Shown here: positions 1 through 64,000 of the stretch, one piece after another
Layout of the letters: the number at the start of each line of letters is the position of its first letter
Numbering within the stretch: the stretch's first letter is position 1
Assembly (NCBI GenBank): GCA_017409825.1
Contig: JAFQRZ010000022.1
Location: forward strand, 1 to 64,000
Reading direction: 5' to 3'
From: Agathobacter sp.
GTDB lineage: Bacteria; Bacillota; Clostridia; Lachnospirales; Lachnospiraceae
Length of the DNA stretch: 64,000 nucleotides
Position numbers and translations under genes: made by a program
Notes under the pieces: model-generated
The model's input: only the letters and a program-made list of their open reading frames with translations
The model's database searches: none
Told to the model about the DNA's origin: nothing

Positions 1-14
1 ATTTCAAATGTCAG

Positions 15-111
15 CCCCTCATCATTGACCCTCAAACTAGCCCCTCACGAAGAACCCTCATGAACTTGTTTTAAAAATCGAGTAAACCCTCACGAGAAAC
101 CCTCAAAAAGT
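15..111. repeat. Six CCCTCA direct repeats with 13-bp spacing
   Basis: The hexamer CCCTCA occurs at 16, 29, 42 and 55, exactly 13 bp apart, and again at 87 and 100, also 13 bp apart. Each copy is preceded by C or A, and the rest of each unit varies. A related CCATCA lies at 120. The period is not a multiple of three, so this is not a coding repeat. The units read TGAGGG on the minus strand. Closely spaced short repeats like these resemble iterons bound by a replication or partition protein of a mobile element, or a multi-site operator. The function is inferred; the repetition is seen directly. Confidence 0.6.
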
Positions 112-297
112 TTGGCAAACCATCAAGAAGTTTGATTATCCCCATAATATTCATTCAACTGAATTTTCTAAGCTCGAACATGTTCCCTCTACTAACCTCA
201 TCCTTCGCTTTCGCTCGGATTCGCTAAGAATCGGAAACGACCTCGCAATAAATTCGAACATCGCCTATCGGCTCGTTCTCATTAAGTTGTTTTCAGC

Positions 298-345
298 CTA
301 GAACTTACCTTCTTTTGCTGCTTCTTCAATTGAAACTGCAAGTCC
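298..345 (-). pseudogene. Displaced 3' remnant of the GGGtGRT gene
   Basis: Read on the minus strand, this stretch encodes GLAVSIEEAAKEGKF and a TAG stop, almost the same as the last residues of the intact GGGtGRT protein at 9321 (VAVSIEEAANAGKF). Positions 299-339 match 9322-9362 at 36 of 41 bases. Identity stops right after the stop codon on one side and just upstream of the AVS codons on the other. No other part of the gene is present here. This is what an integrated element leaves when it inserts at the 3' end of a gene and supplies a replacement end. It may instead be the tail of a lost paralogue. Sequence between 346 and 579 holds nothing else I can support. Confidence 0.7.
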
Positions 346-579
346 GCTATTTTCAAGACTTTCAGACGTAGTGGGTCATAAATTAGGCGTTACCTACCAA
401 GTAATATACCTAAAATAAAAAACCACAAATTACCGTACACGTCCTAATTTTTTCAATTATATCGCTTAATATTCCAGCTACCTACATATGTTTCTACTCA
501 TATTAACTCTGCTGTATCTGTAAATCAAGTTAATAAATTTTAAACTGAAAAACCGAACTTAAATAACAACAATAACGAA

Positions 580-834
580 TCAGTTACTATTTTTATGAAA
601 CTCATCAATCTCTTCTTCTGTCACTATATGACCTGTGTATTCATATAATAACTTTGGACTGATATAAGTAGTATATGAATTACTACCTGGCATCTTGAAA
701 GAACAACCAATAGGCAAGTGCCCCTCAGCTATACCTATCTTTACAAACTGATAGTCCTTTCCCATCACTTTAGCAACCAACTTAAGAGGGACTGATTTAC
801 CACTGAATTGAATCACTTTGTCGATTAGTTCCAT
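580..834 (-). CDS. Small mobile-element-type protein, probable DNA-binding
   Basis: This 84-residue protein starts MELIDKVIQFSGKSVP. The ATG at 834 is chosen because AAGGAGG lies 8 nt upstream (843-849); a longer in-frame reading up to 885 has no such site. From memory it resembles small proteins of Clostridia prophages and integrative elements with a (K/V)VMGKD...LPIG...YYISPKLLYE pattern, here VMGKDYQFV, LPIGCSF and YISPKLLYEYTG. Such proteins are often encoded near phage repressors and may be excisionase-like or MerR-like helix-turn-helix proteins. It is the last gene of the cassette, 83 nt after the AAA+ gene, and the closest to the displaced gene end at 298. The family memory is moderate and the function is not established. 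Confidence 0.6.
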   Translation of the reverse strand: MELIDKVIQFSGKSVPLKLVAKVMGKDYQFVKIGIAEGHLPIGCSFKMPGSNSYTTYISPKLLYEYTGHIVTEEEIDEFHKNSN

Positions 835-917
835 ATGACACACCTCCTTGGTGTGTTCTATAACTCTAAATGAGGTGGATCGCAAGTGATATTTTTGTAT
901 TTTCCTTAAAACACCCT

Positions 918-2432
918 CTATAAAGTAATATTTATAACATCCGCTAACTCCAATTTTGTTAAATCACTATCACTTATATTATCTAATACAGCTAACCTAT
1001 TAGCTTGATTTACAATTGCTGTTTCAAAAAAGTTTCTAACATCTCTACCATTGGCAAAGTTTTCTATTCTTTCGTTATATCTTTTTTCAAAGAACGATTC
1101 TACATAATCCAAACATTCTTTACTAGCATCATAAACAGATGATTTACACATATTCTGGAATATTGCAACTAATTCATGCGGTTTATAATCATTAAAATAT
1201 ATAAACTTATTAAATCTCGAACGCATTCCTGGATTTGAATCCAAAAATTCATTCATCAAATCTGGATATCCAGCAACAATAACGATTAGATTATCTCTGT
1301 TATCTTCCATTCCTTTTATTAATGTATCAACTGCTTCCATTCCATAATCGCTTCCACCTCTATTTGCTGTTAAAGAATAAGCCTCATCAATAAACAAAAC
1401 ACCACCTATTGCACTTTTTATTACATCCTGAACCTTTAATGCTGTTTGTCCTACATATCCTCCAACAAGACCTGAACGGTCAGTTTCAATCATATGCCCC
1501 TTAGATAAAACTCCTAAATGATAATAAATTTTTGCCAGTAAACGAGCAACTGTTGTTTTACCAGTCCCTGGATTTCCAGAAAAAACTAAGTGCAGAGAAA
1601 TAGGTGTTTGTTTTAATCCTCTCTCCTGTCTAATTTTTCTTATTTCTAAAAGATGTACCAACGAAATAACATCTCTTTTTACATTTTCTAAACCAACTAA
1701 ATCATTAAGCTGTTTCAAAAGTTCTTCTAAACTCTCCGTTGGACGCTCAACAGTAACACAATTATCTAATTCTTCATCATCTTCATCCATTTTTATTTTA
1801 ATAATATCATCATTATCATAATCAACTATATAACTAGCAACAATATCATTGCTATCAAAATCAACCCCAAGTGAATTAAACTTTTCTTCAATATCCTGAA
1901 ATTCAACCTCAATCCCATTCTTTTTTAGTTCTTTATATAAATGCTTCAACTGAGTAGACATATAATCTCTTAATTTTAACACTTCAACTTCTTTAATAAC
2001 AGTATCAAAACTTATAAATTCTTTTCCGAGGTCAAAAAGAATTCCTAGATAAGCACCACTTATTGTTGCCAATAAATCTGCTTTATTAAGAGCTTTAGAC
2101 ATTTGAATCAATATTTCAAGCATAAGATGAAACCCAGGCAAGGTCTCATTCGAAAAATCAGCACTATTTATTTTTCTATCACTTATTATTTCATCAATAT
2201 GTGAAGGCTCAAATTCAATTTCAAAATTGCTATAAAATGAAATAAATTCTGCTTCATCTTTTGAACATGCGCCTGTTGAGGTTGAAAGATAAGCCACAAA
2301 TACGATTAAATCCATTTGAAAAACTTCTCTTAATGATGAACTTATTGGTATATTAGATACCATTGATTCTATTGTGTCACATACATTTAAAAAAGAGTCT
2401 ATTGCATCTTTTAATTCTCTATTTATTTTCAT
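918..2432 (-). CDS. AAA+ ATPase, CbxX/CfxQ (SpoVK-like) type
   Basis: The 504-residue protein has an AAA+ module in its second half. Walker A is GNPGTGKTT at about 286-294, Walker B is LFIDEAY near 349, and GMRSRF supplies the arginine finger, as in CbxX/CfxQ and SpoVK ATPases, which remodel partner proteins. Residues 1-230 are helical and lack a P-loop. A stretch containing YLSTSTGACSKDEAEF loosely recalls TerB-type domains; I hold that weakly. The ATG at 2432 is chosen over one at 2456 because AGGAG lies about 9 nt upstream of it. It is the fourth gene of a minus-strand cassette, 35 nt after the pseudokinase gene. It probably remodels or gates the partners encoded upstream. Codon use is A/T rich compared with the genes beyond 9321. 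Confidence 0.85.
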   Translation of the reverse strand: MKINRELKDAIDSFLNVCDTIESMVSNIPISSSLREVFQMDLIVFVAYLSTSTGACSKDEAEFISFYSNFEIEFEPSHIDEIISDRKINSADFSNETLPGFHLMLEILIQMSKALNKADLLATISGAYLGILFDLGKEFISFDTVIKEVEVLKLRDYMSTQLKHLYKELKKNGIEVEFQDIEEKFNSLGVDFDSNDIVASYIVDYDNDDIIKIKMDEDDEELDNCVTVERPTESLEELLKQLNDLVGLENVKRDVISLVHLLEIRKIRQERGLKQTPISLHLVFSGNPGTGKTTVARLLAKIYYHLGVLSKGHMIETDRSGLVGGYVGQTALKVQDVIKSAIGGVLFIDEAYSLTANRGGSDYGMEAVDTLIKGMEDNRDNLIVIVAGYPDLMNEFLDSNPGMRSRFNKFIYFNDYKPHELVAIFQNMCKSSVYDASKECLDYVESFFEKRYNERIENFANGRDVRNFFETAIVNQANRLAVLDNISDSDLTKLELADVINITL

Positions 2433-2467
2433 AACATAACTTCTCCTTTTTCTCATTTACATGTCTC

Positions 2468-3859
2468 TTATCTGTTTAATATTTCCAACAAATCATCTAA
2501 ATCTGGTCTGTTTACTGGATTTTCATCTAACATTTCCATAAGAGTAATCTTTAATTCATCGTCCAACTCATTCATTGTTTCCAAACACACTGAATCATCA
2601 ACCACTACACCCATAATAATATAAAGAATGGTCTTTGCCAACGAATAAATATCTGCTTTTTTCCAGTCAACTCCTATACCCATATTAGAATTAAGGACTT
2701 CTGGAGCAAAAAATTTGTTTGTATTTTGATTACACACCTTCTTCTCAACATTCTGAAATACAGTAAATGCTGCATCAGCAGAATCCTTCGTACAATCAAA
2801 TTTTGCAAGCAATGGCTTGTATTTGCCTTTAATATCAAAAACATAAAATGCATCCGGATTAATATTTCTGTGGAACAATGGCGTTTCGTAGTTATGTATA
2901 GACTCTACACCTCTGCACAATCCCATGATAATATCCATTTTCTGCTCTATATTGATACCATTAATAAAATCATCTGTTAGTCGAAGTGGTCTACTTGGTA
3001 ATGAATACACTTGAAATCTATATTCTCCATTGCTACCACTAATATTCTCAGTCTGTCTGATAACATTTGAAGGATCTTCAAAATTTTCTTCCCAGAGCTT
3101 ACTAATAATATCAATATCTCGCCTCTGCCCTTGACTTATGCTGTCTATATCGTTCGAGAAAATATAATACGCAACTTTTCCTCTTCGTTCTTTAACAAAA
3201 AGAGATTTACCCACTTCAAGAATCAGCCCCATTTTGTCAATAACCTGCCTAGGAACTGCAATATAATCTCTGATAGGAACCAGTGTACTATCGTATTTTT
3301 TCATTTCTCCATAGTATATACACAAGAAATCATGAAAAGCCCCTACAACTCTCAGACAATTTTCTCTATTTGCAATATACTTTTCTTCAGAAGACACATT
3401 TTCATGGGAACTCTCACTACCAAAATTATATAAAAAACGAATAAAAGTCTTAAATTTTCTTTTTACGTCATCTTCATACGAAGTTTTTTTAATAAATGAG
3501 TACTTCAATAACATATCAGAAAATTCCAATTCCCGACCAACACACAGGTCAATAATAATATTTTTATAATTTATCAAAGATGCTGGTTGTTTTATTTCTG
3601 ATATTATTTGTTCTTTTATAGTAGCGATATCCGTATCCTTAAAAGCCTCTTGTTTCTTACGTTTCTTCGCTTCTTCATCTAATGCAAATGCTTCAAACGC
3701 CTTTCTGATTTTATGAGCGAAATCCATATAATCAACCTTTAAATTTCTTTCAGCTTCATAAAACTTAGAAAAAAGTTCTTCATTATTTGTGTAATCGTAT
3801 ACAAAAGAGAAATTGCCAATCGGTATTCTATCTTCTTCGATTTGCAGATATACCATCAT
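2468..3859 (-). CDS. Protein pseudokinase with helical N-terminal domain
   Basis: The C-terminal half of this 463-residue protein keeps the outline of a Ser/Thr kinase C-lobe: HRNINPDAF near 330, FFAPEVL for the APE segment, and KADIYSLAKTILYIIMG for helix F. The catalytic residues are missing. HRD is HRN (Asp to Asn-332), the following Lys is Asn, and DFG is replaced by KFD. It is therefore predicted to be catalytically dead and to act as an allosteric or scaffold partner. Residues 1-200 are helical with a FGSESSHE segment that recalls DUF4145 or HEPN-like domains, a tentative idea. AAGGAGGTGGC precedes two successive ATG codons, and the first is used here. The gap to the PLD gene upstream is 9 nt, so the genes are probably co-translated. 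Confidence 0.75.
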   Translation of the reverse strand: MMVYLQIEEDRIPIGNFSFVYDYTNNEELFSKFYEAERNLKVDYMDFAHKIRKAFEAFALDEEAKKRKKQEAFKDTDIATIKEQIISEIKQPASLINYKNIIIDLCVGRELEFSDMLLKYSFIKKTSYEDDVKRKFKTFIRFLYNFGSESSHENVSSEEKYIANRENCLRVVGAFHDFLCIYYGEMKKYDSTLVPIRDYIAVPRQVIDKMGLILEVGKSLFVKERRGKVAYYIFSNDIDSISQGQRRDIDIISKLWEENFEDPSNVIRQTENISGSNGEYRFQVYSLPSRPLRLTDDFINGINIEQKMDIIMGLCRGVESIHNYETPLFHRNINPDAFYVFDIKGKYKPLLAKFDCTKDSADAAFTVFQNVEKKVCNQNTNKFFAPEVLNSNMGIGVDWKKADIYSLAKTILYIIMGVVVDDSVCLETMNELDDELKITLMEMLDENPVNRPDLDDLLEILNR

Positions 3860-3868
3860 GCCACCTCC

Positions 3869-5350
3869 TTATATCTTAATACTCATTCTATTAGAAAGAT
3901 TTGCTTTCATCTGCCTAATTGCTTCCTTGGATTCTGTGTAATATCCAGTTTCTTGCCTAAAACCTTTATTAGGGTCACCCTTAAACGAAAGCCAATTAAA
4001 GCTAGTAATTACCATATACTCATTATCCTTAATCAATACCTTTTCATGCGTATTGCTCAATTTAACAAGATGAAGATTTTTCCCGTACACATTTTTCTGA
4101 ATATCTGCTAATCTTTGCAAAATCCACTTGTCACTATCTTCTTTTTCACTAATTCCATATCCGATAATTACCTGAGTCTTTCTCTGTAAAGTTCTTTCAA
4201 TACGGCCCAATATTTCATTATTCAGACCACCCGACTTAATCCACGGCGAAACAATCACTACTGTATTCTGTGCATTCTCAAGAGCATCCAACAACAACGG
4301 TCTATGGTCATATGTAGATAAGATTCTATCCGCTCCCTTACGTTCACTCTTCATCTCATCAATTTTCTTTTCCAAGAAACGTATTCTTTCTGTTGCCGAT
4401 TCTTTTTGCTCATCGTCATCATCACTATTATCTTTAATTGCATCAAGCTGCATTGTTAAATTTGATATTTCGCGTTCTAATGTAGAATCTTTATAAGAAA
4501 ACGATTTAGCACTTTCGATAATTTCTTGTGGCAATACACTTATCAATGAATTATCGAGTTCTTCACCCGTTTCATCTTTACTATCAAAATCAAGTACACG
4601 TGTATTGTTGTTGTGCTGTCTCTGTAGAGCTATACTATAATCATCATTACGTGTTGTACCTTCATAAACCTGAAATTCAATATCTTCCGATTTATTATTC
4701 ATGAATACAAGGACATATACCTTCTTATACTCAACATACGTCTTAGCTACACGTGATACTTCTTGTAAATCCCCCTCCAATTTATCCTGCTCATACGCAT
4801 GATTTTTTTTAAAGAAATTAATCGCACGTTTAACCTCTTCATATACCAATGTATCAAGTGTAGGTTTTTCTATGGTTGTATTAATCGATTTAATTTCAAA
4901 GCTACGCAATTCTTTTGCATTATATAGTTTTCTTTTATTAGGGTCTTTAAGATATATATTACCAACAAGCCCATCTACATATAAGGCATATTCAATATCC
5001 TCAGGAACAATTGTTGCTGCTTCCTTCAATGCATCCTCACCTTTATCTGTGAGTTTTAACTTCGAGTAAAATATATCAACTGTTATTAGGCTATTCTTTT
5101 GTAGAATGGCCACTGCATTATTTACCGCAGATGTATTCACTCCAAGAAATTTACATATATCCGAAACATCATTTATTCCCGATGCTATAAATTTTAAAAT
5201 AAACTCCTGTAAAACAGACAATTTTTTAGGTTTAAGCATCGTAAGAATAGTTTCCATATGCCATTGTGGAATTCCTGCCTCATAATATTTCACAAGCGTT
5301 GAATTAGGAACGGAATTAGCTTTTTGCTTTGCAAGTTCTTCAATAGTCAC
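3869..5350 (-). CDS. Winged-helix / PLD-superfamily protein
   Basis: The 493-residue protein has three parts. Residues 40-115 look like a winged helix (SDICKFLGVNTSAVNNAV followed by a LTDKGEDAL wing). A charged coiled coil runs from about 285 to 340 and includes a short acidic run. Residues 345-480 form a phospholipase-D-like domain with one HxK(x)4D motif, H435, K437 and D442, then ITSFNW. One motif per chain suggests a dimer making one active site, as in Nuc-type nucleases. I infer a DNA- or RNA-acting nuclease targeted by the winged helix. The start is GTG at 5350 with AAGGAGG 10 nt upstream. That site covers the last codons of the kinase-helicase gene, so the two genes are probably translationally coupled. 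Confidence 0.8.
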   Translation of the reverse strand: MTIEELAKQKANSVPNSTLVKYYEAGIPQWHMETILTMLKPKKLSVLQEFILKFIASGINDVSDICKFLGVNTSAVNNAVAILQKNSLITVDIFYSKLKLTDKGEDALKEAATIVPEDIEYALYVDGLVGNIYLKDPNKRKLYNAKELRSFEIKSINTTIEKPTLDTLVYEEVKRAINFFKKNHAYEQDKLEGDLQEVSRVAKTYVEYKKVYVLVFMNNKSEDIEFQVYEGTTRNDDYSIALQRQHNNNTRVLDFDSKDETGEELDNSLISVLPQEIIESAKSFSYKDSTLEREISNLTMQLDAIKDNSDDDDEQKESATERIRFLEKKIDEMKSERKGADRILSTYDHRPLLLDALENAQNTVVIVSPWIKSGGLNNEILGRIERTLQRKTQVIIGYGISEKEDSDKWILQRLADIQKNVYGKNLHLVKLSNTHEKVLIKDNEYMVITSFNWLSFKGDPNKGFRQETGYYTESKEAIRQMKANLSNRMSIKI

Positions 5351-5355
5351 TTTTT

Positions 5356-8300
5356 CTACACCTCCTTCAACATACAGTCATCCAAATTATCACGAATAAA
5401 TTTAATAATTCCAACAAACGGATTCTCTTGACCATCAATGTCTAATCTTCTTTGAGCACATTGGTGATCTCCAACAACAACAAGAAGTTCCCTAGCTCTA
5501 GAAAAAGCTACATTTAATCTTCTTACATCCTTTAAAAATCCAAGTTTACCATCATCATTGCTTCTAACAACACTATAGAAGACAATGTCTGTTTCACGTC
5601 CCTGAAATGCATCAACAGTATTAATCTCAACTGTCATATTGTGGAATCTGCCTTTATAACTACTTTCATATAATCTTGTAAGTCTATCTCTTTGACCTCT
5701 GTATCCAGCAATAATAGCCGTTTCCTTCTTAAGCTTAAGTTCTCCAAGCTCCTCATCAATTTCAAGTAACTGTTCAAATATAATTTTTGCTTCACAACTA
5801 TTTCTAAAGGAATCCGATATCCTTTCTTCTTTTCTATCTGACCTAGAAGCAGTCGAGAGCCATACTAAAGGCTTACTTTCAAACATCTTAAGTGGAATAG
5901 TTTTTTCTTCTCTTGATGTTTTTGATACCAGTTTACTCTCATAAAACAGCTTACTGATAAGGTCTCCAATCACAGGATTCATTCTGTACTGTTCATCCAA
6001 AATACTCTTGCAATCATCATTTAGACTCCTCTCAAGATATTCAAACAAACTCAGTTCAAGGTCTTCCTTACTAATGTTCATTCGTTCTTTATCTTGCAAT
6101 TTTAACAACGCTTCATCAACTACTGGAGGTAACTGCTTATGGTCACCTACCAGTACAACTTTTTTTCCCAAACATATTGGAACAAGGATTTCTGGTGGTG
6201 TAGCTTTTCCTGCTTCATCTACAATTACCCAATCGAAATTGAATTCTATCGTAGCACTTAAACTAGCAATACCAAGACATGTAGCCCCTACAAGAGTTGA
6301 ATCTGCAATACTCTCCTGTAATAATCCGTCCCCTTGTGTAACTCTTTTCTGCCACTCTTTACACAAACTTTCAACCTTAGAATATGCAGCATATTTTTTC
6401 TTGTTTTCTTTAAGAGCAAATTGTATGTCCGCCTTTGCTTGCAAGTACTCTTCATTAGAAGTTACTCCCAATAATCCTTTCCATTCACTTACTTCTTGCC
6501 CCTTTACACCCAATTCCTCATTAATAGCCACATAGCGGTCTTGAAGTTCATTTTTCTGTTCTGACAATGCTATTGATTCGTCAATAACCGATGCTAATCT
6601 ATCATTTAGCCCAGATAAGCTATCCGTAAATTCATCGATAATCTGTGATAAATGCTCTTCTGTAACACCTACCGTTTTAATTAAAATCATTTGCTTCATA
6701 GTTGCAATCTTCTCATTAACAAACTGCCATTTTGAATCTAAAACATTTACCTTTTCAAGTTCGGACTCTACTTCTTCCAACTCATCTATTAATTCAGCTA
6801 TTTCCTGCGTTATATTTTCAATTTCCGTAATGATACTGTTCTTTTCTTGCAAGGACTCGTCAATCCCTATCTCTTGCTTATATTTTGAAAGAGCAGCTTT
6901 ACAGTTTTCAATTACCTTCTGAGTCCACTCTCTACAGAAAATATCCAAAGTATATGCCCTTGATGACTCTGCTAATTTATCTAAGATTCCAATACGAATC
7001 ATTTTAATATCTGGGATAAGTTTCTTAACCTTTGCCAATGAATGGTCAACAGCCACATGTGACTGAGATGCTATCAAAATCTTTGCATCTGGATTGCCTC
7101 TGTATTTATCATTGCCATTTAATATCTGATACACAAGTTCAGATATAAATGTGGTCTTTCCTGTGCCAGGAGGACCTTGTAACAAAAAAATATTATCTGC
7201 TGATAAAGCTTTTTCAAGACTTATTATTTTAGACCTATCAATCTCTTTTGATTCGCAATCATCTTCTGTAAGTATAAGATTATTCTTAGAAGTTGCTATC
7301 GATGGATTAAAAATAATCTCACTTATCTCTGGATTGACGTTTTCTTTATATTGGATGCTCTTCAATGCTTTACACTGTCTTTCAAGAGCAATTTCCGCCA
7401 TTCTCATACTAATAGAAATTTCACCCGAAGGAGCAATATTAGAATAGTCCACCTGTGGTGTGAGATCAATTATCATACAACCATCGGTAAACTCTCTCAT
7501 ATGACCAACATCTAGATAATGATGCATATTCTTTCTTGTAGTCATTTGGAGCATATCGTCAGATGTATAGTTTAATTCATATGCTTTGTCGGTATTAATC
7601 TCTATCTCTAACGATGCATCTTCTTCATTTATTTTCAAATTACGATATATTAATGTGGATTTTTCCTGACATATCTGTCTCTTTTCAAGTTCGAGAATAT
7701 CCTTCCATTTTCCTGTAATATCTTTCTGATGCATATCATCCGCACGTTGACTAATAAACTCCGCCTCATGATTCAGCACTTCTTCACACAATATCTGAGC
7801 ATTAATTTCTGCCTTATAATGAATTCTCGTTCCACTTCCAACCTGGACCCCATAAGGAATCTCATATGCCAATTCCTTTTGTGTTATCAGCCTATCAGCC
7901 TGAACAAATCCAATACTTATAACCGTAAAACGCTTATCGTCTCTTTGGTCAATTTTAAGAATAGATACAAATCTTTGACCATATAGCTCAAAGGAGCCTT
8001 CAAACTGTCCGTCTCGATTCTTTGCTGGCCACATATAGCATTTTCCGGCATATTCTTCTTCAAGAACCTTTAATGCCAATGTTGTTTCTTCCTGCTTTAT
8101 ATATCCAGATGCAGCTAATCGCTTAGTTACATTGTTAGTAAATCCTAATCTAATATATCTCTCTTGAACCAGAAGACTCCTTTCCTTTTCAATGTCTCTT
8201 TTAAGTTCGGTAATTGTTCCATATCTTAAATTCGGTTCTTCTTTTGTCATCTTCACAAGAATATTTTGTATACCCAAAGGTAACCCGTTTACATCCATTG

Positions 8301-8961
8301 ATTCACGAGTAGTTATCTTGGTACAAGTGAATATCTCATAAAAAATCAAACCAAGAGAAAATATATCACTCTGATATGTAATGTTTTTTCCCGCCATCTG
8401 CTCTGGCGAGCTGTAATTCTTTGTTGCAAATGCTGCTAATGTATAATCACTATAGAATGTATCTTGTAATCTACTTATGCCAAAATCAATGATTTTTACC
8501 GTACCGTCTTTATCAAACATAAGATTGGAAGGCTTTAAATCACGATGAACAATATTCTTCTTATGTAAGTACTCAATACCTTCAACAACTTGTGCCATTA
8601 GTTCTAACTTTTGGGCATAGTCATACCTACAAATTTCCTCAAATGCCTCTTTAAAATTCTCACCTTGTATATATTCAAGCACAATAAAGAATGCGTTAAA
8701 AACTTCATCATAACCTCTGTCCAATATTCGAACTACGTTTTTATGATTCAACTTGTCTAAAGACTCGACTTCACGATTAAAGACTTGCTTCTGCAAATCT
8801 TCATCTCCCATATTCGGCTTATTAAACATTTTAACAATAACGGAACTGTCCACTTCGTCATCATCAATGTCTGTATCTTCACACAGATGAATTGATGCCA
8901 TATTGCCACCGCCGATATCCTTCTTTTTCACTCTATAACGGTCTACTATATATGTAGCCAT
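5356..8961 (-). CDS. Ser/Thr kinase fused to UPF1-like SF1 helicase
   Basis: This 1201-residue fusion starts with a Ser/Thr protein kinase that looks active: VIVKMF lysine, HRDLKPSN (D141), DFG (D159), SSPEQ and DIFSLG; the glycine loop is unusual (GGGNMA). A beta-rich linker (about 320-560) leads to an SF1 helicase of the DNA2/NAM7/UPF1 class. Walker A is GPPGTGKTT from 596, motif II is VDEAGKA (D915), then GDHKQLPPVV, DEQYRMNP, DAFQGRE and NVAFSRAR. A long coiled-coil insert lies between the two helicase lobes (about 690-870). No transmembrane segment is seen. It is first in the five-gene minus-strand cassette. The likely roles are nucleic acid sensing or unwinding by the helicase and phosphorylation of a partner by the kinase. 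The sequence supports both domains; the link to defence is inference. Confidence 0.88.
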   Translation of the reverse strand: MATYIVDRYRVKKKDIGGGNMASIHLCEDTDIDDDEVDSSVIVKMFNKPNMGDEDLQKQVFNREVESLDKLNHKNVVRILDRGYDEVFNAFFIVLEYIQGENFKEAFEEICRYDYAQKLELMAQVVEGIEYLHKKNIVHRDLKPSNLMFDKDGTVKIIDFGISRLQDTFYSDYTLAAFATKNYSSPEQMAGKNITYQSDIFSLGLIFYEIFTCTKITTRESMDVNGLPLGIQNILVKMTKEEPNLRYGTITELKRDIEKERSLLVQERYIRLGFTNNVTKRLAASGYIKQEETTLALKVLEEEYAGKCYMWPAKNRDGQFEGSFELYGQRFVSILKIDQRDDKRFTVISIGFVQADRLITQKELAYEIPYGVQVGSGTRIHYKAEINAQILCEEVLNHEAEFISQRADDMHQKDITGKWKDILELEKRQICQEKSTLIYRNLKINEEDASLEIEINTDKAYELNYTSDDMLQMTTRKNMHHYLDVGHMREFTDGCMIIDLTPQVDYSNIAPSGEISISMRMAEIALERQCKALKSIQYKENVNPEISEIIFNPSIATSKNNLILTEDDCESKEIDRSKIISLEKALSADNIFLLQGPPGTGKTTFISELVYQILNGNDKYRGNPDAKILIASQSHVAVDHSLAKVKKLIPDIKMIRIGILDKLAESSRAYTLDIFCREWTQKVIENCKAALSKYKQEIGIDESLQEKNSIITEIENITQEIAELIDELEEVESELEKVNVLDSKWQFVNEKIATMKQMILIKTVGVTEEHLSQIIDEFTDSLSGLNDRLASVIDESIALSEQKNELQDRYVAINEELGVKGQEVSEWKGLLGVTSNEEYLQAKADIQFALKENKKKYAAYSKVESLCKEWQKRVTQGDGLLQESIADSTLVGATCLGIASLSATIEFNFDWVIVDEAGKATPPEILVPICLGKKVVLVGDHKQLPPVVDEALLKLQDKERMNISKEDLELSLFEYLERSLNDDCKSILDEQYRMNPVIGDLISKLFYESKLVSKTSREEKTIPLKMFESKPLVWLSTASRSDRKEERISDSFRNSCEAKIIFEQLLEIDEELGELKLKKETAIIAGYRGQRDRLTRLYESSYKGRFHNMTVEINTVDAFQGRETDIVFYSVVRSNDDGKLGFLKDVRRLNVAFSRARELLVVVGDHQCAQRRLDIDGQENPFVGIIKFIRDNLDDCMLKEV

Positions 8962-9047
8962 GCAACCACCTCACATATCATAAATTTTATATTTCTGTAA
9001 TAATCCATATTATTTTCGCTCTACTATTAATTTAAAAAATATATATT

Positions 9048-9146
9048 ATTATATCATTTCTCGTTTTCTAAGAAAAGCACGAACATCTATTATATTTATG
9101 ATAACAATTAATTTACTAATTGTCACTACTACCGTATTTGGTAGTA
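9048..9146 (-). promoter_or_regulatory. Candidate control region of the kinase-helicase cassette
   Basis: The 359-nt gap between the cassette and the GGGtGRT gene holds no gene. A minus-strand TATAAT (9048-9053) about 87 nt before the first ATG could be a -10 box, without a convincing -35. Upstream are two inverted repeats, CAATTA/TAATTG (9105-9122, 6-nt loop) and TACTACC/GGTAGTA (9127-9146, 6-nt loop). Adjacent dyads ahead of an accessory operon suggest a repressor site. The helix-turn-helix candidates in the cassette are the winged-helix PLD protein and the small protein at 580. The dyads are seen; the regulator is a guess. Confidence 0.4.
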
Positions 9147-9213
9147 TCTCCTACTCTATTATTTAGACCGCTACAGTTACAGTTCCCACAATATGTCCCA
9201 ATCCACGAAAAAA

Positions 9214-9248
9214 GAGACACCTAAATCAACAAATGATTTAAGTGTCTC
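9214..9248 (-). terminator. Intrinsic terminator of the GGGtGRT operon
   Basis: A 15-bp stem (9214-9228 with 9234-9248, one G-T pair, 5-nt loop) is followed on the minus strand by TTTTTT. It lies 73 nt past the stop codon of the GGGtGRT gene. If an element inserted at that stop codon, this terminator belongs to the inserted sequence. Confidence 0.8.
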
Positions 9249-9320
9249 CCATATTATTTCGTCAACTGAAATTCTTTAATTCCAACTTGCCTTTTTCAAG
9301 GCTTATCTCATATAGAATTC

Positions 9321-10331
9321 TTAGAACTTACCAGCATTTGCTGCTTCCTCGATTGAAACTGCTACAGCAACTGTCATACCAACCATTGGGTTGTTACCTG
9401 CACCGATAAGACCCATCATTTCTACGTGAGCTGGAACTGATGAAGAACCTGCGAACTGAGCGTCTGAGTGCATACGTCCCATAGTATCTGTCATACCATA
9501 AGAAGCTGGACCAGCTGCCATGTTATCTGGGTGAAGTGTACGACCTGTACCACCACCAGAAGCTACTGAGAAGTATTTCTTGCCAAGTTCTGTACATTCT
9601 TTTTTGTATGTTCCTGCTACTGGATGCTGGAAACGTGTTGGGTTTGTTGAGTTACCTGTGATAGATACACCAACGTTTTCATGATGCATGATAGCAACAC
9701 CTTCCTGAACATCGTCAGAACCGTAACATTTAACTGTTGCACGAAGACCTGTTGAGTATGGTTTTTCGTAGTTGATGTTTAATGTTGCTGTGTGATAATC
9801 GTATGTTGTGTCAACGTATGTAAAGCCGTTGATACGAGCGATAATCTGAGCAGCGTCTTTTCCAAGACCGTTTAAGATAACGCGAAGTGGCTGTTTACGA
9901 ACTTTGTTTGCTTTTTCTGCGATACCGATAGCACCTTCAGCAGCAGCGAATGATTCGTGACCTGCTAAGAAGCAGAAACATTCTGTTTCTTCTTCAAGGA
10001 GCATTTTACCAAGGTTACCATGTCCAAGACCTACTTTACGGTGGTCAGCTACAGAACCTGGGATACAGAAAGCCTGGATACCTTCGCCGATTGCAGCAGC
10101 TGCATCTGCAGCACGTCTACAGTCTTTTTTGATTGCGATTGCAGCACCTACGATGTAAGCCCAGCAAGCGTTTTCGAAACAAATTGGCTGGATAGCTTTT
10201 ACCTGATCGTAAATGTTAAGTCCAGCATCTTTTGTAATTTTTTCAGCTTCTTCGATAGAGCTGATACCATAACTATTTAACACAGCGTTAATCTGTGGAA
10301 TTCTTCTTTCATAAGATTCAAATAATGCCAT
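9321..10331 (-). CDS. GGGtGRT protein
   Basis: The 336-residue protein carries the SGGGTGRTLHPDN segment that names the GGGtGRT family, a conserved anaerobe family of unknown function. Other marked stretches are GHGNLGKMLLEEETECFCF, ADAAAAIGEG and GAGNNPMVGMTVAVAVS. No membrane segment or signal peptide is seen. The ATG at 10331 has GGGAG about 10 nt upstream. It follows the NifU-like gene by 24 nt, a neighbour pairing I recall from other Clostridia and related anaerobes, which points to iron-sulfur or redox work without proving it. The last 14 codons are duplicated, with changes, at 298-340. The third-position differences in that copy show it is not a recent tandem duplicate. Confidence 0.85.
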   Translation of the reverse strand: MALFESYERRIPQINAVLNSYGISSIEEAEKITKDAGLNIYDQVKAIQPICFENACWAYIVGAAIAIKKDCRRAADAAAAIGEGIQAFCIPGSVADHRKVGLGHGNLGKMLLEEETECFCFLAGHESFAAAEGAIGIAEKANKVRKQPLRVILNGLGKDAAQIIARINGFTYVDTTYDYHTATLNINYEKPYSTGLRATVKCYGSDDVQEGVAIMHHENVGVSITGNSTNPTRFQHPVAGTYKKECTELGKKYFSVASGGGTGRTLHPDNMAAGPASYGMTDTMGRMHSDAQFAGSSSVPAHVEMMGLIGAGNNPMVGMTVAVAVSIEEAANAGKF

Positions 10332-10355
10332 TGTTCTTTATCTCCCTTCTATGTA

Positions 10356-11048
10356 TTACTCATGACGTGGGTCGATAATTCTAGCAGCATCAGCTACACG
10401 ACCATACTGTCCTTTTGCTTTTTCCCAAGCTGTATTAGGATCATCACCTTTTTTGATGAAGTCTGTCATTTTCCCAAGAGATACGAACTGGTATCCGATA
10501 ACTTCGTCATTTTCATCAAGTGCGATACCTGTTACATAGCCTTCTGCCATTTCAAGGTAACGAACACCTTTTGCTTTTGTAGCGTACATTGTACCAACCT
10601 GTGAACGAAGGCCTTTTCCTAAGTCTTCAAGACCAGCACCGATTGCAAGACCGTCATCAGAGAATGCAGACTGTGTACGTCCGTAAACGATCTGTAAAAA
10701 TAATTCTCTCATAGCTGTGTTGATAGCGTCACATACTAAGTCTGTATTTAAAGCTTCGAGAATTGTCTTGCCCTGAAGGATTTCAGCTGCCATAGCTGCT
10801 GAATGTGTCATACCAGAACATCCGATTGTTTCTACTAAAGCTTCTTCAATGATACCTTCTTTTACGTTAAGAGTGAGCTTACAAGCCCCCTGCTGTGGTG
10901 CACACCAGCCAATACCGTGTGTGAAACCAGAGATATCTTCGATTTTTTTAGAGTGAACCCATTTTCCTTCCTGTGGAATAGGAGCTGGTTCGTGTTTTGC
11001 GCCCTTAGCAACTGGACACATGTTTTCTACTTCCTTTGTGTAAATCAT
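10356..11048 (-). CDS. NifU/IscU-like iron-sulfur scaffold protein
   Basis: This 230-residue protein has the NifU N-terminal-like segment VETIGCSGMTHSAAMAAEIL and further cysteines near 11, 49, 57 and 105. It is longer than IscU (about 130 residues), with extra N- and C-terminal parts. It is usually annotated as an iron-sulfur cluster assembly scaffold-like protein paired with GGGtGRT. The cysteines do not follow the exact IscU spacing, so cluster transfer is an inference. AAAGGAG lies 7 nt upstream of the ATG at 11048. An inverted repeat TTTACT/AGTAAA (11088-11104) sits about 45 nt upstream in the promoter region and could be an operator. It probably forms an operon with the GGGtGRT gene. 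Confidence 0.75.
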   Translation of the reverse strand: MIYTKEVENMCPVAKGAKHEPAPIPQEGKWVHSKKIEDISGFTHGIGWCAPQQGACKLTLNVKEGIIEEALVETIGCSGMTHSAAMAAEILQGKTILEALNTDLVCDAINTAMRELFLQIVYGRTQSAFSDDGLAIGAGLEDLGKGLRSQVGTMYATKAKGVRYLEMAEGYVTGIALDENDEVIGYQFVSLGKMTDFIKKGDDPNTAWEKAKGQYGRVADAARIIDPRHE

Positions 11049-11198
11049 TGTAGGACTCCTTTCGCTTTACGCATTTTATATATTTTATTTACTTTGTTAG
11101 TAAATTAACATACCCGTGATATTGTCGCATATTTTCCCTAATAAGTCTAGTCTAAACTTGACAATTTTTAGAGAAATTTCGCTTTTCTTTTGGTCAAA

Positions 11199-11873
11199 TT
11201 AATTCTTTGCCACTACGTGGTCCTTATCTTTGAAGATATGGTTTGCTGGAATGACACCACGTACGCATGAAGTTGGGTAAACATTGCTGTTTTTACCGAT
11301 TACAGTACCTGGATTAAGGACTGAGTTACAGCCTACTTCTACATAATCACCAAGCATTGCACCGAATTTCTTTAAACCAGTTTCGATTTCTTCCTTAGTA
11401 TCATAGCAGTCTTTTACTACAACTAATGTCTTGTCAGACTTTACATTCGATGTGATAGAACCTGCGCCCATGTGGGATTTGTATCCGAGGATAGAATCAC
11501 CGACATAATTGTAATGTGGCACCTGTACATTGTTGAAAATGATGTCATTTTTGATTTCGGTAGAGTTTCCTACTACGGAATTTTTTCCGATGATAGCACT
11601 GCCACGGATAAATGCACAGTGACGGATTTCTGCATCTTCATCAATGATAAGTGGGCCGTTTAAGCAAGCGGTTGGTGCTACTTTCGCAGATTTCGCTACC
11701 CAGATATTTTCACCGCGTTCTTCGAAAATTTCTTTATCTAATGTAGGACCAAGTTCCTTAATATAATCGCTGATTCCCTTCAATGCTTCCCATGGATAGG
11801 TAAACTGTGCGAGGTAATCTTTTGCGATAGTTTCGTCAAGTGTGTAGTTGTTACAAATTTTTGCGTTTTCCAT
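11199..11873 (-). CDS. Left-handed beta-helix acyltransferase-like protein (GlmU C-terminal type)
   Basis: Residues 60-215 are built of hexapeptide repeats (PLIIDEDAEIRHCAFIRGSA, IIGKNSVVGNS, TVIGKNSNVYP), typical of the left-handed beta-helix of GlmU and other acyl or acetyltransferases. At 224 residues it lacks the nucleotidyltransferase half of GlmU. Similar Lachnospiraceae proteins are often labelled UDP-N-acetylglucosamine pyrophosphorylase, which the missing domain does not support. The substrate is unknown; a sugar nucleotide or amino sugar is plausible. A ribosome site AGAAAGG precedes the ATG. It starts 14 nt after the topoisomerase gene and is probably co-transcribed with it. Confidence 0.7.
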   Translation of the reverse strand: MENAKICNNYTLDETIAKDYLAQFTYPWEALKGISDYIKELGPTLDKEIFEERGENIWVAKSAKVAPTACLNGPLIIDEDAEIRHCAFIRGSAIIGKNSVVGNSTEIKNDIIFNNVQVPHYNYVGDSILGYKSHMGAGSITSNVKSDKTLVVVKDCYDTKEEIETGLKKFGAMLGDYVEVGCNSVLNPGTVIGKNSNVYPTSCVRGVIPANHIFKDKDHVVAKN

Positions 11874-11887
11874 ATTTCTAGCCTTTC

Positions 11888-14800
11888 TTATTCTGTCGGA
11901 GCTGGGGGTAGTTCAATCATCATGGAATCTGGATTATTCAAATCCACCTGATTGTCCTTTGGTTCCTCTTCTCCTGGATTTTCGAAGTCGAATTTGATGG
12001 TATCATCTTCGTACTTCAGACAGGTATCAAATACATTTCCTGCCTTCGAGGTAAATCCTACCACTTTTTTCTTCGTTTTTCCAGTAGAAAGTAATTCAAT
12101 GATAATTTCTTCTGGCAATTCCACCTTTGCTACCGTATGCCAAAGCTTGAAACCACAATCACATTCGTACTGCCACTGGCCTTTTCGCATCTTCGTCTGG
12201 CACTTCGGACATGTCACGTTGGACTCCACTGTCTTTGGTTTCTCTGGGAAGTCAAAGGTCACTTGTCCGTCCTCTGTCAGTTTCAGCGGTGCGTCGAATT
12301 TCATGCCTGTTCGTGCAACGAAGCCTTCGATAACATCCGTTTTTCCTGTGGTAAGGAGCTGTTTTACCTGTGCCTCCTTAAGCTTGACGCTGGCGATTTT
12401 GCCAATCATGAAACGGCAGCTATGCTCAGGGTCTTCTTTTTTATAATTGGAACATCCGTAGCCAAATGGGGTCACGATGATATCCCCTTTACAAAGTGGA
12501 CATACAACATCTTTTACTTTGACTGGTTCAAGGTCATTGAAATCGAACTTCAAGCCTGTTACCTTGCCAGTTTCATCCTTGGAAAGTGCCACACGGGCAT
12601 CAAATTTCTTGCCTGTTTTGGACTTAAATCCACGAATTGTTCCAGTGATACCATTGGTAAGAAGCTCTTTTACATTGGCTTCTGTCAAGGATTTTTCTGC
12701 CATTTTACCAATAGAGAATCGACAGCTATCCTCTTTTTCTCTATCGTAGTTCGAGCAGCCATAGCCCCACGAATTTACGATGATGTCTCCACCACAAAGT
12801 GGACAGGTGACATCTTTTATCTTTTTTGCTTCAACGTGCTCGAAGTCAAAGTTTACAACTGGCTTGCCTGCTTCGTCTTTTTCTAAAACCAGACATGCAT
12901 CGAATTTCTTGCCAGCTTTGGATTTGAAGCCTCGAAGGGTTTCGGTTTTTCCATCCGTCAAAAGCTGTTTTACATTGGCAGCAGAAAGTGTCTTGCCCGC
13001 AATGGTTCCGATGGCGAAACGACAGCTATTTTCATCCTCTGGATTATAATTGGCACAACCGTAGCCAAAGGATTTCTTTACCATCTGTCCTCCACAAGCA
13101 GGACAGGTAACATCTGGCAAAATCTCTGGCTCTACGTCGGCGAAGTCGAAGGTGATGTTTACCTTGCCATCTTCGGTCTTTTCCAGTTTCAGGGCCGCGT
13201 CAAATTTCTTGCCAGCCTTAGATTTAAAGCCTCGAATCGTCTCGGTATGCCCCTGCTCGAACAAGACCTTCACCTGCTCTTCGGATGGGGTAATGCCTGC
13301 GATTTCACCGATATTGAAATTACAGCCGGATTTGTCTGCTTTATAATTCGTACAGCCGAAACCGAATGGTGTCGTCACAAGTTCGCCCTCACAAATCGGA
13401 CATTTCACACCGATTTTCTTGCGAGCTCCAATGCCGCGAGCATTTTTGCCTGCAAACTCACTGATGCGGTCTGCAAGCTCATGACGCAGGTTCTGATCTA
13501 TCATCTTAAGGGTTTCCTTACGGATGAAGTCCTCGAGTTTGTTTCGATAATCCCAGAAATCTACGGTTCCTCTCGTGATGCCGTCCAAGCCTTTTTCCCA
13601 GGATGCAGACATCTGTGGATTCAAAAGTGCTGGTACGGTCAAATTTACTACCTCAAAAATCATCTCCCCGAGATTTTCTGGTGTAAGCACCTGTGTCTTT
13701 TTATTTAAGTTCAAATATCCAATACGAATCAGTTTCTTAATGATTTCAGCTCGTGTCGCAGAGGTTCCGATACCGGAGCCCTTAATCTGCTCTCGCAATT
13801 CTTCGTCCTCGATAAGCTGACCTGCATTTTCCATGGCAAGCACCATAGAACCTGAGGTATAACGCTTTGGTGGTGAGGTCTTACCATAGCGGATGGCATA
13901 GCCACCTACTTCAATGACATCCCCTACTGTTAAACGGTCTGCCAGTTCTAGAAGCACCTGTGGGTCTGCGGCTTTGCCTTCCTCTTCCTCAAATGGGTTT
14001 CCGTCTGCGTTTTCAATATCGTCTGCACTCACGGTCGTTTTCTTCTTTGGAAGTCCTGCGACTTCTAAATATCCAGGACTTTTTAAGACCTTCGCTGAGG
14101 CGAAGAATTCTTCTTTTTCTACACCTACCGTCAATTTTACATTCTGATATTCCGCTGCTGGATAAAAAATGCTTAAGAAACGTCGGCAAATCAGCTCAAA
14201 CACACTTCTCTGCAACGAATTGAGAGAATTCAGTTCTGTAAGCTGACCAGTTGGAATAATCGCATAGTGGTCGGTAACCTTGCTATCATCCACATACGCC
14301 GTCTTCGCGATTGACGTATAGGATTTGGTCTGCAGGATGTGTTCTACGTAAGGTGTTACTACCTCATACCCTTTTAGTTTACTCAAGTTTTTATAGATTT
14401 CCTTTGCAACAGGAGTCGATAATACTCTGGCATCGGTTCTCGGATACGTCGTCAGTTTCTTTTCATACAAATCCTGTGCAATTTGCAAGGTTTCGTCTGG
14501 ACTGATTTTGAAACGTTTCGCACACTCTGCCTGTAGCTCTGCTAAGTTAAATAAAAGAGGGGCACGTTTCTTGCTGATGGATTTTTCTAAGGCTTTTACC
14601 TTGGCTTCTTTGCCACTGCATAAGTCAATCAGTGCATTAGCATCCTTTTCTTCTTTAAACCCGTTTTCTTTATATAATAGTGGGGACTGGAAATACTTAG
14701 AACCTTCGACTGCTTTCCACTCTCCCTCGATACCTGCATCGGTAAACGTACCTACCACACGATAAAATGGTGTTTCTTTGAAATTACGGATTTCTCTCTC

Positions 14801-15448
14801 GCGGATAACGACCATCCCGAGCACACAGGTCATAACACGACCTACTGCAATCGCAGTATAGCTGGTCGTACCTGCCGCATCATTTAAGAGATTTCCGTAT
14901 TTTACCGACATAACACGGGAAAAATTGATACCCATGGCATAATCTTCTATGGTTCGCATAATACCTGAATTTCCCAGGTTCGCATAGTCGCTCATCGGCT
15001 TTGCTTCGCGGATTCCTCGGAGAATTTCTTCCTCGGTCTGGGAGTCAATCCACACTCGAAGTTCTTCCATGCCCTCACGAACGCCTCCGAAATTACGGAT
15101 GTTTTCCTCGATGGTCTGACCTTCTTTTCCCGCGTCACCTGCCCAATATACACGGTCGATATCCTCACGCATCAGCATGCCGTGCACGATATCGTATTGT
15201 TTTGCAACATCTTTGATAACGTCATATTTGTAATCCCTTGGCAAAAATGGAAGATCCTCTAATCTCCATTTCTTGTACTTTTCATCATAGCTTTCTGGAT
15301 ATACCAGACCTACCAGATGACCAACGCACCAAGTGATGACGTACTTGTCATTTTCTATGTATCCGTCTTTTCTGCCACTGACCTGTAATACCTTCGCAAA
15401 TTCGACAGCGACAGACGGTTTTTCTGTGATAATGAGTGATTTTCCCAT
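11888..15448 (-). CDS. topB: DNA topoisomerase III with five C-terminal zinc ribbons
   Basis: This type IA topoisomerase (1186 residues) relaxes or decatenates DNA through a 5' phosphotyrosine. Toprim features are TEKPSVA (E9) and GDAGKEGQ. The catalytic tyrosine is Y335 in LTTYPRTD, and GIGTSATRAEII marks the core. From about 675 on there are five tandem repeats of roughly 95 residues. Each starts with a CPxC...GYGC(S/A/T)NY...C ribbon and continues with a (F/A)IGxIA...GKTxTxRGFKSKxGKKFDA segment; the fifth is degenerate. Ordinary topB proteins are 650-750 residues, so the tail is unusually long. It probably binds single-stranded DNA or partners. The gene leads a minus-strand unit with the beta-helix gene and starts 12 nt after the DUF234-type gene. 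Confidence 0.92.
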   Translation of the reverse strand: MGKSLIITEKPSVAVEFAKVLQVSGRKDGYIENDKYVITWCVGHLVGLVYPESYDEKYKKWRLEDLPFLPRDYKYDVIKDVAKQYDIVHGMLMREDIDRVYWAGDAGKEGQTIEENIRNFGGVREGMEELRVWIDSQTEEEILRGIREAKPMSDYANLGNSGIMRTIEDYAMGINFSRVMSVKYGNLLNDAAGTTSYTAIAVGRVMTCVLGMVVIREREIRNFKETPFYRVVGTFTDAGIEGEWKAVEGSKYFQSPLLYKENGFKEEKDANALIDLCSGKEAKVKALEKSISKKRAPLLFNLAELQAECAKRFKISPDETLQIAQDLYEKKLTTYPRTDARVLSTPVAKEIYKNLSKLKGYEVVTPYVEHILQTKSYTSIAKTAYVDDSKVTDHYAIIPTGQLTELNSLNSLQRSVFELICRRFLSIFYPAAEYQNVKLTVGVEKEEFFASAKVLKSPGYLEVAGLPKKKTTVSADDIENADGNPFEEEEGKAADPQVLLELADRLTVGDVIEVGGYAIRYGKTSPPKRYTSGSMVLAMENAGQLIEDEELREQIKGSGIGTSATRAEIIKKLIRIGYLNLNKKTQVLTPENLGEMIFEVVNLTVPALLNPQMSASWEKGLDGITRGTVDFWDYRNKLEDFIRKETLKMIDQNLRHELADRISEFAGKNARGIGARKKIGVKCPICEGELVTTPFGFGCTNYKADKSGCNFNIGEIAGITPSEEQVKVLFEQGHTETIRGFKSKAGKKFDAALKLEKTEDGKVNITFDFADVEPEILPDVTCPACGGQMVKKSFGYGCANYNPEDENSCRFAIGTIAGKTLSAANVKQLLTDGKTETLRGFKSKAGKKFDACLVLEKDEAGKPVVNFDFEHVEAKKIKDVTCPLCGGDIIVNSWGYGCSNYDREKEDSCRFSIGKMAEKSLTEANVKELLTNGITGTIRGFKSKTGKKFDARVALSKDETGKVTGLKFDFNDLEPVKVKDVVCPLCKGDIIVTPFGYGCSNYKKEDPEHSCRFMIGKIASVKLKEAQVKQLLTTGKTDVIEGFVARTGMKFDAPLKLTEDGQVTFDFPEKPKTVESNVTCPKCQTKMRKGQWQYECDCGFKLWHTVAKVELPEEIIIELLSTGKTKKKVVGFTSKAGNVFDTCLKYEDDTIKFDFENPGEEEPKDNQVDLNNPDSMMIELPPAPTE

Positions 15449-15459
15449 AACTCTCCTAA

Positions 15460-16821
15460 TTACAATTCTTTCATATCTACTAGCTCAAAACGCTTATCAA
15501 GCTGTGAAAGCTCCACAACCTCTGGTGAAAACGCAGTTGCTGAGAACAAATAAATATGATTTGAAGTGATTTTTGCTTTTGTCATTGAGTCAAATAAGTC
15601 CTTGCACATACCGAGGGTAAACTCTTCTTTTTCCCAGTTGCAGATACCTACGATGTTTTGTCTGTCGGCACTCTGTGCAATGATGTCGATATTTCCAGTC
15701 TTTCCAACCCATGTGCCCATCTTCGTTACCACAAGTGGTAAACGACGAATCTGATTGAGCAGAGAAAGGTATTCCATACACACATTTATAAAATAACGAT
15801 TTAAGTAATCATCTAATTCCTTCTCGATATAAGTGTCATAGAAATCCTCTGGTGACATCATATAAAGGTCCGAAAGATGTGGATACACAAAGCGATAATA
15901 GAAATTGATATAGGTATCTTTGATACGATATACCCCTTTCTTCGCGTTATCCCAGCCACCAGTTTCAAAAGAAACGACCTTCTCGATAATGTCAAACTGA
16001 CTCAAATTTTTCATATATACGCTGATTTTTGGACGAGAATAGCCTGTGTAATGATACAAATCATTCAGCTTGTTTTCGCCTTTTGCAATCGCCATAAGGA
16101 TTGTGTTGTAAACCGATAATTCACGCAACTCTGAGGACACCAGCTCTTCTGCCATTTTAAAGAAATATCCGTCCTCGGAAAGGATTAAATCGCATATATT
16201 CTGTTTAAATGATTTACGTTTTTTCCAATGCTTGAGGTATCCTGGTACTCCACCCAAAACGCCATAGATTTTGATGGAATCACTAACCGAAAATTCTGGA
16301 AAAAAACGCACTACTTCTAGGAAATTCAAATTTGGAATCTTGATACGAGCGTCAATACTCTTCGCTGCTGTCTCACCAATTACCGCATCCATATCCTGCT
16401 CTGCCCATACGATGGATGAGCTAGCCAATATAATCATCACAGGCCCTGGATAAAGACGACGATTCTTGAGCTTTAAGATACTTTCCATAAACTCTGGATT
16501 CTTCTTCGCAATATGCTCAAACTCATCTATCACGACTACCAGCTTCGTTGGATTTCCACTCTTTACACGATTGAAATATTCGTCATAAGAATGTTTTTGA
16601 ATACGCACATCGAATTTCTGTGCTACTTCTTCTCCCATCATCACCAACTGTTCTTTGGCAGATGCCTTTCTCGCACGATAATAAAAGTGTTTCTTCTCCT
16701 CGACAAAGGTACGAATCAACTCCTCTTTCTCGCAATTCATCGGACCATACAGCACCACAAGCTGATTTCCACTTTCTACATATAAGTCTTCTAATTTCTT
16801 TAGTTCACTCTGTTTAAACAC
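15460..16821 (-). CDS. Degenerate archaeal-type ATPase / DUF234 protein
   Basis: The architecture matches the ATPase family with a C-terminal DUF234 nuclease-like domain: P-loop fold at residues 1-190, winged helix near 240-300 (YHYTGYSRPKISVYMKNL), DUF234 at about 350-450. Walker B is intact (VVVIDEFEH). Walker A reads GPMNCEKE (26-33), lacking the glycine before Lys and the Ser/Thr after it. The nuclease-like motif GNIDIIA is present, but the usual E-x-K is ICNW. ATP and metal use are therefore doubtful. I chose GTG at 16821 because AAGGAG lies 7 nt upstream; a TTG at 16863 has none. Its place just before topB may be incidental. Function is unknown. Confidence 0.72.
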   Translation of the reverse strand: MFKQSELKKLEDLYVESGNQLVVLYGPMNCEKEELIRTFVEEKKHFYYRARKASAKEQLVMMGEEVAQKFDVRIQKHSYDEYFNRVKSGNPTKLVVVIDEFEHIAKKNPEFMESILKLKNRRLYPGPVMIILASSSIVWAEQDMDAVIGETAAKSIDARIKIPNLNFLEVVRFFPEFSVSDSIKIYGVLGGVPGYLKHWKKRKSFKQNICDLILSEDGYFFKMAEELVSSELRELSVYNTILMAIAKGENKLNDLYHYTGYSRPKISVYMKNLSQFDIIEKVVSFETGGWDNAKKGVYRIKDTYINFYYRFVYPHLSDLYMMSPEDFYDTYIEKELDDYLNRYFINVCMEYLSLLNQIRRLPLVVTKMGTWVGKTGNIDIIAQSADRQNIVGICNWEKEEFTLGMCKDLFDSMTKAKITSNHIYLFSATAFSPEVVELSQLDKRFELVDMKEL

Positions 16822-16897
16822 AATCTTTCTCCTTAAAAGTATATCATTATCCTTACTAATCAAAAATTATATCATACTTTAACTTTTGCCACAACAA

Positions 16898-16923
16898 AAA
16901 ACCTCCGCCTAAGCGAAGGTTTT
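16898..16923 (-). terminator. Terminator of asd
   Basis: An 11-bp stem with one mismatch (16898-16908 with 16913-16923, loop CTAA) lies 8 nt past the asd stop codon. It is followed on the minus strand by a T run. Confidence 0.85.
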
Positions 16924-16930
16924 AGAAAAC

Positions 16931-18022
16931 TTATTTTTTTGTAATATATCCCTGTGCCTTAAGAAGTTCTGCACATAAAACTGCACCACCTGCAGCACCA
17001 CGAACAGTATTGTGGGATAATCCGATGAATTTCCAATCATATACATGATCTTCACGGATACGTCCTACCGATACACCCATGCCGTTTTCATAATCCACAT
17101 CAAGGTTAACCTGTGGTCTGTTATCTTCTTCTAAGTACTGGATGAACTGCTTTGGAGCACTTGGAAGTTCAAGTTCCTGTGGAACGCCTTTGAAGTTTAC
17201 AAGTTTTTCGATAAGCTGTTCTTTAGTTGCCTGTTTTTTGAATTTTACAAATACAGCGGCTGTATGTCCGTTTAATACTGGAACACGGATACACTGGCAA
17301 GTGATTACTGGACCATCTGCTGGTACGATTTCACCTTTTTCTTCATCAATATGACCCCAGATACGAAGTGGTTCTTTTTCAGATTTTTCTTCTTCTCCAC
17401 CGATGTATGGAATGATATTTTCTACCATTTCTGGCCAATCCTTGAAGGTTTTACCTGCACCAGAAATTGCCTGATATGTAGTAGCTACTACTTCGTATGG
17501 TTCAAATTCCTTCCAAGCGGTAAGCACTGGAGCATAAGACTGAATCGAACAGTTTGGTTTTACTGCCACGAAACCTCTCTTTGTTCCAAGACGTTTTTTC
17601 TGGAATTCGATTACATTCATGTGTTCTGGGTTGATTTCTGGCACTACCATTGGTACGTCTGGTGTCCATCTGTGTGCACTGTTGTTGGAAACTACTGGAG
17701 TTTCTGTCTTTGCATATTCTTCTTCAATTTTCTTGATTTCGTCCTTTGACATATCCACTGCAGAAAATACGAAATCCACTTCTGCAGCAACCTTTTCTAC
17801 TTCATTTACGTTCATAACAACGATGTTCTTTACTGCTTCTGGCATAGGTGTTGTCATTTTCCAACGTCCACCTACTGCTTCTTCGTATGTTTTACCGGCA
17901 CTTCTAGGGCTTGCAGCGATGGTTGTTACTTCAAACCAAGGATGATTTTCCAATAATGCGATGAAACGCTGTCCAACCATACCTGTTCCACCTAAAATAC
18001 CTACTTTTAACTTTTCACTCAT
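16931..18022 (-). CDS. asd: Aspartate-semialdehyde dehydrogenase
   Basis: The enzyme reduces aspartyl phosphate to aspartate semialdehyde with NADPH, the branch point to lysine, diaminopimelate, threonine and methionine. The 363-residue protein has the NADP loop GGTGMVG (11-17), the catalytic cysteine C158 in VKPNCSIQ and the RVPVLNGHTAAVF segment with the general-base histidine. The SGAGKTFKDWPEM stretch and the length fit the archaeal/fungal-like subclass found in Clostridia, not the E. coli form. GAGGAG precedes the ATG. The 156-nt gap upstream holds a possible TTGTAA-17-TAATAT promoter but no lysine-riboswitch-sized leader. It is transcribed alone, with its own terminator. Confidence 0.95.
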   Translation of the reverse strand: MSEKLKVGILGGTGMVGQRFIALLENHPWFEVTTIAASPRSAGKTYEEAVGGRWKMTTPMPEAVKNIVVMNVNEVEKVAAEVDFVFSAVDMSKDEIKKIEEEYAKTETPVVSNNSAHRWTPDVPMVVPEINPEHMNVIEFQKKRLGTKRGFVAVKPNCSIQSYAPVLTAWKEFEPYEVVATTYQAISGAGKTFKDWPEMVENIIPYIGGEEEKSEKEPLRIWGHIDEEKGEIVPADGPVITCQCIRVPVLNGHTAAVFVKFKKQATKEQLIEKLVNFKGVPQELELPSAPKQFIQYLEEDNRPQVNLDVDYENGMGVSVGRIREDHVYDWKFIGLSHNTVRGAAGGAVLCAELLKAQGYITKK

Positions 18023-18178
18023 AATTCACGTCTCCTCATCTGTTTGTCCGTCTATCGCGAACAACTGTCTTTGATAGAAATATATTACTTGATATAGCAT
18101 AAAATTACAATAAACAAGTTGTTAGAAATTCACACTAAATATCAGAAGTTTTTGTGCAACTTGCCCAACATCTTGTAT

Positions 18179-19573
18179 TTATGCCGAAATAACAGGATGC
18201 TTCAATAAATAATCCTCTTCTAATAAAATTACTTGCTCCATTGCAGTCTTCGAAGGTGCACCAATGGTAAGTCTTGTATTTACGCAGGTTTCCATGGAAA
18301 TAGCTTCGTATACATCTGCTTCAAAGACAGGACAAATTGCCTTTAATTCTTCCAATGACATATCGTCAATCGCGATATCTTTTTCGATACAATAAAGCAC
18401 TACCTGCCCAACAATACCATGTGCATCACGGAAAGGTACACCATGTTTTACCAGATAATCTGCTAAGTCTGTCGCATTGGTAAAACCATTGTTTGCACTC
18501 TTACGCATATTTTCTTTCTTAAACTTCATAGTCTTTAACATACCATTGAAAAGTGCGATACATCCTTTTGCCGTATCCATCGCATCGAAAGAAAGCTCCT
18601 TGTCTTCCTGCATATCCTTATTATAGGCAAGCGGAATTCCCTTCATCGTAGTAAGAAGCGAGGTCAATGCACCATACACACGACCAGTCTTGCCACGTAC
18701 GAGTTCTGCGATATCTGGATTCTTTTTCTGCGGCATAATACTGCTACCTGTACTATAGGCATCATCAATTTCTACAAACTGATATTCATTGGAATTCCAA
18801 ATGATTACCTCTTCTGAAAAACGACTCAAATGCATCAAAATCATAGATAATGCTGATAAAAATTCAATCAAATAATCTCTATCTGATACCCCATCCATAC
18901 TATTTAAGGTTGGGCCGTAGAAACCAAGTAATTCAGCCGTCATATTTCTATCCAATGGATATGTCGTTCCTGCTAAAGCTCCTGAGCCCAGCGGACAATA
19001 GTTCATACGTTCACGAATATCAAACAAACGCTGTCTGTCTCGCTTAAACATCTCAAAATATGCACCCATGTGATGTGCCAAAGTGATTGGCTGTGCCTTC
19101 TGCAAATGTGTAAAGCCTGGCATAATGGTTTCTGTGTTTTCTTTCATAATCTGCAAAATCGTCTGCAATAAATCTTCCAGCTCTGCATCCACAGCAGCCA
19201 CCTGCTTTCTCGTATAAAGACGCATATCCAAAGCCACCTGATCATTACGACTTCTTCCGGTATGCAGTTTCTTGCCAGTATCTCCCAATCTGTCAATGAG
19301 ATTTGCTTCTACAAAGCTGTGAATATCCTCGTATTCATCCGTGATTTCTAATGTTCCAGCTTCCACTTCTTCTTTAATCTCTTTTAACGTACGAATGATA
19401 TCGTCTCTCTCCTGTTCCGTCAAAACACCTACTGCCGCAAGCATCGTAACATGTGCAATACTGCCATTGATATCTTCTTCATAAAATTTCTGGTCAAACG
19501 AAATGGATGCATTAAAATTGTAAACTAACTTATCTGTTTCCTTTGTGAAACGTCCGCCCCATAACTGTGCCAT
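18179..19573 (-). CDS. argH: Argininosuccinate lyase
   Basis: This is the last step of arginine synthesis, splitting argininosuccinate to arginine and fumarate. The 464-residue protein has the fumarase/lyase signature [12 protein letters not shown], in which the serine of the GSS loop is the catalytic acid. It also has the family motifs [10 protein letters not shown] and TPGFTHLQ-like [12 protein letters not shown]. Length is standard. AGAGG 8 nt upstream of the ATG lies inside the end of queH, so the genes are coupled. argG is not in the window. An argR-type repressor is encoded at 54186, but I could not see a clear ARG box ahead of this operon. Confidence 0.97.
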
Positions 19574-19576
19574 AAT

Positions 19577-20230
19577 CTATTCCTCTCTTTCTCGTTCCTT
19601 CGCTGCGATTTCATCGTCTCGCTGCTTCTTTGAATACACACAACCACAGTAATACTGACGGTACATATCGTATTCATTGGAAATTTCCGTAGAACGTTTA
19701 TATCCATTTTGTTTTTTAAAATCCGAATACAGGTATCTCACACCATATTCCTCTTCCAATTTTTTCCCAATTTCATTCAGCTTCTCTGCATTTTTGAGCG
19801 GACTGATAGAAAGTGTCGTAGTAAAAAAATCAAATCCATTTACCTTGGCATATTCTGCTGACTCTCGTAATCGAAGCTCATAGCAGGCAAAGCAACGCTC
19901 GCCGCCTTCCTTCAACTGCTCCATGCCCTTCGCCATAGCATAAAACCGATCTGTATCATACGTTCCCTCCACGAAGGAAATCTTATGCTTTGCCGGAAAA
20001 TTCTGAATAAACCTCTCCTGCTCCTCCACTCGCATGGTATATTCCTCTGGCGGATAAATATTCGGATTATAATAAAACACTGTCACCTCAAAATATTGTG
20101 ACAAAAGTTCTAAACAATAAGAGCTGCATGGTGCACAGCAACTGTGCAACAGCAGCTTCGGAACTTGTTCTTCACTACAGTGTTCTTTTATGAGTTCTAA
20201 CATTTCATGATGATAATTACGCTTGTTCAT
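19577..20230 (-). CDS. queH: Epoxyqueuosine reductase QueH
   Basis: QueH catalyses the last step of queuosine synthesis in tRNA and replaces the cobalamin-dependent QueG. The 217-residue protein shows the family cysteine and metal motifs: LLLHSCCAPCSSY near the N-terminus, ERCFACYELRL in the middle and YYCGCVYSKKQ at the C-terminus. The start is ATG at 20230 (MNKRNYHH). A longer frame up to 20278 overlaps the preceding gene too far and has no ribosome site. The 14-nt overlap with the upstream membrane-protein gene implies coupled translation. Confidence 0.92.
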   Translation of the reverse strand: MNKRNYHHEMLELIKEHCSEEQVPKLLLHSCCAPCSSYCLELLSQYFEVTVFYYNPNIYPPEEYTMRVEEQERFIQNFPAKHKISFVEGTYDTDRFYAMAKGMEQLKEGGERCFACYELRLRESAEYAKVNGFDFFTTTLSISPLKNAEKLNEIGKKLEEEYGVRYLYSDFKKQNGYKRSTEISNEYDMYRQYYCGCVYSKKQRDDEIAAKEREREE

Positions 20231-20588
20231 TCTTCTTTCCCATAAGCTGTAATGCAAATGTTGCAGCCACATACGCAATGATACAAATAATAATCAATGG
20301 AATTCTTTTGATAATAATACCTGCAAGAAGTTGTACTCCCAACAAAATACCATGCTTCCAGATTTCAGCCTGATGCAACAATGCTGCCATCGCAGCTTCT
20401 ATAATAATAAGTACACATACAGAAACTACAAATTCCTGTAACGCAAGCATCGCAACCAAAATCAAAACCAGAGAAACCACTGAAAATCCAACTACCGATG
20501 TAATCAACGGATTGGTTTTCATCCATTCCCAGCCCTTTTTCGCATATTCTACTACTTTATCCTTAATGTTCATTAATTTCTCTTTCAT
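20217..20588 (-). CDS. Small integral membrane protein, unknown function
   Basis: The 123-residue protein has a charged N-terminal 30 residues (amphipathic, KDKVVEYAKKGWEWMKTNPL) and three to four hydrophobic segments at about 28-50, 52-70, 78-95 and 96-115. No family motif is recognised. It leads the operon with queH and argH. GAGGTG lies 5 nt before the ATG at 20588. Confidence 0.7.
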   Translation of the reverse strand: MKEKLMNIKDKVVEYAKKGWEWMKTNPLITSVVGFSVVSLVLILVAMLALQEFVVSVCVLIIIEAAMAALLHQAEIWKHGILLGVQLLAGIIIKRIPLIIICIIAYVAATFALQLMGKKNEQA

Positions 20589-20638
20589 TTGTTCACCTCA
20601 TGCTATTATCTTTCGATTATACTTTGGAAACTCACCCT

Positions 20639-20667
20639 ATTATGCCATAAAAACACAAAAAGAACAA
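20639..20667 (-). promoter_or_regulatory. Candidate promoter of the membrane protein-queH-argH operon
   Basis: Minus-strand TTGTTC (20662-20667) and CATAAT (20639-20644) are separated by 17 nt, about 50 nt ahead of the first ATG. The match to the sigma-A consensus is moderate. Confidence 0.4.
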
Positions 20668-20769
20668 CAAAATATTGAAAGATACTAGAATTTTTTCTTT
20701 GCATATCGTATATTGTTGATACAGGAATTTCCAACTGAAATCCTGCGAACCAAGGAGGAGTATTTATTT

Positions 20770-21906
20770 ATGAAAGAATCCAGCAAATTACATTGGGCTT
20801 CTGTATGGGGAAATGCAGTATCTATCGGTGAAAACCGCCCAGAAAGCTATGGAAAAAACATAACACTACGCTACCCAATTTATTCCGCTTTTGATGGTGA
20901 CTCAGTTCGCCTTACCTTTGACAACTATTGCGGAACTGATGCGATTTGTATCGAGAAAACGACTTTACTCGTATCCGGGAAATTTTATCCAGTTACCTTT
21001 GATGGCAAAGCACAGTGCATCATTCCAGCCGGCGAAAACCTCGTTTCTGACCCTGTCGACTGCGAAATTAAAGCAGGATTTTTCTTTAAAGTAAGCTTTT
21101 ACTTAAAAACATATACACAGATGCGTTCTGTGGTATTTACCAGTGGCCCGCTCTCTGGTGGTCAGTATGCAGTAGGCGATTATTCGGAAATCGAGGAATT
21201 TCCAATCAACGTTTCCCGCAGAACCAGCTATAACTATTTTTTAAGCAATGTTTCCGTACATACTTCTACGGAAAATCGTACGATTGTATGCTATGGCGAC
21301 TCTATCACCGCACAGGATTGGCCTGACTATCTTGCCCTTCGTTGCAAAGAAGAAGGCTATCACAATACCGCCATTATCCGTCGTGCAACCAGTGGTTCCC
21401 GCATTCTTCGCGAATACGACAACATCACTTACGAATCCTACGGATTAAGCGGAGAAAAACGCTTCTCTCATGAAGTTCCTACCGACGGAGCTGATACCGT
21501 CATTATCCAACAGGGTATCAATGACATCATCCACCCAGTCGGAACCGACGTAAATCCATTCCGACCAATGAGCGATTTGCCTACCGCAGACGAACTCATT
21601 GAAGGATTAAAAAAATATATCGCACAAGCACGTGAATATGGCTACAAGGTATATGTAGGCACACTTCTTCCAATTGAAGGCTGGCGTACGTATGCTGGAT
21701 TTCGTGAAGAGCTTCGCATCACCTATAATGCGTGGATTCGTGCAACCGATTTGATTGATGGCGTAATTGATTTTGATAAGGCTCTCTGTGACCCTAATAA
21801 GCCATCGGCATTTTTGCCAGAATATGACAGTGGCGACCATTTACATCCAAGTACGGCTGGATATGAACGGATGGCAAAAGAAGTGACAAAGTGCATTTTA
21901 AAATAA
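20770..21906 (+). CDS. SGNH/GDSL-family hydrolase
   Basis: The 378-residue protein has a beta-rich N-terminal domain (about 1-170) and a C-terminal SGNH hydrolase domain. Block I is CYGDSIT with the catalytic Ser, block III is GINDI, and block V is GDHLHPSTAGY with the catalytic Asp and His. There is no signal peptide, so it is probably cytoplasmic. Relatives deacetylate sugars or hydrolyse esters, in line with the convergent O-acetyltransferase genes downstream. The ATG at 20770 is chosen because AAGGAGG ends 11 nt upstream; the reading from 20713 has no ribosome site. The bidirectional terminator at 21905 ends it. Confidence 0.85.
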   Translation: MKESSKLHWASVWGNAVSIGENRPESYGKNITLRYPIYSAFDGDSVRLTFDNYCGTDAICIEKTTLLVSGKFYPVTFDGKAQCIIPAGENLVSDPVDCEIKAGFFFKVSFYLKTYTQMRSVVFTSGPLSGGQYAVGDYSEIEEFPINVSRRTSYNYFLSNVSVHTSTENRTIVCYGDSITAQDWPDYLALRCKEEGYHNTAIIRRATSGSRILREYDNITYESYGLSGEKRFSHEVPTDGADTVIIQQGINDIIHPVGTDVNPFRPMSDLPTADELIEGLKKYIAQAREYGYKVYVGTLLPIEGWRTYAGFREELRITYNAWIRATDLIDGVIDFDKALCDPNKPSAFLPEYDSGDHLHPSTAGYERMAKEVTKCILK

Positions 21907-21945
21907 AAAGAGGAAGTCTTATCTTACATAAGACTTCCTCTTTTT
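21905..21945. terminator. Bidirectional terminator between SGNH hydrolase and AlgJ-like gene
   Basis: A perfect 18-bp stem (21905-21922 with 21928-21945, 5-nt loop) has A and T runs at its ends. It serves both convergent genes. Confidence 0.9.
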
Positions 21946-21950
21946 ATCCT

Positions 21951-22970
21951 TTATTTACTTATTTCATTATCATAATGAGCAATATCTGCAGCCCAAAGCT
22001 CTTCATCTTCTACATCATTAATTTCTATATTATAATTTGATTTAATGTATTCTAATATATATGAACTTGCTTTTTCTGCTCCAAAAGCGTTTAAATGCCC
22101 TGTATCATAAAAATCCGTTTCATTATTAATTTTTGTTGCATCAAAATTAGCATTCAAATCAACTACTTTTGCACCATGCTCTTCTACTATTCTATGTAAA
22201 TACTTATAGTACCCCAAAGCATCCGCACTTCCATTATATGGAGCAATCAACAATAATAACTCTGCATTATTTTCTTTTGCAAGCTCAATCATCTTTATAA
22301 GATATTCTTCTTGCGTAGGTAAAATAGGTGCCTCTTCTATATTGTCATATGACACCTGCGTAACTGCATTTGGCTGAACCTCTTTTAAAAACACCATTCC
22401 ATGCATCGGATCCGTTTGTTTTTTCCAACTAAAATCAAAATCTTTTTTTTCTATTTCTTTCCATCTGGAATGATATTTTATAATATTAAAATAGTAATTT
22501 TCTTTTCCGTCGACAGTATTTAACGCATTGATCATTTGAATTTTATTTATCCCCGCTGGAAAAGAATCAATCGCATCATGTGCAACTTGCTCCTGCACTA
22601 CGTCTGTCATCGTAGTAAACATATATGCTTCAAGTATCAACACCTCAGGTTTCTGGGTTTTTAATGCTTCTTTCATGTAATAATATGTCGCTTCAATCGG
22701 CTGCTGTTGTGTTGCCAACACATAACTTCTCATTCCTGATTCTTTATAAATATGAACTGGATTAAGCGTACAATACATATGACTTGAACCAAATCCTATA
22801 ATATCCATAGAATTCTCAATTTCATTCTTAAATCCATTTATTTTTAACGTATGATTCCACGCACCATAAAGTGTTCTTCGTTCAAGCACCGCACTCATCC
22901 CAACAAACAAAACCATAATAATCACAATTAGAATGCATCTACGAAGGGCTATAAATATTTTTTTTGACAT
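21951..22970 (-). CDS. Membrane-anchored SGNH-like (AlgJ/DltD-type) protein
   Basis: The 339-residue protein has one N-terminal transmembrane segment (about 9-28) and an extracytoplasmic domain. Near residue 60 is IIGFGSSHMYCTL, matching the GxSxx block of AlgJ/AlgX/DltD-like SGNH proteins, and near 287 TDFYDTGHLNAFGAEK supplies the D-x-x-H pair (DTGH). It starts 12 nt downstream of the MBOAT gene, the usual order for a two-part surface O-acetylation system in which the MBOAT protein moves the acyl group across the membrane and this protein transfers it. The glycan acceptor is unknown. GGAGG precedes the ATG. Confidence 0.75.
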   Translation of the reverse strand: MSKKIFIALRRCILIVIIMVLFVGMSAVLERRTLYGAWNHTLKINGFKNEIENSMDIIGFGSSHMYCTLNPVHIYKESGMRSYVLATQQQPIEATYYYMKEALKTQKPEVLILEAYMFTTMTDVVQEQVAHDAIDSFPAGINKIQMINALNTVDGKENYYFNIIKYHSRWKEIEKKDFDFSWKKQTDPMHGMVFLKEVQPNAVTQVSYDNIEEAPILPTQEEYLIKMIELAKENNAELLLLIAPYNGSADALGYYKYLHRIVEEHGAKVVDLNANFDATKINNETDFYDTGHLNAFGAEKASSYILEYIKSNYNIEINDVEDEELWAADIAHYDNEISK

Positions 22971-22982
22971 AATTTTATCCTC

Positions 22983-24440
22983 CTAAAACTGCATATACAA
23001 AAACTGTGATTCATCAAAACCCGGTCCATATATTCCAAAAATCAGAATGCAACATATTGCAACTACATAAATTGTCCATCGAACTATAACATTTTGTTTT
23101 TCAACCAACTTTCTAACCGAAGTTTTCTCTTGAAGTATTGAGACAATTAACAATACTATACAGGAAGAAGCTAATACTAGTGCATCTTTTTTATCTAATC
23201 CTAACTGAAAAACCCTTCCATTCCAAAATATCTCTGGATTAAATGTTGAAAATGCTAATATTGTCATTTTAATTGCTGCTTTAAAACCACTTGCTCTAAA
23301 AAATAACCAAGCATACGCCACTAATGCAAATGTATAGCATTTCTTCCAAAATTTATACACTACATTTTCTTCTTTTACACCCAACTTTCCCCAAATTTGA
23401 TTTCTCTTTTTCTGAGTTAATTCTCCGATTACCTGATATCCGCCATGCATGAATCCCCATGCAATATAATTAAATCCAACGCCATGCCATAATCCACTAA
23501 CAAGAAAAACTACAAGTAAGTTTATATATCTGCGCACTTTCCCTTTTCGATTACCGCCAAGTGGAATATATATATAATCTCGAAACCATGAACTTAACGA
23601 AATATGCCATCTACGCCAAAAATCTTTGATAGAGGTTGCAAAATACGGATGCTTAAAATTATCAGTTAACTGAATTCCCAATACTTCCGATACACCTCGA
23701 CTGATATCTACACATCCTGAAAAATCTGTATATAACTGTATTGTATACAAGAACACAGCCAATACTATTTCTAATCCTCTATAGTCAACATAAGAACCAA
23801 ACACTTGGTTCACCAACATGGCTGCTCTATCCGCGATTACCATCTTTTTGAAGAATCCCCACAGTGCTAAAGAAAGCCCAGATTTCATTCTATCGAAAGA
23901 AAACTTATGAGGTTCGTACAAACTAACACTCAACTGATGATATCTTGATATCGGTCCCTGCATAATGATTGGAAAATATGACATATAGAGAGCATATTTA
24001 AAAATACTCTTCTCGGAAGTGTATTGTCCTTTATACACATCTACACAATAGCTGATTGCCTGCAAGGTATAGAACGCGATTCCTAGTGGTACAATCACAG
24101 ATATCTTATCTATCTCTACATGAAAAATGGATTCTACTATAGACATAGCATATCCATAGAACTTTACAAATATTAATAATCCTATGTTTACAACAATCGT
24201 AAAAACTAATATAACCTTCTTGTTCTTTTGCGAAACACGTGTATCTTCCATATATTTTGCCGAAAAATATGTACTAATAACACAAAATCCCCAAAATAGA
24301 AAATAACGAAAATCGAAACATGCATAAAAGAAAAGGCTTGTTACCAGCAACCAATATGGTCTACTTTTCATAGGTAAAATAAAATATCCTAAAAACACGA
24401 TTATAATAAAAAATAGAAATGAAACCGAGATAAATGACAT
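22983..24440 (-). CDS. MBOAT-family O-acyltransferase (AlgI/DltB-like)
   Basis: This 485-residue polytopic membrane protein has the MBOAT features of AlgI: DFWRRWHISLSSWFRDYIYI, PLGGNRKG, and LVSGLWHGVGFNYIAWG with the catalytic histidine of the WHG motif. About ten hydrophobic segments are visible. It would accept an acyl group from a cytoplasmic donor and deliver it outside for the AlgJ-like partner. There is no dltA, dltC or alg gene nearby, so the substrate is a surface polysaccharide or peptidoglycan by inference. Codon use is A/T rich compared with flanking genes. Confidence 0.88.
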   Translation of the reverse strand: MSFISVSFLFFIIIVFLGYFILPMKSRPYWLLVTSLFFYACFDFRYFLFWGFCVISTYFSAKYMEDTRVSQKNKKVILVFTIVVNIGLLIFVKFYGYAMSIVESIFHVEIDKISVIVPLGIAFYTLQAISYCVDVYKGQYTSEKSIFKYALYMSYFPIIMQGPISRYHQLSVSLYEPHKFSFDRMKSGLSLALWGFFKKMVIADRAAMLVNQVFGSYVDYRGLEIVLAVFLYTIQLYTDFSGCVDISRGVSEVLGIQLTDNFKHPYFATSIKDFWRRWHISLSSWFRDYIYIPLGGNRKGKVRRYINLLVVFLVSGLWHGVGFNYIAWGFMHGGYQVIGELTQKKRNQIWGKLGVKEENVVYKFWKKCYTFALVAYAWLFFRASGFKAAIKMTILAFSTFNPEIFWNGRVFQLGLDKKDALVLASSCIVLLIVSILQEKTSVRKLVEKQNVIVRWTIYVVAICCILIFGIYGPGFDESQFLYMQF

Positions 24441-24470
24441 ATCCGCCCTCCTTTTACTTCATTATTAAAA

Positions 24471-24510
24471 AAAGTTGCTACTCCAATCCTCTGAAATAGC
24501 AACTTTTTTT
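24471..24510 (-). terminator. Terminator downstream of tRNA-Thr
   Basis: The stem GTTGCTA/TAGCAAC (24474-24480 with 24497-24503) is followed on the minus strand by a run of seven T. It lies just past the tRNA 3' end and before the MBOAT gene. Confidence 0.8.
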
Positions 24511-24512
24511 AG

Positions 24513-24585
24513 AGCCACTAACCGGGATCGAACCGGTGGCCTACGCATTACGAGTGCGTCGCTCTACCTACTGAGCCATAGTGGC
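24513..24585 (-). tRNA. tRNA-Thr (anticodon CGT)
   Basis: The 73-nt minus-strand sequence folds fully: acceptor GCCACTA/TAGTGGC, D-arm GCTC/GAGC, anticodon stem ACGCA/TGCGT with loop CTCGTAA, and T-arm ACCGG/CCGGT with TTCGATC. The anticodon CGT reads ACG threonine codons. CCA is not encoded; the discriminator base is T. Confidence 0.97.
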
Positions 24586-24683
24586 AAATCTTAACGACTT
24601 ATACATAATATCAAACAAACCAAAAAATTTCAATCTTTTTCTATATAATTTTTGACTAATATCTTTTTTCTATCAATAAACTC

Positions 24684-24711
24684 TTGACTTTCCATATAAA
24701 TAGTATAAAAT
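24684..24711 (+). promoter_or_regulatory. Candidate promoter of the XRE-pot operon
   Basis: TTGACT (24684-24689) and TAAAAT (24706-24711) are 16 nt apart. About 35 nt downstream lies CAAC/GTTG (24746-24760, 7-nt gap), a weak dyad where the XRE regulator could bind its own leader. Confidence 0.5.
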
Positions 24712-24823
24712 CAATTATATTGTTTATTTATTGTAAACTCAAAGTCAACTTTTACAGTTGTCGCATTAAAAATAAACTTTTAATCAATAATTAGGAAAAC
24801 CAAACGAATTGGAGGCGATTATT

Positions 24824-25363
24824 TTGGATATCGGAAATCGTATGAAGGAACTGCGAATCCAGTACGGTCTTACCCAGCAGGAACTTGCAGACCGTTCGGA
24901 GCTTACGAAGGGCTTTATTTCGCAGCTGGAACGTAATCAAAACACACCATCAGTCAGCACTTTGCTCGACATCATACAGTGTCTCGGTACAACTCCTGCA
25001 GAATTCTTTGCAGATGAGGAACCCGAACAAATCGTCTTCAAAGAAGCCGATTATTTTGAAAAAGAGGATGAAGAACATAAATCGCTCGTGGAATGGGTTG
25101 TTCCAAATGCACAGAAAAATGCCATGGAGCCTGTACGACTTACACTTCATCCCGGTGGAGTATCCGAAATTCTTCAGCCACATTCCGGCGAAGAATTTGG
25201 ATATGTGATAAAAGGAACGGTTCGTGTGAACTACGGTGGCAAATACCACACCGTAAAGATGGGCGAATCCTTCTATTTCAAAGCAGGCAAACGCCATTTT
25301 ATCGAAAACAAATCCAGCAGAGATGCTATTTTAATTTGGGTTTCTAACCCACCTAGTTTCTAG
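24824..25363 (+). CDS. XRE-cupin transcription regulator of polyamine uptake
   Basis: The 179-residue protein has an N-terminal helix-turn-helix (about 8-60: GLTQQELADRSELTKGFISQ) and a C-terminal cupin (about 105-178: HSGEEFGYVIKG, FYFKAGKRHFIENKS). This is the PuuR-like design that senses a small ligand, probably a polyamine, through the cupin. It sits 33 nt ahead of potA in the same direction, so it is likely an autoregulated repressor of the pot genes. The start is TTG at 24824 with GGAGG 8 nt upstream; a TTG at 24809 would overlap that site. Confidence 0.85.
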   Translation: MDIGNRMKELRIQYGLTQQELADRSELTKGFISQLERNQNTPSVSTLLDIIQCLGTTPAEFFADEEPEQIVFKEADYFEKEDEEHKSLVEWVVPNAQKNAMEPVRLTLHPGGVSEILQPHSGEEFGYVIKGTVRVNYGGKYHTVKMGESFYFKAGKRHFIENKSSRDAILIWVSNPPSF

Positions 25364-25396
25364 AAAGCTACTATTTAAGATAGAAAGGTAACCGAA

Positions 25397-26470
25397 ATGA
25401 AAAAAGCTTTAATCAACTTTGTAGATATTTCTAAATCTTATGGAAAACAATTAGTTTTAGATGAGTTTAACTTATATGTAAGAGAAAACGAATTCGTTAC
25501 TCTCCTGGGACCATCTGGTTGTGGCAAGACCACTACCCTTCGTCTCCTTGGTGGATTTGAAACACCTGATAAGGGACAGATTTTCTTTGATTCTCAGGAT
25601 ATTACGTATTTGCCTGCAAATGAACGTAAATTAAACACCGTATTCCAGAAGTACTCTCTTTTCCCACACATGACAATCGCGGAAAATATTGCTTTTGGTC
25701 TCAAAATCAGCAAAAAACCACAGGCATATATCAATGACAAAATTAAATATGCATTGAAACTTGTAAACTTAGATGGCTATGAAAATCGCGAAATTGATTC
25801 CTTAAGTGGTGGTCAGCAGCAGCGTATTGCGATTGCACGTGCGATTGTAAATGAACCAAAGGTACTTCTTTTGGATGAACCACTCGGTGCGCTCGACCTC
25901 AAAATGCGCCAGAGTATGCAGTACGAATTGATTCGCTTGAAAGAAGAACTGGGTATTACTTTTGTATACGTAACGCACGATCAGGAAGAAGCTCTTACGA
26001 TGTCCGACACTATCGTAGTTATGAACCAGGGCTACATTCAGCAGATTGGCACTCCGGAAATGATTTATAACGAGCCAGAAAATGCTTTCGTTGCAGACTT
26101 TATCGGAGAAAGTAATATTATTGATGCTACCTTCATTGAAGACGAGGTTGTAGAAATTCTCGGTGTAAAAATGCCTTGTGTAGATAAAGGCTTCGGTAAA
26201 AACACCCCAGTCGACGTAGTTATCCGTCCAGAAGACGTTGAACTCGTTGACCCATCCGAAGGTTACCTCGAAGGTGACGTTACTTCTCTCATCTTCAAGG
26301 GAGTACACTACGAATTAGATGTTATGGCAAACGGTTACGAGTGGTTGGTACACACCACCAAATTGGTGCCTGTTGGAAGCCACGTTGGTATCAAGGTAAC
26401 ACCATTTAACATCCAGATTATGAATAAACCAGCATCAAGTGATGAGGAGGCTGTAGAAATCGATGAATAA
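25397..26470 (+). CDS. potA: Spermidine/putrescine ABC transporter ATP-binding protein
   Basis: The ATPase (357 residues) powers polyamine import. Walker A is GPSGCGKTT (38-46), the signature is LSGGQQQR, Walker B is [12 protein letters not shown] and the H-loop is VTHDQEEA. The C-terminal 110 residues form the TOBE-type regulatory domain. AAAGG precedes the ATG. It overlaps potB by 8 nt, and GAGGAGG for potB lies in its last codons. Confidence 0.95.
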
Positions 26471-27287
26471 ACTGAAACGCCAATTACTGGCTGGTCCATA
26501 TCTGGTGTGGATTATTGGTTTTATCATCCTTCCACTCCTTATGATATTGTACTATGCTTTTTTTGATGAAAATGGCTCATTTACCTTAGAATACTTAAGC
26601 CATATTGCAAGCCCTATTAATGTGCATGCCATGGTGCTCTCTTTAGAGCTCGGTGTGGCAGCGACAGTAATTTGCCTTTTGCTTGCCTATCCTTTGGCAA
26701 TGATTTTAAATAATTTAAAAATCAAAAACCAAAGTCTTATCGTATTTATTTTCATGCTTCCTATGTGGATGAACTTTTTACTTCGTATTTTAGCATGGAA
26801 ACTTTTACTGAATAAAAATGGTGTATTAAACACTGTGCTTATGTCCATTGGACTTGAGCCGGTTATGATATTAAACACTCCTGCCGCAGTTGTATTCGGT
26901 ATGGTATATGAATATTTACCATTTATGATTTTGCCAATTTACAACTCAATGGCACGTATCAAAAAAGACTATATTGAAGCTGCGCATGATTTAGGTGCAA
27001 ATGAAATCACTATTTTCTTTAAGATTATCATTCCATTAACCCTGTCTGGTATTATCAGCGGTGTCGTTATGGTATTTGTACCTGCACTAACCTCCTTTGC
27101 AGTATCCGAGCTCCTCGGTGGTGGCAAGGTTCTTCTGATTGGTAATGTCATTGAAGAAAGCTTTATGCAAGGTATGCAGTGGAACGCAGGTAGCAGCTTA
27201 TCTCTCGTACTTATGATTTTTGTAATGGTAAGTATGACAATTATGAACATATTTGACAAAGATGGGGAGGGAACTGCTGTATGGTAA
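26463..27287 (+). CDS. potB: Spermidine/putrescine ABC permease PotB
   Basis: One of two permease subunits (274 residues). Six membrane segments are visible, and the cytoplasmic EAA loop that contacts PotA reads [20 protein letters not shown]. It overlaps potA by 8 nt and potC by 7 nt, so the transporter genes are translated as a unit. Confidence 0.93.
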
Positions 27288-28069
27288 AGAAAACACTGTC
27301 CAACGTCTATATGACGCTTATTTTCCTCTTCCTGTACTTGCCAATTTTGGTACTTATCATCCTCTCCTTCAACGATTCCAAGACTCGTGTGGAATGGGGT
27401 GGATTTACCTTAAAATGGTACATTGAATGTTTCCAGAGCGAAACAATTATGACCGCTTTTGCTACCACCTTGCAGATTACCGTTATCTCAGCAGTTGTTT
27501 CTACCATTATTGGCACTTTAGCTGCAATTGGTATCTCTGCTATGAAAGCCAAAAGCCGTGCTTTTTATCTGGGTTCCACGAATATTCCGCTCTTGAATGC
27601 GGATATTGTAACTGGTATCTCGATGATGCTTTTATTTGTTAAATTTGTAGATTTAGGTTTTGTTACCGTATTGGTTGCACATATTACGTTTAGTATTCCT
27701 TATGTAATCCTCAACGTACTTCCAAAGCTGAAACAGGCAAACCGTTCTACCTACGAAGCAGCCTTAGACCTTGGTGCTTCCCCACTCTATGCATTTTATA
27801 AAGTAACCTGGCCTGAAATCCGTTCTGGTGTATTTTCCGGTTTCTTGATGGCTGTTACCATGTCATTAGACGATTTCAGCATCACTTACTTTACCAAGGG
27901 TGCTGGTGTAAATACGCTTTCTACGATGCTTTATACCGAGCTTCGTAAAGGTATTAAACCAGAACTTTATGCATTATCCACAATCTTATTCTTTACCGTA
28001 CTCCTTCTTCTTTTACTGGTAAATTATTTACCAAATAGAAAAAAGAGTACCACAGTTGAGAGGGTATAA
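27281..28069 (+). CDS. potC: Spermidine/putrescine ABC permease PotC
   Basis: The second permease subunit (262 residues) has about six membrane segments and the EAA loop TYEAALDLGASPLYAFYKVT. GGGAGGG lies upstream of the ATG inside potB. It ends one base before the potD start codon. Confidence 0.93.
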   Translation: MVKKTLSNVYMTLIFLFLYLPILVLIILSFNDSKTRVEWGGFTLKWYIECFQSETIMTAFATTLQITVISAVVSTIIGTLAAIGISAMKAKSRAFYLGSTNIPLLNADIVTGISMMLLFVKFVDLGFVTVLVAHITFSIPYVILNVLPKLKQANRSTYEAALDLGASPLYAFYKVTWPEIRSGVFSGFLMAVTMSLDDFSITYFTKGAGVNTLSTMLYTELRKGIKPELYALSTILFFTVLLLLLLVNYLPNRKKSTTVERV

Positions 28070-28070
28070 A

Positions 28071-29156
28071 ATGAAACGAAAACTGATTGTATTTGGTCTT
28101 ATATTTACATTTGCCATTGCTTCACTCTCTGCGTGTGGCGATAACTCTTCCGGTGATACCGGAAAAAGATCTGAAAACACGCTGACTGTTTTAAATTATG
28201 GAAAATATATGGATGAAAATGTAATAAAACAGTTTGAGAAAGAAACTGGTATTGATATTAAGTACGAAGAATATGAAAGCCCAGAAGAAATGTATACAAA
28301 GTACAAGGCTGGTGCTATTGACTATGATATTATCTGCACTTCAGAATACATCATCCAAAAGCTGATTAGCGAAGGGGAAGTTTTGGAACAGGACTACAGT
28401 ACTCTCTCAAATTACAGCAATTTAGATACAGATATTTTGAAATTAGCGCAGTCTTACGACCCTAAGAATAGCTACACTGTCCCATACTTCTACGGAACCG
28501 TTGGTATTGTATATGACACTACAAAGGTTACAGAAGACGAAGTTTCTTCTTGGAACTGCCTTTGGGATAAAAAACATAAGAACGAAATCATCATGATGAA
28601 TTCGGTACGTGATGCTTTTATTCCAGCCCTGAAGCTTTCTGGCTATGACATTAATGAAACTTCTGAAAAAAATCTTCGCGAAGCATTGAAACTTTTAGAT
28701 AAACAGTTTCCTATCGTCTATGCATATTTTGTAGATGAAATTGGCGACGAAATGATTTCCGGAAATGCACACATGGCTCTCATTTATTCTGGTGAAGCTG
28801 CGTATGCAATGGATTTTAATGAAAACCTTGCCTACACCATTCCAGAAGAAGGCTCTAACCTTTGGATTGACTCCTGGTTTATTCCAAAGACCTGCCAGAA
28901 CGAAGAAGCAGCTATGCTCTTCCTCGATTATCTGTGTGGCCATGATGTCGGAATGGCAAACTTTGAATATGTATACTATGCTTCTCCTCTCACATCCGTA
29001 GTGGAAGCATTGGATGAAGAAGTTCGCAATAACGAAGCCGTTATTCCTTCTAAGGAATCCTTAGCAGAATGTGAAGTATTTACTTCCATTGATGATGAAA
29101 AAACGGCCCTCTTAAACCACCTTTGGCAGGAATTAAAGTCGCGAACTGTGCAATAA
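28071..29156 (+). CDS. potD: Spermidine/putrescine-binding lipoprotein
   Basis: This extracytoplasmic polyamine-binding protein (361 residues) has a lipoprotein signal peptide, a KRK n-region, a hydrophobic core and the lipobox LSAC with C22 as the lipidated residue. The mature part begins with a serine-rich linker and NTLTVLNYGKYMDENV, typical of PotD/PotF (family 1 binding proteins). The ATG at 28071 has GAGAGGG upstream; the in-frame ATG at 28056 overlaps potC. It completes the xre-potABCD operon. Confidence 0.95.
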   Translation: MKRKLIVFGLIFTFAIASLSACGDNSSGDTGKRSENTLTVLNYGKYMDENVIKQFEKETGIDIKYEEYESPEEMYTKYKAGAIDYDIICTSEYIIQKLISEGEVLEQDYSTLSNYSNLDTDILKLAQSYDPKNSYTVPYFYGTVGIVYDTTKVTEDEVSSWNCLWDKKHKNEIIMMNSVRDAFIPALKLSGYDINETSEKNLREALKLLDKQFPIVYAYFVDEIGDEMISGNAHMALIYSGEAAYAMDFNENLAYTIPEEGSNLWIDSWFIPKTCQNEEAAMLFLDYLCGHDVGMANFEYVYYASPLTSVVEALDEEVRNNEAVIPSKESLAECEVFTSIDDEKTALLNHLWQELKSRTVQ

Positions 29157-29208
29157 ACTCTTAGAATATAAGAAAGCTATTGAAAACTGAAAATAAACTT
29201 GTTATCGT

Positions 29209-29239
29209 AACCACGAAGCATCTTGCTTCGTGGTTTTTT
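29209..29239 (+). terminator. Terminator of the pot operon
   Basis: A perfect 12-bp stem (29209-29220 with 29224-29235, loop TCT) is followed by a T run. Confidence 0.92.
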
Positions 29240-29284
29240 CTTCATTCATTTTCACTGTTACAATTCTGATACAAAGGAGTCAGT

Positions 29285-30175
29285 ATGAAACACATGCGAT
29301 ATCAGAAATTTATTGAAACTGTGAAAGAACACATCCAACAGGAATTGCAAAAGACGGTCTACGTCTATCCTGTTCTAAAGAATAACGGAGCTATTTATGA
29401 TGGACTTGTCATCTTAGATCCTATTCTAAACATATCACCAACCATTTATTTAAATCCATACTTCCATCGCTATTTAGATGGTGTATCCTTGGAAGATATT
29501 TATGAAGACATTTTAAAGACATATCATGAGAATCTTCCACAAGAAGATTTTGACATTACGCTTTTTCGTGACTATAAAAAAGCTCAGGAACGAATTGTTA
29601 TGAAATTAATCAATGCTGAGAAAAACAAACAGCTCTTAAAACAAGTTCCTCACATTCTAGTCTATGATCTTGCAATTGTATTTCAATGTAGTGTAAGCGA
29701 TTTCATGAACGAATATGCGACCATTCTCATTTACAATCAGCATTTGAAATTATGGAATATCACTGTGGAGGATTTATACGAAACTGCCCTGATAAATTCA
29801 CCTAGGATTTTAAACTCTCGTCTAGATAATCTCCATGATGTTTTTGCATATATTACAGAGGAGTCTCTTTCATTCCTAGAAGAACTGAATATCAGTATTT
29901 TAACGAACCATCTTAGAGTTCATGGTGCAACCTGCATGACCTATCCGGGTATTTTGGATGAAATCGCTTCTATTTATCAAGATGACATTATCATCATTCC
30001 AAGTAGCATTCATGAAGTCCTAGTTTTCCCAAAAAACAATATGCCTGAAGGCTACACCTATGATGACTTAGATGCCATGATTCAGGAAGTAAATGAAACC
30101 CAGCTTACCGATGATGAAATACTATCCGATCATATTTATTGCTATCATCGAGACACCAAGGAAATCACCTATTAA
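29285..30175 (+). CDS. DUF5688 family protein
   Basis: The 296-residue soluble protein fits DUF5688, a family common in Lachnospiraceae and of unknown function. Recognisable features are the N-terminal RYQKFIETVKEHI, the central INAEKNKQLLKQVPH and the C-terminal block ending IYCYHRDTKEITY. No catalytic motif, signal peptide or membrane segment is seen. It is monocistronic between the pot terminator and a convergent hairpin. AAAGGAG precedes the ATG. Confidence 0.75.
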   Translation: MKHMRYQKFIETVKEHIQQELQKTVYVYPVLKNNGAIYDGLVILDPILNISPTIYLNPYFHRYLDGVSLEDIYEDILKTYHENLPQEDFDITLFRDYKKAQERIVMKLINAEKNKQLLKQVPHILVYDLAIVFQCSVSDFMNEYATILIYNQHLKLWNITVEDLYETALINSPRILNSRLDNLHDVFAYITEESLSFLEELNISILTNHLRVHGATCMTYPGILDEIASIYQDDIIIIPSSIHEVLVFPKNNMPEGYTYDDLDAMIQEVNETQLTDDEILSDHIYCYHRDTKEITY

Positions 30176-30196
30176 AGTTCCATACAACGTATATGA

Positions 30197-30231
30197 GCCA
30201 TTCCGCAAGTTCATCACGCTTGCAGAATGGC
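30197..30231. terminator. Hairpin between convergent DUF5688 and glgA genes
   Basis: The stem GCCATTCCGCAAG (30197-30209) pairs with 30219-30231 with one mismatch and a 9-nt loop. There is no strong T run on either side, so termination is likely but not certain. Confidence 0.5.
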
Positions 30232-30258
30232 CCTTATACTTATCATATTTAACCCAAC

Positions 30259-31707
30259 TTATTTGGAAATAAGTTTCTCATATAAATTTTCATATTTGCG
30301 CGCAGACGCATTCCAAGAATAATCTGTCGTCATAGCACGCAAAACTAATGCATCCCATTTATCTCTATGATTGGTATATACATCATTTGCATACTGGATG
30401 ACATGCATCATATCATGTGCATTATACTCCTTAAAGGAGAAGCCCGTACCAGTATTTTCAAATTCGTTGTATGCATCAACCGTATCCTTTAATCCACCGG
30501 TTTCTCTTACAATCGGAATCGTTCCGTATCGCATAGACATCATCTGACTGAGTCCACATGGTTCAAATAAGGATGGCATCAAAAATGCATCGCAAGACGC
30601 ATATATCTGATGTGCTCTTTCTTCAGAATATCCGATATGTGCACTAATCATATCTGGATATTTCGACTGGAAATAACGGAACATTTCTTCAAAACGATGC
30701 TCGCCAGTGCCTAATACTACAAACTGAATATTCATCGTCGAAAGCATCTCTTCCATGACATACGCAACCAAATCAAAGCCTTTCTGGTCTGTCATACGAG
30801 ACACCATACCAATCAAGAAGGCATCTTCTTTTTCTGGAAGTCCCATCATTCTCTGAAGTGCTGCTTTGTTGATATCTTTATCGATGGAAACTGTAATAAG
30901 ATTGAAATTTTGTGCCATCGTCTTGTCCGTTTCCGGATTAAACTCTTCGTAATCAATGCCGTTCACGATGCCATACAAGTCATTTCTGCGGGCATACATG
31001 AGTCCTGCCAAACCTTCGCCGCCTTCCGGTGTGGTGATATCCATCGCATAGCTTGGACTCACGCTGGAAATGGCATCCGCATATACACAGCCACCCTTTA
31101 AATAGTTTGCTTCCCCATACGATTCCAATTTGTCGGATGTGAAAATTTCAGCTGGAAGTCCTGTAATATCCATAACCTCTCTTACCATCCAACGTCCCTG
31201 GAACTTCATATTATGAATTGTAAACAGAGATTTGATACCTGCATAAAAAGCGTCCTGTCCAAATACGGTTCTTAAATACACTGGCACCAATCCAGTCTGC
31301 CAATCGTTACAATGAATCACATCTGGACAAAAATCAATGAGTGGCAATGCTTGCAGAACTGCTTTAGAGAAATATGCAAACTTCTCTACATCCTCATAAA
31401 TATTATTGTAAGGATTATTTCCAGCAAAATAGTACTCATTATCAATAAAATAATATGTAATTCCCTGATACTCTGACTTAAATACGCCTGCATACTGACG
31501 TCTCCAATTTAAATCCACATAAAAGTGACACACAAACTGTAAATCTGGCAAAAAACGCTGATTCATACATGCATACTTTGGCAGCATAACACGAACATCG
31601 TACTCTTCTTTGTTTATATATCTAGGCAAAGACCCTACAACGTCCGCTAATCCACCTGTTTTAATATAAGGCACCGCTTCCGATGACACCATCAAAATCT
31701 GTTTCAT
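30259..31707 (-). CDS. glgA: Glycogen synthase
   Basis: GlgA (482 residues, GT5) transfers glucose from ADP-glucose to glycogen. The KTGGLADVVGSLP motif near the N-terminus binds ADP-glucose, HCNDWQTGLVP is the central motif, and SLFEPCGLSQMMSMRYGTIP is the C-terminal donor site. The ATG at 31707 (MKQILMVSS) has GGAGGG upstream; ATG codons further up to 31746 lack a site. glgD is at the right end of the window, so the glycogen genes are scattered. It lies 57 nt after spo0A in the same direction. Confidence 0.95.
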   Translation of the reverse strand: MKQILMVSSEAVPYIKTGGLADVVGSLPRYINKEEYDVRVMLPKYACMNQRFLPDLQFVCHFYVDLNWRRQYAGVFKSEYQGITYYFIDNEYYFAGNNPYNNIYEDVEKFAYFSKAVLQALPLIDFCPDVIHCNDWQTGLVPVYLRTVFGQDAFYAGIKSLFTIHNMKFQGRWMVREVMDITGLPAEIFTSDKLESYGEANYLKGGCVYADAISSVSPSYAMDITTPEGGEGLAGLMYARRNDLYGIVNGIDYEEFNPETDKTMAQNFNLITVSIDKDINKAALQRMMGLPEKEDAFLIGMVSRMTDQKGFDLVAYVMEEMLSTMNIQFVVLGTGEHRFEEMFRYFQSKYPDMISAHIGYSEERAHQIYASCDAFLMPSLFEPCGLSQMMSMRYGTIPIVRETGGLKDTVDAYNEFENTGTGFSFKEYNAHDMMHVIQYANDVYTNHRDKWDALVLRAMTTDYSWNASARKYENLYEKLISK

Positions 31708-31764
31708 AAACCCTCCATACATTCTTTCGTACATTATATATATCACATATTATACTCCTAAAAT

Positions 31765-32559
31765 CTAGGATTGGCTAGTATGATTCATTCTGATTTTATC
31801 TGTTATTAGAGCTATAAATTCGGAATTCGTTGGTTTTCCTTTTCCGATGCTAACGGTATATCCAAACAGCTCTTCTATCGTATCTACTTTCCCCCTACTC
31901 CATGCCACTTCAATCGCATGTCGAATTGCACGTTCGACACGGCTTGGTGTTGTTTTAAATTTCTTAGCAACCTCTGGATAAAGAACCTTGGTAACAGAGT
32001 TTAACATATCCATATCCAAAACTGACATAACGATTGCCTCTCTCAAATACTGATATCCTTTAATGTGAGCAGGTACTCCCACATCATGTATAATCTCTGT
32101 AACAATTTCCTCTAGTGATTTATTCGGTCCATTCGGAACCTTTTCGTATGGTTTTGACATCTTAACTTCTGGCATAGGTCTTACATTTCGAACACTTTTG
32201 ATTCTATTCAAAACCATTTCGTTATCAAATGGTTTCATAATGTAATAATCTGCTCCCATCGCAAAGGCTGCTTCTGTAATTTGTTCTTGTCCAATTGCAC
32301 TTATCATTACAAAGGACGGTTGTTTCTGAATCGATTGATCCTTGTATACTTTATCCAAGACCCCTAGTCCATCTAACTTTGGCATTACAATATCTAATAA
32401 TACGACATCAGGTTCTTTTTCTTTTATCATTTTGTACGCCTCTTCGCCATCTTTTGCTGTCCCAACTACCTGGAGCTCTTCGTCATCAGAAACAATATCT
32501 CCTAACAATCGAAGAATTCTCTCATTATCATCCGCAATTGCGACACTCAATTTGCTCAT
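31765..32559 (-). CDS. spo0A: Sporulation master regulator Spo0A
   Basis: This 264-residue response regulator is the master switch of sporulation. The receiver domain (1-125) has the acidic pair DD near 10, the phosphoacceptor in [13 protein letters not shown] and the switch lysine in YIMKPFD. The C-terminal sigma-interaction and DNA-binding domain carries [17 protein letters not shown], the recognition-helix block that binds 0A boxes. The ATG at 32559 has GGAGG 6 nt upstream; the frame continues upstream without a site. Two 0A-box-like sequences at 32638-32654 suggest autoregulation. Its presence indicates a spore former. Confidence 0.97.
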
Positions 32560-32637
32560 TAACGCCTCCAAATATCTCCTTTCCAAAACAAAAATCAACC
32601 TGCGTCCACATCTTATCCAAAGTCTGTAATCGCAATT

Positions 32638-32654
32638 TGTCGAATAGTGTCGAC
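32638..32654. promoter_or_regulatory. Two 0A-box-like sites upstream of spo0A
   Basis: TGTCGAA (32638-32644, exact 0A box on the plus strand) and TGTCGAC (32648-32654, one mismatch) start 10 bp apart, one helical turn, about 80 nt ahead of the spo0A ATG. Tandem boxes in phase suggest that phosphorylated Spo0A controls its own gene. Binding is inferred. Confidence 0.6.
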
Positions 32655-32681
32655 AAACCATACGAGCATTTTTATAAAAAA

Positions 32682-32705
32682 AAGAGGCAGGTAACCCTGC
32701 CTCTT
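32682..32705 (-). terminator. Terminator of the M20 peptidase operon
   Basis: A 10-bp stem (32682-32691 with 32696-32705, loop TAAC) lies 12 nt past the peptidase stop and is followed on the minus strand by eight T. Confidence 0.9.
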
Positions 32706-32716
32706 AATAGCTGCTT

Positions 32717-34159
32717 TTACAAACGAGAATGAGCTTTTTTAATTACAGTCTTATAGAAATCAACTGCTTTTGGTAAAGCTCCCTGATTTACATTTTCATT
32801 TAATCCATGAATACTGCCATATTGCTGTCCATTGATATAAATTGGTGCAAATCGAATACAATTATCACAAATCTTCGTATAATACTTCGCATCGGTTCCC
32901 CCTGTCATACAGTAAGGTGAAACTCCAAGACCAGGATATACATCCTCCGCAACCTCTTCAATCAACTTAAACGCATTACCCTTATAATCTACGACTGGGC
33001 AAGGCTGATCCGCATAAATAACTTCCGTATCTAAATCATATTTCTTTGCAATCTTTGAAATGATTTCAATACTTTCATCCGTTGGCTGATGCTGAATGAA
33101 ACGCATATTCGCTGTTACATAAGCTTCCTGTGGTAATACATTCAAACCATCGGAACCTTTTGCAGTCGTAAATGCACAAGTAGTACGAATCATCGCTCCT
33201 GCAGCAGAGCTAATCGATGGAAGTAATTTTACTAATAATGGTTTAAACAACCACATATTTGCAAAAATAAGCTTCATACCAAAATCCATATTAGGCGCCA
33301 TTCTGGTAAACATTTCCTCTACTGTAGAAGAAAATTCTGAACAGAATGGGTAATTCTTTTCTACATCCAGCATAAACTTACCTAAACGAACCAATGGCGA
33401 ATTTTTCTTTGGTGCAGAAGCATGTCCACCATTACTGTGGGCAATGAATTTCACATCGCCGTAACCTTTTTCAATGACACCAACCATACCGTAAATACCC
33501 TTTACGCCACCAACTGGTTCTTCAATAATCATGCCGCCTTCATCTAATACAAGCGCTAATTTTACACCCTGTTTTTCCAAAAATTCTACGGTCTTTGGAG
33601 CACCATCTCCACTCCATTCTTCCGTACAACTACTTCCAATGTATACGTCGCATTCTGGTTCATATCCATCTGCAATTAGTTCTTCCAACGCAGTAAAAAT
33701 ACAGAACAAGCTGCCTTTGGTATCTACTGTACCACGGCCCCATACATTACCATCTTCATCAATATCTCCACTGAATGGTTCATGTTCCCATACACCAGTT
33801 GCTTCTACAACGTCCTGATGACTCATAAAAAGAATTGGATTCTGGTCTGATTTCCCTTTCCATTTGTATAAAAGGCTTCCATCTAAATTGTGTTTTTCAC
33901 AAGTTTTATGTACATTTGGGAAAAGTTCTTCCAATGTCTTATGGAACTTTTCAAATTTGCTCATATCCTGCTCAAAACGACTGGAAATCGTTTCATCCTG
34001 AATCATTTTTGCAAGCTGCTGACCATACTTCGTTGCACGCTCACTCTTTTCAAATTCTAACTTTAATGTTTTTGCTGGAGTTGGTTTCAATGTAAGTGTA
34101 CGAATCAGTACAATTGCTATTAAAACAACCAATACTCCTAAAATAATCCAACCTAGCAT
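32717..34159 (-). CDS. Membrane-anchored M20 family metallopeptidase (PM20D1-like)
   Basis: The 480-residue protein has one N-terminal membrane segment (3-22) and an M20 peptidase fold. Metal ligands and catalytic residues appear as SHQDVVE, GRGTVDTKG and TEEWSGDG, with a C-terminal GTDAKYY histidine/acid block (SIHGLNENV). It hydrolyses peptide or N-acyl amino acid bonds; the exact substrate is unknown. It follows two membrane-protein genes (gaps 35 and 12 nt), so uptake and hydrolysis of one substrate is a reasonable guess. The start has GGAAAGGA upstream. Confidence 0.85.
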   Translation of the reverse strand: MLGWIILGVLVVLIAIVLIRTLTLKPTPAKTLKLEFEKSERATKYGQQLAKMIQDETISSRFEQDMSKFEKFHKTLEELFPNVHKTCEKHNLDGSLLYKWKGKSDQNPILFMSHQDVVEATGVWEHEPFSGDIDEDGNVWGRGTVDTKGSLFCIFTALEELIADGYEPECDVYIGSSCTEEWSGDGAPKTVEFLEKQGVKLALVLDEGGMIIEEPVGGVKGIYGMVGVIEKGYGDVKFIAHSNGGHASAPKKNSPLVRLGKFMLDVEKNYPFCSEFSSTVEEMFTRMAPNMDFGMKLIFANMWLFKPLLVKLLPSISSAAGAMIRTTCAFTTAKGSDGLNVLPQEAYVTANMRFIQHQPTDESIEIISKIAKKYDLDTEVIYADQPCPVVDYKGNAFKLIEEVAEDVYPGLGVSPYCMTGGTDAKYYTKICDNCIRFAPIYINGQQYGSIHGLNENVNQGALPKAVDFYKTVIKKAHSRL

Positions 34160-34194
34160 TGTCTTATATTCCTTTCCTCATTTGTGTGGCTATA

Positions 34195-34875
34195 TTATAA
34201 TTTTCCTTTTTTGAATAATAAAAATCCGATTACAAGGGCAAGACCACCACTAGGAATCATAAGGATACTTGTCTGTGAAATCATAGATGGAACAAAAATG
34301 CAAAGCAAGCACATAATTAATAAAGGAATTACTGCAATCTGTGGACTCTTTGCAAAATATTTCAGTCCTAATGCACCAAATAAAGCAGGTACTACGTTGT
34401 TAAATGCAGGCTGTAACACAGGAGCATTAAGTACAGGCTGAAGTGGCACTAACATGATAACGCCTAATAAAATAACCAATGTCGTAACAATAGCACTAAC
34501 TGCAACAGAAATGGTAGATACGATTTCGTTTTCTGGTGTACCTACTTCTGTTTTCGCAATATCTCTTGCGTTCATGGCACAAGGAATCTTCATATTCGTA
34601 ACGTTACCTGTAATAAATGCAAGATAGCTTCCACCTGCACCTAACATTGGTGCATAAACCAAAAATTCTACTACAGACACTGGGAAGTATACAACAGCTA
34701 CGTTAATCCAGCCTTTTAAGAAAGCTGGCATATCTGGCATAACGCCAACAATTACACCGAATGCAAATGGTACTGCCATCAGCACAATGATACCTGCAAT
34801 CAAGGTAATTTTACCAAGACGATGCAAACCATTATTAAAATCTTCAAAAAACTTTTCTCTATCCTGAACGTTCAT
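34195..34875 (-). CDS. Membrane protein, putative transporter subunit
   Basis: The 226-residue hydrophobic protein has about six membrane segments separated by short loops, with a conserved-looking GAGGSYLAFITGNVTNMKIP stretch and an acidic loop AKTEVGTPENEI in the middle. I do not recognise a named family beyond hypothetical proteins that travel with DUF5058. TAGGAGG precedes the ATG. It starts 12 nt after the DUF5058 gene, so the two probably form a two-part permease ahead of the M20 peptidase. Confidence 0.7.
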   Translation of the reverse strand: MNVQDREKFFEDFNNGLHRLGKITLIAGIIVLMAVPFAFGVIVGVMPDMPAFLKGWINVAVVYFPVSVVEFLVYAPMLGAGGSYLAFITGNVTNMKIPCAMNARDIAKTEVGTPENEIVSTISVAVSAIVTTLVILLGVIMLVPLQPVLNAPVLQPAFNNVVPALFGALGLKYFAKSPQIAVIPLLIMCLLCIFVPSMISQTSILMIPSGGLALVIGFLLFKKGKL

Positions 34876-34887
34876 GATTTACACCTC

Positions 34888-35640
34888 CTACATTACTAAC
34901 TGGAACACAACTGCAGCCGCCATTGCAACAAGCATACTAGCTGCCAAGCTGAAGTTTTCCAATACTTTCATATCTTTTTTCTGAATCAAGAATTCGAATA
35001 CCGCCATTACGATTGCTGCAACAATTGCTGTAAAAAGTGGCATAATATCATGATATTCCCCTGGAGCCATACGTCCTACATAAGAGCCAATATATGCTGC
35101 GCAGAGACCTACGAACATTGCAGTTGTTGCATGGTCACCAAAACTAGGTTTCTTTTCACCAGTTTCTGTTTTCTTTGGCTTAGAAGATAATTTCCCTAAG
35201 TATTTCTTTAAGAAGAAAATACTACAGAACAAACCACCTAAGATACCTCCGGTCATTACAAGTGCGATAGTCACAAATGCTGGCATAGTCATCTGGTCCA
35301 CACGAAGTCCTGTCAAGCCAAATGCAGTTGCAGCGATTTCTGCTACATTAAGCTCATACTGCAAAGAACCAATTACCGAAAGACGAAGCCACGAAAATGG
35401 AACACCTAATGTACCACTTAAGGCGATAACGCCTAACAAAATACTAATCGATGGAAGCAAGGTAAAGGTTGCACTGGAAGTCATAACCTTTTTCAAATCC
35501 TTTGGGTCCATACCAAGTGCAATACCAGCCTTGTAGCTCTTTACAAGAAAGATGACACACATTGCCACTACAAATACCAATACCGCAGCTACGATAAGAT
35601 AAAATGGAATAGAATTGACTGTTTCTAAATAATTATTCAT
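34888..35640 (-). CDS. DUF5058 family membrane protein
   Basis: The 250-residue protein has about seven membrane segments, the longest loop lying between residues 145 and 165 (KPKKTETGEKKPSF). Features fit DUF5058, an uncharacterised family in Firmicutes. The first ATG (35649) is only 2 nt past AAAGGAG, so the ATG at 35640, 10 nt past it, is preferred, though not certain. It is the first gene of the unit with the 226-residue membrane protein and the M20 peptidase. Confidence 0.65.
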   Translation of the reverse strand: MNNYLETVNSIPFYLIVAAVLVFVVAMCVIFLVKSYKAGIALGMDPKDLKKVMTSSATFTLLPSISILLGVIALSGTLGVPFSWLRLSVIGSLQYELNVAEIAATAFGLTGLRVDQMTMPAFVTIALVMTGGILGGLFCSIFFLKKYLGKLSSKPKKTETGEKKPSFGDHATTAMFVGLCAAYIGSYVGRMAPGEYHDIMPLFTAIVAAIVMAVFEFLIQKKDMKVLENFSLAASMLVAMAAAVVFQLVM

Positions 35641-35714
35641 TTCCCTCATTCTCCTTTGTATTATTTCTACACATTATACTTCTTTTTCCTAAAAAAGGCT
35701 ATAGTATATTTCAT

Positions 35715-37310
35715 TTATTCTACATCTTCTGCCGGTTGCTCCGCCTGCGTCAAATAACTACTTACACAATATAAGATTTGCCCATTATATTCGACCTTCG
35801 ACCAGCCCAAATCTGTATTAATACCAATACGATGAATCACTTCTCCCTTTGTAATCTTGACTACAACCTGAGAGTTTTCATTCGTTACACTTGGAAGGGT
35901 ACGCAAATTTACTGCGTCTTTCGCCGTCACCCAATCATCCACCACTGTAAAAACCGTCTGAATCCCATCATCTGGTTCTTCTGGTGGTTCTGGCTCTGGC
36001 TGCTTTATCGACAGATCCGTCGTCAAATAACTGGATACCGCATACACTGTCTGTCCTTTAAATTCTAATCTAGACCATCCACTATCACTAATTCCCGTAC
36101 GAGTTGCAGTTTCGCCATTCGTAAGTGTATAGACTACCTTTGCATCACTGCCCTGACTTGGCTTATCACGAAGATTGGTTTTCTCTTTGGCCGTTACCGT
36201 TTCATTTACCTCACGGAATTTCATGTTTGCTTCGATATCTGCTGTCACGTCTTCTGGCTTCTCGCTATCCTGTGGTCCCTGTGTCTCTTTAAAGCCAAAA
36301 TACGCCACATTCATATCCACAGGCTTGCTAATTCCTGGCACAGTACCTTTATTCGTATACTGCCACATATCATGCTTTCCGCTATAAGAAGATTTCTCAG
36401 TCTGTGGATATGGAACCCCTGGATACTGCGCTACCCAAATCTTATATTTGTTCTGTAAACGGGAAGTCTCCCACTTGGCATCCCCCTGCATCTCATTCTT
36501 TGAAGCATAAAACATTGGAGAATAGCCACGTTCTGCTATTTTATCTAAAAATGCAATCGCCAAATCAGTACGCTGTGTTTTATTTAATGCATACTGTCTG
36601 TTTTCAGCATCCTCATAGCCTTCACAGTTAAAAACCACTGGATAGGTAATCTGATATTTTGCAATATAATCTGCAACCCAGTTTGCCTCTTCTATCGCTT
36701 CTTCCTTCGTTACCGCAGTTGAGAAAAAGTACGCACCAATTTTAATACCGTACTTGGTTGCTTCCTGCATATTGTATTTTGCATTGGTATCCGCAATTAT
36801 TTCCCCCTTTTTCAAGGTACGATAACCGACACGCACCATCGCAAAATCTACACCAGATTCTGCCACCTTTTTCCAATTGATTGTCCCTTGATATCGCGCC
36901 ACATCAATCCCAAGCGTCAGCTCCTGCGTTTCATTGGTAGGTAACTGCTCAACCACATCGGAAATATCTACCTTAGCACCACTCTGGTCAGTCATTCCAC
37001 CATCCACTGCACTTTGAGGATCTTCCTTTTCTATAATTTCAGATTCACTTTCTGGTTCTGCTCCCACCTCAGTTTCGCTTGAACCAAACTCACTTTCCTC
37101 GGTATCTTCTATCACTTCACTAAATTCGCTTTCCTGGGAACTGGTAAATTCTGAATTGTTCTGGTCTTTGTCCTTACTACTACCACTTGTAATCCCAATT
37201 ACAAGCACCGCCACAAGAATAACAAACACTATACCAAATGCAGCTCCGACCACCTTCTTACGATTCTTTTGACTTAATTCGTCCCACCATTCTAAAATAC
37301 TATCTAACAT
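35715..37310 (-). CDS. GH25 lysozyme-like cell-wall hydrolase with two SH3 domains
   Basis: The 531-residue protein has a short cytoplasmic start, one membrane segment (21-40), a Glu/Ser-rich linker to about 130, a GH25 domain (about 130-345; GIDVARYQGTINW, MWQYTNKGTVPGI, MNVAYF) and two bacterial SH3 domains (about 365-430 and 455-520). It would anchor outside the membrane and cut peptidoglycan. The GH25 D-x-E pair reads NCE (VVFNCEGYE), the Asp replaced by Asn with the Glu kept, so activity may be reduced. GAGG precedes the ATG. Confidence 0.9.
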   Translation of the reverse strand: MLDSILEWWDELSQKNRKKVVGAAFGIVFVILVAVLVIGITSGSSKDKDQNNSEFTSSQESEFSEVIEDTEESEFGSSETEVGAEPESESEIIEKEDPQSAVDGGMTDQSGAKVDISDVVEQLPTNETQELTLGIDVARYQGTINWKKVAESGVDFAMVRVGYRTLKKGEIIADTNAKYNMQEATKYGIKIGAYFFSTAVTKEEAIEEANWVADYIAKYQITYPVVFNCEGYEDAENRQYALNKTQRTDLAIAFLDKIAERGYSPMFYASKNEMQGDAKWETSRLQNKYKIWVAQYPGVPYPQTEKSSYSGKHDMWQYTNKGTVPGISKPVDMNVAYFGFKETQGPQDSEKPEDVTADIEANMKFREVNETVTAKEKTNLRDKPSQGSDAKVVYTLTNGETATRTGISDSGWSRLEFKGQTVYAVSSYLTTDLSIKQPEPEPPEEPDDGIQTVFTVVDDWVTAKDAVNLRTLPSVTNENSQVVVKITKGEVIHRIGINTDLGWSKVEYNGQILYCVSSYLTQAEQPAEDVE

Positions 37311-37451
37311 GAGAAACCTCTTTCTAACTCCTATAATTTAATTATTGTACCACTTTTTATACAAGAATAAAATATTTTCCTATCTTTTCCTATGATAGAA
37401 TTTCATGTATAATATTTTTACTAATTTTAAACTTACGTTTTGGAGGAAGTT

Positions 37452-38084
37452 ATGGAAAAATTAAATGATGATTTTTTTGAAAATGATGAATTAGATATAG
37501 ATTATGAAGCCTTGGAAAAAATCGAAGACGTTCGAAAATCTGATAAAAAAGCAGCAAAGCATTTTCGTTTTCATGTAGGTATGCGTAATATCAAAACGGC
37601 GATTGCTGCTACTATATGTGCATTCATATATGCCTTCTTTGAGCGCAACCCTACGTTCGCATGTATTGGTGCGATTTTTGGTATGGGAAGTGATTTCAAA
37701 GATTCGAAACGTAGCGGTGGTAATCGTTTATTTGGTACAATTATCGGTGGTCTTATCGGTATGGGATTATTTTATGTCTATATCCAATATTATCCAGAAC
37801 CAACCAGCAATTTTCGCATTATGTTGTTTGAATTATTATTCGTCGGAATTATTTTATTAGTGCTCGTATGCCAGCTTTTTGTCATCCCAGGTGCCATTCA
37901 GCCGGCAGGTGTTGTATTGTGTATCATTTTATTCAACACCCCTGTGGATGCCTATATCAGCTATCCACTTAACCGTATTTTTGACACTGCCATCGGCGTC
38001 ATCATCGGTATTGCAGTAAATATGCTGATTTCCAGAGAACGTGTCGCAAAAGTAAAGAAACTGTTTCTAAAAAAGAAAGAATAA
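37452..38084 (+). CDS. Aromatic-acid exporter-like (FUSC) membrane protein
   Basis: The 210-residue protein has an acidic cytoplasmic N-terminus (1-40) and five to six membrane segments. GMRNIKTAIAATICAF and SGGNRLFGTIIGGLIG match the first half of FUSC/aromatic acid exporter proteins. It lacks the usual C-terminal cytoplasmic domain, so it is a short form. The substrate is unknown. GGAGG precedes the ATG at 37452; a TTG at 37440 would overlap that site. Confidence 0.8.
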   Translation: MEKLNDDFFENDELDIDYEALEKIEDVRKSDKKAAKHFRFHVGMRNIKTAIAATICAFIYAFFERNPTFACIGAIFGMGSDFKDSKRSGGNRLFGTIIGGLIGMGLFYVYIQYYPEPTSNFRIMLFELLFVGIILLVLVCQLFVIPGAIQPAGVVLCIILFNTPVDAYISYPLNRIFDTAIGVIIGIAVNMLISRERVAKVKKLFLKKKE

Positions 38085-38178
38085 CTTCATACTTTTTCTC
38101 CTTTCTTTACCATTTCTTTACCGCTTTCTTTGGTATAATAATGATATCTATTATATTTTAAAGAAAGGAGAAGCTATT

Positions 38179-39714
38179 TTGTTCTTTAATCATTCAAAAT
38201 TTGAAGAAAAATTTTCAGAAACAATAAAAGCAGTTTTCCCAATTTTAGCAATCGTATTGGTGCTGTGTTTTACCATTACACCAATCCCACCTAGCATCCT
38301 TGTGACCTTTCTCATTGGTGCGGTGCTGCTTATACTGGGAATGCTGCTTTTTAACGTTGGTGTAGAAAGCTCTATGACACCAATTGGCGAACGTGTCGGC
38401 TCCATTATGACTCGTTCCAAAAACGTATGTATCATGGTCGCTATCAGCTTTATCATGGGGCTGGTAATCACCATCTCCGAACCCGACCTACAGGTTCTGG
38501 CTCAGCAGGTGCCATCTATTCCGAATATGACCTTAATTCTGGCCGTAGCAATTGGTGTAGGTGCATTTTTAGTGATATCTATTTTGCGTATGCTATTTGG
38601 GATACCACTTTCCTACTTGCTATTGTTTTTTTACGGAATTATTTTTGTACTCACCATGCTTGTACCAGCCGACTTTTTGGCAGTTGCATTCGACTCCGGT
38701 GGCGTTACAACAGGTCCTATGACCGTACCATTCATCATGTCTTTCGGTGTTGGTATTGCTGCCATCCGAAGCGATAGACACGCAGAGGACGACTCCTTCG
38801 GTCTCGTAGCGCTCTGCTCTGTCGGTCCTATCTTAGCTGTCATGATTTTAGGAATGATTTTCACCCCTGAATCTACTCAGGCTGTTTCCGAAGCGATTCC
38901 AATTATCGATAACACAGTTGATATCGGTAAACTGTTTATGGAAGAAATTCCTCATTACATAAAAGAAATGGCAGTTTCCATTTTCCCAATTGTGTTCTTC
39001 TTTGGTATCTTTGAATTATTTGCCAGAGACATAAACAAACACACTGTAATCAAAATAGTCGTTGGTTTATTCGAAACTTATGTTGGTCTTGTACTTTTCC
39101 TTACCGGTGTAAATGTAGGCTTTATGCCAGCAGGTAATTACCTTGGTCAAACAATTGCCCAGCTTCCTTATGCATGGATTATTGTTCCACTTGGTATGCT
39201 CATCGGTTACTTTATCGTTAAAGCCGAACCAGCCGTATATGTCCTTACCAAACAGGTAGAGGAAATTACCTCTGGAGCCATTTCCGCTACAGCTATGGGA
39301 ACCGCACTTTCCCTTGGTGTATCTGCATCCGTTGGTCTTGCCATGATTCGAGTACTGACTGGTATTTCGATTCTTTACTTTATTGTACCAGGATATTTTA
39401 TCGCTTTGATATTGACCTTCTTCGTACCAAAGCTTTTTACTGCGATTGCATTCGACTCCGGTGGCGTTGCATCAGGTCCTATGACCGCAACCTTCCTTCT
39501 CCCATTTGCGATGGGTGCATGTGAAGCATTAGGCGGCAACATCATTACAGATGCCTTTGGAGTCGTATCCATGGTTGCTATGACTCCACTGATTACGATT
39601 CAGACCATGGGCCTTATTTTCCGTATCAAGGAATGCAAGCTTGCAAAAGAAACTGCCGTTGCAGCTCCAGAATATGTATTTACTGCGGAAGATATGGAAA
39701 TCATCGAACTGTAG
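38179..39714 (+). CDS. DUF1538 tandem-domain membrane protein
   Basis: The 511-residue protein carries two DUF1538 repeats, each with about six membrane segments and each holding AFDSGGVxxGPMT (about 175 and 435). The pseudo-symmetry resembles transporters with inverted or duplicated halves. The substrate is not known. The start is TTG at 38179 with AAAGGAG 8 nt upstream. The next gene encodes a tandem PII-like protein, 21 nt later, which suggests regulation by a PII-type ligand sensor as for AmtB-GlnK. Confidence 0.85.
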   Translation: MFFNHSKFEEKFSETIKAVFPILAIVLVLCFTITPIPPSILVTFLIGAVLLILGMLLFNVGVESSMTPIGERVGSIMTRSKNVCIMVAISFIMGLVITISEPDLQVLAQQVPSIPNMTLILAVAIGVGAFLVISILRMLFGIPLSYLLLFFYGIIFVLTMLVPADFLAVAFDSGGVTTGPMTVPFIMSFGVGIAAIRSDRHAEDDSFGLVALCSVGPILAVMILGMIFTPESTQAVSEAIPIIDNTVDIGKLFMEEIPHYIKEMAVSIFPIVFFFGIFELFARDINKHTVIKIVVGLFETYVGLVLFLTGVNVGFMPAGNYLGQTIAQLPYAWIIVPLGMLIGYFIVKAEPAVYVLTKQVEEITSGAISATAMGTALSLGVSASVGLAMIRVLTGISILYFIVPGYFIALILTFFVPKLFTAIAFDSGGVASGPMTATFLLPFAMGACEALGGNIITDAFGVVSMVAMTPLITIQTMGLIFRIKECKLAKETAVAAPEYVFTAEDMEIIEL

Positions 39715-39735
39715 TAGTTTAGAAATGAGGTTTAT

Positions 39736-40413
39736 ATGGGAAATATATGTTTAATGACCACAATTGTGGATAGAAAAATAGTAAAAAAGTATTTAGATTT
39801 ATATCACGAAAATGACTTACATGTTATGTACGTCACACTCGGTTATGGTACAGCCTCCAACGAAATCATGGATTATCTCGGACTCGATTCGATTGAAAAA
39901 GCCGTAGCGATATCCGTTGTAGAAGAAGAAACCTGGCTGACTGTTAAAAAACAGCTACAGAAAAAATTACAGATTGACGCTCCTGGTGGTGGAATTGCTT
40001 TTACTATTCCACTTAGCAGTGTCGGTGGACGAAAAACACTAGAGTTTCTTTTAGAAAAAACAGATTATGTGAAACAGGAGGAATCAACCTTGAAAAATAC
40101 AGATCATGAACTTATCGTAGTAATTTCACAGCAGGGCTATACCGACGTTATCATGGACGCTGCCAGAGAAGCTGGTGCTTATGGTGGAACGATTATCCAT
40201 GCCAAAGGCACAGCTGGAGAAATGGCAAATAAATTTATGGGCGTAACTATCGCTGATGAAAAAGAAATCGTATATATCGTATCGAAATCAAATGAAAAGA
40301 ATGCAATCATGAAAGCGATTATGGAAAAAGCTGGTTTGAATTCTAAGGCAAAAGCAATCTGCTTCTCTTTGCCAGTTAGTGATACCGCAGGATTACGATT
40401 ACTCGAAGATTAA
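39736..40413 (+). CDS. Tandem PII-like regulatory protein
   Basis: The 225-residue protein looks like two ferredoxin-like PII domains in a row. The N-terminal half (1-110) has GYGTASNEIMDYLGL and APGGGIAFTIPL. The C-terminal half (118-225) has GYTDVIMDAAREAGAYGGTI and AKAICFSLPVSDTAG, ending at LLED. The PII hallmark is the T-loop followed by a (G/A)GxIF-like return; no uridylylation tyrosine is obvious. It sits 21 nt behind the DUF1538 transporter gene in the same operon, so gating of that transporter is likely. Family memory supports this pairing; direct binding is inferred. Confidence 0.75.
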   Translation: MGNICLMTTIVDRKIVKKYLDLYHENDLHVMYVTLGYGTASNEIMDYLGLDSIEKAVAISVVEEETWLTVKKQLQKKLQIDAPGGGIAFTIPLSSVGGRKTLEFLLEKTDYVKQEESTLKNTDHELIVVISQQGYTDVIMDAAREAGAYGGTIIHAKGTAGEMANKFMGVTIADEKEIVYIVSKSNEKNAIMKAIMEKAGLNSKAKAICFSLPVSDTAGLRLLED

Positions 40414-40428
40414 ATATGTTAATATCAA

Positions 40429-40454
40429 AAAACGGCTCCCAAAGGAGCCGTTTT
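40429..40454 (+). terminator. Terminator of the DUF1538-PII operon
   Basis: A perfect 11-bp stem, AAAACGGCTCC (40429-40439) with 40444-40454, loop CAAA. It lies between the convergent PII-like and chemoreceptor genes, with T or A runs on both sides. Confidence 0.9.
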
Positions 40455-40487
40455 ATTTATGAAATAAGATAAACCCTCGGGCAAAGG

Positions 40488-41996
40488 TCATCCTTTCACC
40501 ACACTGTTTAATTTCTCTGACAACACTCTTATCTGTTCCACAATCTCTGCAAGACTTTCAGTACTTGCGGTATTCTCTTGTGTCGATGCAGTGACCTGCT
40601 GAACTGCATTACAGTTCTGTTGCGTATTATCATTAATTTGTTTCATACTATCTGCCACTTCGTCACTACTAAATTTTATCATAGCTGCAACTTCATCAAT
40701 AGAATGAATCTGTTTTTCCAGCTCCTCATTGGATGCTGTAATAAGTGTTGCAGATTCATTGGCTTTTCGGATACTCTCCATTCCATTCTCTGTAAACAAT
40801 ACATTTTCTTCCATGGCTTTTACAGCTTCTTCCGTATTATTTACTACCTGATGCACAATACTTCCAATGCTCTCTACCGCAGTTTTCGTCTGTTCCGAAA
40901 GCTTTTGAATCTCCTCTGCAACTACAGAAAAGCCACGCCCCTGTTCGCCAGCTCTGGCCGCCTCAATACTTGCATTTAAAGCAAGTATATTAGTTTGGCT
41001 CGAAATGTCTGTAATCGTTCGTACGATACCAATAATCTCCTTGGATTCTTCTCCCAAATTGTAAATAATCTGTTTACAAATATCCGTACTACGACTAATC
41101 TGCTCCATATTTGCAGTAGCATCATCCATACGTCTTTGGTTTTCCTTGGTATTTTCGCCAATCTCCTCTGTCAAGCGTGCCGTCGTATGGTTCATATTAC
41201 TAAGTCCAGCCAATTGCTCCGTAATTTGCTCCATTCGTGTATTAGCACCCTCAATTGCATCCGTATTTTCCATTGACCCCTGTAATAATCGTTCTGATTC
41301 CTCTGCAATACTTTGGTTTGCGTGCAAAGAACTATCTGTAATCTGTGCAAGCTCATTTACCATACCGAATAAGGTTTCTGATGTTTCAGCAGCATTCGCT
41401 TTCATGCGATTCATCTGATCCAGCATCTCTTTCTGTTCTTCAGCTCCCATTAGATTAGAAAGCATGGAAGCCGTTCTGGATGCAAGCATTGTAAAAATTG
41501 TTGCAACTGCAATCAATATCAGTGCACGTGGAATAATACCAAATACAACAACCCCTTTTATTGTCGTAAAATTGTCATCCTGTAAGGTCTGTAAAAAGAA
41601 TGCCAATAACTGTCCGATTGACACACCAATAACCGTTAAAATCGTGGCTACAATATTTAATCGCTTTGAGAAATACAAGCTGGCAATACCGATTGGATAA
41701 ACATAAATAACCACTACATGGAAGGTCAAGGTCGTACTTAATATCATAACAAACAAAGCTGCACACACCACATATATGTACTTCAAATATTCCTGCTCCA
41801 TTTTAAGTAAATTTGTCATAATCGTTGGCAACAGTAAAAAAACACTACCACCGATAAATGCAATCGTCATAATCATATCGTCTACGATAAATATATCAAT
41901 TAAATTTAGAATATACACAAGTATAAAAATAAAAAATGTAATACGCATGACCTTAGCCACTATAACATTTGCTTCTCTCTCATTTTTTCTTAGCAT
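40488..41996 (-). CDS. Methyl-accepting chemotaxis protein
   Basis: The 502-residue protein has five to six N-terminal membrane segments (18-180) and no large extracellular sensor domain or HAMP, then a cytoplasmic signalling domain. The hairpin tip contains DISSQTNILALNASIEAARAG and RGFSVVAEEIQKLSEQT, the standard CheA/CheW-binding sequence. It would sense membrane or intramembrane signals. No che or flagellar genes are in the window. GGAGG precedes the ATG. Confidence 0.92.
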   Translation of the reverse strand: MLRKNEREANVIVAKVMRITFFIFILVYILNLIDIFIVDDMIMTIAFIGGSVFLLLPTIMTNLLKMEQEYLKYIYVVCAALFVMILSTTLTFHVVVIYVYPIGIASLYFSKRLNIVATILTVIGVSIGQLLAFFLQTLQDDNFTTIKGVVVFGIIPRALILIAVATIFTMLASRTASMLSNLMGAEEQKEMLDQMNRMKANAAETSETLFGMVNELAQITDSSLHANQSIAEESERLLQGSMENTDAIEGANTRMEQITEQLAGLSNMNHTTARLTEEIGENTKENQRRMDDATANMEQISRSTDICKQIIYNLGEESKEIIGIVRTITDISSQTNILALNASIEAARAGEQGRGFSVVAEEIQKLSEQTKTAVESIGSIVHQVVNNTEEAVKAMEENVLFTENGMESIRKANESATLITASNEELEKQIHSIDEVAAMIKFSSDEVADSMKQINDNTQQNCNAVQQVTASTQENTASTESLAEIVEQIRVLSEKLNSVVKG

Positions 41997-42029
41997 GTTC
42001 TTCCTCCACTTTATCTCGAATATCCAGCT

Positions 42030-42247
42030 TTATGATTTAAAAGTCTCCAAAAATATCTGTTTCAAAACTTCACTCGGTATATCCTGTTTCAAATATATTT
42101 GCAACATTCCCTTCGGTGTAATTTTGTCCACAACACTTCTTCTGGTTCACATGAGACACTATCAAAAATGATCTGCCTTAAAATGTTGTACATGTCAATA
42201 ATTTCGCCTGGATATTTATCTATATAAGTTTTTATGTGTTCATTCAT
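42030..42247 (-). pseudogene. DUF1801-type gene with internal deletion and frameshift
   Basis: An ATG at 42247 with GAGG upstream opens a frame starting MNEHIKTYIDKYPGEIIDMY and reaching PEEVLWTK, typical of the N-terminus of DUF1801 proteins. About 40 codons in, the frame is lost. The next reading frame continues KITPKGMLQIYLKQDIP and SEVLKQIFLETFKS to a stop at 42030, typical of the C-terminus. The roughly 45 middle residues expected of a 115-120-residue member are missing. Both ends are recognisable, so this is a broken gene and not noise. Confidence 0.75.
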
Positions 42248-42265
42248 TATAATAACCTCAAGAAA

Positions 42266-42616
42266 TTATCTTCTTTTATACACCACTAATTCTGGATTCA
42301 CACCATCTTCACCATATTCGCATACAAGAAGAAAATCCAGTCCTGCAACAACGCCATAGCATCGTTCTTCGCCAAATTCACATTCCACCTGATTGCCGAG
42401 ATATACACTGTTGTCATCCAAAAATTTTGTCTTCTTTCCACTTGGAAGCATATATTCTAGATTTACAAAACTACCTTCTAATGTATAAAGTTCGTCAATT
42501 ATCGACATACCAGGAATGTTTAATTCATTCACTTCCTGGATTAGTGTTTGTTTTAATTCTATAAATTTTTCTTTTCCACCAAGTGCGATGTATTGCTCCA
42601 TAAAACGTTGTTCCAT
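42266..42616 (-). CDS. Hypothetical protein, 116 residues
   Basis: The small soluble protein starts MEQRFMEQYIALGG. It has a C-terminal half rich in Gly and acidic residues (ECEFGEERCYGVVAGLDFLL) and no membrane segment or known motif. AAAGGAG lies 6 nt before the ATG, which supports a real gene. It starts after the terminator at 42658, so it probably has its own promoter. No family is recognised. Confidence 0.65.
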   Translation of the reverse strand: MEQRFMEQYIALGGKEKFIELKQTLIQEVNELNIPGMSIIDELYTLEGSFVNLEYMLPSGKKTKFLDDNSVYLGNQVECEFGEERCYGVVAGLDFLLVCEYGEDGVNPELVVYKRR

Positions 42617-42657
42617 AATTGTTCTCCTTTTATCTTCTTAAATTTTCAAACAAAAAA

Positions 42658-42696
42658 CGCAGAGTCACACAACTTTCATAATTGTATGGCTCTGCG
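42658..42696 (-). terminator. Terminator of the KTR-protein/TetR unit
   Basis: The stem CGCAGAG/CTCTGCG with a partly paired inner part (42659-42696) is followed on the minus strand by TTTTTTG. It ends 1-2 nt past the stop of the small KTR gene. Confidence 0.8.
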
Positions 42697-42697
42697 T

Positions 42698-42868
42698 CTA
42701 TGCGTCTGGCTCTATTACCACAGAAACTTTCAATGCTTCTGCATCTATTAAACTCTCTTGCTTACATTTCGGACAAAATAATGGATAATTCTTTAATATC
42801 GTATCCTTCCGTATCTTTAGTCGTGTCTTGTTTTTACAAACAGGACAAATAATCCATTGTGCATCCAT
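42698..42868 (-). CDS. Cysteine-rich KTR-domain protein (56 residues)
   Basis: This small gene encodes MDAQWIICPVCKNKTRLKIR, then a second CPKCKQES pair and the ending VVIEPDA. Two C-x2-C pairs form a likely zinc ribbon, and the CPVCKNKTR text matches the cysteine-rich KTR family, small proteins common in Clostridia and often next to accessory regulators. AGGAGG at 42880-42885 precedes the ATG at 42868. It starts 15 nt after the TetR gene and is likely co-transcribed with it. The function is unknown. Confidence 0.85.
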   Translation of the reverse strand: MDAQWIICPVCKNKTRLKIRKDTILKNYPLFCPKCKQESLIDAEALKVSVVIEPDA

Positions 42869-42883
42869 AAATATAACTTCCTC

Positions 42884-43489
42884 CTATTCTTTTTTATCAC
42901 TGATTTCCACAACTTGAAATCTACCAGATTTTATCAACATAAGGGTTCCTTGAAATTCCAAACTTAACATTTCGGATATCTCTTCTGGTTTAAAATGACA
43001 TACTTTATTCGCAGCTAATACACAGATTGCAAATGTATGCATCCACACCTGTTTAAATAACAATTCTGCCTCTGCTCTTGTTAAAGCATAATCCCTTTGC
43101 ATAACCTCAATACAAACCTCTACAGTATCACCAAGTTCATATACTAAATCCTCAAATCTTTGAGATTCTTCATGCTCTTTCATATACAAAAGCTGGAATA
43201 ATTTTGGTTCCTGCATCGAAAACTGTACCATTTTTACACCGACATATTTAAAAGCTGGAGTATAATTTAATGCATCTTTTATAAAGCTCTCAAACTCCTG
43301 CATCGCTCTGTCGCGAACTGCCAACTGAAGCTCTTCCATGTTTTTGAACGCAGTAAAAATCGGAGACGAAGAAGTCCCCATCTTTTTCCCAAGCTCACGT
43401 GCTACTACGGACTCTATTCCATTTTCTCTCGCCATTTGAAATGCAATTTCAATGATTTCTTCTCTTGTATATTTCGCTTTTGGTGGCAT
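42884..43489 (-). CDS. TetR/AcrR family transcription regulator
   Basis: The 201-residue protein has a TetR helix-turn-helix at about 9-55 (YTREEIIEIAFQMARENG, ELGKKMGTSSSPIFTAFKN) and a helical ligand-binding C-terminal part. The ATG at 43489 (MPPKAKY) is preferred because AAAGGG is 9 nt upstream; ATGs at 43510 and 43507 lack a site. Its promoter has a dyad 43510-43531 right after the -10, so it is very probably autorepressed. The effector and other targets are unknown; the co-transcribed KTR peptide is a candidate. Confidence 0.85.
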   Translation of the reverse strand: MPPKAKYTREEIIEIAFQMARENGIESVVARELGKKMGTSSSPIFTAFKNMEELQLAVRDRAMQEFESFIKDALNYTPAFKYVGVKMVQFSMQEPKLFQLLYMKEHEESQRFEDLVYELGDTVEVCIEVMQRDYALTRAEAELLFKQVWMHTFAICVLAANKVCHFKPEEISEMLSLEFQGTLMLIKSGRFQVVEISDKKE

Positions 43490-43509
43490 GTCAAAGTACC
43501 CTTTCATCA

Positions 43510-43570
43510 TTATATAACACTCGTTACATAACCTTTGTTATATTATAAAACCACACAAAAATTTTGTCAA
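43510..43570 (-). promoter_or_regulatory. tetR promoter with dyad operator
   Basis: Minus-strand TTGACA (43565-43570) and TATAAT (43542-43547) are 17 nt apart, a consensus sigma-A promoter. Just downstream is the inverted repeat TTATATAAC-4-GTTACATAA (43510-43531, one mismatch between half sites), placed across the start of the transcript. This fits a TetR operator that blocks its own promoter. Confidence 0.8.
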
Positions 43571-43575
43571 TAAAA

Positions 43576-43605
43576 AAGATACCATGTTATATAACATGAT
43601 ATCTT
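43576..43605 (-). terminator. Terminator of the MerR gene, with perfect 16-bp palindrome
   Basis: CATGTTATATAACATG (43583-43598) is a perfect palindrome extended to 30 bp with one mismatch. It lies 15 nt past the MerR stop and is followed on the minus strand by TTTTTTATTGACA, so the T run runs into the tetR -35 box. Its core TGTTATATAA also occurs in the tetR operator. Confidence 0.75.
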
Positions 43606-43619
43606 CTCTTATCCGCTCG

Positions 43620-44348
43620 TTATTTACAATAAATTTGAATCGCCTGATTAGTAAATTCCGCAGTACCTACACCACCGACCTTATCAATACTCTCCGTAAA
43701 TTCACCACCGCCAGAATACATACGACCAAGTCCAGACAGAATCTGTGGCGTACAATTGTAGAAATGCTCTGTGAAAAATTCCTGCAGTTTCTTTACCTGT
43801 GCCTGCACTTTCTCGTCTGCCGGATCTAAGTCTTTCATTTTGCCAAATTCTACAAACAAAGACATAACCTCAACTTCCAAATTCTTTTCTGTCTCTTCTG
43901 TCCATTCCTTGCTTTTTTCTTCAAATTCCTTATATGCTTCGGTTTTGCCCCAGGATTCCTTGGCACGAGCTGCATACTCATCCAATCTTCTCGTATCAAA
44001 TGCACTAAAATCACCCATATATCGTACTCCTAACATTTTTATTCCACGAGCAAACACAATCAAATTTTCCAGATGTTCCTTTTTCATCGTTAAAAGCTCT
44101 ATCTGCTGTTCTAAAGCTTTGTTTCGATCAAAATCCGGACTATCCAGAATCTCCTTGATATCCTTCAAAGGAAACTGCAATTCACGAAACAGCAAAATAT
44201 GCTGTAACCGTTCTAACGCTATTTCATCATATAAGCGATAGCCGGCTTCCGTCGTAGAAGTCGGTTTCAGCAAACCAATTTCGTCATAGTGATGTAGTGT
44301 GCGCACACTAATCCCCGATAATTTACTTACTTCATTTACTGTTTTCAT
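43620..44348 (-). CDS. MerR family regulator with TipAS antibiotic-recognition domain
   Basis: The 242-residue protein has a MerR DNA-binding domain (1-75: VNEVSKLSGISVRTLHHYD, GLLKPTSTTEAGYRLY), a dimer coiled coil and a C-terminal TipAS domain (about 130-242: SKEWTEETEKNLEVEVMSLF, EHFYNCTPQILSGLGRMY). TipAS domains bind thiopeptide-like drugs. The ATG at 44348 has AGGAGG upstream. The promoter at 44376-44406 has the long spacer typical of MerR control, so it is predicted to activate itself. HelD is divided from it by 58 nt and shares its direction. Confidence 0.9.
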   Translation of the reverse strand: MKTVNEVSKLSGISVRTLHHYDEIGLLKPTSTTEAGYRLYDEIALERLQHILLFRELQFPLKDIKEILDSPDFDRNKALEQQIELLTMKKEHLENLIVFARGIKMLGVRYMGDFSAFDTRRLDEYAARAKESWGKTEAYKEFEEKSKEWTEETEKNLEVEVMSLFVEFGKMKDLDPADEKVQAQVKKLQEFFTEHFYNCTPQILSGLGRMYSGGGEFTESIDKVGGVGTAEFTNQAIQIYCK

Positions 44349-44375
44349 GGCATTTCCTCCTCTCGTGTTAAGATA

Positions 44376-44406
44376 AGCATACACTATTACGTAACGTGAG
44401 AGTCAA
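44376..44406 (-). promoter_or_regulatory. MerR-type promoter of the TipAS regulator
   Basis: Minus-strand TTGACT (44401-44406) and TATGCT (44376-44381) are separated by 19 nt, the stretched spacer that MerR proteins untwist. The spacer carries CAC...GTTACGTAAT...GTG, a dyad centred between the boxes. The -35 box begins just upstream of the helD stop codon. Confidence 0.7.
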
Positions 44407-46287
44407 CTATTCTTGTGAAATAAAATATAATTCATGCAATGCTCTCGTACACATCAAATATTTCAGATTCTTATTCTCTTCCCAATAAGCTTCATCTCTA
44501 TCATCCCAGACGATGACCACGTCAAATTCCAATCCCTTCGCCAGCATAATCGGCATAACTACGATTTTTTCTTCGAGATACTGATTCGCCTTTAAAAGAT
44601 ACTGAATTGGACGCTCTGTTTTGGATACATAAGTGCCCATTTTCTGTTGTACTGCTCGTGCACTATCCAAATCCGTCGTAATTATCGCTATCGATTTATC
44701 CTCTGGAATTTCACGTAGTAATTGCATAGTTTCCTGCTTCCGATTCTTGCAAATGCGAACCTCTGGTGCTTTACCATCACGTTCCACATAAAGCTCTGAA
44801 TTATGAATTCCAATAATATCAAAGGCAAACTCGTTGATTGGTGCCGTCGAACGATAGCTCTTGCTTAACGTAATTTTTTTGATTCCATACTGTGTATGGA
44901 AAATCTCTGCCATCTTCTGCATATCCGTCGTAGATGTCAATGGATGAATCGCTTGATTAGCATCTGCCAAAATCGTAAAATGTGCCTTTGGATAAAGTGT
45001 ACGGATGATCTGAAGCTGAAGTAAATTGTAATCCTGAGCTTCATCCACTACGACATGACTAATGTCTTCCATTGGCTTGATTGCACCAAGCAAAATGCGC
45101 AAGTAGCTAACCACCAGCATATCCTCGTAATAGATTTTGCCACGACGAATTTGATTTCGAGTATAATGTGCAATCTCTGAAATCGTGTCCCTTGTATATT
45201 TTTTCAACAAATACAGATAGAATTCTACTACTGTATCAAAATCCGTATGTTTCTCGCGAAATTCTGCTTTTTGTTCATTCAGATAGTCGATAAACTCTGG
45301 AGAATATTTCAAAGCAATCGCGTCACTACGCAAACTACCGCCTTTATGCTTCAGCAAATATTCCACCTGCTCATAATAATCACGTTTTTTATATTCTTTG
45401 GAAATCCCACAATTTACCAAGGAATCGAACATGATATCATTTACATTTTCTTCCCCCAGTTCCGGTAATATTTCTGAAACATAGGATGAAAAAATTTGAT
45501 TTCGAGACAAGACTACGATTTTCTCAGCACTCAAATACGCACGATTGTGATACAACAAATACGCCAATCGATGCATCCCAACGCTAGTCTTACCACTTCC
45601 AGCAGGCCCCGTCACCAGCATATTTAAGCCATGTGGCTGACGAATCGCCTGGTTCTGCTCCCTCGTAATCGTATCAATGATGACACGAAGTACTTTATCT
45701 GTATTCCCTGCCAGTACCTCTTCCAAAACATCGTCCTGAACTGCAACATTTGTGTCATAGCAGTATTTCAATACTCCGTCTTCAATCTTATACTGACGCT
45801 TGCAGGTCAACTCTCCATGAATCTCCCCTGCTGGACATTGATACGCAGCTTCTCCGATTCCATTGTCATAAAACATCGACGCAATCGGTGTACGCCAGTC
45901 GTAAATCTCATACTCTCTAGTCTTCTTATTACGAAATCCATATCGACCAATATAGATTTCCTCTGGAATACGCTCCCCCAGCTCCAAGAAATCAATACGT
46001 CCAAAATATGGCGTATCTTTCATATAAGACAGTTGACGAACCGCCTCTTCTTTTCGCACAAAATGACCATACTTCTCACGTACGGTTTCATCATAGGCAT
46101 TCATACTCACAATATCATCGAAATCATTCACTCCATGGGCACACTCTTCCCACATTTCTTTCCTCTTTTGAACCAATTCATTCTGTTGTGCATCACGACT
46201 TTCTGTCTCCTCCAGAAGCTGCTCTCCAATATGCTGTTTTACCTGTTCAAGATGCTGTAGTTCTTTTTCTAAGATTTCTTTTTCCAT
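44407..46287 (-). CDS. helD: HelD-like RNA polymerase-recycling SF1 helicase
   Basis: The 626-residue protein has the HelD layout: N-terminal coiled coil (1-60), a NTPase core with GPAGSGKTS (227-235), HVVVDEAQDY for Walker B, SYRSTAPINEF and a C-terminal MLAKGLEFDVVIVWD with TRALHELYF. HelD proteins pull RNA polymerase off DNA, and a subset (HelR) give rifamycin tolerance. There is a weak ribosome site before the ATG. It lies next to a TipAS drug-sensing regulator, so an antibiotic response is plausible; regulation of helD by that protein is not shown. Confidence 0.9.
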   Translation of the reverse strand: MEKEILEKELQHLEQVKQHIGEQLLEETESRDAQQNELVQKRKEMWEECAHGVNDFDDIVSMNAYDETVREKYGHFVRKEEAVRQLSYMKDTPYFGRIDFLELGERIPEEIYIGRYGFRNKKTREYEIYDWRTPIASMFYDNGIGEAAYQCPAGEIHGELTCKRQYKIEDGVLKYCYDTNVAVQDDVLEEVLAGNTDKVLRVIIDTITREQNQAIRQPHGLNMLVTGPAGSGKTSVGMHRLAYLLYHNRAYLSAEKIVVLSRNQIFSSYVSEILPELGEENVNDIMFDSLVNCGISKEYKKRDYYEQVEYLLKHKGGSLRSDAIALKYSPEFIDYLNEQKAEFREKHTDFDTVVEFYLYLLKKYTRDTISEIAHYTRNQIRRGKIYYEDMLVVSYLRILLGAIKPMEDISHVVVDEAQDYNLLQLQIIRTLYPKAHFTILADANQAIHPLTSTTDMQKMAEIFHTQYGIKKITLSKSYRSTAPINEFAFDIIGIHNSELYVERDGKAPEVRICKNRKQETMQLLREIPEDKSIAIITTDLDSARAVQQKMGTYVSKTERPIQYLLKANQYLEEKIVVMPIMLAKGLEFDVVIVWDDRDEAYWEENKNLKYLMCTRALHELYFISQE

Positions 46288-46401
46288 ACAAATGCCCCAT
46301 TTTTAATATAAATTATATGTTCCTATCATACAGAAATTATATGTAAAAAACTAGTCTTTCTATTTCTCTCAAACTATGTTATAATTCTTTTAACAAGCAA
46401 A

Positions 46402-46433
46402 GGGCTTTCACAAATTTATATTTGTGGAAGCCC
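46402..46433. terminator. Terminator-like hairpin between CPBP protease and helD
   Basis: GGGCTTTCACAAAT (46402-46415) pairs with 46420-46433 over 14 bp with one mismatch and a 4-nt loop. A T run follows on the plus strand (46435-46439) and a shorter one on the minus strand. It lies 13 nt past the stop of the CPBP gene. Confidence 0.6.
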
Positions 46434-46445
46434 CTTTTTCTTATT

Positions 46446-47357
46446 CTATTCAATTTCTACTTTTGTATTATTCTCCTGTTTCATCAATGCTCTTACCAAG
46501 AAAATATCTAATACAATAAATCCAATCATTCCAACCACACCAGTTGGTGCTGGTCCTACAAATACATTTCCTCCGTCTTTCGTAAAATAAATCCCAATCG
46601 AAGCAAACGCATTTATCGCTCCATGTGCCAATACAGCTGGAATACAGCTCTTGGTTTTTAATGTAATATACGACATAAAAATACCAATCATTGTACAGAA
46701 TAAACACATAGCCAAAATTCCTGTAAATGGATAGCCCCAGTATCCCATTCCATAGTTATGTCCAACAATGGTAAGTGGAGCATGCCACAATCCCCAAATC
46801 ACACCAGAAACGAGTAACATCGGTACTGTCTTCATATTCTCAGCCATCTTAGGAACCATATATCCTCGCCATGCCCATTCTTCTCCAAAACATGTGACAA
46901 AGTTTACAATCGGTCCAAATAATATAGCTGTAATACCTTGCGAAAGCATAAGCATATTCGCAGGCATTGGCATTGTTTTTAAATCTACCCCTAATGCTTC
47001 ATACGACTTCAATAAGTATCCACAATTGATATCAAACTGATTCGGAAAAATCAAGAAAAATACTACTCCACCAAACAGCGTCAAAACAGAAGGTCCAAAG
47101 TATGCCAACAAATATGTCTTTATATTTCCTTTCAAATTTGGCTTAATCATATGATTCTGAAAGCCTTCTTTGGTAAGCAAACGAGTAATGACTACACAAA
47201 TTGCCGGTATAAACATCGTTGCTGCAATACGGAGTTGCAACATCGAAAGCTCCTCCGCACTACTTGTCTCCACATACGGATATACAAAGGCCAGACAATA
47301 AACCCATGTCAAAACAAAAGTCAATGCTAGAAAAATGATACAACGTTTTTTCGACAT
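46446..47357 (-). CDS. CPBP family intramembrane metalloprotease
   Basis: The 303-residue protein has about eight membrane segments and the three CPBP (Abi) motifs: GEEWAWRGYMVP with the EExxxR, GLWHAPL and AHGAINAF. The family includes Rce1-like proteases and bacteriocin self-immunity proteins. It is encoded 11 nt after sdpI in the same direction, so it is probably part of the sdpRI operon, which points to a bacteriocin-immunity or envelope role, by inference. Confidence 0.88.
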   Translation of the reverse strand: MSKKRCIIFLALTFVLTWVYCLAFVYPYVETSSAEELSMLQLRIAATMFIPAICVVITRLLTKEGFQNHMIKPNLKGNIKTYLLAYFGPSVLTLFGGVVFFLIFPNQFDINCGYLLKSYEALGVDLKTMPMPANMLMLSQGITAILFGPIVNFVTCFGEEWAWRGYMVPKMAENMKTVPMLLVSGVIWGLWHAPLTIVGHNYGMGYWGYPFTGILAMCLFCTMIGIFMSYITLKTKSCIPAVLAHGAINAFASIGIYFTKDGGNVFVGPAPTGVVGMIGFIVLDIFLVRALMKQENNTKVEIE

Positions 47358-47368
47358 AATCCGCCTCC

Positions 47369-48001
47369 CTAAATTCCCTTTTTAAAAAGGATGTACGAAT
47401 ATACCGTAGGAATTGCTACTGCTAAAAGGATTGCCACAAAGACTACCCAAAACTGCTCTGCAAATCCGCCTACAAGCACCAATACCCCTGCCAGCATCCA
47501 GATACCGCCGGCAAAACGATGAGTACGATTCCAGTTTTCTTCGCTGTTTAAGGTCCAAGGAAGTTTAATCCCAAGCGTATAGCTCTGCTTCACCTTTGGC
47601 ATATAATTTCCTACTACAAGAAACATACATCCCACCAATAAGATTCCCATTGCAGTGGTATTAATTGAATTATCCAATGCATACATATACGTACTTCCGC
47701 ATCCGAAAATCGCAACCACAGGACAAATCCAAAGCACTAAGGTCATCATTTTATTTGAGATATTTTCTTTCTTAGGATCTACACCTGTAAAAAACGCACA
47801 AAACCAATGTACTGCTAACAAGAATAATGGCATGCCAAACACTGCAAATTCTTTGGATGACCAGCCGTTTGGTTCTCCATTTTCACCGAAATGAGTCGCC
47901 ATTTCTGCTGGCAATTTGTCCCACAAAATCAAACCTGCTACAATTGGTGCTAATATTATAATACTTGTAATAATCATTGTTTTAAGATTCTTTTTTATCA
48001 T
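47369..48001 (-). CDS. SdpI family immunity-like membrane protein
   Basis: The 210-residue protein begins with a DUF1648 segment (LPAEMATHFGENGEPNGWSS) and ends with the SdpI domain (LNSEENWNRTHRFAGGIWM). Five to six membrane segments are visible. In Bacillus, SdpI gives immunity to the SDP toxin and sequesters the repressor SdpR. No sdpABC toxin genes are in the window. The start overlaps the end of the ArsR gene by about 20 nt; ATG at 48001 or GTG at 48004 are both possible. Confidence 0.85.
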   Translation of the reverse strand: MIKKNLKTMIITSIIILAPIVAGLILWDKLPAEMATHFGENGEPNGWSSKEFAVFGMPLFLLAVHWFCAFFTGVDPKKENISNKMMTLVLWICPVVAIFGCGSTYMYALDNSINTTAMGILLVGCMFLVVGNYMPKVKQSYTLGIKLPWTLNSEENWNRTHRFAGGIWMLAGVLVLVGGFAEQFWVVFVAILLAVAIPTVYSYILFKKGI

Positions 48002-48269
48002 CACTATTCTCTCCCTTCAAATCCGAAATCCATAGCATGATTTCTTCTAATACCGATGTATTCAATTCATAAAAAATAAAGTTCTTTTCTTTTTTTTCCC
48101 AGATTAAATCCGCTTTTTTCAGTATCTTTAAATGATACGATACCGTCGCTCCTGTCATATCGAAATGACTTCCGATATCTCCTGCCGACATTCGCCCGCT
48201 TTTCAAAAGCTGTAAAATATCACGGCGTACGGGGTCTGACAGTGCTTTAAATGTTTCCGCAAAAGACAT
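47982..48269 (-). CDS. ArsR family repressor, SdpR-like
   Basis: The 95-residue protein is a typical small ArsR winged helix: FKALSDPVRRDILQLLKSG then GATVSYHLKILKKADLI for the recognition helix. There is no metal-binding cysteine motif (one expects ELCVCDL in metal sensors), fitting the SdpR autorepressor subfamily. It leads the sdpR-sdpI-CPBP operon. Three near-identical inverted repeats lie in its promoter region (48313-48385). Confidence 0.85.
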   Translation of the reverse strand: MSFAETFKALSDPVRRDILQLLKSGRMSAGDIGSHFDMTGATVSYHLKILKKADLIWEKKEKNFIFYELNTSVLEEIMLWISDLKGENSDDKKES

Positions 48270-48312
48270 ATTCCCTCACCTCTCTTGTATTTGTCCCTTA
48301 TAAATACACTAT

Positions 48313-48385
48313 TTAGAAAATTTTCTAATTAGATAATATTCTAAATTGTGTGATATGTCAATAGGTATTTAGAAAAATTTCTAAA
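48313..48385. promoter_or_regulatory. Three sdpR-type operators
   Basis: TTAGAAAATTTTCTAA (48313-48328) is a perfect 16-bp palindrome. TTAGATAATATTCTAA (48329-48344) abuts it and has imperfect symmetry. TTTAGAAAAATTTCTAAA (48368-48385) has perfect half sites with a 2-bp centre. They lie 44-116 nt ahead of the ArsR start codon and 117 nt or more from the divergent methyltransferase gene, so SdpR autorepression is the simplest reading. Confidence 0.75.
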
Positions 48386-48501
48386 CGCCTATTCTTTTCG
48401 GTTACACAAATATATGTTATCCTTGATATAGCAATATTCTCACTTTATGTCGTGGTATTTTCCACACAACAACGATATGATAAGTTCGAAAGGAAACACC
48501 T

Positions 48502-49341
48502 ATGGCGAATATCATAAAAATCACAGATTTAACCATCCCAGAATTAGACGTATATGCGCGTCTCTCTGAAGTACAATTACTTCGTTACAACGAGCCCGAC
48601 TTAGGCTTATTTATATGCGAAAGCCCGAAGGTCATCATGCGTGCACTAGATGCAGGATATTTCCCTGTTTCAATTCTTGTGGAAGAAAAAGAAATCAAAG
48701 AAGAGGTATTGGAAATCGTAGAGCGTTGTGATATTTTATGCCCAAGCATTCCAGTTTACACCGCTAATTATGAAACACTATCTCAGCTTACAGGTTTTAA
48801 CTTAACCCGTGGTATGCTTTGCTGTATGAAACGCAACACCCTTCCATCCGTAGAAGAAATCGCAAAAAGTGCTCGTCGCGTCGCCGTTATGGAGGATGTG
48901 GTAAATCCAACAAACGTAGGTGCGATTTTTCGTTCCGCCGCCGCACTAAACATGGATGCGATTCTACTGACTCCAGCCTGCAGCAATCCGCTTTATCGCC
49001 GTGCAGCACGTGTTAGTATGGGTACTGTTTTTCAGGCACCTTGGACCTTCTTCAAACATGGTCCATCCGAAGATTCGCAATCCCATTATGTCACAGAGCT
49101 AAAAAGACTCGGTTTTAAAACCGTCGCATTTGCCCTTAGAGACGATTCTATCTCGATTGACGACCCAATCCTTGCCTCTGAAGAAAAACTGGCGATTATC
49201 CTAGGTACTGAAGGCGAAGGCTTACAGAACTCTACATTAGCAGCCTGCGACTACACAGTGAAAATCCCTATGTCGCATGGAGTGGATTCTCTGAATGTAG
49301 CCGCTGCCAGTGCGATTGCATTTTGGGAGTTAGGAAAATAA
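48502..49341 (+). CDS. TrmH/SpoU family RNA 2'-O-methyltransferase
   Basis: The 279-residue protein carries the three SPOUT motifs: NPTNVGAIFRSAAAL, ILGTEGEGL and IPMSHGVDSLNVAAAS, which bind SAM in a knotted fold and methylate a ribose in rRNA or tRNA. The N-terminal 100 residues match the substrate-binding part of the family. The substrate position is not evident. AAAGGAAA lies ahead of the ATG. It is divergent from sdpR and ends at the terminator at 49355. Confidence 0.9.
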   Translation: MANIIKITDLTIPELDVYARLSEVQLLRYNEPDLGLFICESPKVIMRALDAGYFPVSILVEEKEIKEEVLEIVERCDILCPSIPVYTANYETLSQLTGFNLTRGMLCCMKRNTLPSVEEIAKSARRVAVMEDVVNPTNVGAIFRSAAALNMDAILLTPACSNPLYRRAARVSMGTVFQAPWTFFKHGPSEDSQSHYVTELKRLGFKTVAFALRDDSISIDDPILASEEKLAIILGTEGEGLQNSTLAACDYTVKIPMSHGVDSLNVAAASAIAFWELGK

Positions 49342-49354
49342 TCTATGAACTATA

Positions 49355-49388
49355 AAAACGCACGAGTCTATATAAACTCGTGCGTTTT
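49355..49388. terminator. Bidirectional terminator
   Basis: A 13-bp perfect stem (49355-49367 with 49376-49388, 8-nt loop) with A and T runs separates the convergent methyltransferase and EAL genes. Confidence 0.92.
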
Positions 49389-49391
49389 CTT

Positions 49392-51263
49392 CTATCCATT
49401 TTGTTGTTTTACAAACTCGATAAATTCCACTTCTGGAATTGGTCGTGAATAATAATATCCTTGGATATAATCAATGCCTTCTTGATGCATACCCTCTAAT
49501 TCCTCTATCGTTTCAATTCCTTCCGCTACTAATTTCAATTTCATGCCATGTGCCATACCGACGACTGCTTTTAACACATGTTTCGCTCTCTCTGTATTAA
49601 AATATGCTTTCGACATATCATAATCCAGTTTTACAATTGAAACCGGCATCTCTACTACATACATGAGGTTGGATTCTCCTTTACCAAAATCATCCAAGGA
49701 GAACGAAAAACCATACGCTATCAAGTTTTCCATATTTCGTAACAATACGTTTCTAGCACTTATGGAACCTGTTTCTGTAATTTCTAAGTTGATTTGAGCA
49801 GGATTTACCTGATACTTTTCTGCAATCGCAATCAATTGCTCTGCAAGGTTTGTCATTTGACACTGGATTACCGATAGATTCACCTCAATGTAATGCAGCC
49901 CTAATGCATCCATATCCTGTTCTTTTATAAATTTACAAACCAATTCAAAAACACGTTCGCCTAATTCTACAATCTGTCCATTCGACTCTGCCACAGGAAT
50001 AAATGCACCTGGTGACATGAGACTACCATCCACTTCACGAATACGAACCAATGCCTCTGCTGATGTAAATGATTCCTCTGCATTCGAATAAATCGGTTGG
50101 AAAAATACTTCCACTCTATCTTCTTTTAATGCCGCATCAATTTTTTCTTCAACAATATATTTTTCCATATATTTAGCAATCATAGTATCATCTGCCAACA
50201 AAATACCATCCAGCTCTTTTGAATAACTCTGACGTAAGAAAGTAAAAAATCGCGACATTTCATCCATATTAGGAAAAGACATTCCATCCCGCAAAATAAT
50301 TATCTTGATATTCTTGCGCAAAAGATTATCTTCTGCAAAATTACTCAAAATACTCTCTGCCGCATTTTGTAGAACCAAATCATTCTCCGTAATTACAACA
50401 ATATTAGAATTAATATCCTTGAAAACTTTTCCTTTTGTATCTCTACTACTTAATGCTACAACATTACGAAGAACCTGATCTACAAATACCCCATGTTCCT
50501 CCAAATACTCTAAATCTTTAAAAGAAACCTCCATAACACTAAAAGACTTCTTTTTTTCTAGTAATTTTCCAATATACTCAGATAACGCATACGCATTAAA
50601 ACACCCAATTCGACGATCCAGATTCGCTTCGGGATTTTCCATAACAACAAACAAAATCAAAAGTCCAATTGCACTCGCAAATCCAACCAGCAACAGTTCA
50701 TTATTCATAAACTGTATAATTGCAGCACAGATATACACAAGCATCCAAAGCGCAACCGCAGCCGCTCTTCGCTTATTTAATACCTTGAAACGCACACCAA
50801 TGGTCACTAATGTTGCTAAAATATATACTGCAACCGAACCATATACCGCTAATACTGCATCTCCGTATGTATATACCACTCTTCCTTCTGCAAAAATGCC
50901 AATTGGAAGAATGTATACCAAAATACTTTGTGCTAAAACAATCCCCTTAATGATACGACTCCATCGAATATGTCTTTCCTCACTAAATAAATCTGTCAAA
51001 ACATATACAAACGCATACATGGAAACCCATACCAGAGTAATAATGTATAATTTGCAAATCGCCTCCACAAATAATATAGGTAATGCACTTCTATACTGAA
51101 TCACCACAACAGATAAAATATCTAAACTTAAACAAAGCATAGATGTATACATTGCCTGATGAAAGACTTTTTCTGTATATAGTTTTAACGTATTGCTGCT
51201 CTTATAAAAAACAAATAAAAACAGCATAATAATCAGTCCACAAACCTGTACTTGTATATTCAT
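49392..51263 (-). CDS. Membrane EAL-domain c-di-GMP phosphodiesterase
   Basis: The 623-residue protein has seven N-terminal membrane segments (about 1-215), a middle domain (220-375) where a GGDEF fold is expected but no GGDEF motif is seen, and a C-terminal EAL domain. The EAL catalytic set is complete: E403 in AEALVRI, VNLSV, LEITETG, LDDFGKGESNL, VKLDYDM and AEGIET. It should hydrolyse cyclic di-GMP in response to membrane signals. It is monocistronic. Confidence 0.9.
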   Translation of the reverse strand: MNIQVQVCGLIIMLFLFVFYKSSNTLKLYTEKVFHQAMYTSMLCLSLDILSVVVIQYRSALPILFVEAICKLYIITLVWVSMYAFVYVLTDLFSEERHIRWSRIIKGIVLAQSILVYILPIGIFAEGRVVYTYGDAVLAVYGSVAVYILATLVTIGVRFKVLNKRRAAAVALWMLVYICAAIIQFMNNELLLVGFASAIGLLILFVVMENPEANLDRRIGCFNAYALSEYIGKLLEKKKSFSVMEVSFKDLEYLEEHGVFVDQVLRNVVALSSRDTKGKVFKDINSNIVVITENDLVLQNAAESILSNFAEDNLLRKNIKIIILRDGMSFPNMDEMSRFFTFLRQSYSKELDGILLADDTMIAKYMEKYIVEEKIDAALKEDRVEVFFQPIYSNAEESFTSAEALVRIREVDGSLMSPGAFIPVAESNGQIVELGERVFELVCKFIKEQDMDALGLHYIEVNLSVIQCQMTNLAEQLIAIAEKYQVNPAQINLEITETGSISARNVLLRNMENLIAYGFSFSLDDFGKGESNLMYVVEMPVSIVKLDYDMSKAYFNTERAKHVLKAVVGMAHGMKLKLVAEGIETIEELEGMHQEGIDYIQGYYYSRPIPEVEFIEFVKQQNG

Positions 51264-51338
51264 ACTATTTCTCCTCGATGATATATATATTTATTATAAC
51301 ACAGCTTATGAAAATGGTAAAAAAGTTTTTTAAGCGGA

Positions 51339-52409
51339 TTACTTCTCCATCATCTCATCAATAAATATGCCATACCCTTGCGTAGGTTCATTGATTAACA
51401 CATGCGTCACCGCTCCAATGAGTTTCCCGTTTTGGATAATTGGTGAGCCCGACATTCCCTGCACGATGCCGCCTGTAAGCTCTAAAAGTGTCTCATCGGT
51501 CACTTGAATATGCAGTCCCTTCTTCGAATTTACCGCCAAATAATCTACATACGTGATTTCAATATCATAAACTTGACGCTCCCCTGAAACATTTGAAATA
51601 ATCTGGGCTTTTCCAACTTCAATTTCTTCTTTTTTTCCAACCTTATACGCATCACAAACTGTCAGATAATGCTCTGTATCATCCTGATCTAAAACCCCAT
51701 ATATTCCTTCCCCACAATTTGTATCTAGTTTTCCTATATGATTTTTCACCCCATAATAAATAACACCTTTTACTTCTCCTGGTGCTCCTCGCTCTCCTTT
51801 TTCAATTCCAACGATATCTGAAAAATAGATATCGCCGCCTTTCACAGACAATAGCTCTTTTGTCACACCATCTCCCATACCATGACCTAAAGCGGCAAAT
51901 TCTCCCTCCTTCGTATAATAAGTAATCGTACCAACACCAGCTAAATCATCCTTTACCCAAACGCCAAGCATATAGTTCCCATTTTTTCCTAAAACTGGGG
52001 TTACGTTTGCAGAAAAAACAGACTCTCCTCGTACTACGGTTAGTTCCAAAGCAGCACCTTCACATTTGTTTACTGCATTCACCAATATTTCCTTTTCCTC
52101 CAGCAAGATTCCATTGACCTCTACTATATAATCCCCTGTGCGTAGCACACTTCCTGCTGGATTAATAAATTCGTTATCCTTGGTTTCAATCTCACAGGTA
52201 TCAATGACAAACACACCCTCACATTCTGTATAAATCCCCACGATTTCCCCTAAAGGGTACACATATCTTTCATTTTCCTGACTTACTGCAATATCTTTAT
52301 GAATTTCCGTGTAATATTCATTGTAAACGAGACGATAAGACAAAATCGCTACAAAACAAAGATATACCAAAGATACACGTTTCACAGTTTTACAAAAAAA
52401 ATTCCGCAT
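51339..52409 (-). CDS. spoIVB: SpoIVB serine peptidase
   Basis: The peptidase (356 residues) signals from the forespore to activate sigma-K processing. It has an N-terminal membrane or signal segment (11-27), a PDZ domain (about 75-145, with the binding loop AGSVLRTGDYIVEVNG) and an S55 peptidase domain with ALGHGMGD for the histidine and GMSGSPI for the serine. The ATG (52407-52409), the AAGGAG site and the first codons lie within a 14-bp hairpin just after recN (52401-52445), followed by a T run that encodes residues Phe-4 and Phe-5. Confidence 0.92.
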   Translation of the reverse strand: MRNFFCKTVKRVSLVYLCFVAILSYRLVYNEYYTEIHKDIAVSQENERYVYPLGEIVGIYTECEGVFVIDTCEIETKDNEFINPAGSVLRTGDYIVEVNGILLEEKEILVNAVNKCEGAALELTVVRGESVFSANVTPVLGKNGNYMLGVWVKDDLAGVGTITYYTKEGEFAALGHGMGDGVTKELLSVKGGDIYFSDIVGIEKGERGAPGEVKGVIYYGVKNHIGKLDTNCGEGIYGVLDQDDTEHYLTVCDAYKVGKKEEIEVGKAQIISNVSGERQVYDIEITYVDYLAVNSKKGLHIQVTDETLLELTGGIVQGMSGSPIIQNGKLIGAVTHVLINEPTQGYGIFIDEMMEK

Positions 52410-52445
52410 ACTACCTCTCCTTTTCCTAAGAGTAGTATGCGGAAT
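52393..52445 (-). promoter_or_regulatory. Terminator hairpin embedding the spoIVB start
   Basis: A perfect 14-bp stem pairs 52432-52445 with 52401-52414, loop 17 nt. On the minus strand the loop holds AAGGAG, the descending arm holds the spoIVB ATG (52407-52409), and TTTTTTT (52394-52400) follows, inside codons 3-6. The hairpin starts 3 nt after the recN stop. It looks like an intrinsic terminator for recN that also hides the spoIVB start codon, so it can act as an attenuator or a ribosome-access switch. Confidence 0.8.
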
Positions 52446-52448
52446 ACT

Positions 52449-54122
52449 TTATTTTTTCATTCTCGCCAATTCTTTCATTTCCTGCGCATTTTTTACTACA
52501 GCATCTGTGATTTCTACACCACCGAGCATTCTCGCTAGTTCATGCACACTTTCATCCCGATTCAGTTTAAAAATATTCGAATGCGTTTCATTATTTTCCA
52601 CTTTCTTTTCAATGAGATAATGTGCATCCGCCATGGCTGCAATCTGAGGCAAATGTGTGATGCATATAATCTGATGATTTCTGCCCAAAACATTCATCTT
52701 CTCTGCTACCATTTGAGCCGTACGTCCACTGATACCGCTATCAATTTCATCAAAAATCAAAGATTCAATTTCGTCTGCATCCGCCATAACCGTTTTGATA
52801 GCCAGCATAATTCGGGATAATTCACCACCAGAAGCTACTTTACCAAGTGGTTTTACTGGTTCTCCAGGGTTCGTCGATATCATAAATTCCGGTTCATCAA
52901 AACCATTTGCACTAAAGCCCGTTGGTTCTCCAAATTCCATCGTGAATTTTACATCCAGGAAATTTAAATCCTGTAATGCCTGCGTAATTGCTTCACACAA
53001 ACTCATTGCATTCTTTTTGCGAATTTGTGAAATTTCTTCGCATAGTGCTTTTACTTCCTTCTCTTTTGCCTCTAAAGAAACAGATAATTTACCAAGGTAA
53101 GTATCGTAATCATTTAACACCGCAACTCGTTCACATTTCTCTTCATAAACCTTTAAAACAACCTCTATCGAGTTGCCATATTTGGATTTCATTCGGTTAA
53201 TGATATCCAATCGTTTTTCAATCTGATAAAAGGTTTCTTCATCAAAATCTGCATCTGATATGTAGCTTGACAATTCATGGTTGAAGTCATGCATCAGATT
53301 TTCAATTTCCATTAATTGGTTTTCTAATTCAGCCACCTGTTTGTCATAAGCTGAAACACTCGAAATCTCTCGAAGGGCTCTTCCGATAAGCTCCGATGCA
53401 CTTTCGCCCTGCCCATCTACCGCTTCCTTCGCATAACCGACCGCTTCCATGATTTTTCGACCATTGGAAAAACGCTTAAACTGCTCTTCTAATTCTTCAT
53501 CTTCTCCAATCTTTAATGCCGCCTCTTCCAGCTCCTTAATCTCAAATTCCAAGAAAGACAGCTCTCTCGCACGTTCTTCAGCATCCATATTGGAGAGGTT
53601 CCACTCTTCTTTCAGCTTTTTATATTCACCGAAAGCAAGAGAAAGCATTTCTTTACGAGCACCTAATTCCTGTTTCGCATAAGCATCTAAGATATCCAAA
53701 TGCTTTTTCTTAGACAAAAGCGATTGGTGCTCATGCTGCCCATGAATATCAATCAGCAAGGAAGCTACTTCCTTTAATACCGAAGCAGATACTGCCTCTC
53801 CGTTGATACGGGCAACTGCTTTTCCAGAAGAAATCTTACGGCTTAATATCACCATATCATCTTCCGCTTCAATCTCTAATTCGTTTAATTTTTCACGCAC
53901 CTTCTCATCGTCTACTGAAAAAATCAGTTCTACGAGAGCAGGCTCGCCATTTTCTTTTAGCATTTCCTTTGGCACACGCTGTCCCAATGCTAAATTGATG
54001 GAGCCGATAATGATGGATTTACCAGCACCCGTTTCACCTGTCAAAATATTAAGACCGTTTGAAAACTCTACCTCTGTCTCGTCAATCAATGCCAGGTTTT
54101 TCACATGTAGATTTTGTAACAT
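52449..54122 (-). CDS. recN: DNA repair ATPase RecN
   Basis: The SMC-like ATPase (557 residues) acts in double-strand break repair. The P-loop is GETGAGKS (29-36), the signature is LASGGELSR-like VASGGELSRIMLAI, and Walker B is SLIFDEIDSGISG, with a central coiled coil. Length is standard. AAGGAG precedes the ATG. Its place downstream of argR and upstream of spoIVB matches the Bacillus order. Confidence 0.97.
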   Translation of the reverse strand: MLQNLHVKNLALIDETEVEFSNGLNILTGETGAGKSIIIGSINLALGQRVPKEMLKENGEPALVELIFSVDDEKVREKLNELEIEAEDDMVILSRKISSGKAVARINGEAVSASVLKEVASLLIDIHGQHEHQSLLSKKKHLDILDAYAKQELGARKEMLSLAFGEYKKLKEEWNLSNMDAEERARELSFLEFEIKELEEAALKIGEDEELEEQFKRFSNGRKIMEAVGYAKEAVDGQGESASELIGRALREISSVSAYDKQVAELENQLMEIENLMHDFNHELSSYISDADFDEETFYQIEKRLDIINRMKSKYGNSIEVVLKVYEEKCERVAVLNDYDTYLGKLSVSLEAKEKEVKALCEEISQIRKKNAMSLCEAITQALQDLNFLDVKFTMEFGEPTGFSANGFDEPEFMISTNPGEPVKPLGKVASGGELSRIMLAIKTVMADADEIESLIFDEIDSGISGRTAQMVAEKMNVLGRNHQIICITHLPQIAAMADAHYLIEKKVENNETHSNIFKLNRDESVHELARMLGGVEITDAVVKNAQEMKELARMKK

Positions 54123-54157
54123 AAGTACTCCTTCTGTTCTCCCCGTATATGCATAAA

Positions 54158-54176
54158 GGCTCGCAAGAAGCGAGCC
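54158..54176 (-). terminator. Hairpin between argR and recN
   Basis: GGCTCGC (54158-54164) pairs with GCGAGCC (54170-54176), loop 5 nt, followed on the minus strand by only TTTATG. It may lower read-through from argR to recN. Confidence 0.45.
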
Positions 54177-54185
54177 AAATACCTC

Positions 54186-54638
54186 TTACTGTTCAATAAT
54201 TTTGCGAAGCTTTTTCATAATCTGTACGGTATCTTCCGTCGTTCGAATTGCACACATAATGGTGTCATCACCCGCAATAGAACCCACGATTTCATGAATA
54301 TTCATCGCATCAATCGAAGCACAAACAGCACCAGCCATACCCGAAACTGTTTTAATCACTAGAATATTCTGCGCCATATCCATAGACACATAACCGTCTT
54401 TTAACACACGCACATATTTTTCGGACAAATCTTCTGTACTGTCATTCAAAGCTACATATTTCTGTCTGCCGCCATTCGTAGAGATTTTGGTGAGCTTCAT
54501 ATCTCGAATATCCCTTGATACCGTAGCCTGTGTAACAGCAAATCCAGCCTTTACTAAATATGCCTGCAATTCTTCCTGCGTCTCTATATCATTGTTTCGA
54601 ATCAATTCCAAAATCTTGGATTGTCTTTTGGTCTTCAT
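54186..54638 (-). CDS. argR: Arginine repressor
   Basis: The 150-residue protein has an N-terminal winged helix (about 1-70: KILELIRNNDIETQEELQ, FAVTQATVSRDIRDMKL) and a C-terminal hexamerisation and arginine-binding domain with GSIAGDDTIMCAIRT. It controls arginine genes; argH lies at 18179. TAGGAG precedes the ATG. It is 13 nt after nadK, which fits the conserved cluster. Confidence 0.95.
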   Translation of the reverse strand: MKTKRQSKILELIRNNDIETQEELQAYLVKAGFAVTQATVSRDIRDMKLTKISTNGGRQKYVALNDSTEDLSEKYVRVLKDGYVSMDMAQNILVIKTVSGMAGAVCASIDAMNIHEIVGSIAGDDTIMCAIRTTEDTVQIMKKLRKIIEQ

Positions 54639-54651
54639 GTCATCTCCTAAA

Positions 54652-55497
54652 TTACTTCATTTTTCTTCGCATCGTTTCCAAGAAACTCTGCTTATTCACT
54701 TTACAGATATGAATGGTATGAACCGCTCGTTCTATCACAAATCGGTCTCCTGCCTTAAGGGTTGCAAAATAATCCCCATCACAGCTCACATGTGCAGAAT
54801 CATCCTTATTACTACGTCGAGGCGCCAATTCTACCTCTATCACATCATCGCCTCTTAAAATGATTCCCTTTGAGTTCAAATTATGTGCATTAATTGGTGT
54901 AAGTGTCAAAACATTTGCACCCGGTTCAATAATCGGTCCGCCTGCAGATAGATTGTATCCAGTCGAGCCCGTAGGCGTAGAAATAATGACACCATCTCCA
55001 TCGTACGTAGCTAAAAACTGTCCATTAACATATACATTCAAACGAAGAATGGCTAATACACCTGTAGAATGTACTACAATATCATTTAATGCAGTACGTC
55101 CTTTTACCTCGTTTTTACGATATCCCTTTATCATCAAACGTTCTTCTACGATATATTGGTCTTCCAGCAATTTATCAATGGCTTGATACATATTTTCTCT
55201 ATCCAATTCACAAAGATAGCCTAATGTACCTAAATTCACACCAATTACAGGGATATCCATCATTCTCGTTCTGCGAACGACACGAATCATCGTACCATCT
55301 CCGCCTAAAACAATAATACATTCTGTATCCTCTGGGATTTTGGTGTAGTCCAAATCCTCAAATCGCACCACGTCAGGGGAAAACTGAGATAGATTAATCG
55401 CAGTTCCGCCTTTTACCTTAATATACTCAGCAATCTGATTGGAAATTTTCAGTTCCGGATCCTTATGCAAATTTGTTACAATTACAAACTTTTTCAT
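54652..55497 (-). CDS. nadK: NAD kinase
   Basis: The 281-residue enzyme phosphorylates NAD to NADP. GGDGT at about 64-70 (IVLGGDGTMIR) and STPTGSTGYNLSAGGPI are the catalytic and NAD-binding motifs. It starts 2 nt after the tlyA stop and has no strong ribosome site, so it is probably translationally coupled. Confidence 0.95.
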   Translation of the reverse strand: MKKFVIVTNLHKDPELKISNQIAEYIKVKGGTAINLSQFSPDVVRFEDLDYTKIPEDTECIIVLGGDGTMIRVVRRTRMMDIPVIGVNLGTLGYLCELDRENMYQAIDKLLEDQYIVEERLMIKGYRKNEVKGRTALNDIVVHSTGVLAILRLNVYVNGQFLATYDGDGVIISTPTGSTGYNLSAGGPIIEPGANVLTLTPINAHNLNSKGIILRGDDVIEVELAPRRSNKDDSAHVSCDGDYFATLKAGDRFVIERAVHTIHICKVNKQSFLETMRRKMK

Positions 55498-55499
55498 AA

Positions 55500-56303
55500 T
55501 TACTTATCCAGACTTCCATGTGCAGCTTCCACTACCGCATGAATATCAACGGATTCCTCCTTCTTCGGATTCTCGTCTTTCTCAATATACACTAAGTACT
55601 CAATATTGCCTTCTGGTCCCTTGATTGGAGAATATTCCAGATTGTGAATGGAAAAACCATTTTCCAATGCAAAGGAAATTACTTTTTCTATTACCTCTTC
55701 GTGAACACTCTTCTCACGAACAACACCCTTTTTTCCAACCTTTTCACGACCAGCTTCAAATTGTGGTTTAATCAGACACACCATCTGTCCATGCTCTTTT
55801 AACAGCTCTCTTGCTGGTCCTAACACCTTCGTTAGAGAGATAAAAGAAACATCCACAGAAGCAAAATCCAAGGCATCGTCAATATCTGCTGGAGTCACAT
55901 AACGGATATTCGTCTTTTCCATGCAAACTACACGTTCATCCTGACGAAGCTTCCATGCAAACTGACCATATCCTACATCTACTGCATAAACCTTGCTAGC
56001 TCCATTCTGAAGCATGCAATCTGTAAAACCGCCAGTAGAAGCTCCAATATCCATACACACTTTTCCATCCAGAGAAATGCCAAAATGTGTCATAGCTTTT
56101 TCTAATTTTAATCCGCCACGACTTACATACTTTAAAGTATTTCCATGAATTTCAATATTACAATCGTCTGGAAACATAGAGCCCGCTTTATCCTCACGGT
56201 TATTGTTTACAAATACATTTCCTTCCATAATCATGGTCTTAGCTTTTTCTCTAGAAGGCGCAAGGCCACGATTTACCAATAAAACATCTAAACGTTCTTT
56301 CAT
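55500..56303 (-). CDS. TlyA family rRNA 2'-O-methyltransferase / hemolysin-like protein
   Basis: The 267-residue protein has an S4 RNA-binding domain at the N-terminus (ERLDVLLVNRGLAPSREKAK) and an FtsJ-like SAM methyltransferase domain (GASTGGFTDCMLQNGA, ASVDVSFISLTKVL). TlyA methylates riboses in rRNA and affects capreomycin sensitivity in mycobacteria. The ATG at 56303 has GAGG 7 nt upstream, 11 nt after the dxs stop; the in-frame ATG at 56330 overlaps dxs. Confidence 0.9.
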   Translation of the reverse strand: MKERLDVLLVNRGLAPSREKAKTMIMEGNVFVNNNREDKAGSMFPDDCNIEIHGNTLKYVSRGGLKLEKAMTHFGISLDGKVCMDIGASTGGFTDCMLQNGASKVYAVDVGYGQFAWKLRQDERVVCMEKTNIRYVTPADIDDALDFASVDVSFISLTKVLGPARELLKEHGQMVCLIKPQFEAGREKVGKKGVVREKSVHEEVIEKVISFALENGFSIHNLEYSPIKGPEGNIEYLVYIEKDENPKKEESVDIHAVVEAAHGSLDK

Positions 56304-56314
56304 AACATCCTCAA

Positions 56315-58180
56315 TTACATTTGTTGACATAAATTTAAAACTCTCTCATAAATGGAATCTGCATCAATCCCGATATCTTCCTTCAATCGTTCTACATTTC
56401 CGTGCTCTACATAAACATCTGGAATTGCAATCACCTGAACCTTGATATCCAAATCATTCTCATTCACAAAAGACGCGATATGCTCTCCAAAACCACCGCT
56501 GGTTACATTCTCTTCCATCGTAACCAAAAGCTTATGATTCTGTGTAAGCTCAACTACTTTTTCTTTATCAAACGGAACCGCAAATCTCGCATTAATTACA
56601 GTCGCTTCAATTCCCTGTTCTTTTAAACGTTCCGCTACTTTTTCTGCGGTCTGCACCATACTTCCTAATGCAAATAACGCTATGCCGCTTCCTTCTGCAA
56701 TCACTTCACTCTTTCCTAGCTGGATAGGTGCACGGAATTCTTTCAATCCATCGTAAGCTGTACCTCTTGGATAACGCACTGCAATCGGTGTTGGGAATGC
56801 AACCGCATACTGCATCATATCTGCCAGCTCCCATTTATTCTTTGGTGCCATCACTGTCATATTCGGTATGGAAGAAAGGAATGAAACATCAAAAATTCCT
56901 TGATGCGTTTCTCCATCACTTCCTACCAAACCTGCACGATCTATTGCAAATACCACAGGTAGATTCTGTATACAAACATCATGCAGCACTTGATCATACG
57001 CTCTCTGCAAGAAAGAAGAATATACAGCAAATACTGGTTTAAGTCCTGCTTTCGCTAAACCAGCCGCAAAGGTTGTCCCATGCTGCTCCGCAATTCCAAC
57101 ATCATAAAATCTCTCTGGATACTCCTTGGCAAATCTAGAAAGACCTGTACCATCTGCCATTGCCGCTGTAATCGCCACCAGCTTTGGCTCTCGTTCTGCC
57201 AACTGACACATCACTGAAGAAATCACATCTGTATAGGTGCTCTTTTCTTTTTTCTTTAATGGTTTGCCTGTTGCAATATCGAATGGTTCCGCACCATGAA
57301 AACGAGAAGGATTCTTCTCTGCTGGTGCATATCCTGCACCTTTTTTCGTCATAACATGTACCAAAACAGGACCATCCACACGCTTTGCTTCATTAAAAAC
57401 CTTTACAAGCTCCTTGATATTGCTACCATCTACTGGTCCAAGTGTAATAATACCCATTTCTTCAAAAAGCATCCCCGGAATCAAAAGCTGTTTGATACTG
57501 CTCTTTGTATTTCGAATGCTTTCGATTAATTTATCACCACATACTGGCATCTTGTGCAAGGTTTTCATTACACCGGCTTTTAAATCACGATAGGCATCGG
57601 CCGTACGGAAATTCGCCAGGTACTTACTCATACCACCAACATTTTCGGAGATAGACATATTATTGTCATTCAACACAATAATAAAATTCTTATTAATCTG
57701 AGATGCATTATTTAATGCTTCATACGCCATACCGCCCGTAAGCGAACCATCTCCAATTACAGAAACCACATGATACTCTTCTCCTGTGATTTCTCTTGCC
57801 GCTGCCATACCTAATCCTGCAGAAATAGATGTGGAACTATGTCCTGTATTGAAGCAATCCGTCTCACTCTCATTTGCTTTTGGGAATCCACTTAATCCAC
57901 CATACTGGCGCAACGAATCAAAGCCTTCTTTTCTTCCCGTCAAAATCTTATGGGTATATGACTGATGCCCTACATCCCAGATAATTTTATCCTTTGGTAA
58001 ATCAAAGCATAAATGCAATGCCATCGTGAGCTCTACAACTCCTAAATTCGATGCCAAATGTCCACCCGTAACAGAAATACTTTCAATCAAAAATTGTCTA
58101 ATTTCTGAGCTTAACTGGATGATTTCTTCTTCTGTTAAATTTTTGATATCGTTTTCTTTTTGTATACGATCTAATATCAT
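56315..58180 (-). CDS. dxs: 1-deoxy-D-xylulose-5-phosphate synthase
   Basis: The first enzyme of the non-mevalonate isoprenoid pathway (621 residues) joins pyruvate and glyceraldehyde 3-phosphate with thiamine diphosphate. The ThDP motif is GDGSLTGGMAYEALNNA with NDNNMSI, HTHKI-like SYTHKILTGR marks the entrance, and IDRAGLVGSDGETHQGIFD lies in the middle domain. GAGG precedes the ATG. It stands 20 nt after ispA, so two steps of the pathway are in one operon. Confidence 0.96.
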   Translation of the reverse strand: MILDRIQKENDIKNLTEEEIIQLSSEIRQFLIESISVTGGHLASNLGVVELTMALHLCFDLPKDKIIWDVGHQSYTHKILTGRKEGFDSLRQYGGLSGFPKANESETDCFNTGHSSTSISAGLGMAAAREITGEEYHVVSVIGDGSLTGGMAYEALNNASQINKNFIIVLNDNNMSISENVGGMSKYLANFRTADAYRDLKAGVMKTLHKMPVCGDKLIESIRNTKSSIKQLLIPGMLFEEMGIITLGPVDGSNIKELVKVFNEAKRVDGPVLVHVMTKKGAGYAPAEKNPSRFHGAEPFDIATGKPLKKKEKSTYTDVISSVMCQLAEREPKLVAITAAMADGTGLSRFAKEYPERFYDVGIAEQHGTTFAAGLAKAGLKPVFAVYSSFLQRAYDQVLHDVCIQNLPVVFAIDRAGLVGSDGETHQGIFDVSFLSSIPNMTVMAPKNKWELADMMQYAVAFPTPIAVRYPRGTAYDGLKEFRAPIQLGKSEVIAEGSGIALFALGSMVQTAEKVAERLKEQGIEATVINARFAVPFDKEKVVELTQNHKLLVTMEENVTSGGFGEHIASFVNENDLDIKVQVIAIPDVYVEHGNVERLKEDIGIDADSIYERVLNLCQQM

Positions 58181-58200
58181 AATACAACCTCATGTAACTC

Positions 58201-59109
58201 TTATTTTTCTCTATGTATTAAATAAAGAATCGTTTCTTTCAAAAATTCACTCTGTATTGGTAACTGTTCCAATAATTCTACCGCTTCCTTGGAAAGTTTT
58301 TCCACTTCCGCCTGTGCTTTTTCTAAACCTACCAAAGTCACATAAGTAACCTTGTTATTCTTTTCATCACTTCCAATTGGTTTTCCAAGCACTTCCATAG
58401 AACTCGTCACATCAAGAATATCGTCTTGAATCTGGAATGCAATACCTACTCTTCTACCAATACATTCCATTTTAAATACTTCGTCAGGTGTCGCCCCTCC
58501 AAGTATCGCCCCAATCATAAGGGATGCTTCCAAAAGCGCCGCTGTTTTCAATTCAAAAATATAGGTTAAACGAGCAAGTCCTACCTTTTCTACTGGCATA
58601 CCTTCGGTTTCAATATCTACTACCTGCCCACCAATCATACCTGAAGCACCTGCTTTCTTTGCAAGCACCTGATATGCTTTCAAGTAGGATACATTTACAT
58701 CTTCCTCGTCAAAGGCTTCTGCCGCAGTCTCAAATGCATAATTTAAAAGTGCATCACCTGCCAAAATCCCCATAGCCTCACCATATACTGCATGGGTCGT
58801 TTTCTTTCCGCGACGGTATTCATCATTGTCCATCGCAGGCAAATCATCATGCACTAAGGAATAGGTATGAATCATTTCCATCGCTGACATAAATGCATTA
58901 ATTGCGTTCGTAGAAACCCCATTTTTCTGAGAAAACATTTTGTAAGCTTCCTCCATTAATATTGGACGAATACGTTTTCCACCTGCAAGCAAACTATAAT
59001 TCATTGCTTCAAAAATCGTCTTTTGTGTACTTGCCTCTTCTGGCAAATATGCCGCAAGCACATCTTCTACATGTTTTGCTCTTGCCCCAAGTTCTTCTCG
59101 AATATTCAT
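58201..59109 (-). CDS. ispA: Polyprenyl synthetase (farnesyl diphosphate synthase)
   Basis: The 302-residue protein has the two aspartate-rich motifs that bind magnesium and diphosphate: DDLPAMDND (first, DDx4D form) and QIQDDILD (second). The length and the first motif fit short-chain C15/C20 bacterial enzymes. The start codon overlaps the xseB stop by one base (TAATG), so the two are coupled. Product length is inferred. Confidence 0.93.
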   Translation of the reverse strand: MNIREELGARAKHVEDVLAAYLPEEASTQKTIFEAMNYSLLAGGKRIRPILMEEAYKMFSQKNGVSTNAINAFMSAMEMIHTYSLVHDDLPAMDNDEYRRGKKTTHAVYGEAMGILAGDALLNYAFETAAEAFDEEDVNVSYLKAYQVLAKKAGASGMIGGQVVDIETEGMPVEKVGLARLTYIFELKTAALLEASLMIGAILGGATPDEVFKMECIGRRVGIAFQIQDDILDVTSSMEVLGKPIGSDEKNNKVTYVTLVGLEKAQAEVEKLSKEAVELLEQLPIQSEFLKETILYLIHREK

Positions 59110-59321
59110 TAGAATTCCTCCAAGCTTCCATCTTCATTCATAACAAGCATTGCCTTTTCGATGTCATCCAACATCGCATTCGCTGCTTTGATTTCTTCCA
59201 ACCCATTTTTATATAATTCAAAAGACTTATCTAAGGTGATATCGCCTGTTTCCATCTTTTCAATAATTTCTTCAATATGTTCAAAACGTTCTTCTAAAGA
59301 AACTGTTTTTTCACTACTCAT
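59109..59321 (-). CDS. xseB: Exonuclease VII small subunit
   Basis: The 70-residue helical protein has the XseB pattern LEERFEHIEEIIEKMETGDI and SFELYKNGLEEIKAAN. It binds XseA to degrade single-stranded DNA. It overlaps xseA by 8 nt upstream and ispA by one base downstream. Confidence 0.95.
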   Translation of the reverse strand: MSSEKTVSLEERFEHIEEIIEKMETGDITLDKSFELYKNGLEEIKAANAMLDDIEKAMLVMNEDGSLEEF

Positions 59322-60516
59322 TTCTGCTAACCTCCATTACCACAGCTTTCATTTTACCATCGGATACATGAATCGAAATCTCATCGGATACATGAATATC
59401 TTCTACCGTCTTAACTGATTTCCCATTTGACTCTACATAGGCATATCCGCTACTAATTTTTTTCACCGGAGAAAGTCCATCCAAAGTATTTGCCAACAGC
59501 ATCAGCTGGTGTTTCTTGGTCGTCCATGTTCGCTGTATTCTATCCGCTATTTTTTCTTCCAGCTCTAGCAAATGTCGTCTGTTTTCATTCAATCGATTTT
59601 GTGGGCTAAGGAATCGAAGTTTTGATTTCTCATATTCCAATCGCTGTCTCGCCATATATATACTACGCCCCATAGAACGCTCCATGCGCAGCATCTGTTC
59701 TCTAAGTTTTTGTTTTGTGGTAACATAATCAAACACTGCAAGTTCTGCAGCCGCCGATGGCGTAGGTGCACGCAAATCTGAAACAAAATCTGCAATCGTC
59801 CAATCCACTTCATGACCAACCGCAGAGATAATTGGAATGCTACAGTCAAAAATCGCTCTAGCAACCATCTCCTCATTAAATGCCCATAAGTCCTCAATAG
59901 AACCACCGCCTCGTCCGACGATAATCACATCTACCCCTAATTGCTCTAAAGCCTGAATTCCACGAACAATACTTTCCTTAGCACCATCTCCCTGCACCAA
60001 AGCTGGATAAAGAATTAACTGTACATTAGGATTTCTTCGAGTCGCAATATTGCGAATATCCTGAATCGCAGCTCCAGTTGGTGCCGTAACGATACCAACT
60101 GTTTTTACAAATTTCGGAATCGGTTTCTTATACTCTTGGGCAAACATTCCCATCTCTTCCAATTCCTTTTTCAGTGCTTCAAACTGAAGATATAAACTGC
60201 CTGCTCCGTCCAGTTCAATCTCTCTTGCATAAATCTGGTACTTACCGGCACCCTCATATACTTCTACTGAACCAGTCACCATAACCTTGTCGCCTTCCTT
60301 CATCTGGAACTTAAGGCCACGTCGATATCCCGCAAACATAATTGCACTAATCGTACCACTGGCATCCTTCAGTGTAAAATAAATATGTCCGCTGGTATGG
60401 TATTTGCAATTGGAAACCTCGCCTTTGATGCAAATGTTTCGTAGCATAAAATCCTCGGCAAACATATTCTTGATATATTTATTTACCTGCTCTACAGTAT
60501 ATACATTTTTTAACAT
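59314..60516 (-). CDS. xseA: Exonuclease VII large subunit
   Basis: The 400-residue catalytic subunit has an N-terminal OB fold (about 20-100), the [19 protein letters not shown] motif and [24 protein letters not shown] of the nuclease core, followed by a coiled coil. It overlaps nusB by 7 nt. Length is slightly short compared with E. coli (456), normal for Firmicutes. Confidence 0.96.
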
Positions 60517-60908
60517 ACGAATTTCGCCAATACTCCGTTAACAAAGGATGCAGAATTATCAGCTCCATATAATTTTGCTAATTCTACGGCTTCATTAATT
60601 GCTACCTTTTCTGGAACATCTTCTTCATATTTCATTTCATAAACGGCCAAACGAATGATAGATAAATCTACCTTTGACATACGAGATGTTTTCCATCCAG
60701 TCGTAGATGCATTAATCGCTTCATCAATTTCTGGAATCTTTGCAATAATCTCATTGCATTTATTGTTCATGTATGCCAAATCTTCTTCCTTGATATTTTC
60801 TAATTCCTCGTCCAACATTCCAATCTGTCCGGCCATTTCACCTTCTTCGTGAAAATCCACACGGAATAGCATCTTGAAAACATTTTCTCTTAACTCTCTT
60901 CTTGTCAT
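60510..60908 (-). CDS. nusB: Transcription antitermination factor NusB
   Basis: The 132-residue all-helical protein starts with [17 protein letters not shown] and ends with [25 protein letters not shown], both characteristic of NusB. It works with NusE in rRNA antitermination. It leads the operon nusB-xseA-xseB-ispA-dxs-tlyA-nadK-argR-recN. The gap of 169 nt upstream holds the Asp23 terminator and no visible gene. Confidence 0.95.
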
Positions 60909-61018
60909 TTTTCATTATCCTCGCAATTTTCTCTAATCGAATTCTGCTTACAGAATTCCCGTCGCCAGTGTCAATGTTGCGCTAACAACAAACTTCCTTT
61001 TAGACGCTGTGCGATAAA

Positions 61019-61045
61019 AAAGGATGCCCGACTTTGGCATCCTTT
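61019..61045 (-). terminator. Terminator of the Asp23 gene
   Basis: A 10-bp stem, AAAGGATGCC (61019-61028) with 61036-61045, loop 7 nt, is followed on the minus strand by TTTTTTATC. It lies 33 nt past the stop. Confidence 0.9.
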
Positions 61046-61077
61046 ATTATACTACAAATATTCATTTTTAAAAAGTA

Positions 61078-61452
61078 CTAATTATCTCCCATATCAACAC
61101 TTGCAATACGAATATTTACAACCGCAACGGTAAGACCAGTCATATTTTCTACAGATGATTTTACTCTTTCCTGAACCTTCGCTGAAATTTCTGGAATTGC
61201 ATATCCATAAGCGATATTAAGCGCTACATCAACTTTGATTTCTCCGTCCATAACTTCTACGAAAATACCTTTTGATAAGTTCTTCATACCAAGCTTGCTA
61301 ACGATTTCGTTGGTGATGTTGCCAGCCATAGAGCTAACACCTTCTACTTCTGTAGCTGCAAGTCCTGCAATAATAGCTACAACCTCTTCTGAAACACGAA
61401 TATCACCTGTTTCATCGGATTTTATCTGAAAAGTTTTATTTAATTCTGCCAT
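61078..61452 (-). CDS. Asp23/Gls24 family envelope stress protein
   Basis: The 124-residue protein matches Asp23/Gls24, which coats the inner face of the membrane in Firmicutes: VAAIIAG-like VVAIIAGLAATEVEGVSSMAG and VEVMDGEIKVDVALNIAYG, ending VAVVNIRIASVDMGDN. The ATG at 61452 (MAELNKTF) has AGGAGG upstream; an ATG at 61482 has none. It is monocistronic just ahead of nusB, a common position for this gene in Clostridia. Confidence 0.92.
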   Translation of the reverse strand: MAELNKTFQIKSDETGDIRVSEEVVAIIAGLAATEVEGVSSMAGNITNEIVSKLGMKNLSKGIFVEVMDGEIKVDVALNIAYGYAIPEISAKVQERVKSSVENMTGLTVAVVNIRIASVDMGDN

Positions 61453-61527
61453 TTCTTTTGCCTCCTGAATATTATTCTGCATTTATTATAGCAGAATATT
61501 CGCTATTTGGAAAGATTATTTTCTTTT

Positions 61528-62853
61528 CTATCGCCATATTTCATAGTCAACCTTTTCCTTTAGCACATCTTCGCTCGGAAGTCTCCACTCACCTAAAACT
61601 TCATCTGCCCATTTTTCTAAATTTTCCACACAAAATTCCGAACCGCAATGTCGTAAAATCCCATGTGAATGTGCCAATTCATCTGTATAATCATCTAAGA
61701 AATATACATTTCCAAACCGATAATCGTTTTGAAACTGATATACCATCGGTATCGCACCCGTTTCCGCTTCTAATATTTCTACCGTTTCACCATCCGTCTC
61801 AAACGTTACCCATGCCATCGCTTCCAGCATGGTTTTGGCCTTATCCTGTGTGGAAACGTAATTTCCCAAAGAATAGTAACATAACGCACGATTTCCATTC
61901 TCTGCTTCAATCCATTCAATTGGCTGAATTACATGTGGATGTGTTCCAAGAATCAAATCTGCACCAGCCTCCGTCATCTGCTTTGCAAAAGCCTTCTGAT
62001 AAACAGTGGGAATAAACGTATACTCATTCCCCCAATGCGGACAGACAATAACCACATCTGCCACCTCTTTCGCCGCTGCAATATCCGTTAATACATCTGG
62101 ATGAATCGTTTTAAAATCGATTTTTCCCGTCTTTTTATTCCAATCACAAAGCATTGCCAAATGTCCCTGAAGCCACTTAGGTAATGTACTCAAATTCGGA
62201 CTATATGTATAATTCAATATCGCAAATGTTACTCCATCTATCGTTAAAAGGCCAATATCCTGATTTGGTTCATCTATCTCTTTAAATATGCCTGTCATTA
62301 CAATTTCCGGATATTTCTCCCAAAAATCAATGCAATTATTAATTCCTTCTATCCCTTTATCTGCAGCATGATTTGTGGCATGTAACACTACATTAAATCC
62401 TGCATTTGCAATCCCATCGCCTACTTCCGTCGGAGAATTAAAACGTGGATATGCAGAAAATCCCAACTGATTTCCACCTAAAATTGTCTCCTGATTTGTA
62501 ATTTTGATATCTGCCAATGCCAAATAATCTTTGATTGGCTCAAACATAAAATCATAGTTTCTCGAACCATCTGCCTGCAAACCAGAATTCACGACACTTA
62601 AATGCATTAAATTATCTCCCGTCATCATGAGATGAATTTTTCTGGTTTCTTTTTCTTCCTTCTCTATGTCCTCTGTAATATCGTTCTCGATTTTGTCAAG
62701 CAGATCTGTTGTTTCATTCATTTGTGTATTATTTCCTGCTACTGCTTCCTGTTCCTTATTTTTTTCAAAATAATTCCATAAAACACTACCTGACAATAGC
62801 AAACAACACACAATCAAAACAATGCAGGTCCATATTAGCCCATTCTTCCTCAT
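61528..62853 (-). CDS. CapA family (PGA_cap) metallophosphatase-like protein
   Basis: The 441-residue protein has an N-terminal membrane segment (4-24), an acidic linker and a CapA-type calcineurin-like domain: MMTGDNLMHLSV, LHATNHAADKGIEG, VVIVCPHWGNEYTFIP and LGTHPHVIQP. These are the metal-binding signatures of PgsA/CapA proteins, linked to poly-gamma-glutamate or other envelope polymers. No pgsB or pgsC genes are nearby, so it probably has another envelope role. The ATG at 62853 is preferred over upstream frame because AGGTG precedes it. Confidence 0.85.
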   Translation of the reverse strand: MRKNGLIWTCIVLIVCCLLLSGSVLWNYFEKNKEQEAVAGNNTQMNETTDLLDKIENDITEDIEKEEKETRKIHLMMTGDNLMHLSVVNSGLQADGSRNYDFMFEPIKDYLALADIKITNQETILGGNQLGFSAYPRFNSPTEVGDGIANAGFNVVLHATNHAADKGIEGINNCIDFWEKYPEIVMTGIFKEIDEPNQDIGLLTIDGVTFAILNYTYSPNLSTLPKWLQGHLAMLCDWNKKTGKIDFKTIHPDVLTDIAAAKEVADVVIVCPHWGNEYTFIPTVYQKAFAKQMTEAGADLILGTHPHVIQPIEWIEAENGNRALCYYSLGNYVSTQDKAKTMLEAMAWVTFETDGETVEILEAETGAIPMVYQFQNDYRFGNVYFLDDYTDELAHSHGILRHCGSEFCVENLEKWADEVLGEWRLPSEDVLKEKVDYEIWR

Positions 62854-62872
62854 TACATCACCTATAAAAAAA

Positions 62873-62900
62873 GACGTTGCAGACTTATGTCCACAACGTC
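62873..62900 (-). terminator. Terminator of glgD
   Basis: GACGTTG (62873-62879) pairs with CAACGTC (62894-62900), with a second GAC/GTC stack inside and a TTAT loop. A run of seven T follows on the minus strand. Confidence 0.85.
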
Positions 62901-62923
62901 CTTCATTCTGTTGTTTTTTAAGA

Positions 62924-64000
62924 CTATACTGTCTGTTTCTTAGCAACAAATACCTGGAAAGAATCTGTTCCTACTAATGATTTGCCAGATGTGATTGTAA
63001 CATCTTTATCAGTAATAACATATTCAAGGTTTGCACCTTCGCCAACAACTGTATCCTGCATTAATACACAGTTCTTAACTTTAGCGCCTTTTGCAACTTT
63101 AACACCTCTGAAAAGTACAGAGTTTTCAACTTCACCTTCAATTACACAACCATCAGCTGCCATAACGTTAGAAACTTTAGCACCTTTGATATATCTTGTT
63201 GGGTTGTCATCACGAATCTTAGTCCATACTGGGCCAGGTCCGAAAAGTGCGTCTAAGTTATCAGCTTCAAGAAGTCTCATATTTTCATCGAAGTAGCTCT
63301 TCATATCGTGGATAAATGCAACGTATCCATCGTAGCAGTATCCCTGGATGTCAAGCATATCAATCTGTGGAGCAAGTACGTCTCTTTCGAAACATGTAAA
63401 TCCAAGTACGTATGCTTCATCGATTAAACGGATAAGAAGTTCTCTTTCAATTACATAAATGTTCATTGAGAAGTTTACTTCACCGTCTCTCTTAGAGTTA
63501 ACGAATAACTGTGTTACACGGTTGCCTTCTACGTCAAGTGTGTAATATAAGTCATGGTTTGTTCCAAGAGGTTTTTTGAAGTTTTCAGGAATTTCCTGTT
63601 TGCGATATACAACTGTAACATCTGCACCACTCTTCTTGTGAGCCTCAATAACTTCACCATAGTTGATGTTTGCTACTACGTTTGCATCTGACATTACAAC
63701 GTATTTTTCTTTCTGTGATACAAGGAAGCTCTTGATGCTTTCTAAAGCTTCTACACGTCCGTTGTATACTTTGATTGTTTTCTGAGCGTATGGAGGAATA
63801 ACATTTAAACCACCATTTTTACGTGCAAGGTCCCATTCACGACCAGATCCAAGGTGATCCATAAGTGAAAGGTAATTTTCACGTGCGATTAATGAGATAT
63901 TGTCGATTCCAGCACGAGCCATGCTAGAAATAACAAAGTCTACTAAACGATAACGGCTTGCGAATGGAATAGAAGCCATTAATCTTTCTTTTACAAGTTC
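62924..64000 (-). CDS. glgD: GlgD, ADP-glucose pyrophosphorylase-like regulatory subunit (partial)
   Basis: The visible 358 residues cover most of the nucleotidyltransferase fold (PFASRYRLVDFVISSMARAG, KYVVMSDANVV, VTVVYRKQEIP) and the C-terminal left-handed beta-helix (GCVIEGEVENSVLFRGVKVA). It lacks some residues of active GlgC, matching GlgD, which pairs with GlgC to make ADP-glucose for the GlgA encoded at 30259. The frame is open to the window edge at 64000 (ELVKERL), so about 15-20 N-terminal residues are missing. glgC is probably just outside the window. Confidence 0.9.
   Translation of the reverse strand, partial: ELVKERLMASIPFASRYRLVDFVISSMARAGIDNISLIARENYLSLMDHLGSGREWDLARKNGGLNVIPPYAQKTIKVYNGRVEALESIKSFLVSQKEKYVVMSDANVVANINYGEVIEAHKKSGADVTVVYRKQEIPENFKKPLGTNHDLYYTLDVEGNRVTQLFVNSKRDGEVNFSMNIYVIERELLIRLIDEAYVLGFTCFERDVLAPQIDMLDIQGYCYDGYVAFIHDMKSYFDENMRLLEADNLDALFGPGPVWTKIRDDNPTRYIKGAKVSNVMAADGCVIEGEVENSVLFRGVKVAKGAKVKNCVLMQDTVVGEGANLEYVITDKDVTITSGKSLVGTDSFQVFVAKKQTV

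Follow-up and report, generated by a model that had tools for sequence, protein, structure and literature searches.

Near the start of contig JAFQRZ010000022.1 of Agathobacter sp. (assembly GCA_017409825.1), five genes run in a single direction, and the question is whether they make up one undescribed antiphage system, as the original prediction proposed, or a known system that shares an island with other genes. We analysed the first 64,000 nucleotides of this contig (the window) and found the genes as five minus-strand open reading frames, 8961-5356 through 885-580 (Table 1). The gaps of 5 and 9 nucleotides expected between the first three genes were borne out, and those of 35 and 83 nucleotides are consistent with internal ATG starts near 2432 and 834. 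In the end of the kinase-helicase gene, ahead of the GTG of the PLD gene, a GGAGG stretch agrees with the ribosome site proposed there. The locus is probably a Mokosh type I pair extended by a pseudokinase gene, located on an inserted island together with an AAA+ ATPase gene and a phage-type small gene that are probably unrelated to it.

Table 1. Features of the island and of the ends of the insert
Feature	Position	Strand	Basis
MkoA, Ser/Thr kinase fused to UPF1-like SF1 helicase, 1201 aa	5356..8961	-	PADLOC PDLC03920, motifs
MkoB, PLD-family protein with one HKD motif, 493 aa	3869..5350	-	PADLOC PDLC03922; HEKVLIKD
Pseudokinase gene, probable accessory third gene, 463 aa	2468..3859	-	Adjoins MkoB in three of three loci; motif losses; dN/dS
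CbxX/SpoVK-type AAA+ ATPase, probable passenger, 512 aa	918..2456	-	TIGR02881, below cut-off; start perhaps 2432
Small gene, phage protein family phrog_6058, 101 aa	580..885	-	PHROGs match; start perhaps 834
Displaced copy of GGGtGRT gene 3' end; far end of insert	299..339	-	36/41 identities
GGGtGRT gene 3' end; near end of insert	9322..9362	-	Repeat comparison; gene is 9321-10331

The first two genes form a Mokosh type I pair

Mokosh type I is defined by MkoA, a helicase (here with a kinase), and MkoB, a PLD-family protein encoded directly after it; the system is said to have been described originally by Millman et al. 2022. A search against defence-system profiles returned this named system, in the same gene order, for genes 1 and 2, so the core of the set is not undescribed, contrary to the original prediction. 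The kinase-helicase matches the PADLOC MkoA profile PDLC03920 (E 4.6e-232), with residues 3-1198 on profile positions 5-1107 of 1112; as this match spans nearly the whole profile, the kinase region lies within the known MkoA model. The PLD protein, encoded directly after MkoA, matches the MkoB profile PDLC03922 (E 1.1e-75), the best stretch being residues 20-423 on profile positions 3-384 of 610. The expected fusion of a Ser/Thr kinase to an SF1 helicase is seen in Pfam matches to Pkinase and to AAA_11/AAA_12, and motif patterns found both the kinase motifs (HRDLKPSN and DFG) and the helicase motifs intact. The single HKD motif read in the PLD protein is likewise present, with a Pfam PLDc_2 match below its cut-off. 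Among solved structures, the helicases nearest to MkoA are NAM7/UPF1, and MkoB has no match. Judged by homology, genes 1 and 2 are thus a Mokosh type I pair of the kind already known.

In the text of PMC10952713 that treats Mokosh, PLD-like domains are listed for types I and II and NERD domains for type I; by Pfam, no NERD domain was seen in the window protein among 19 families at E up to 0.01, and its MkoA match is to the shorter of two PADLOC MkoA models. The section of PMC11291487 concerned names MkoA and MkoB and says, citing another work, that Mokosh degrades viral transcripts. An extract of PMC12278908 places MkoA and MkoC among defence helicases, and a passage of the review PMC12926258 gives the mechanism of Mokosh as unknown.

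The helicase and PLD parts also match parts of the MkoC profile of Mokosh type II (E 4.4e-34 and 1.5e-20), and residues 330-487 of MkoB fall in such a match; in the window, unlike in type II, these parts are divided between two genes and a kinase domain is present. PD-T4-6 and MAD6 of MADS are matched by the MkoA kinase domain (best E 1.1e-49 and 1e-53), and this domain is all that they have in common with the window. The set was originally not recognised as DISARM or BREX/Pgl, and the hallmark genes of both are indeed missing from the PADLOC matches listed (for gene 1, the best 25 of 43). DISARM requires DrmA, DrmB and a methylase, and was rejected because the one trace of it among those matches is a weak hit of the PLD protein to DrmC (E 6e-7). 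BREX/Pgl requires PglZ/BrxZ and PglX/BrxX; the sole resemblance among the matches listed is that of the kinase part to PglW (E 1.8e-13, below cut-off), and this candidate was rejected too.

To place the pair in other genomes, we opened nine loci with an MkoA match: the window, L010, L042, L043 and the plasmid loci L044-L048, these last taken from the best 20 of 1022 MkoA plasmid matches. A match to MkoB follows MkoA in eight of the nine, the same order recurring in the plasmid loci, and in L047 the MkoB match is weak (E 9.6e-7). At E up to 1e-60 the MkoA profile matches 29 of 398 phylum-sample genomes, three of them near end to end (the window's own, G278 and G395), and a search with the MkoB protein matches four of the 398, two weakly. 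Nineteen of 72,556 plasmid records match MkoB, 11 of these over at least 80% of the protein. Among phage records, 41 match MkoA, none over 80% of the protein, and no MkoB match was confirmed in viral contigs.

Three of these loci have neighbours or variants of their own. L047 (7851-14665, Agrobacterium plasmid) holds a diverged Mokosh-like pair. Motif patterns detected neither HRD and DFG nor HKD in it, and genes for a PP2C phosphatase and a DUF3800 protein come after it. L043 (7156-12608, G395) combines a full-length MkoA-profile match with a 591-aa neighbour that matches nothing in Pfam and, by BLAST, does not match MkoB. On the Nostoc plasmid pNPM2, typed as conjugative, MkoA-MkoB (L045, 7845-16984) adjoin CBASS-like genes for a DncV-like nucleotidyltransferase, E2/UBC and Mov34.

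A pseudokinase gene adjoins MkoB

The window differs from Mokosh type I in a gene added downstream of MkoB. Its product had been read as a kinase-fold protein without the HRD and DFG aspartates, and the aligned residues are indeed not Asp, the likeness to kinases being confined to the C-terminal part, which aligns to AAK1 chains (E about 7e-4); no Pfam family matches the N-terminal half. Asn replaces the catalytic-loop Asp in all three pseudokinase sequences (HRD to HRN or QRN), and in that of L010 the HRD His is Gln as well. The position of the DFG Asp is taken by Lys353 in the alignment to AAK1 or by Leu351 in the alignment to the MkoA kinase, with Asp355 close by. Other matches are weak, to a PHROGs primase (E 0.00098) and to NCBIfam MAD6 (E 3.8e-10, below cut-off). 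The predicted structure, built from three aligned sequences, has a mean pLDDT of 38.9 and is thus too poor for a fold search.

A genome scan found two relatives of this pseudokinase, in L010 and L011. In L010, MkoA, MkoB and the pseudokinase are 88%, 86% and 82% identical to those of the window, with gaps of 4 and 9 nucleotides, the latter, between MkoB and the pseudokinase, being common to both loci. The L011 contig starts inside the end of a MkoB gene, and the pseudokinase comes next. No full MkoA was found in the L011 genome, only a kinase-type match, which may mean a broken locus or an incomplete assembly.

Might the pseudokinase be a passenger as well, with MkoAB working alone and the third gene having its own role or being a leftover kinase copy? 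Seven of the nine opened MkoA loci lack it, and its dN/dS between the window and L010 (0.122) is about twice that of MkoA (0.058) and MkoB (0.061), both of which favour the idea. Against it, MkoB lies directly upstream in all three loci found, the 9-nucleotide gap is shared, and the gene is under purifying selection that is still strong; we consider this explanation unlikely, though not negligible. The pseudokinase gene is probably the third, accessory member of this Mokosh operon, and represents a genuine but rare addition to the known type I core. No match to it came from plasmids or from the genus, where we searched the 61 genomes besides the window's own (30 of all 62 reach 90% completeness), none was confirmed in viral contigs, and the 249 other genomes of the family sample gave only weak kinase matches in three. 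The open-licence literature searched held no paper that pairs Mokosh with a pseudokinase. Given that the only three loci are all close (76-82% identity), the link with Mokosh may be recent and local.

The AAA+ gene and the small gene are probably passengers

The reading of gene 4 as a CbxX-type AAA+ ATPase holds, with Pfam matches to AAA and AAA_lid_6 and a match to the SpoVK/CbbX-like TIGR02881 (E 7e-87, below its cut-off). Residues 227-508 form the stretch that matches the SpoVK, CbbX and EccA families, all below curated cut-offs, and no Pfam match worth mention falls in the N-terminal 240 residues. The gene is the sole match to itself in its own genome. Of 250 family genomes, 70, with the window's own among them, have relatives at E up to 1e-60, and most among the matches listed cover the AAA part only. 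One full-length relative (L089, 765-2734, in G017) comes after a TerB-like protein (Pfam TerB E 8.5e-4, below cut-off).

Their tight packing and single direction would suit a single new system of five genes, in which the AAA+ ATPase remodels a kinase-helicase/PLD complex. However, the AAA+ gene is missing from the flanks of both other pseudokinase loci and was not found in the L010 and L011 genomes at E up to 1e-20, in a search run without a positive control. Conversely, MkoA, MkoB and the pseudokinase are absent from all eight opened neighbourhoods of AAA+ relatives, one of which is only 4.4 kb long. On these two grounds the AAA+ gene is best seen as a probable passenger. The product of the small gene falls in a phage protein family, phrog_6058 (function unknown; E 9.4e-21), and matches four phage records. 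We therefore rejected the five-gene system as quite improbable; the AAA+ gene and the small gene are probably unrelated passengers on the same insert. The defence role originally proposed keeps the backing of homology for the Mokosh pair, and it is the grouping of all five genes that is probably wrong.

The island is inserted at the GGGtGRT gene

The Mokosh set lies in a low-GC insert at about 299-9321 of a contig that begins at base 1. Beside it lies a GGGtGRT gene (PF14057, E 4.7e-190), and the last 41 nucleotides of this gene are repeated at the far side of the island. Among 60 first-order Markov controls the highest score was 24/41, versus 36/41 for the displaced copy, and a pattern spanning both copies occurs at these two sites only in the whole genome. 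The island genes have a G+C content of 30-37%, versus 40-44% for four adjacent genes and 38% for the rest of the window.

For comparison we took 12 stretches from among 45 congeners with a GGGtGRT gene at E up to 1e-60. None holds the displaced 41-nucleotide copy (best 19-25/41; one stretch has only 953 nucleotides downstream). A NifU-like gene precedes GGGtGRT in all 12. Also upstream, within the stretches taken, 11 have a 224-aa gene and 10 a topoisomerase match. Immediately downstream the gene content varies, with L100 and L105 alike. In one congener (L101, 5055-12187, in G700) a tyrosine integrase gene (PF00589, E 4.9e-17) lies about 420 nucleotides past GGGtGRT, and the large genes beyond it resemble, by eye, conjugation genes. 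Taken together, the displaced 3' end, the low G+C, the variable downstream genes and the tyrosine integrase of L101 point to the 3' end of GGGtGRT as a site of insertion whose cargo here is the Mokosh operon.

A search for the insert's own integrase, made among tyrosine recombinases, gave six PF00589 matches in the genome and none in the window. One of the six lies at the edge of contig C20, where the 6000 bases taken hold no 41-nucleotide copy (best 23 and 22 of 41). At the contig start, positions 13-112 of the window carry short direct repeats built around CCCTCA (families D11 and D19); these may be arm sites for a recombinase or reflect a break in the assembly. Rfam found nothing in 1-11000, nor did a tRNA search in 1-20000; promoter-like sites number 40, versus 44.5 in shuffles, and terminator-like sites 6, versus 2.5. 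That the insert is a decaying mobile element whose genes no longer work would agree with the missing tyrosine integrase and with the absence of the gene set from most sampled relatives, but the frames are open, the MkoA and MkoB motifs are intact and dN/dS against L010 is low, making this the least credible account.

A possible kinase-pseudokinase switch

To our knowledge, the reason for a kinase on a Mokosh helicase is unexplained. A reading of the locus as a Mokosh pair with a pseudokinase accessory leads to a more specific proposal, which we regard as quite possible while short of probable: a Mokosh subtype in which the active MkoA kinase is governed by a dedicated pseudokinase of the same operon, as a kinase-pseudokinase switch, with attack on the kinase, or mimicry of it, by phage proteins as a possible trigger. 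In the most likely working of the pair, the UPF1-like helicase of MkoA would load onto exposed single strands or foreign RNA, recruiting or unleashing MkoB, which would cut. The kinase domain may phosphorylate MkoA itself or its partners and so set a threshold. The pseudokinase, inactive by its motifs, may bind the active kinase or its substrates as a regulator or, alternatively, serve as a decoy for those phage proteins whose target is the kinase. Sensing or unwinding by MkoA and cutting by MkoB are suggested by homology; we infer the kinase and pseudokinase steps, as we do each biochemical step and defence itself, and the kinase-pseudokinase relay and PLD effector originally proposed have the same standing.

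The insert at the 3' end of GGGtGRT is a further clue to a site where defence genes are inserted as cargo. As a natural variant of MkoAB with a pseudokinase, the operon offers a direct test of what the MkoA kinase controls and, if the proposal is true, it would bring a kinase-pseudokinase switch into a bacterial antiphage system.
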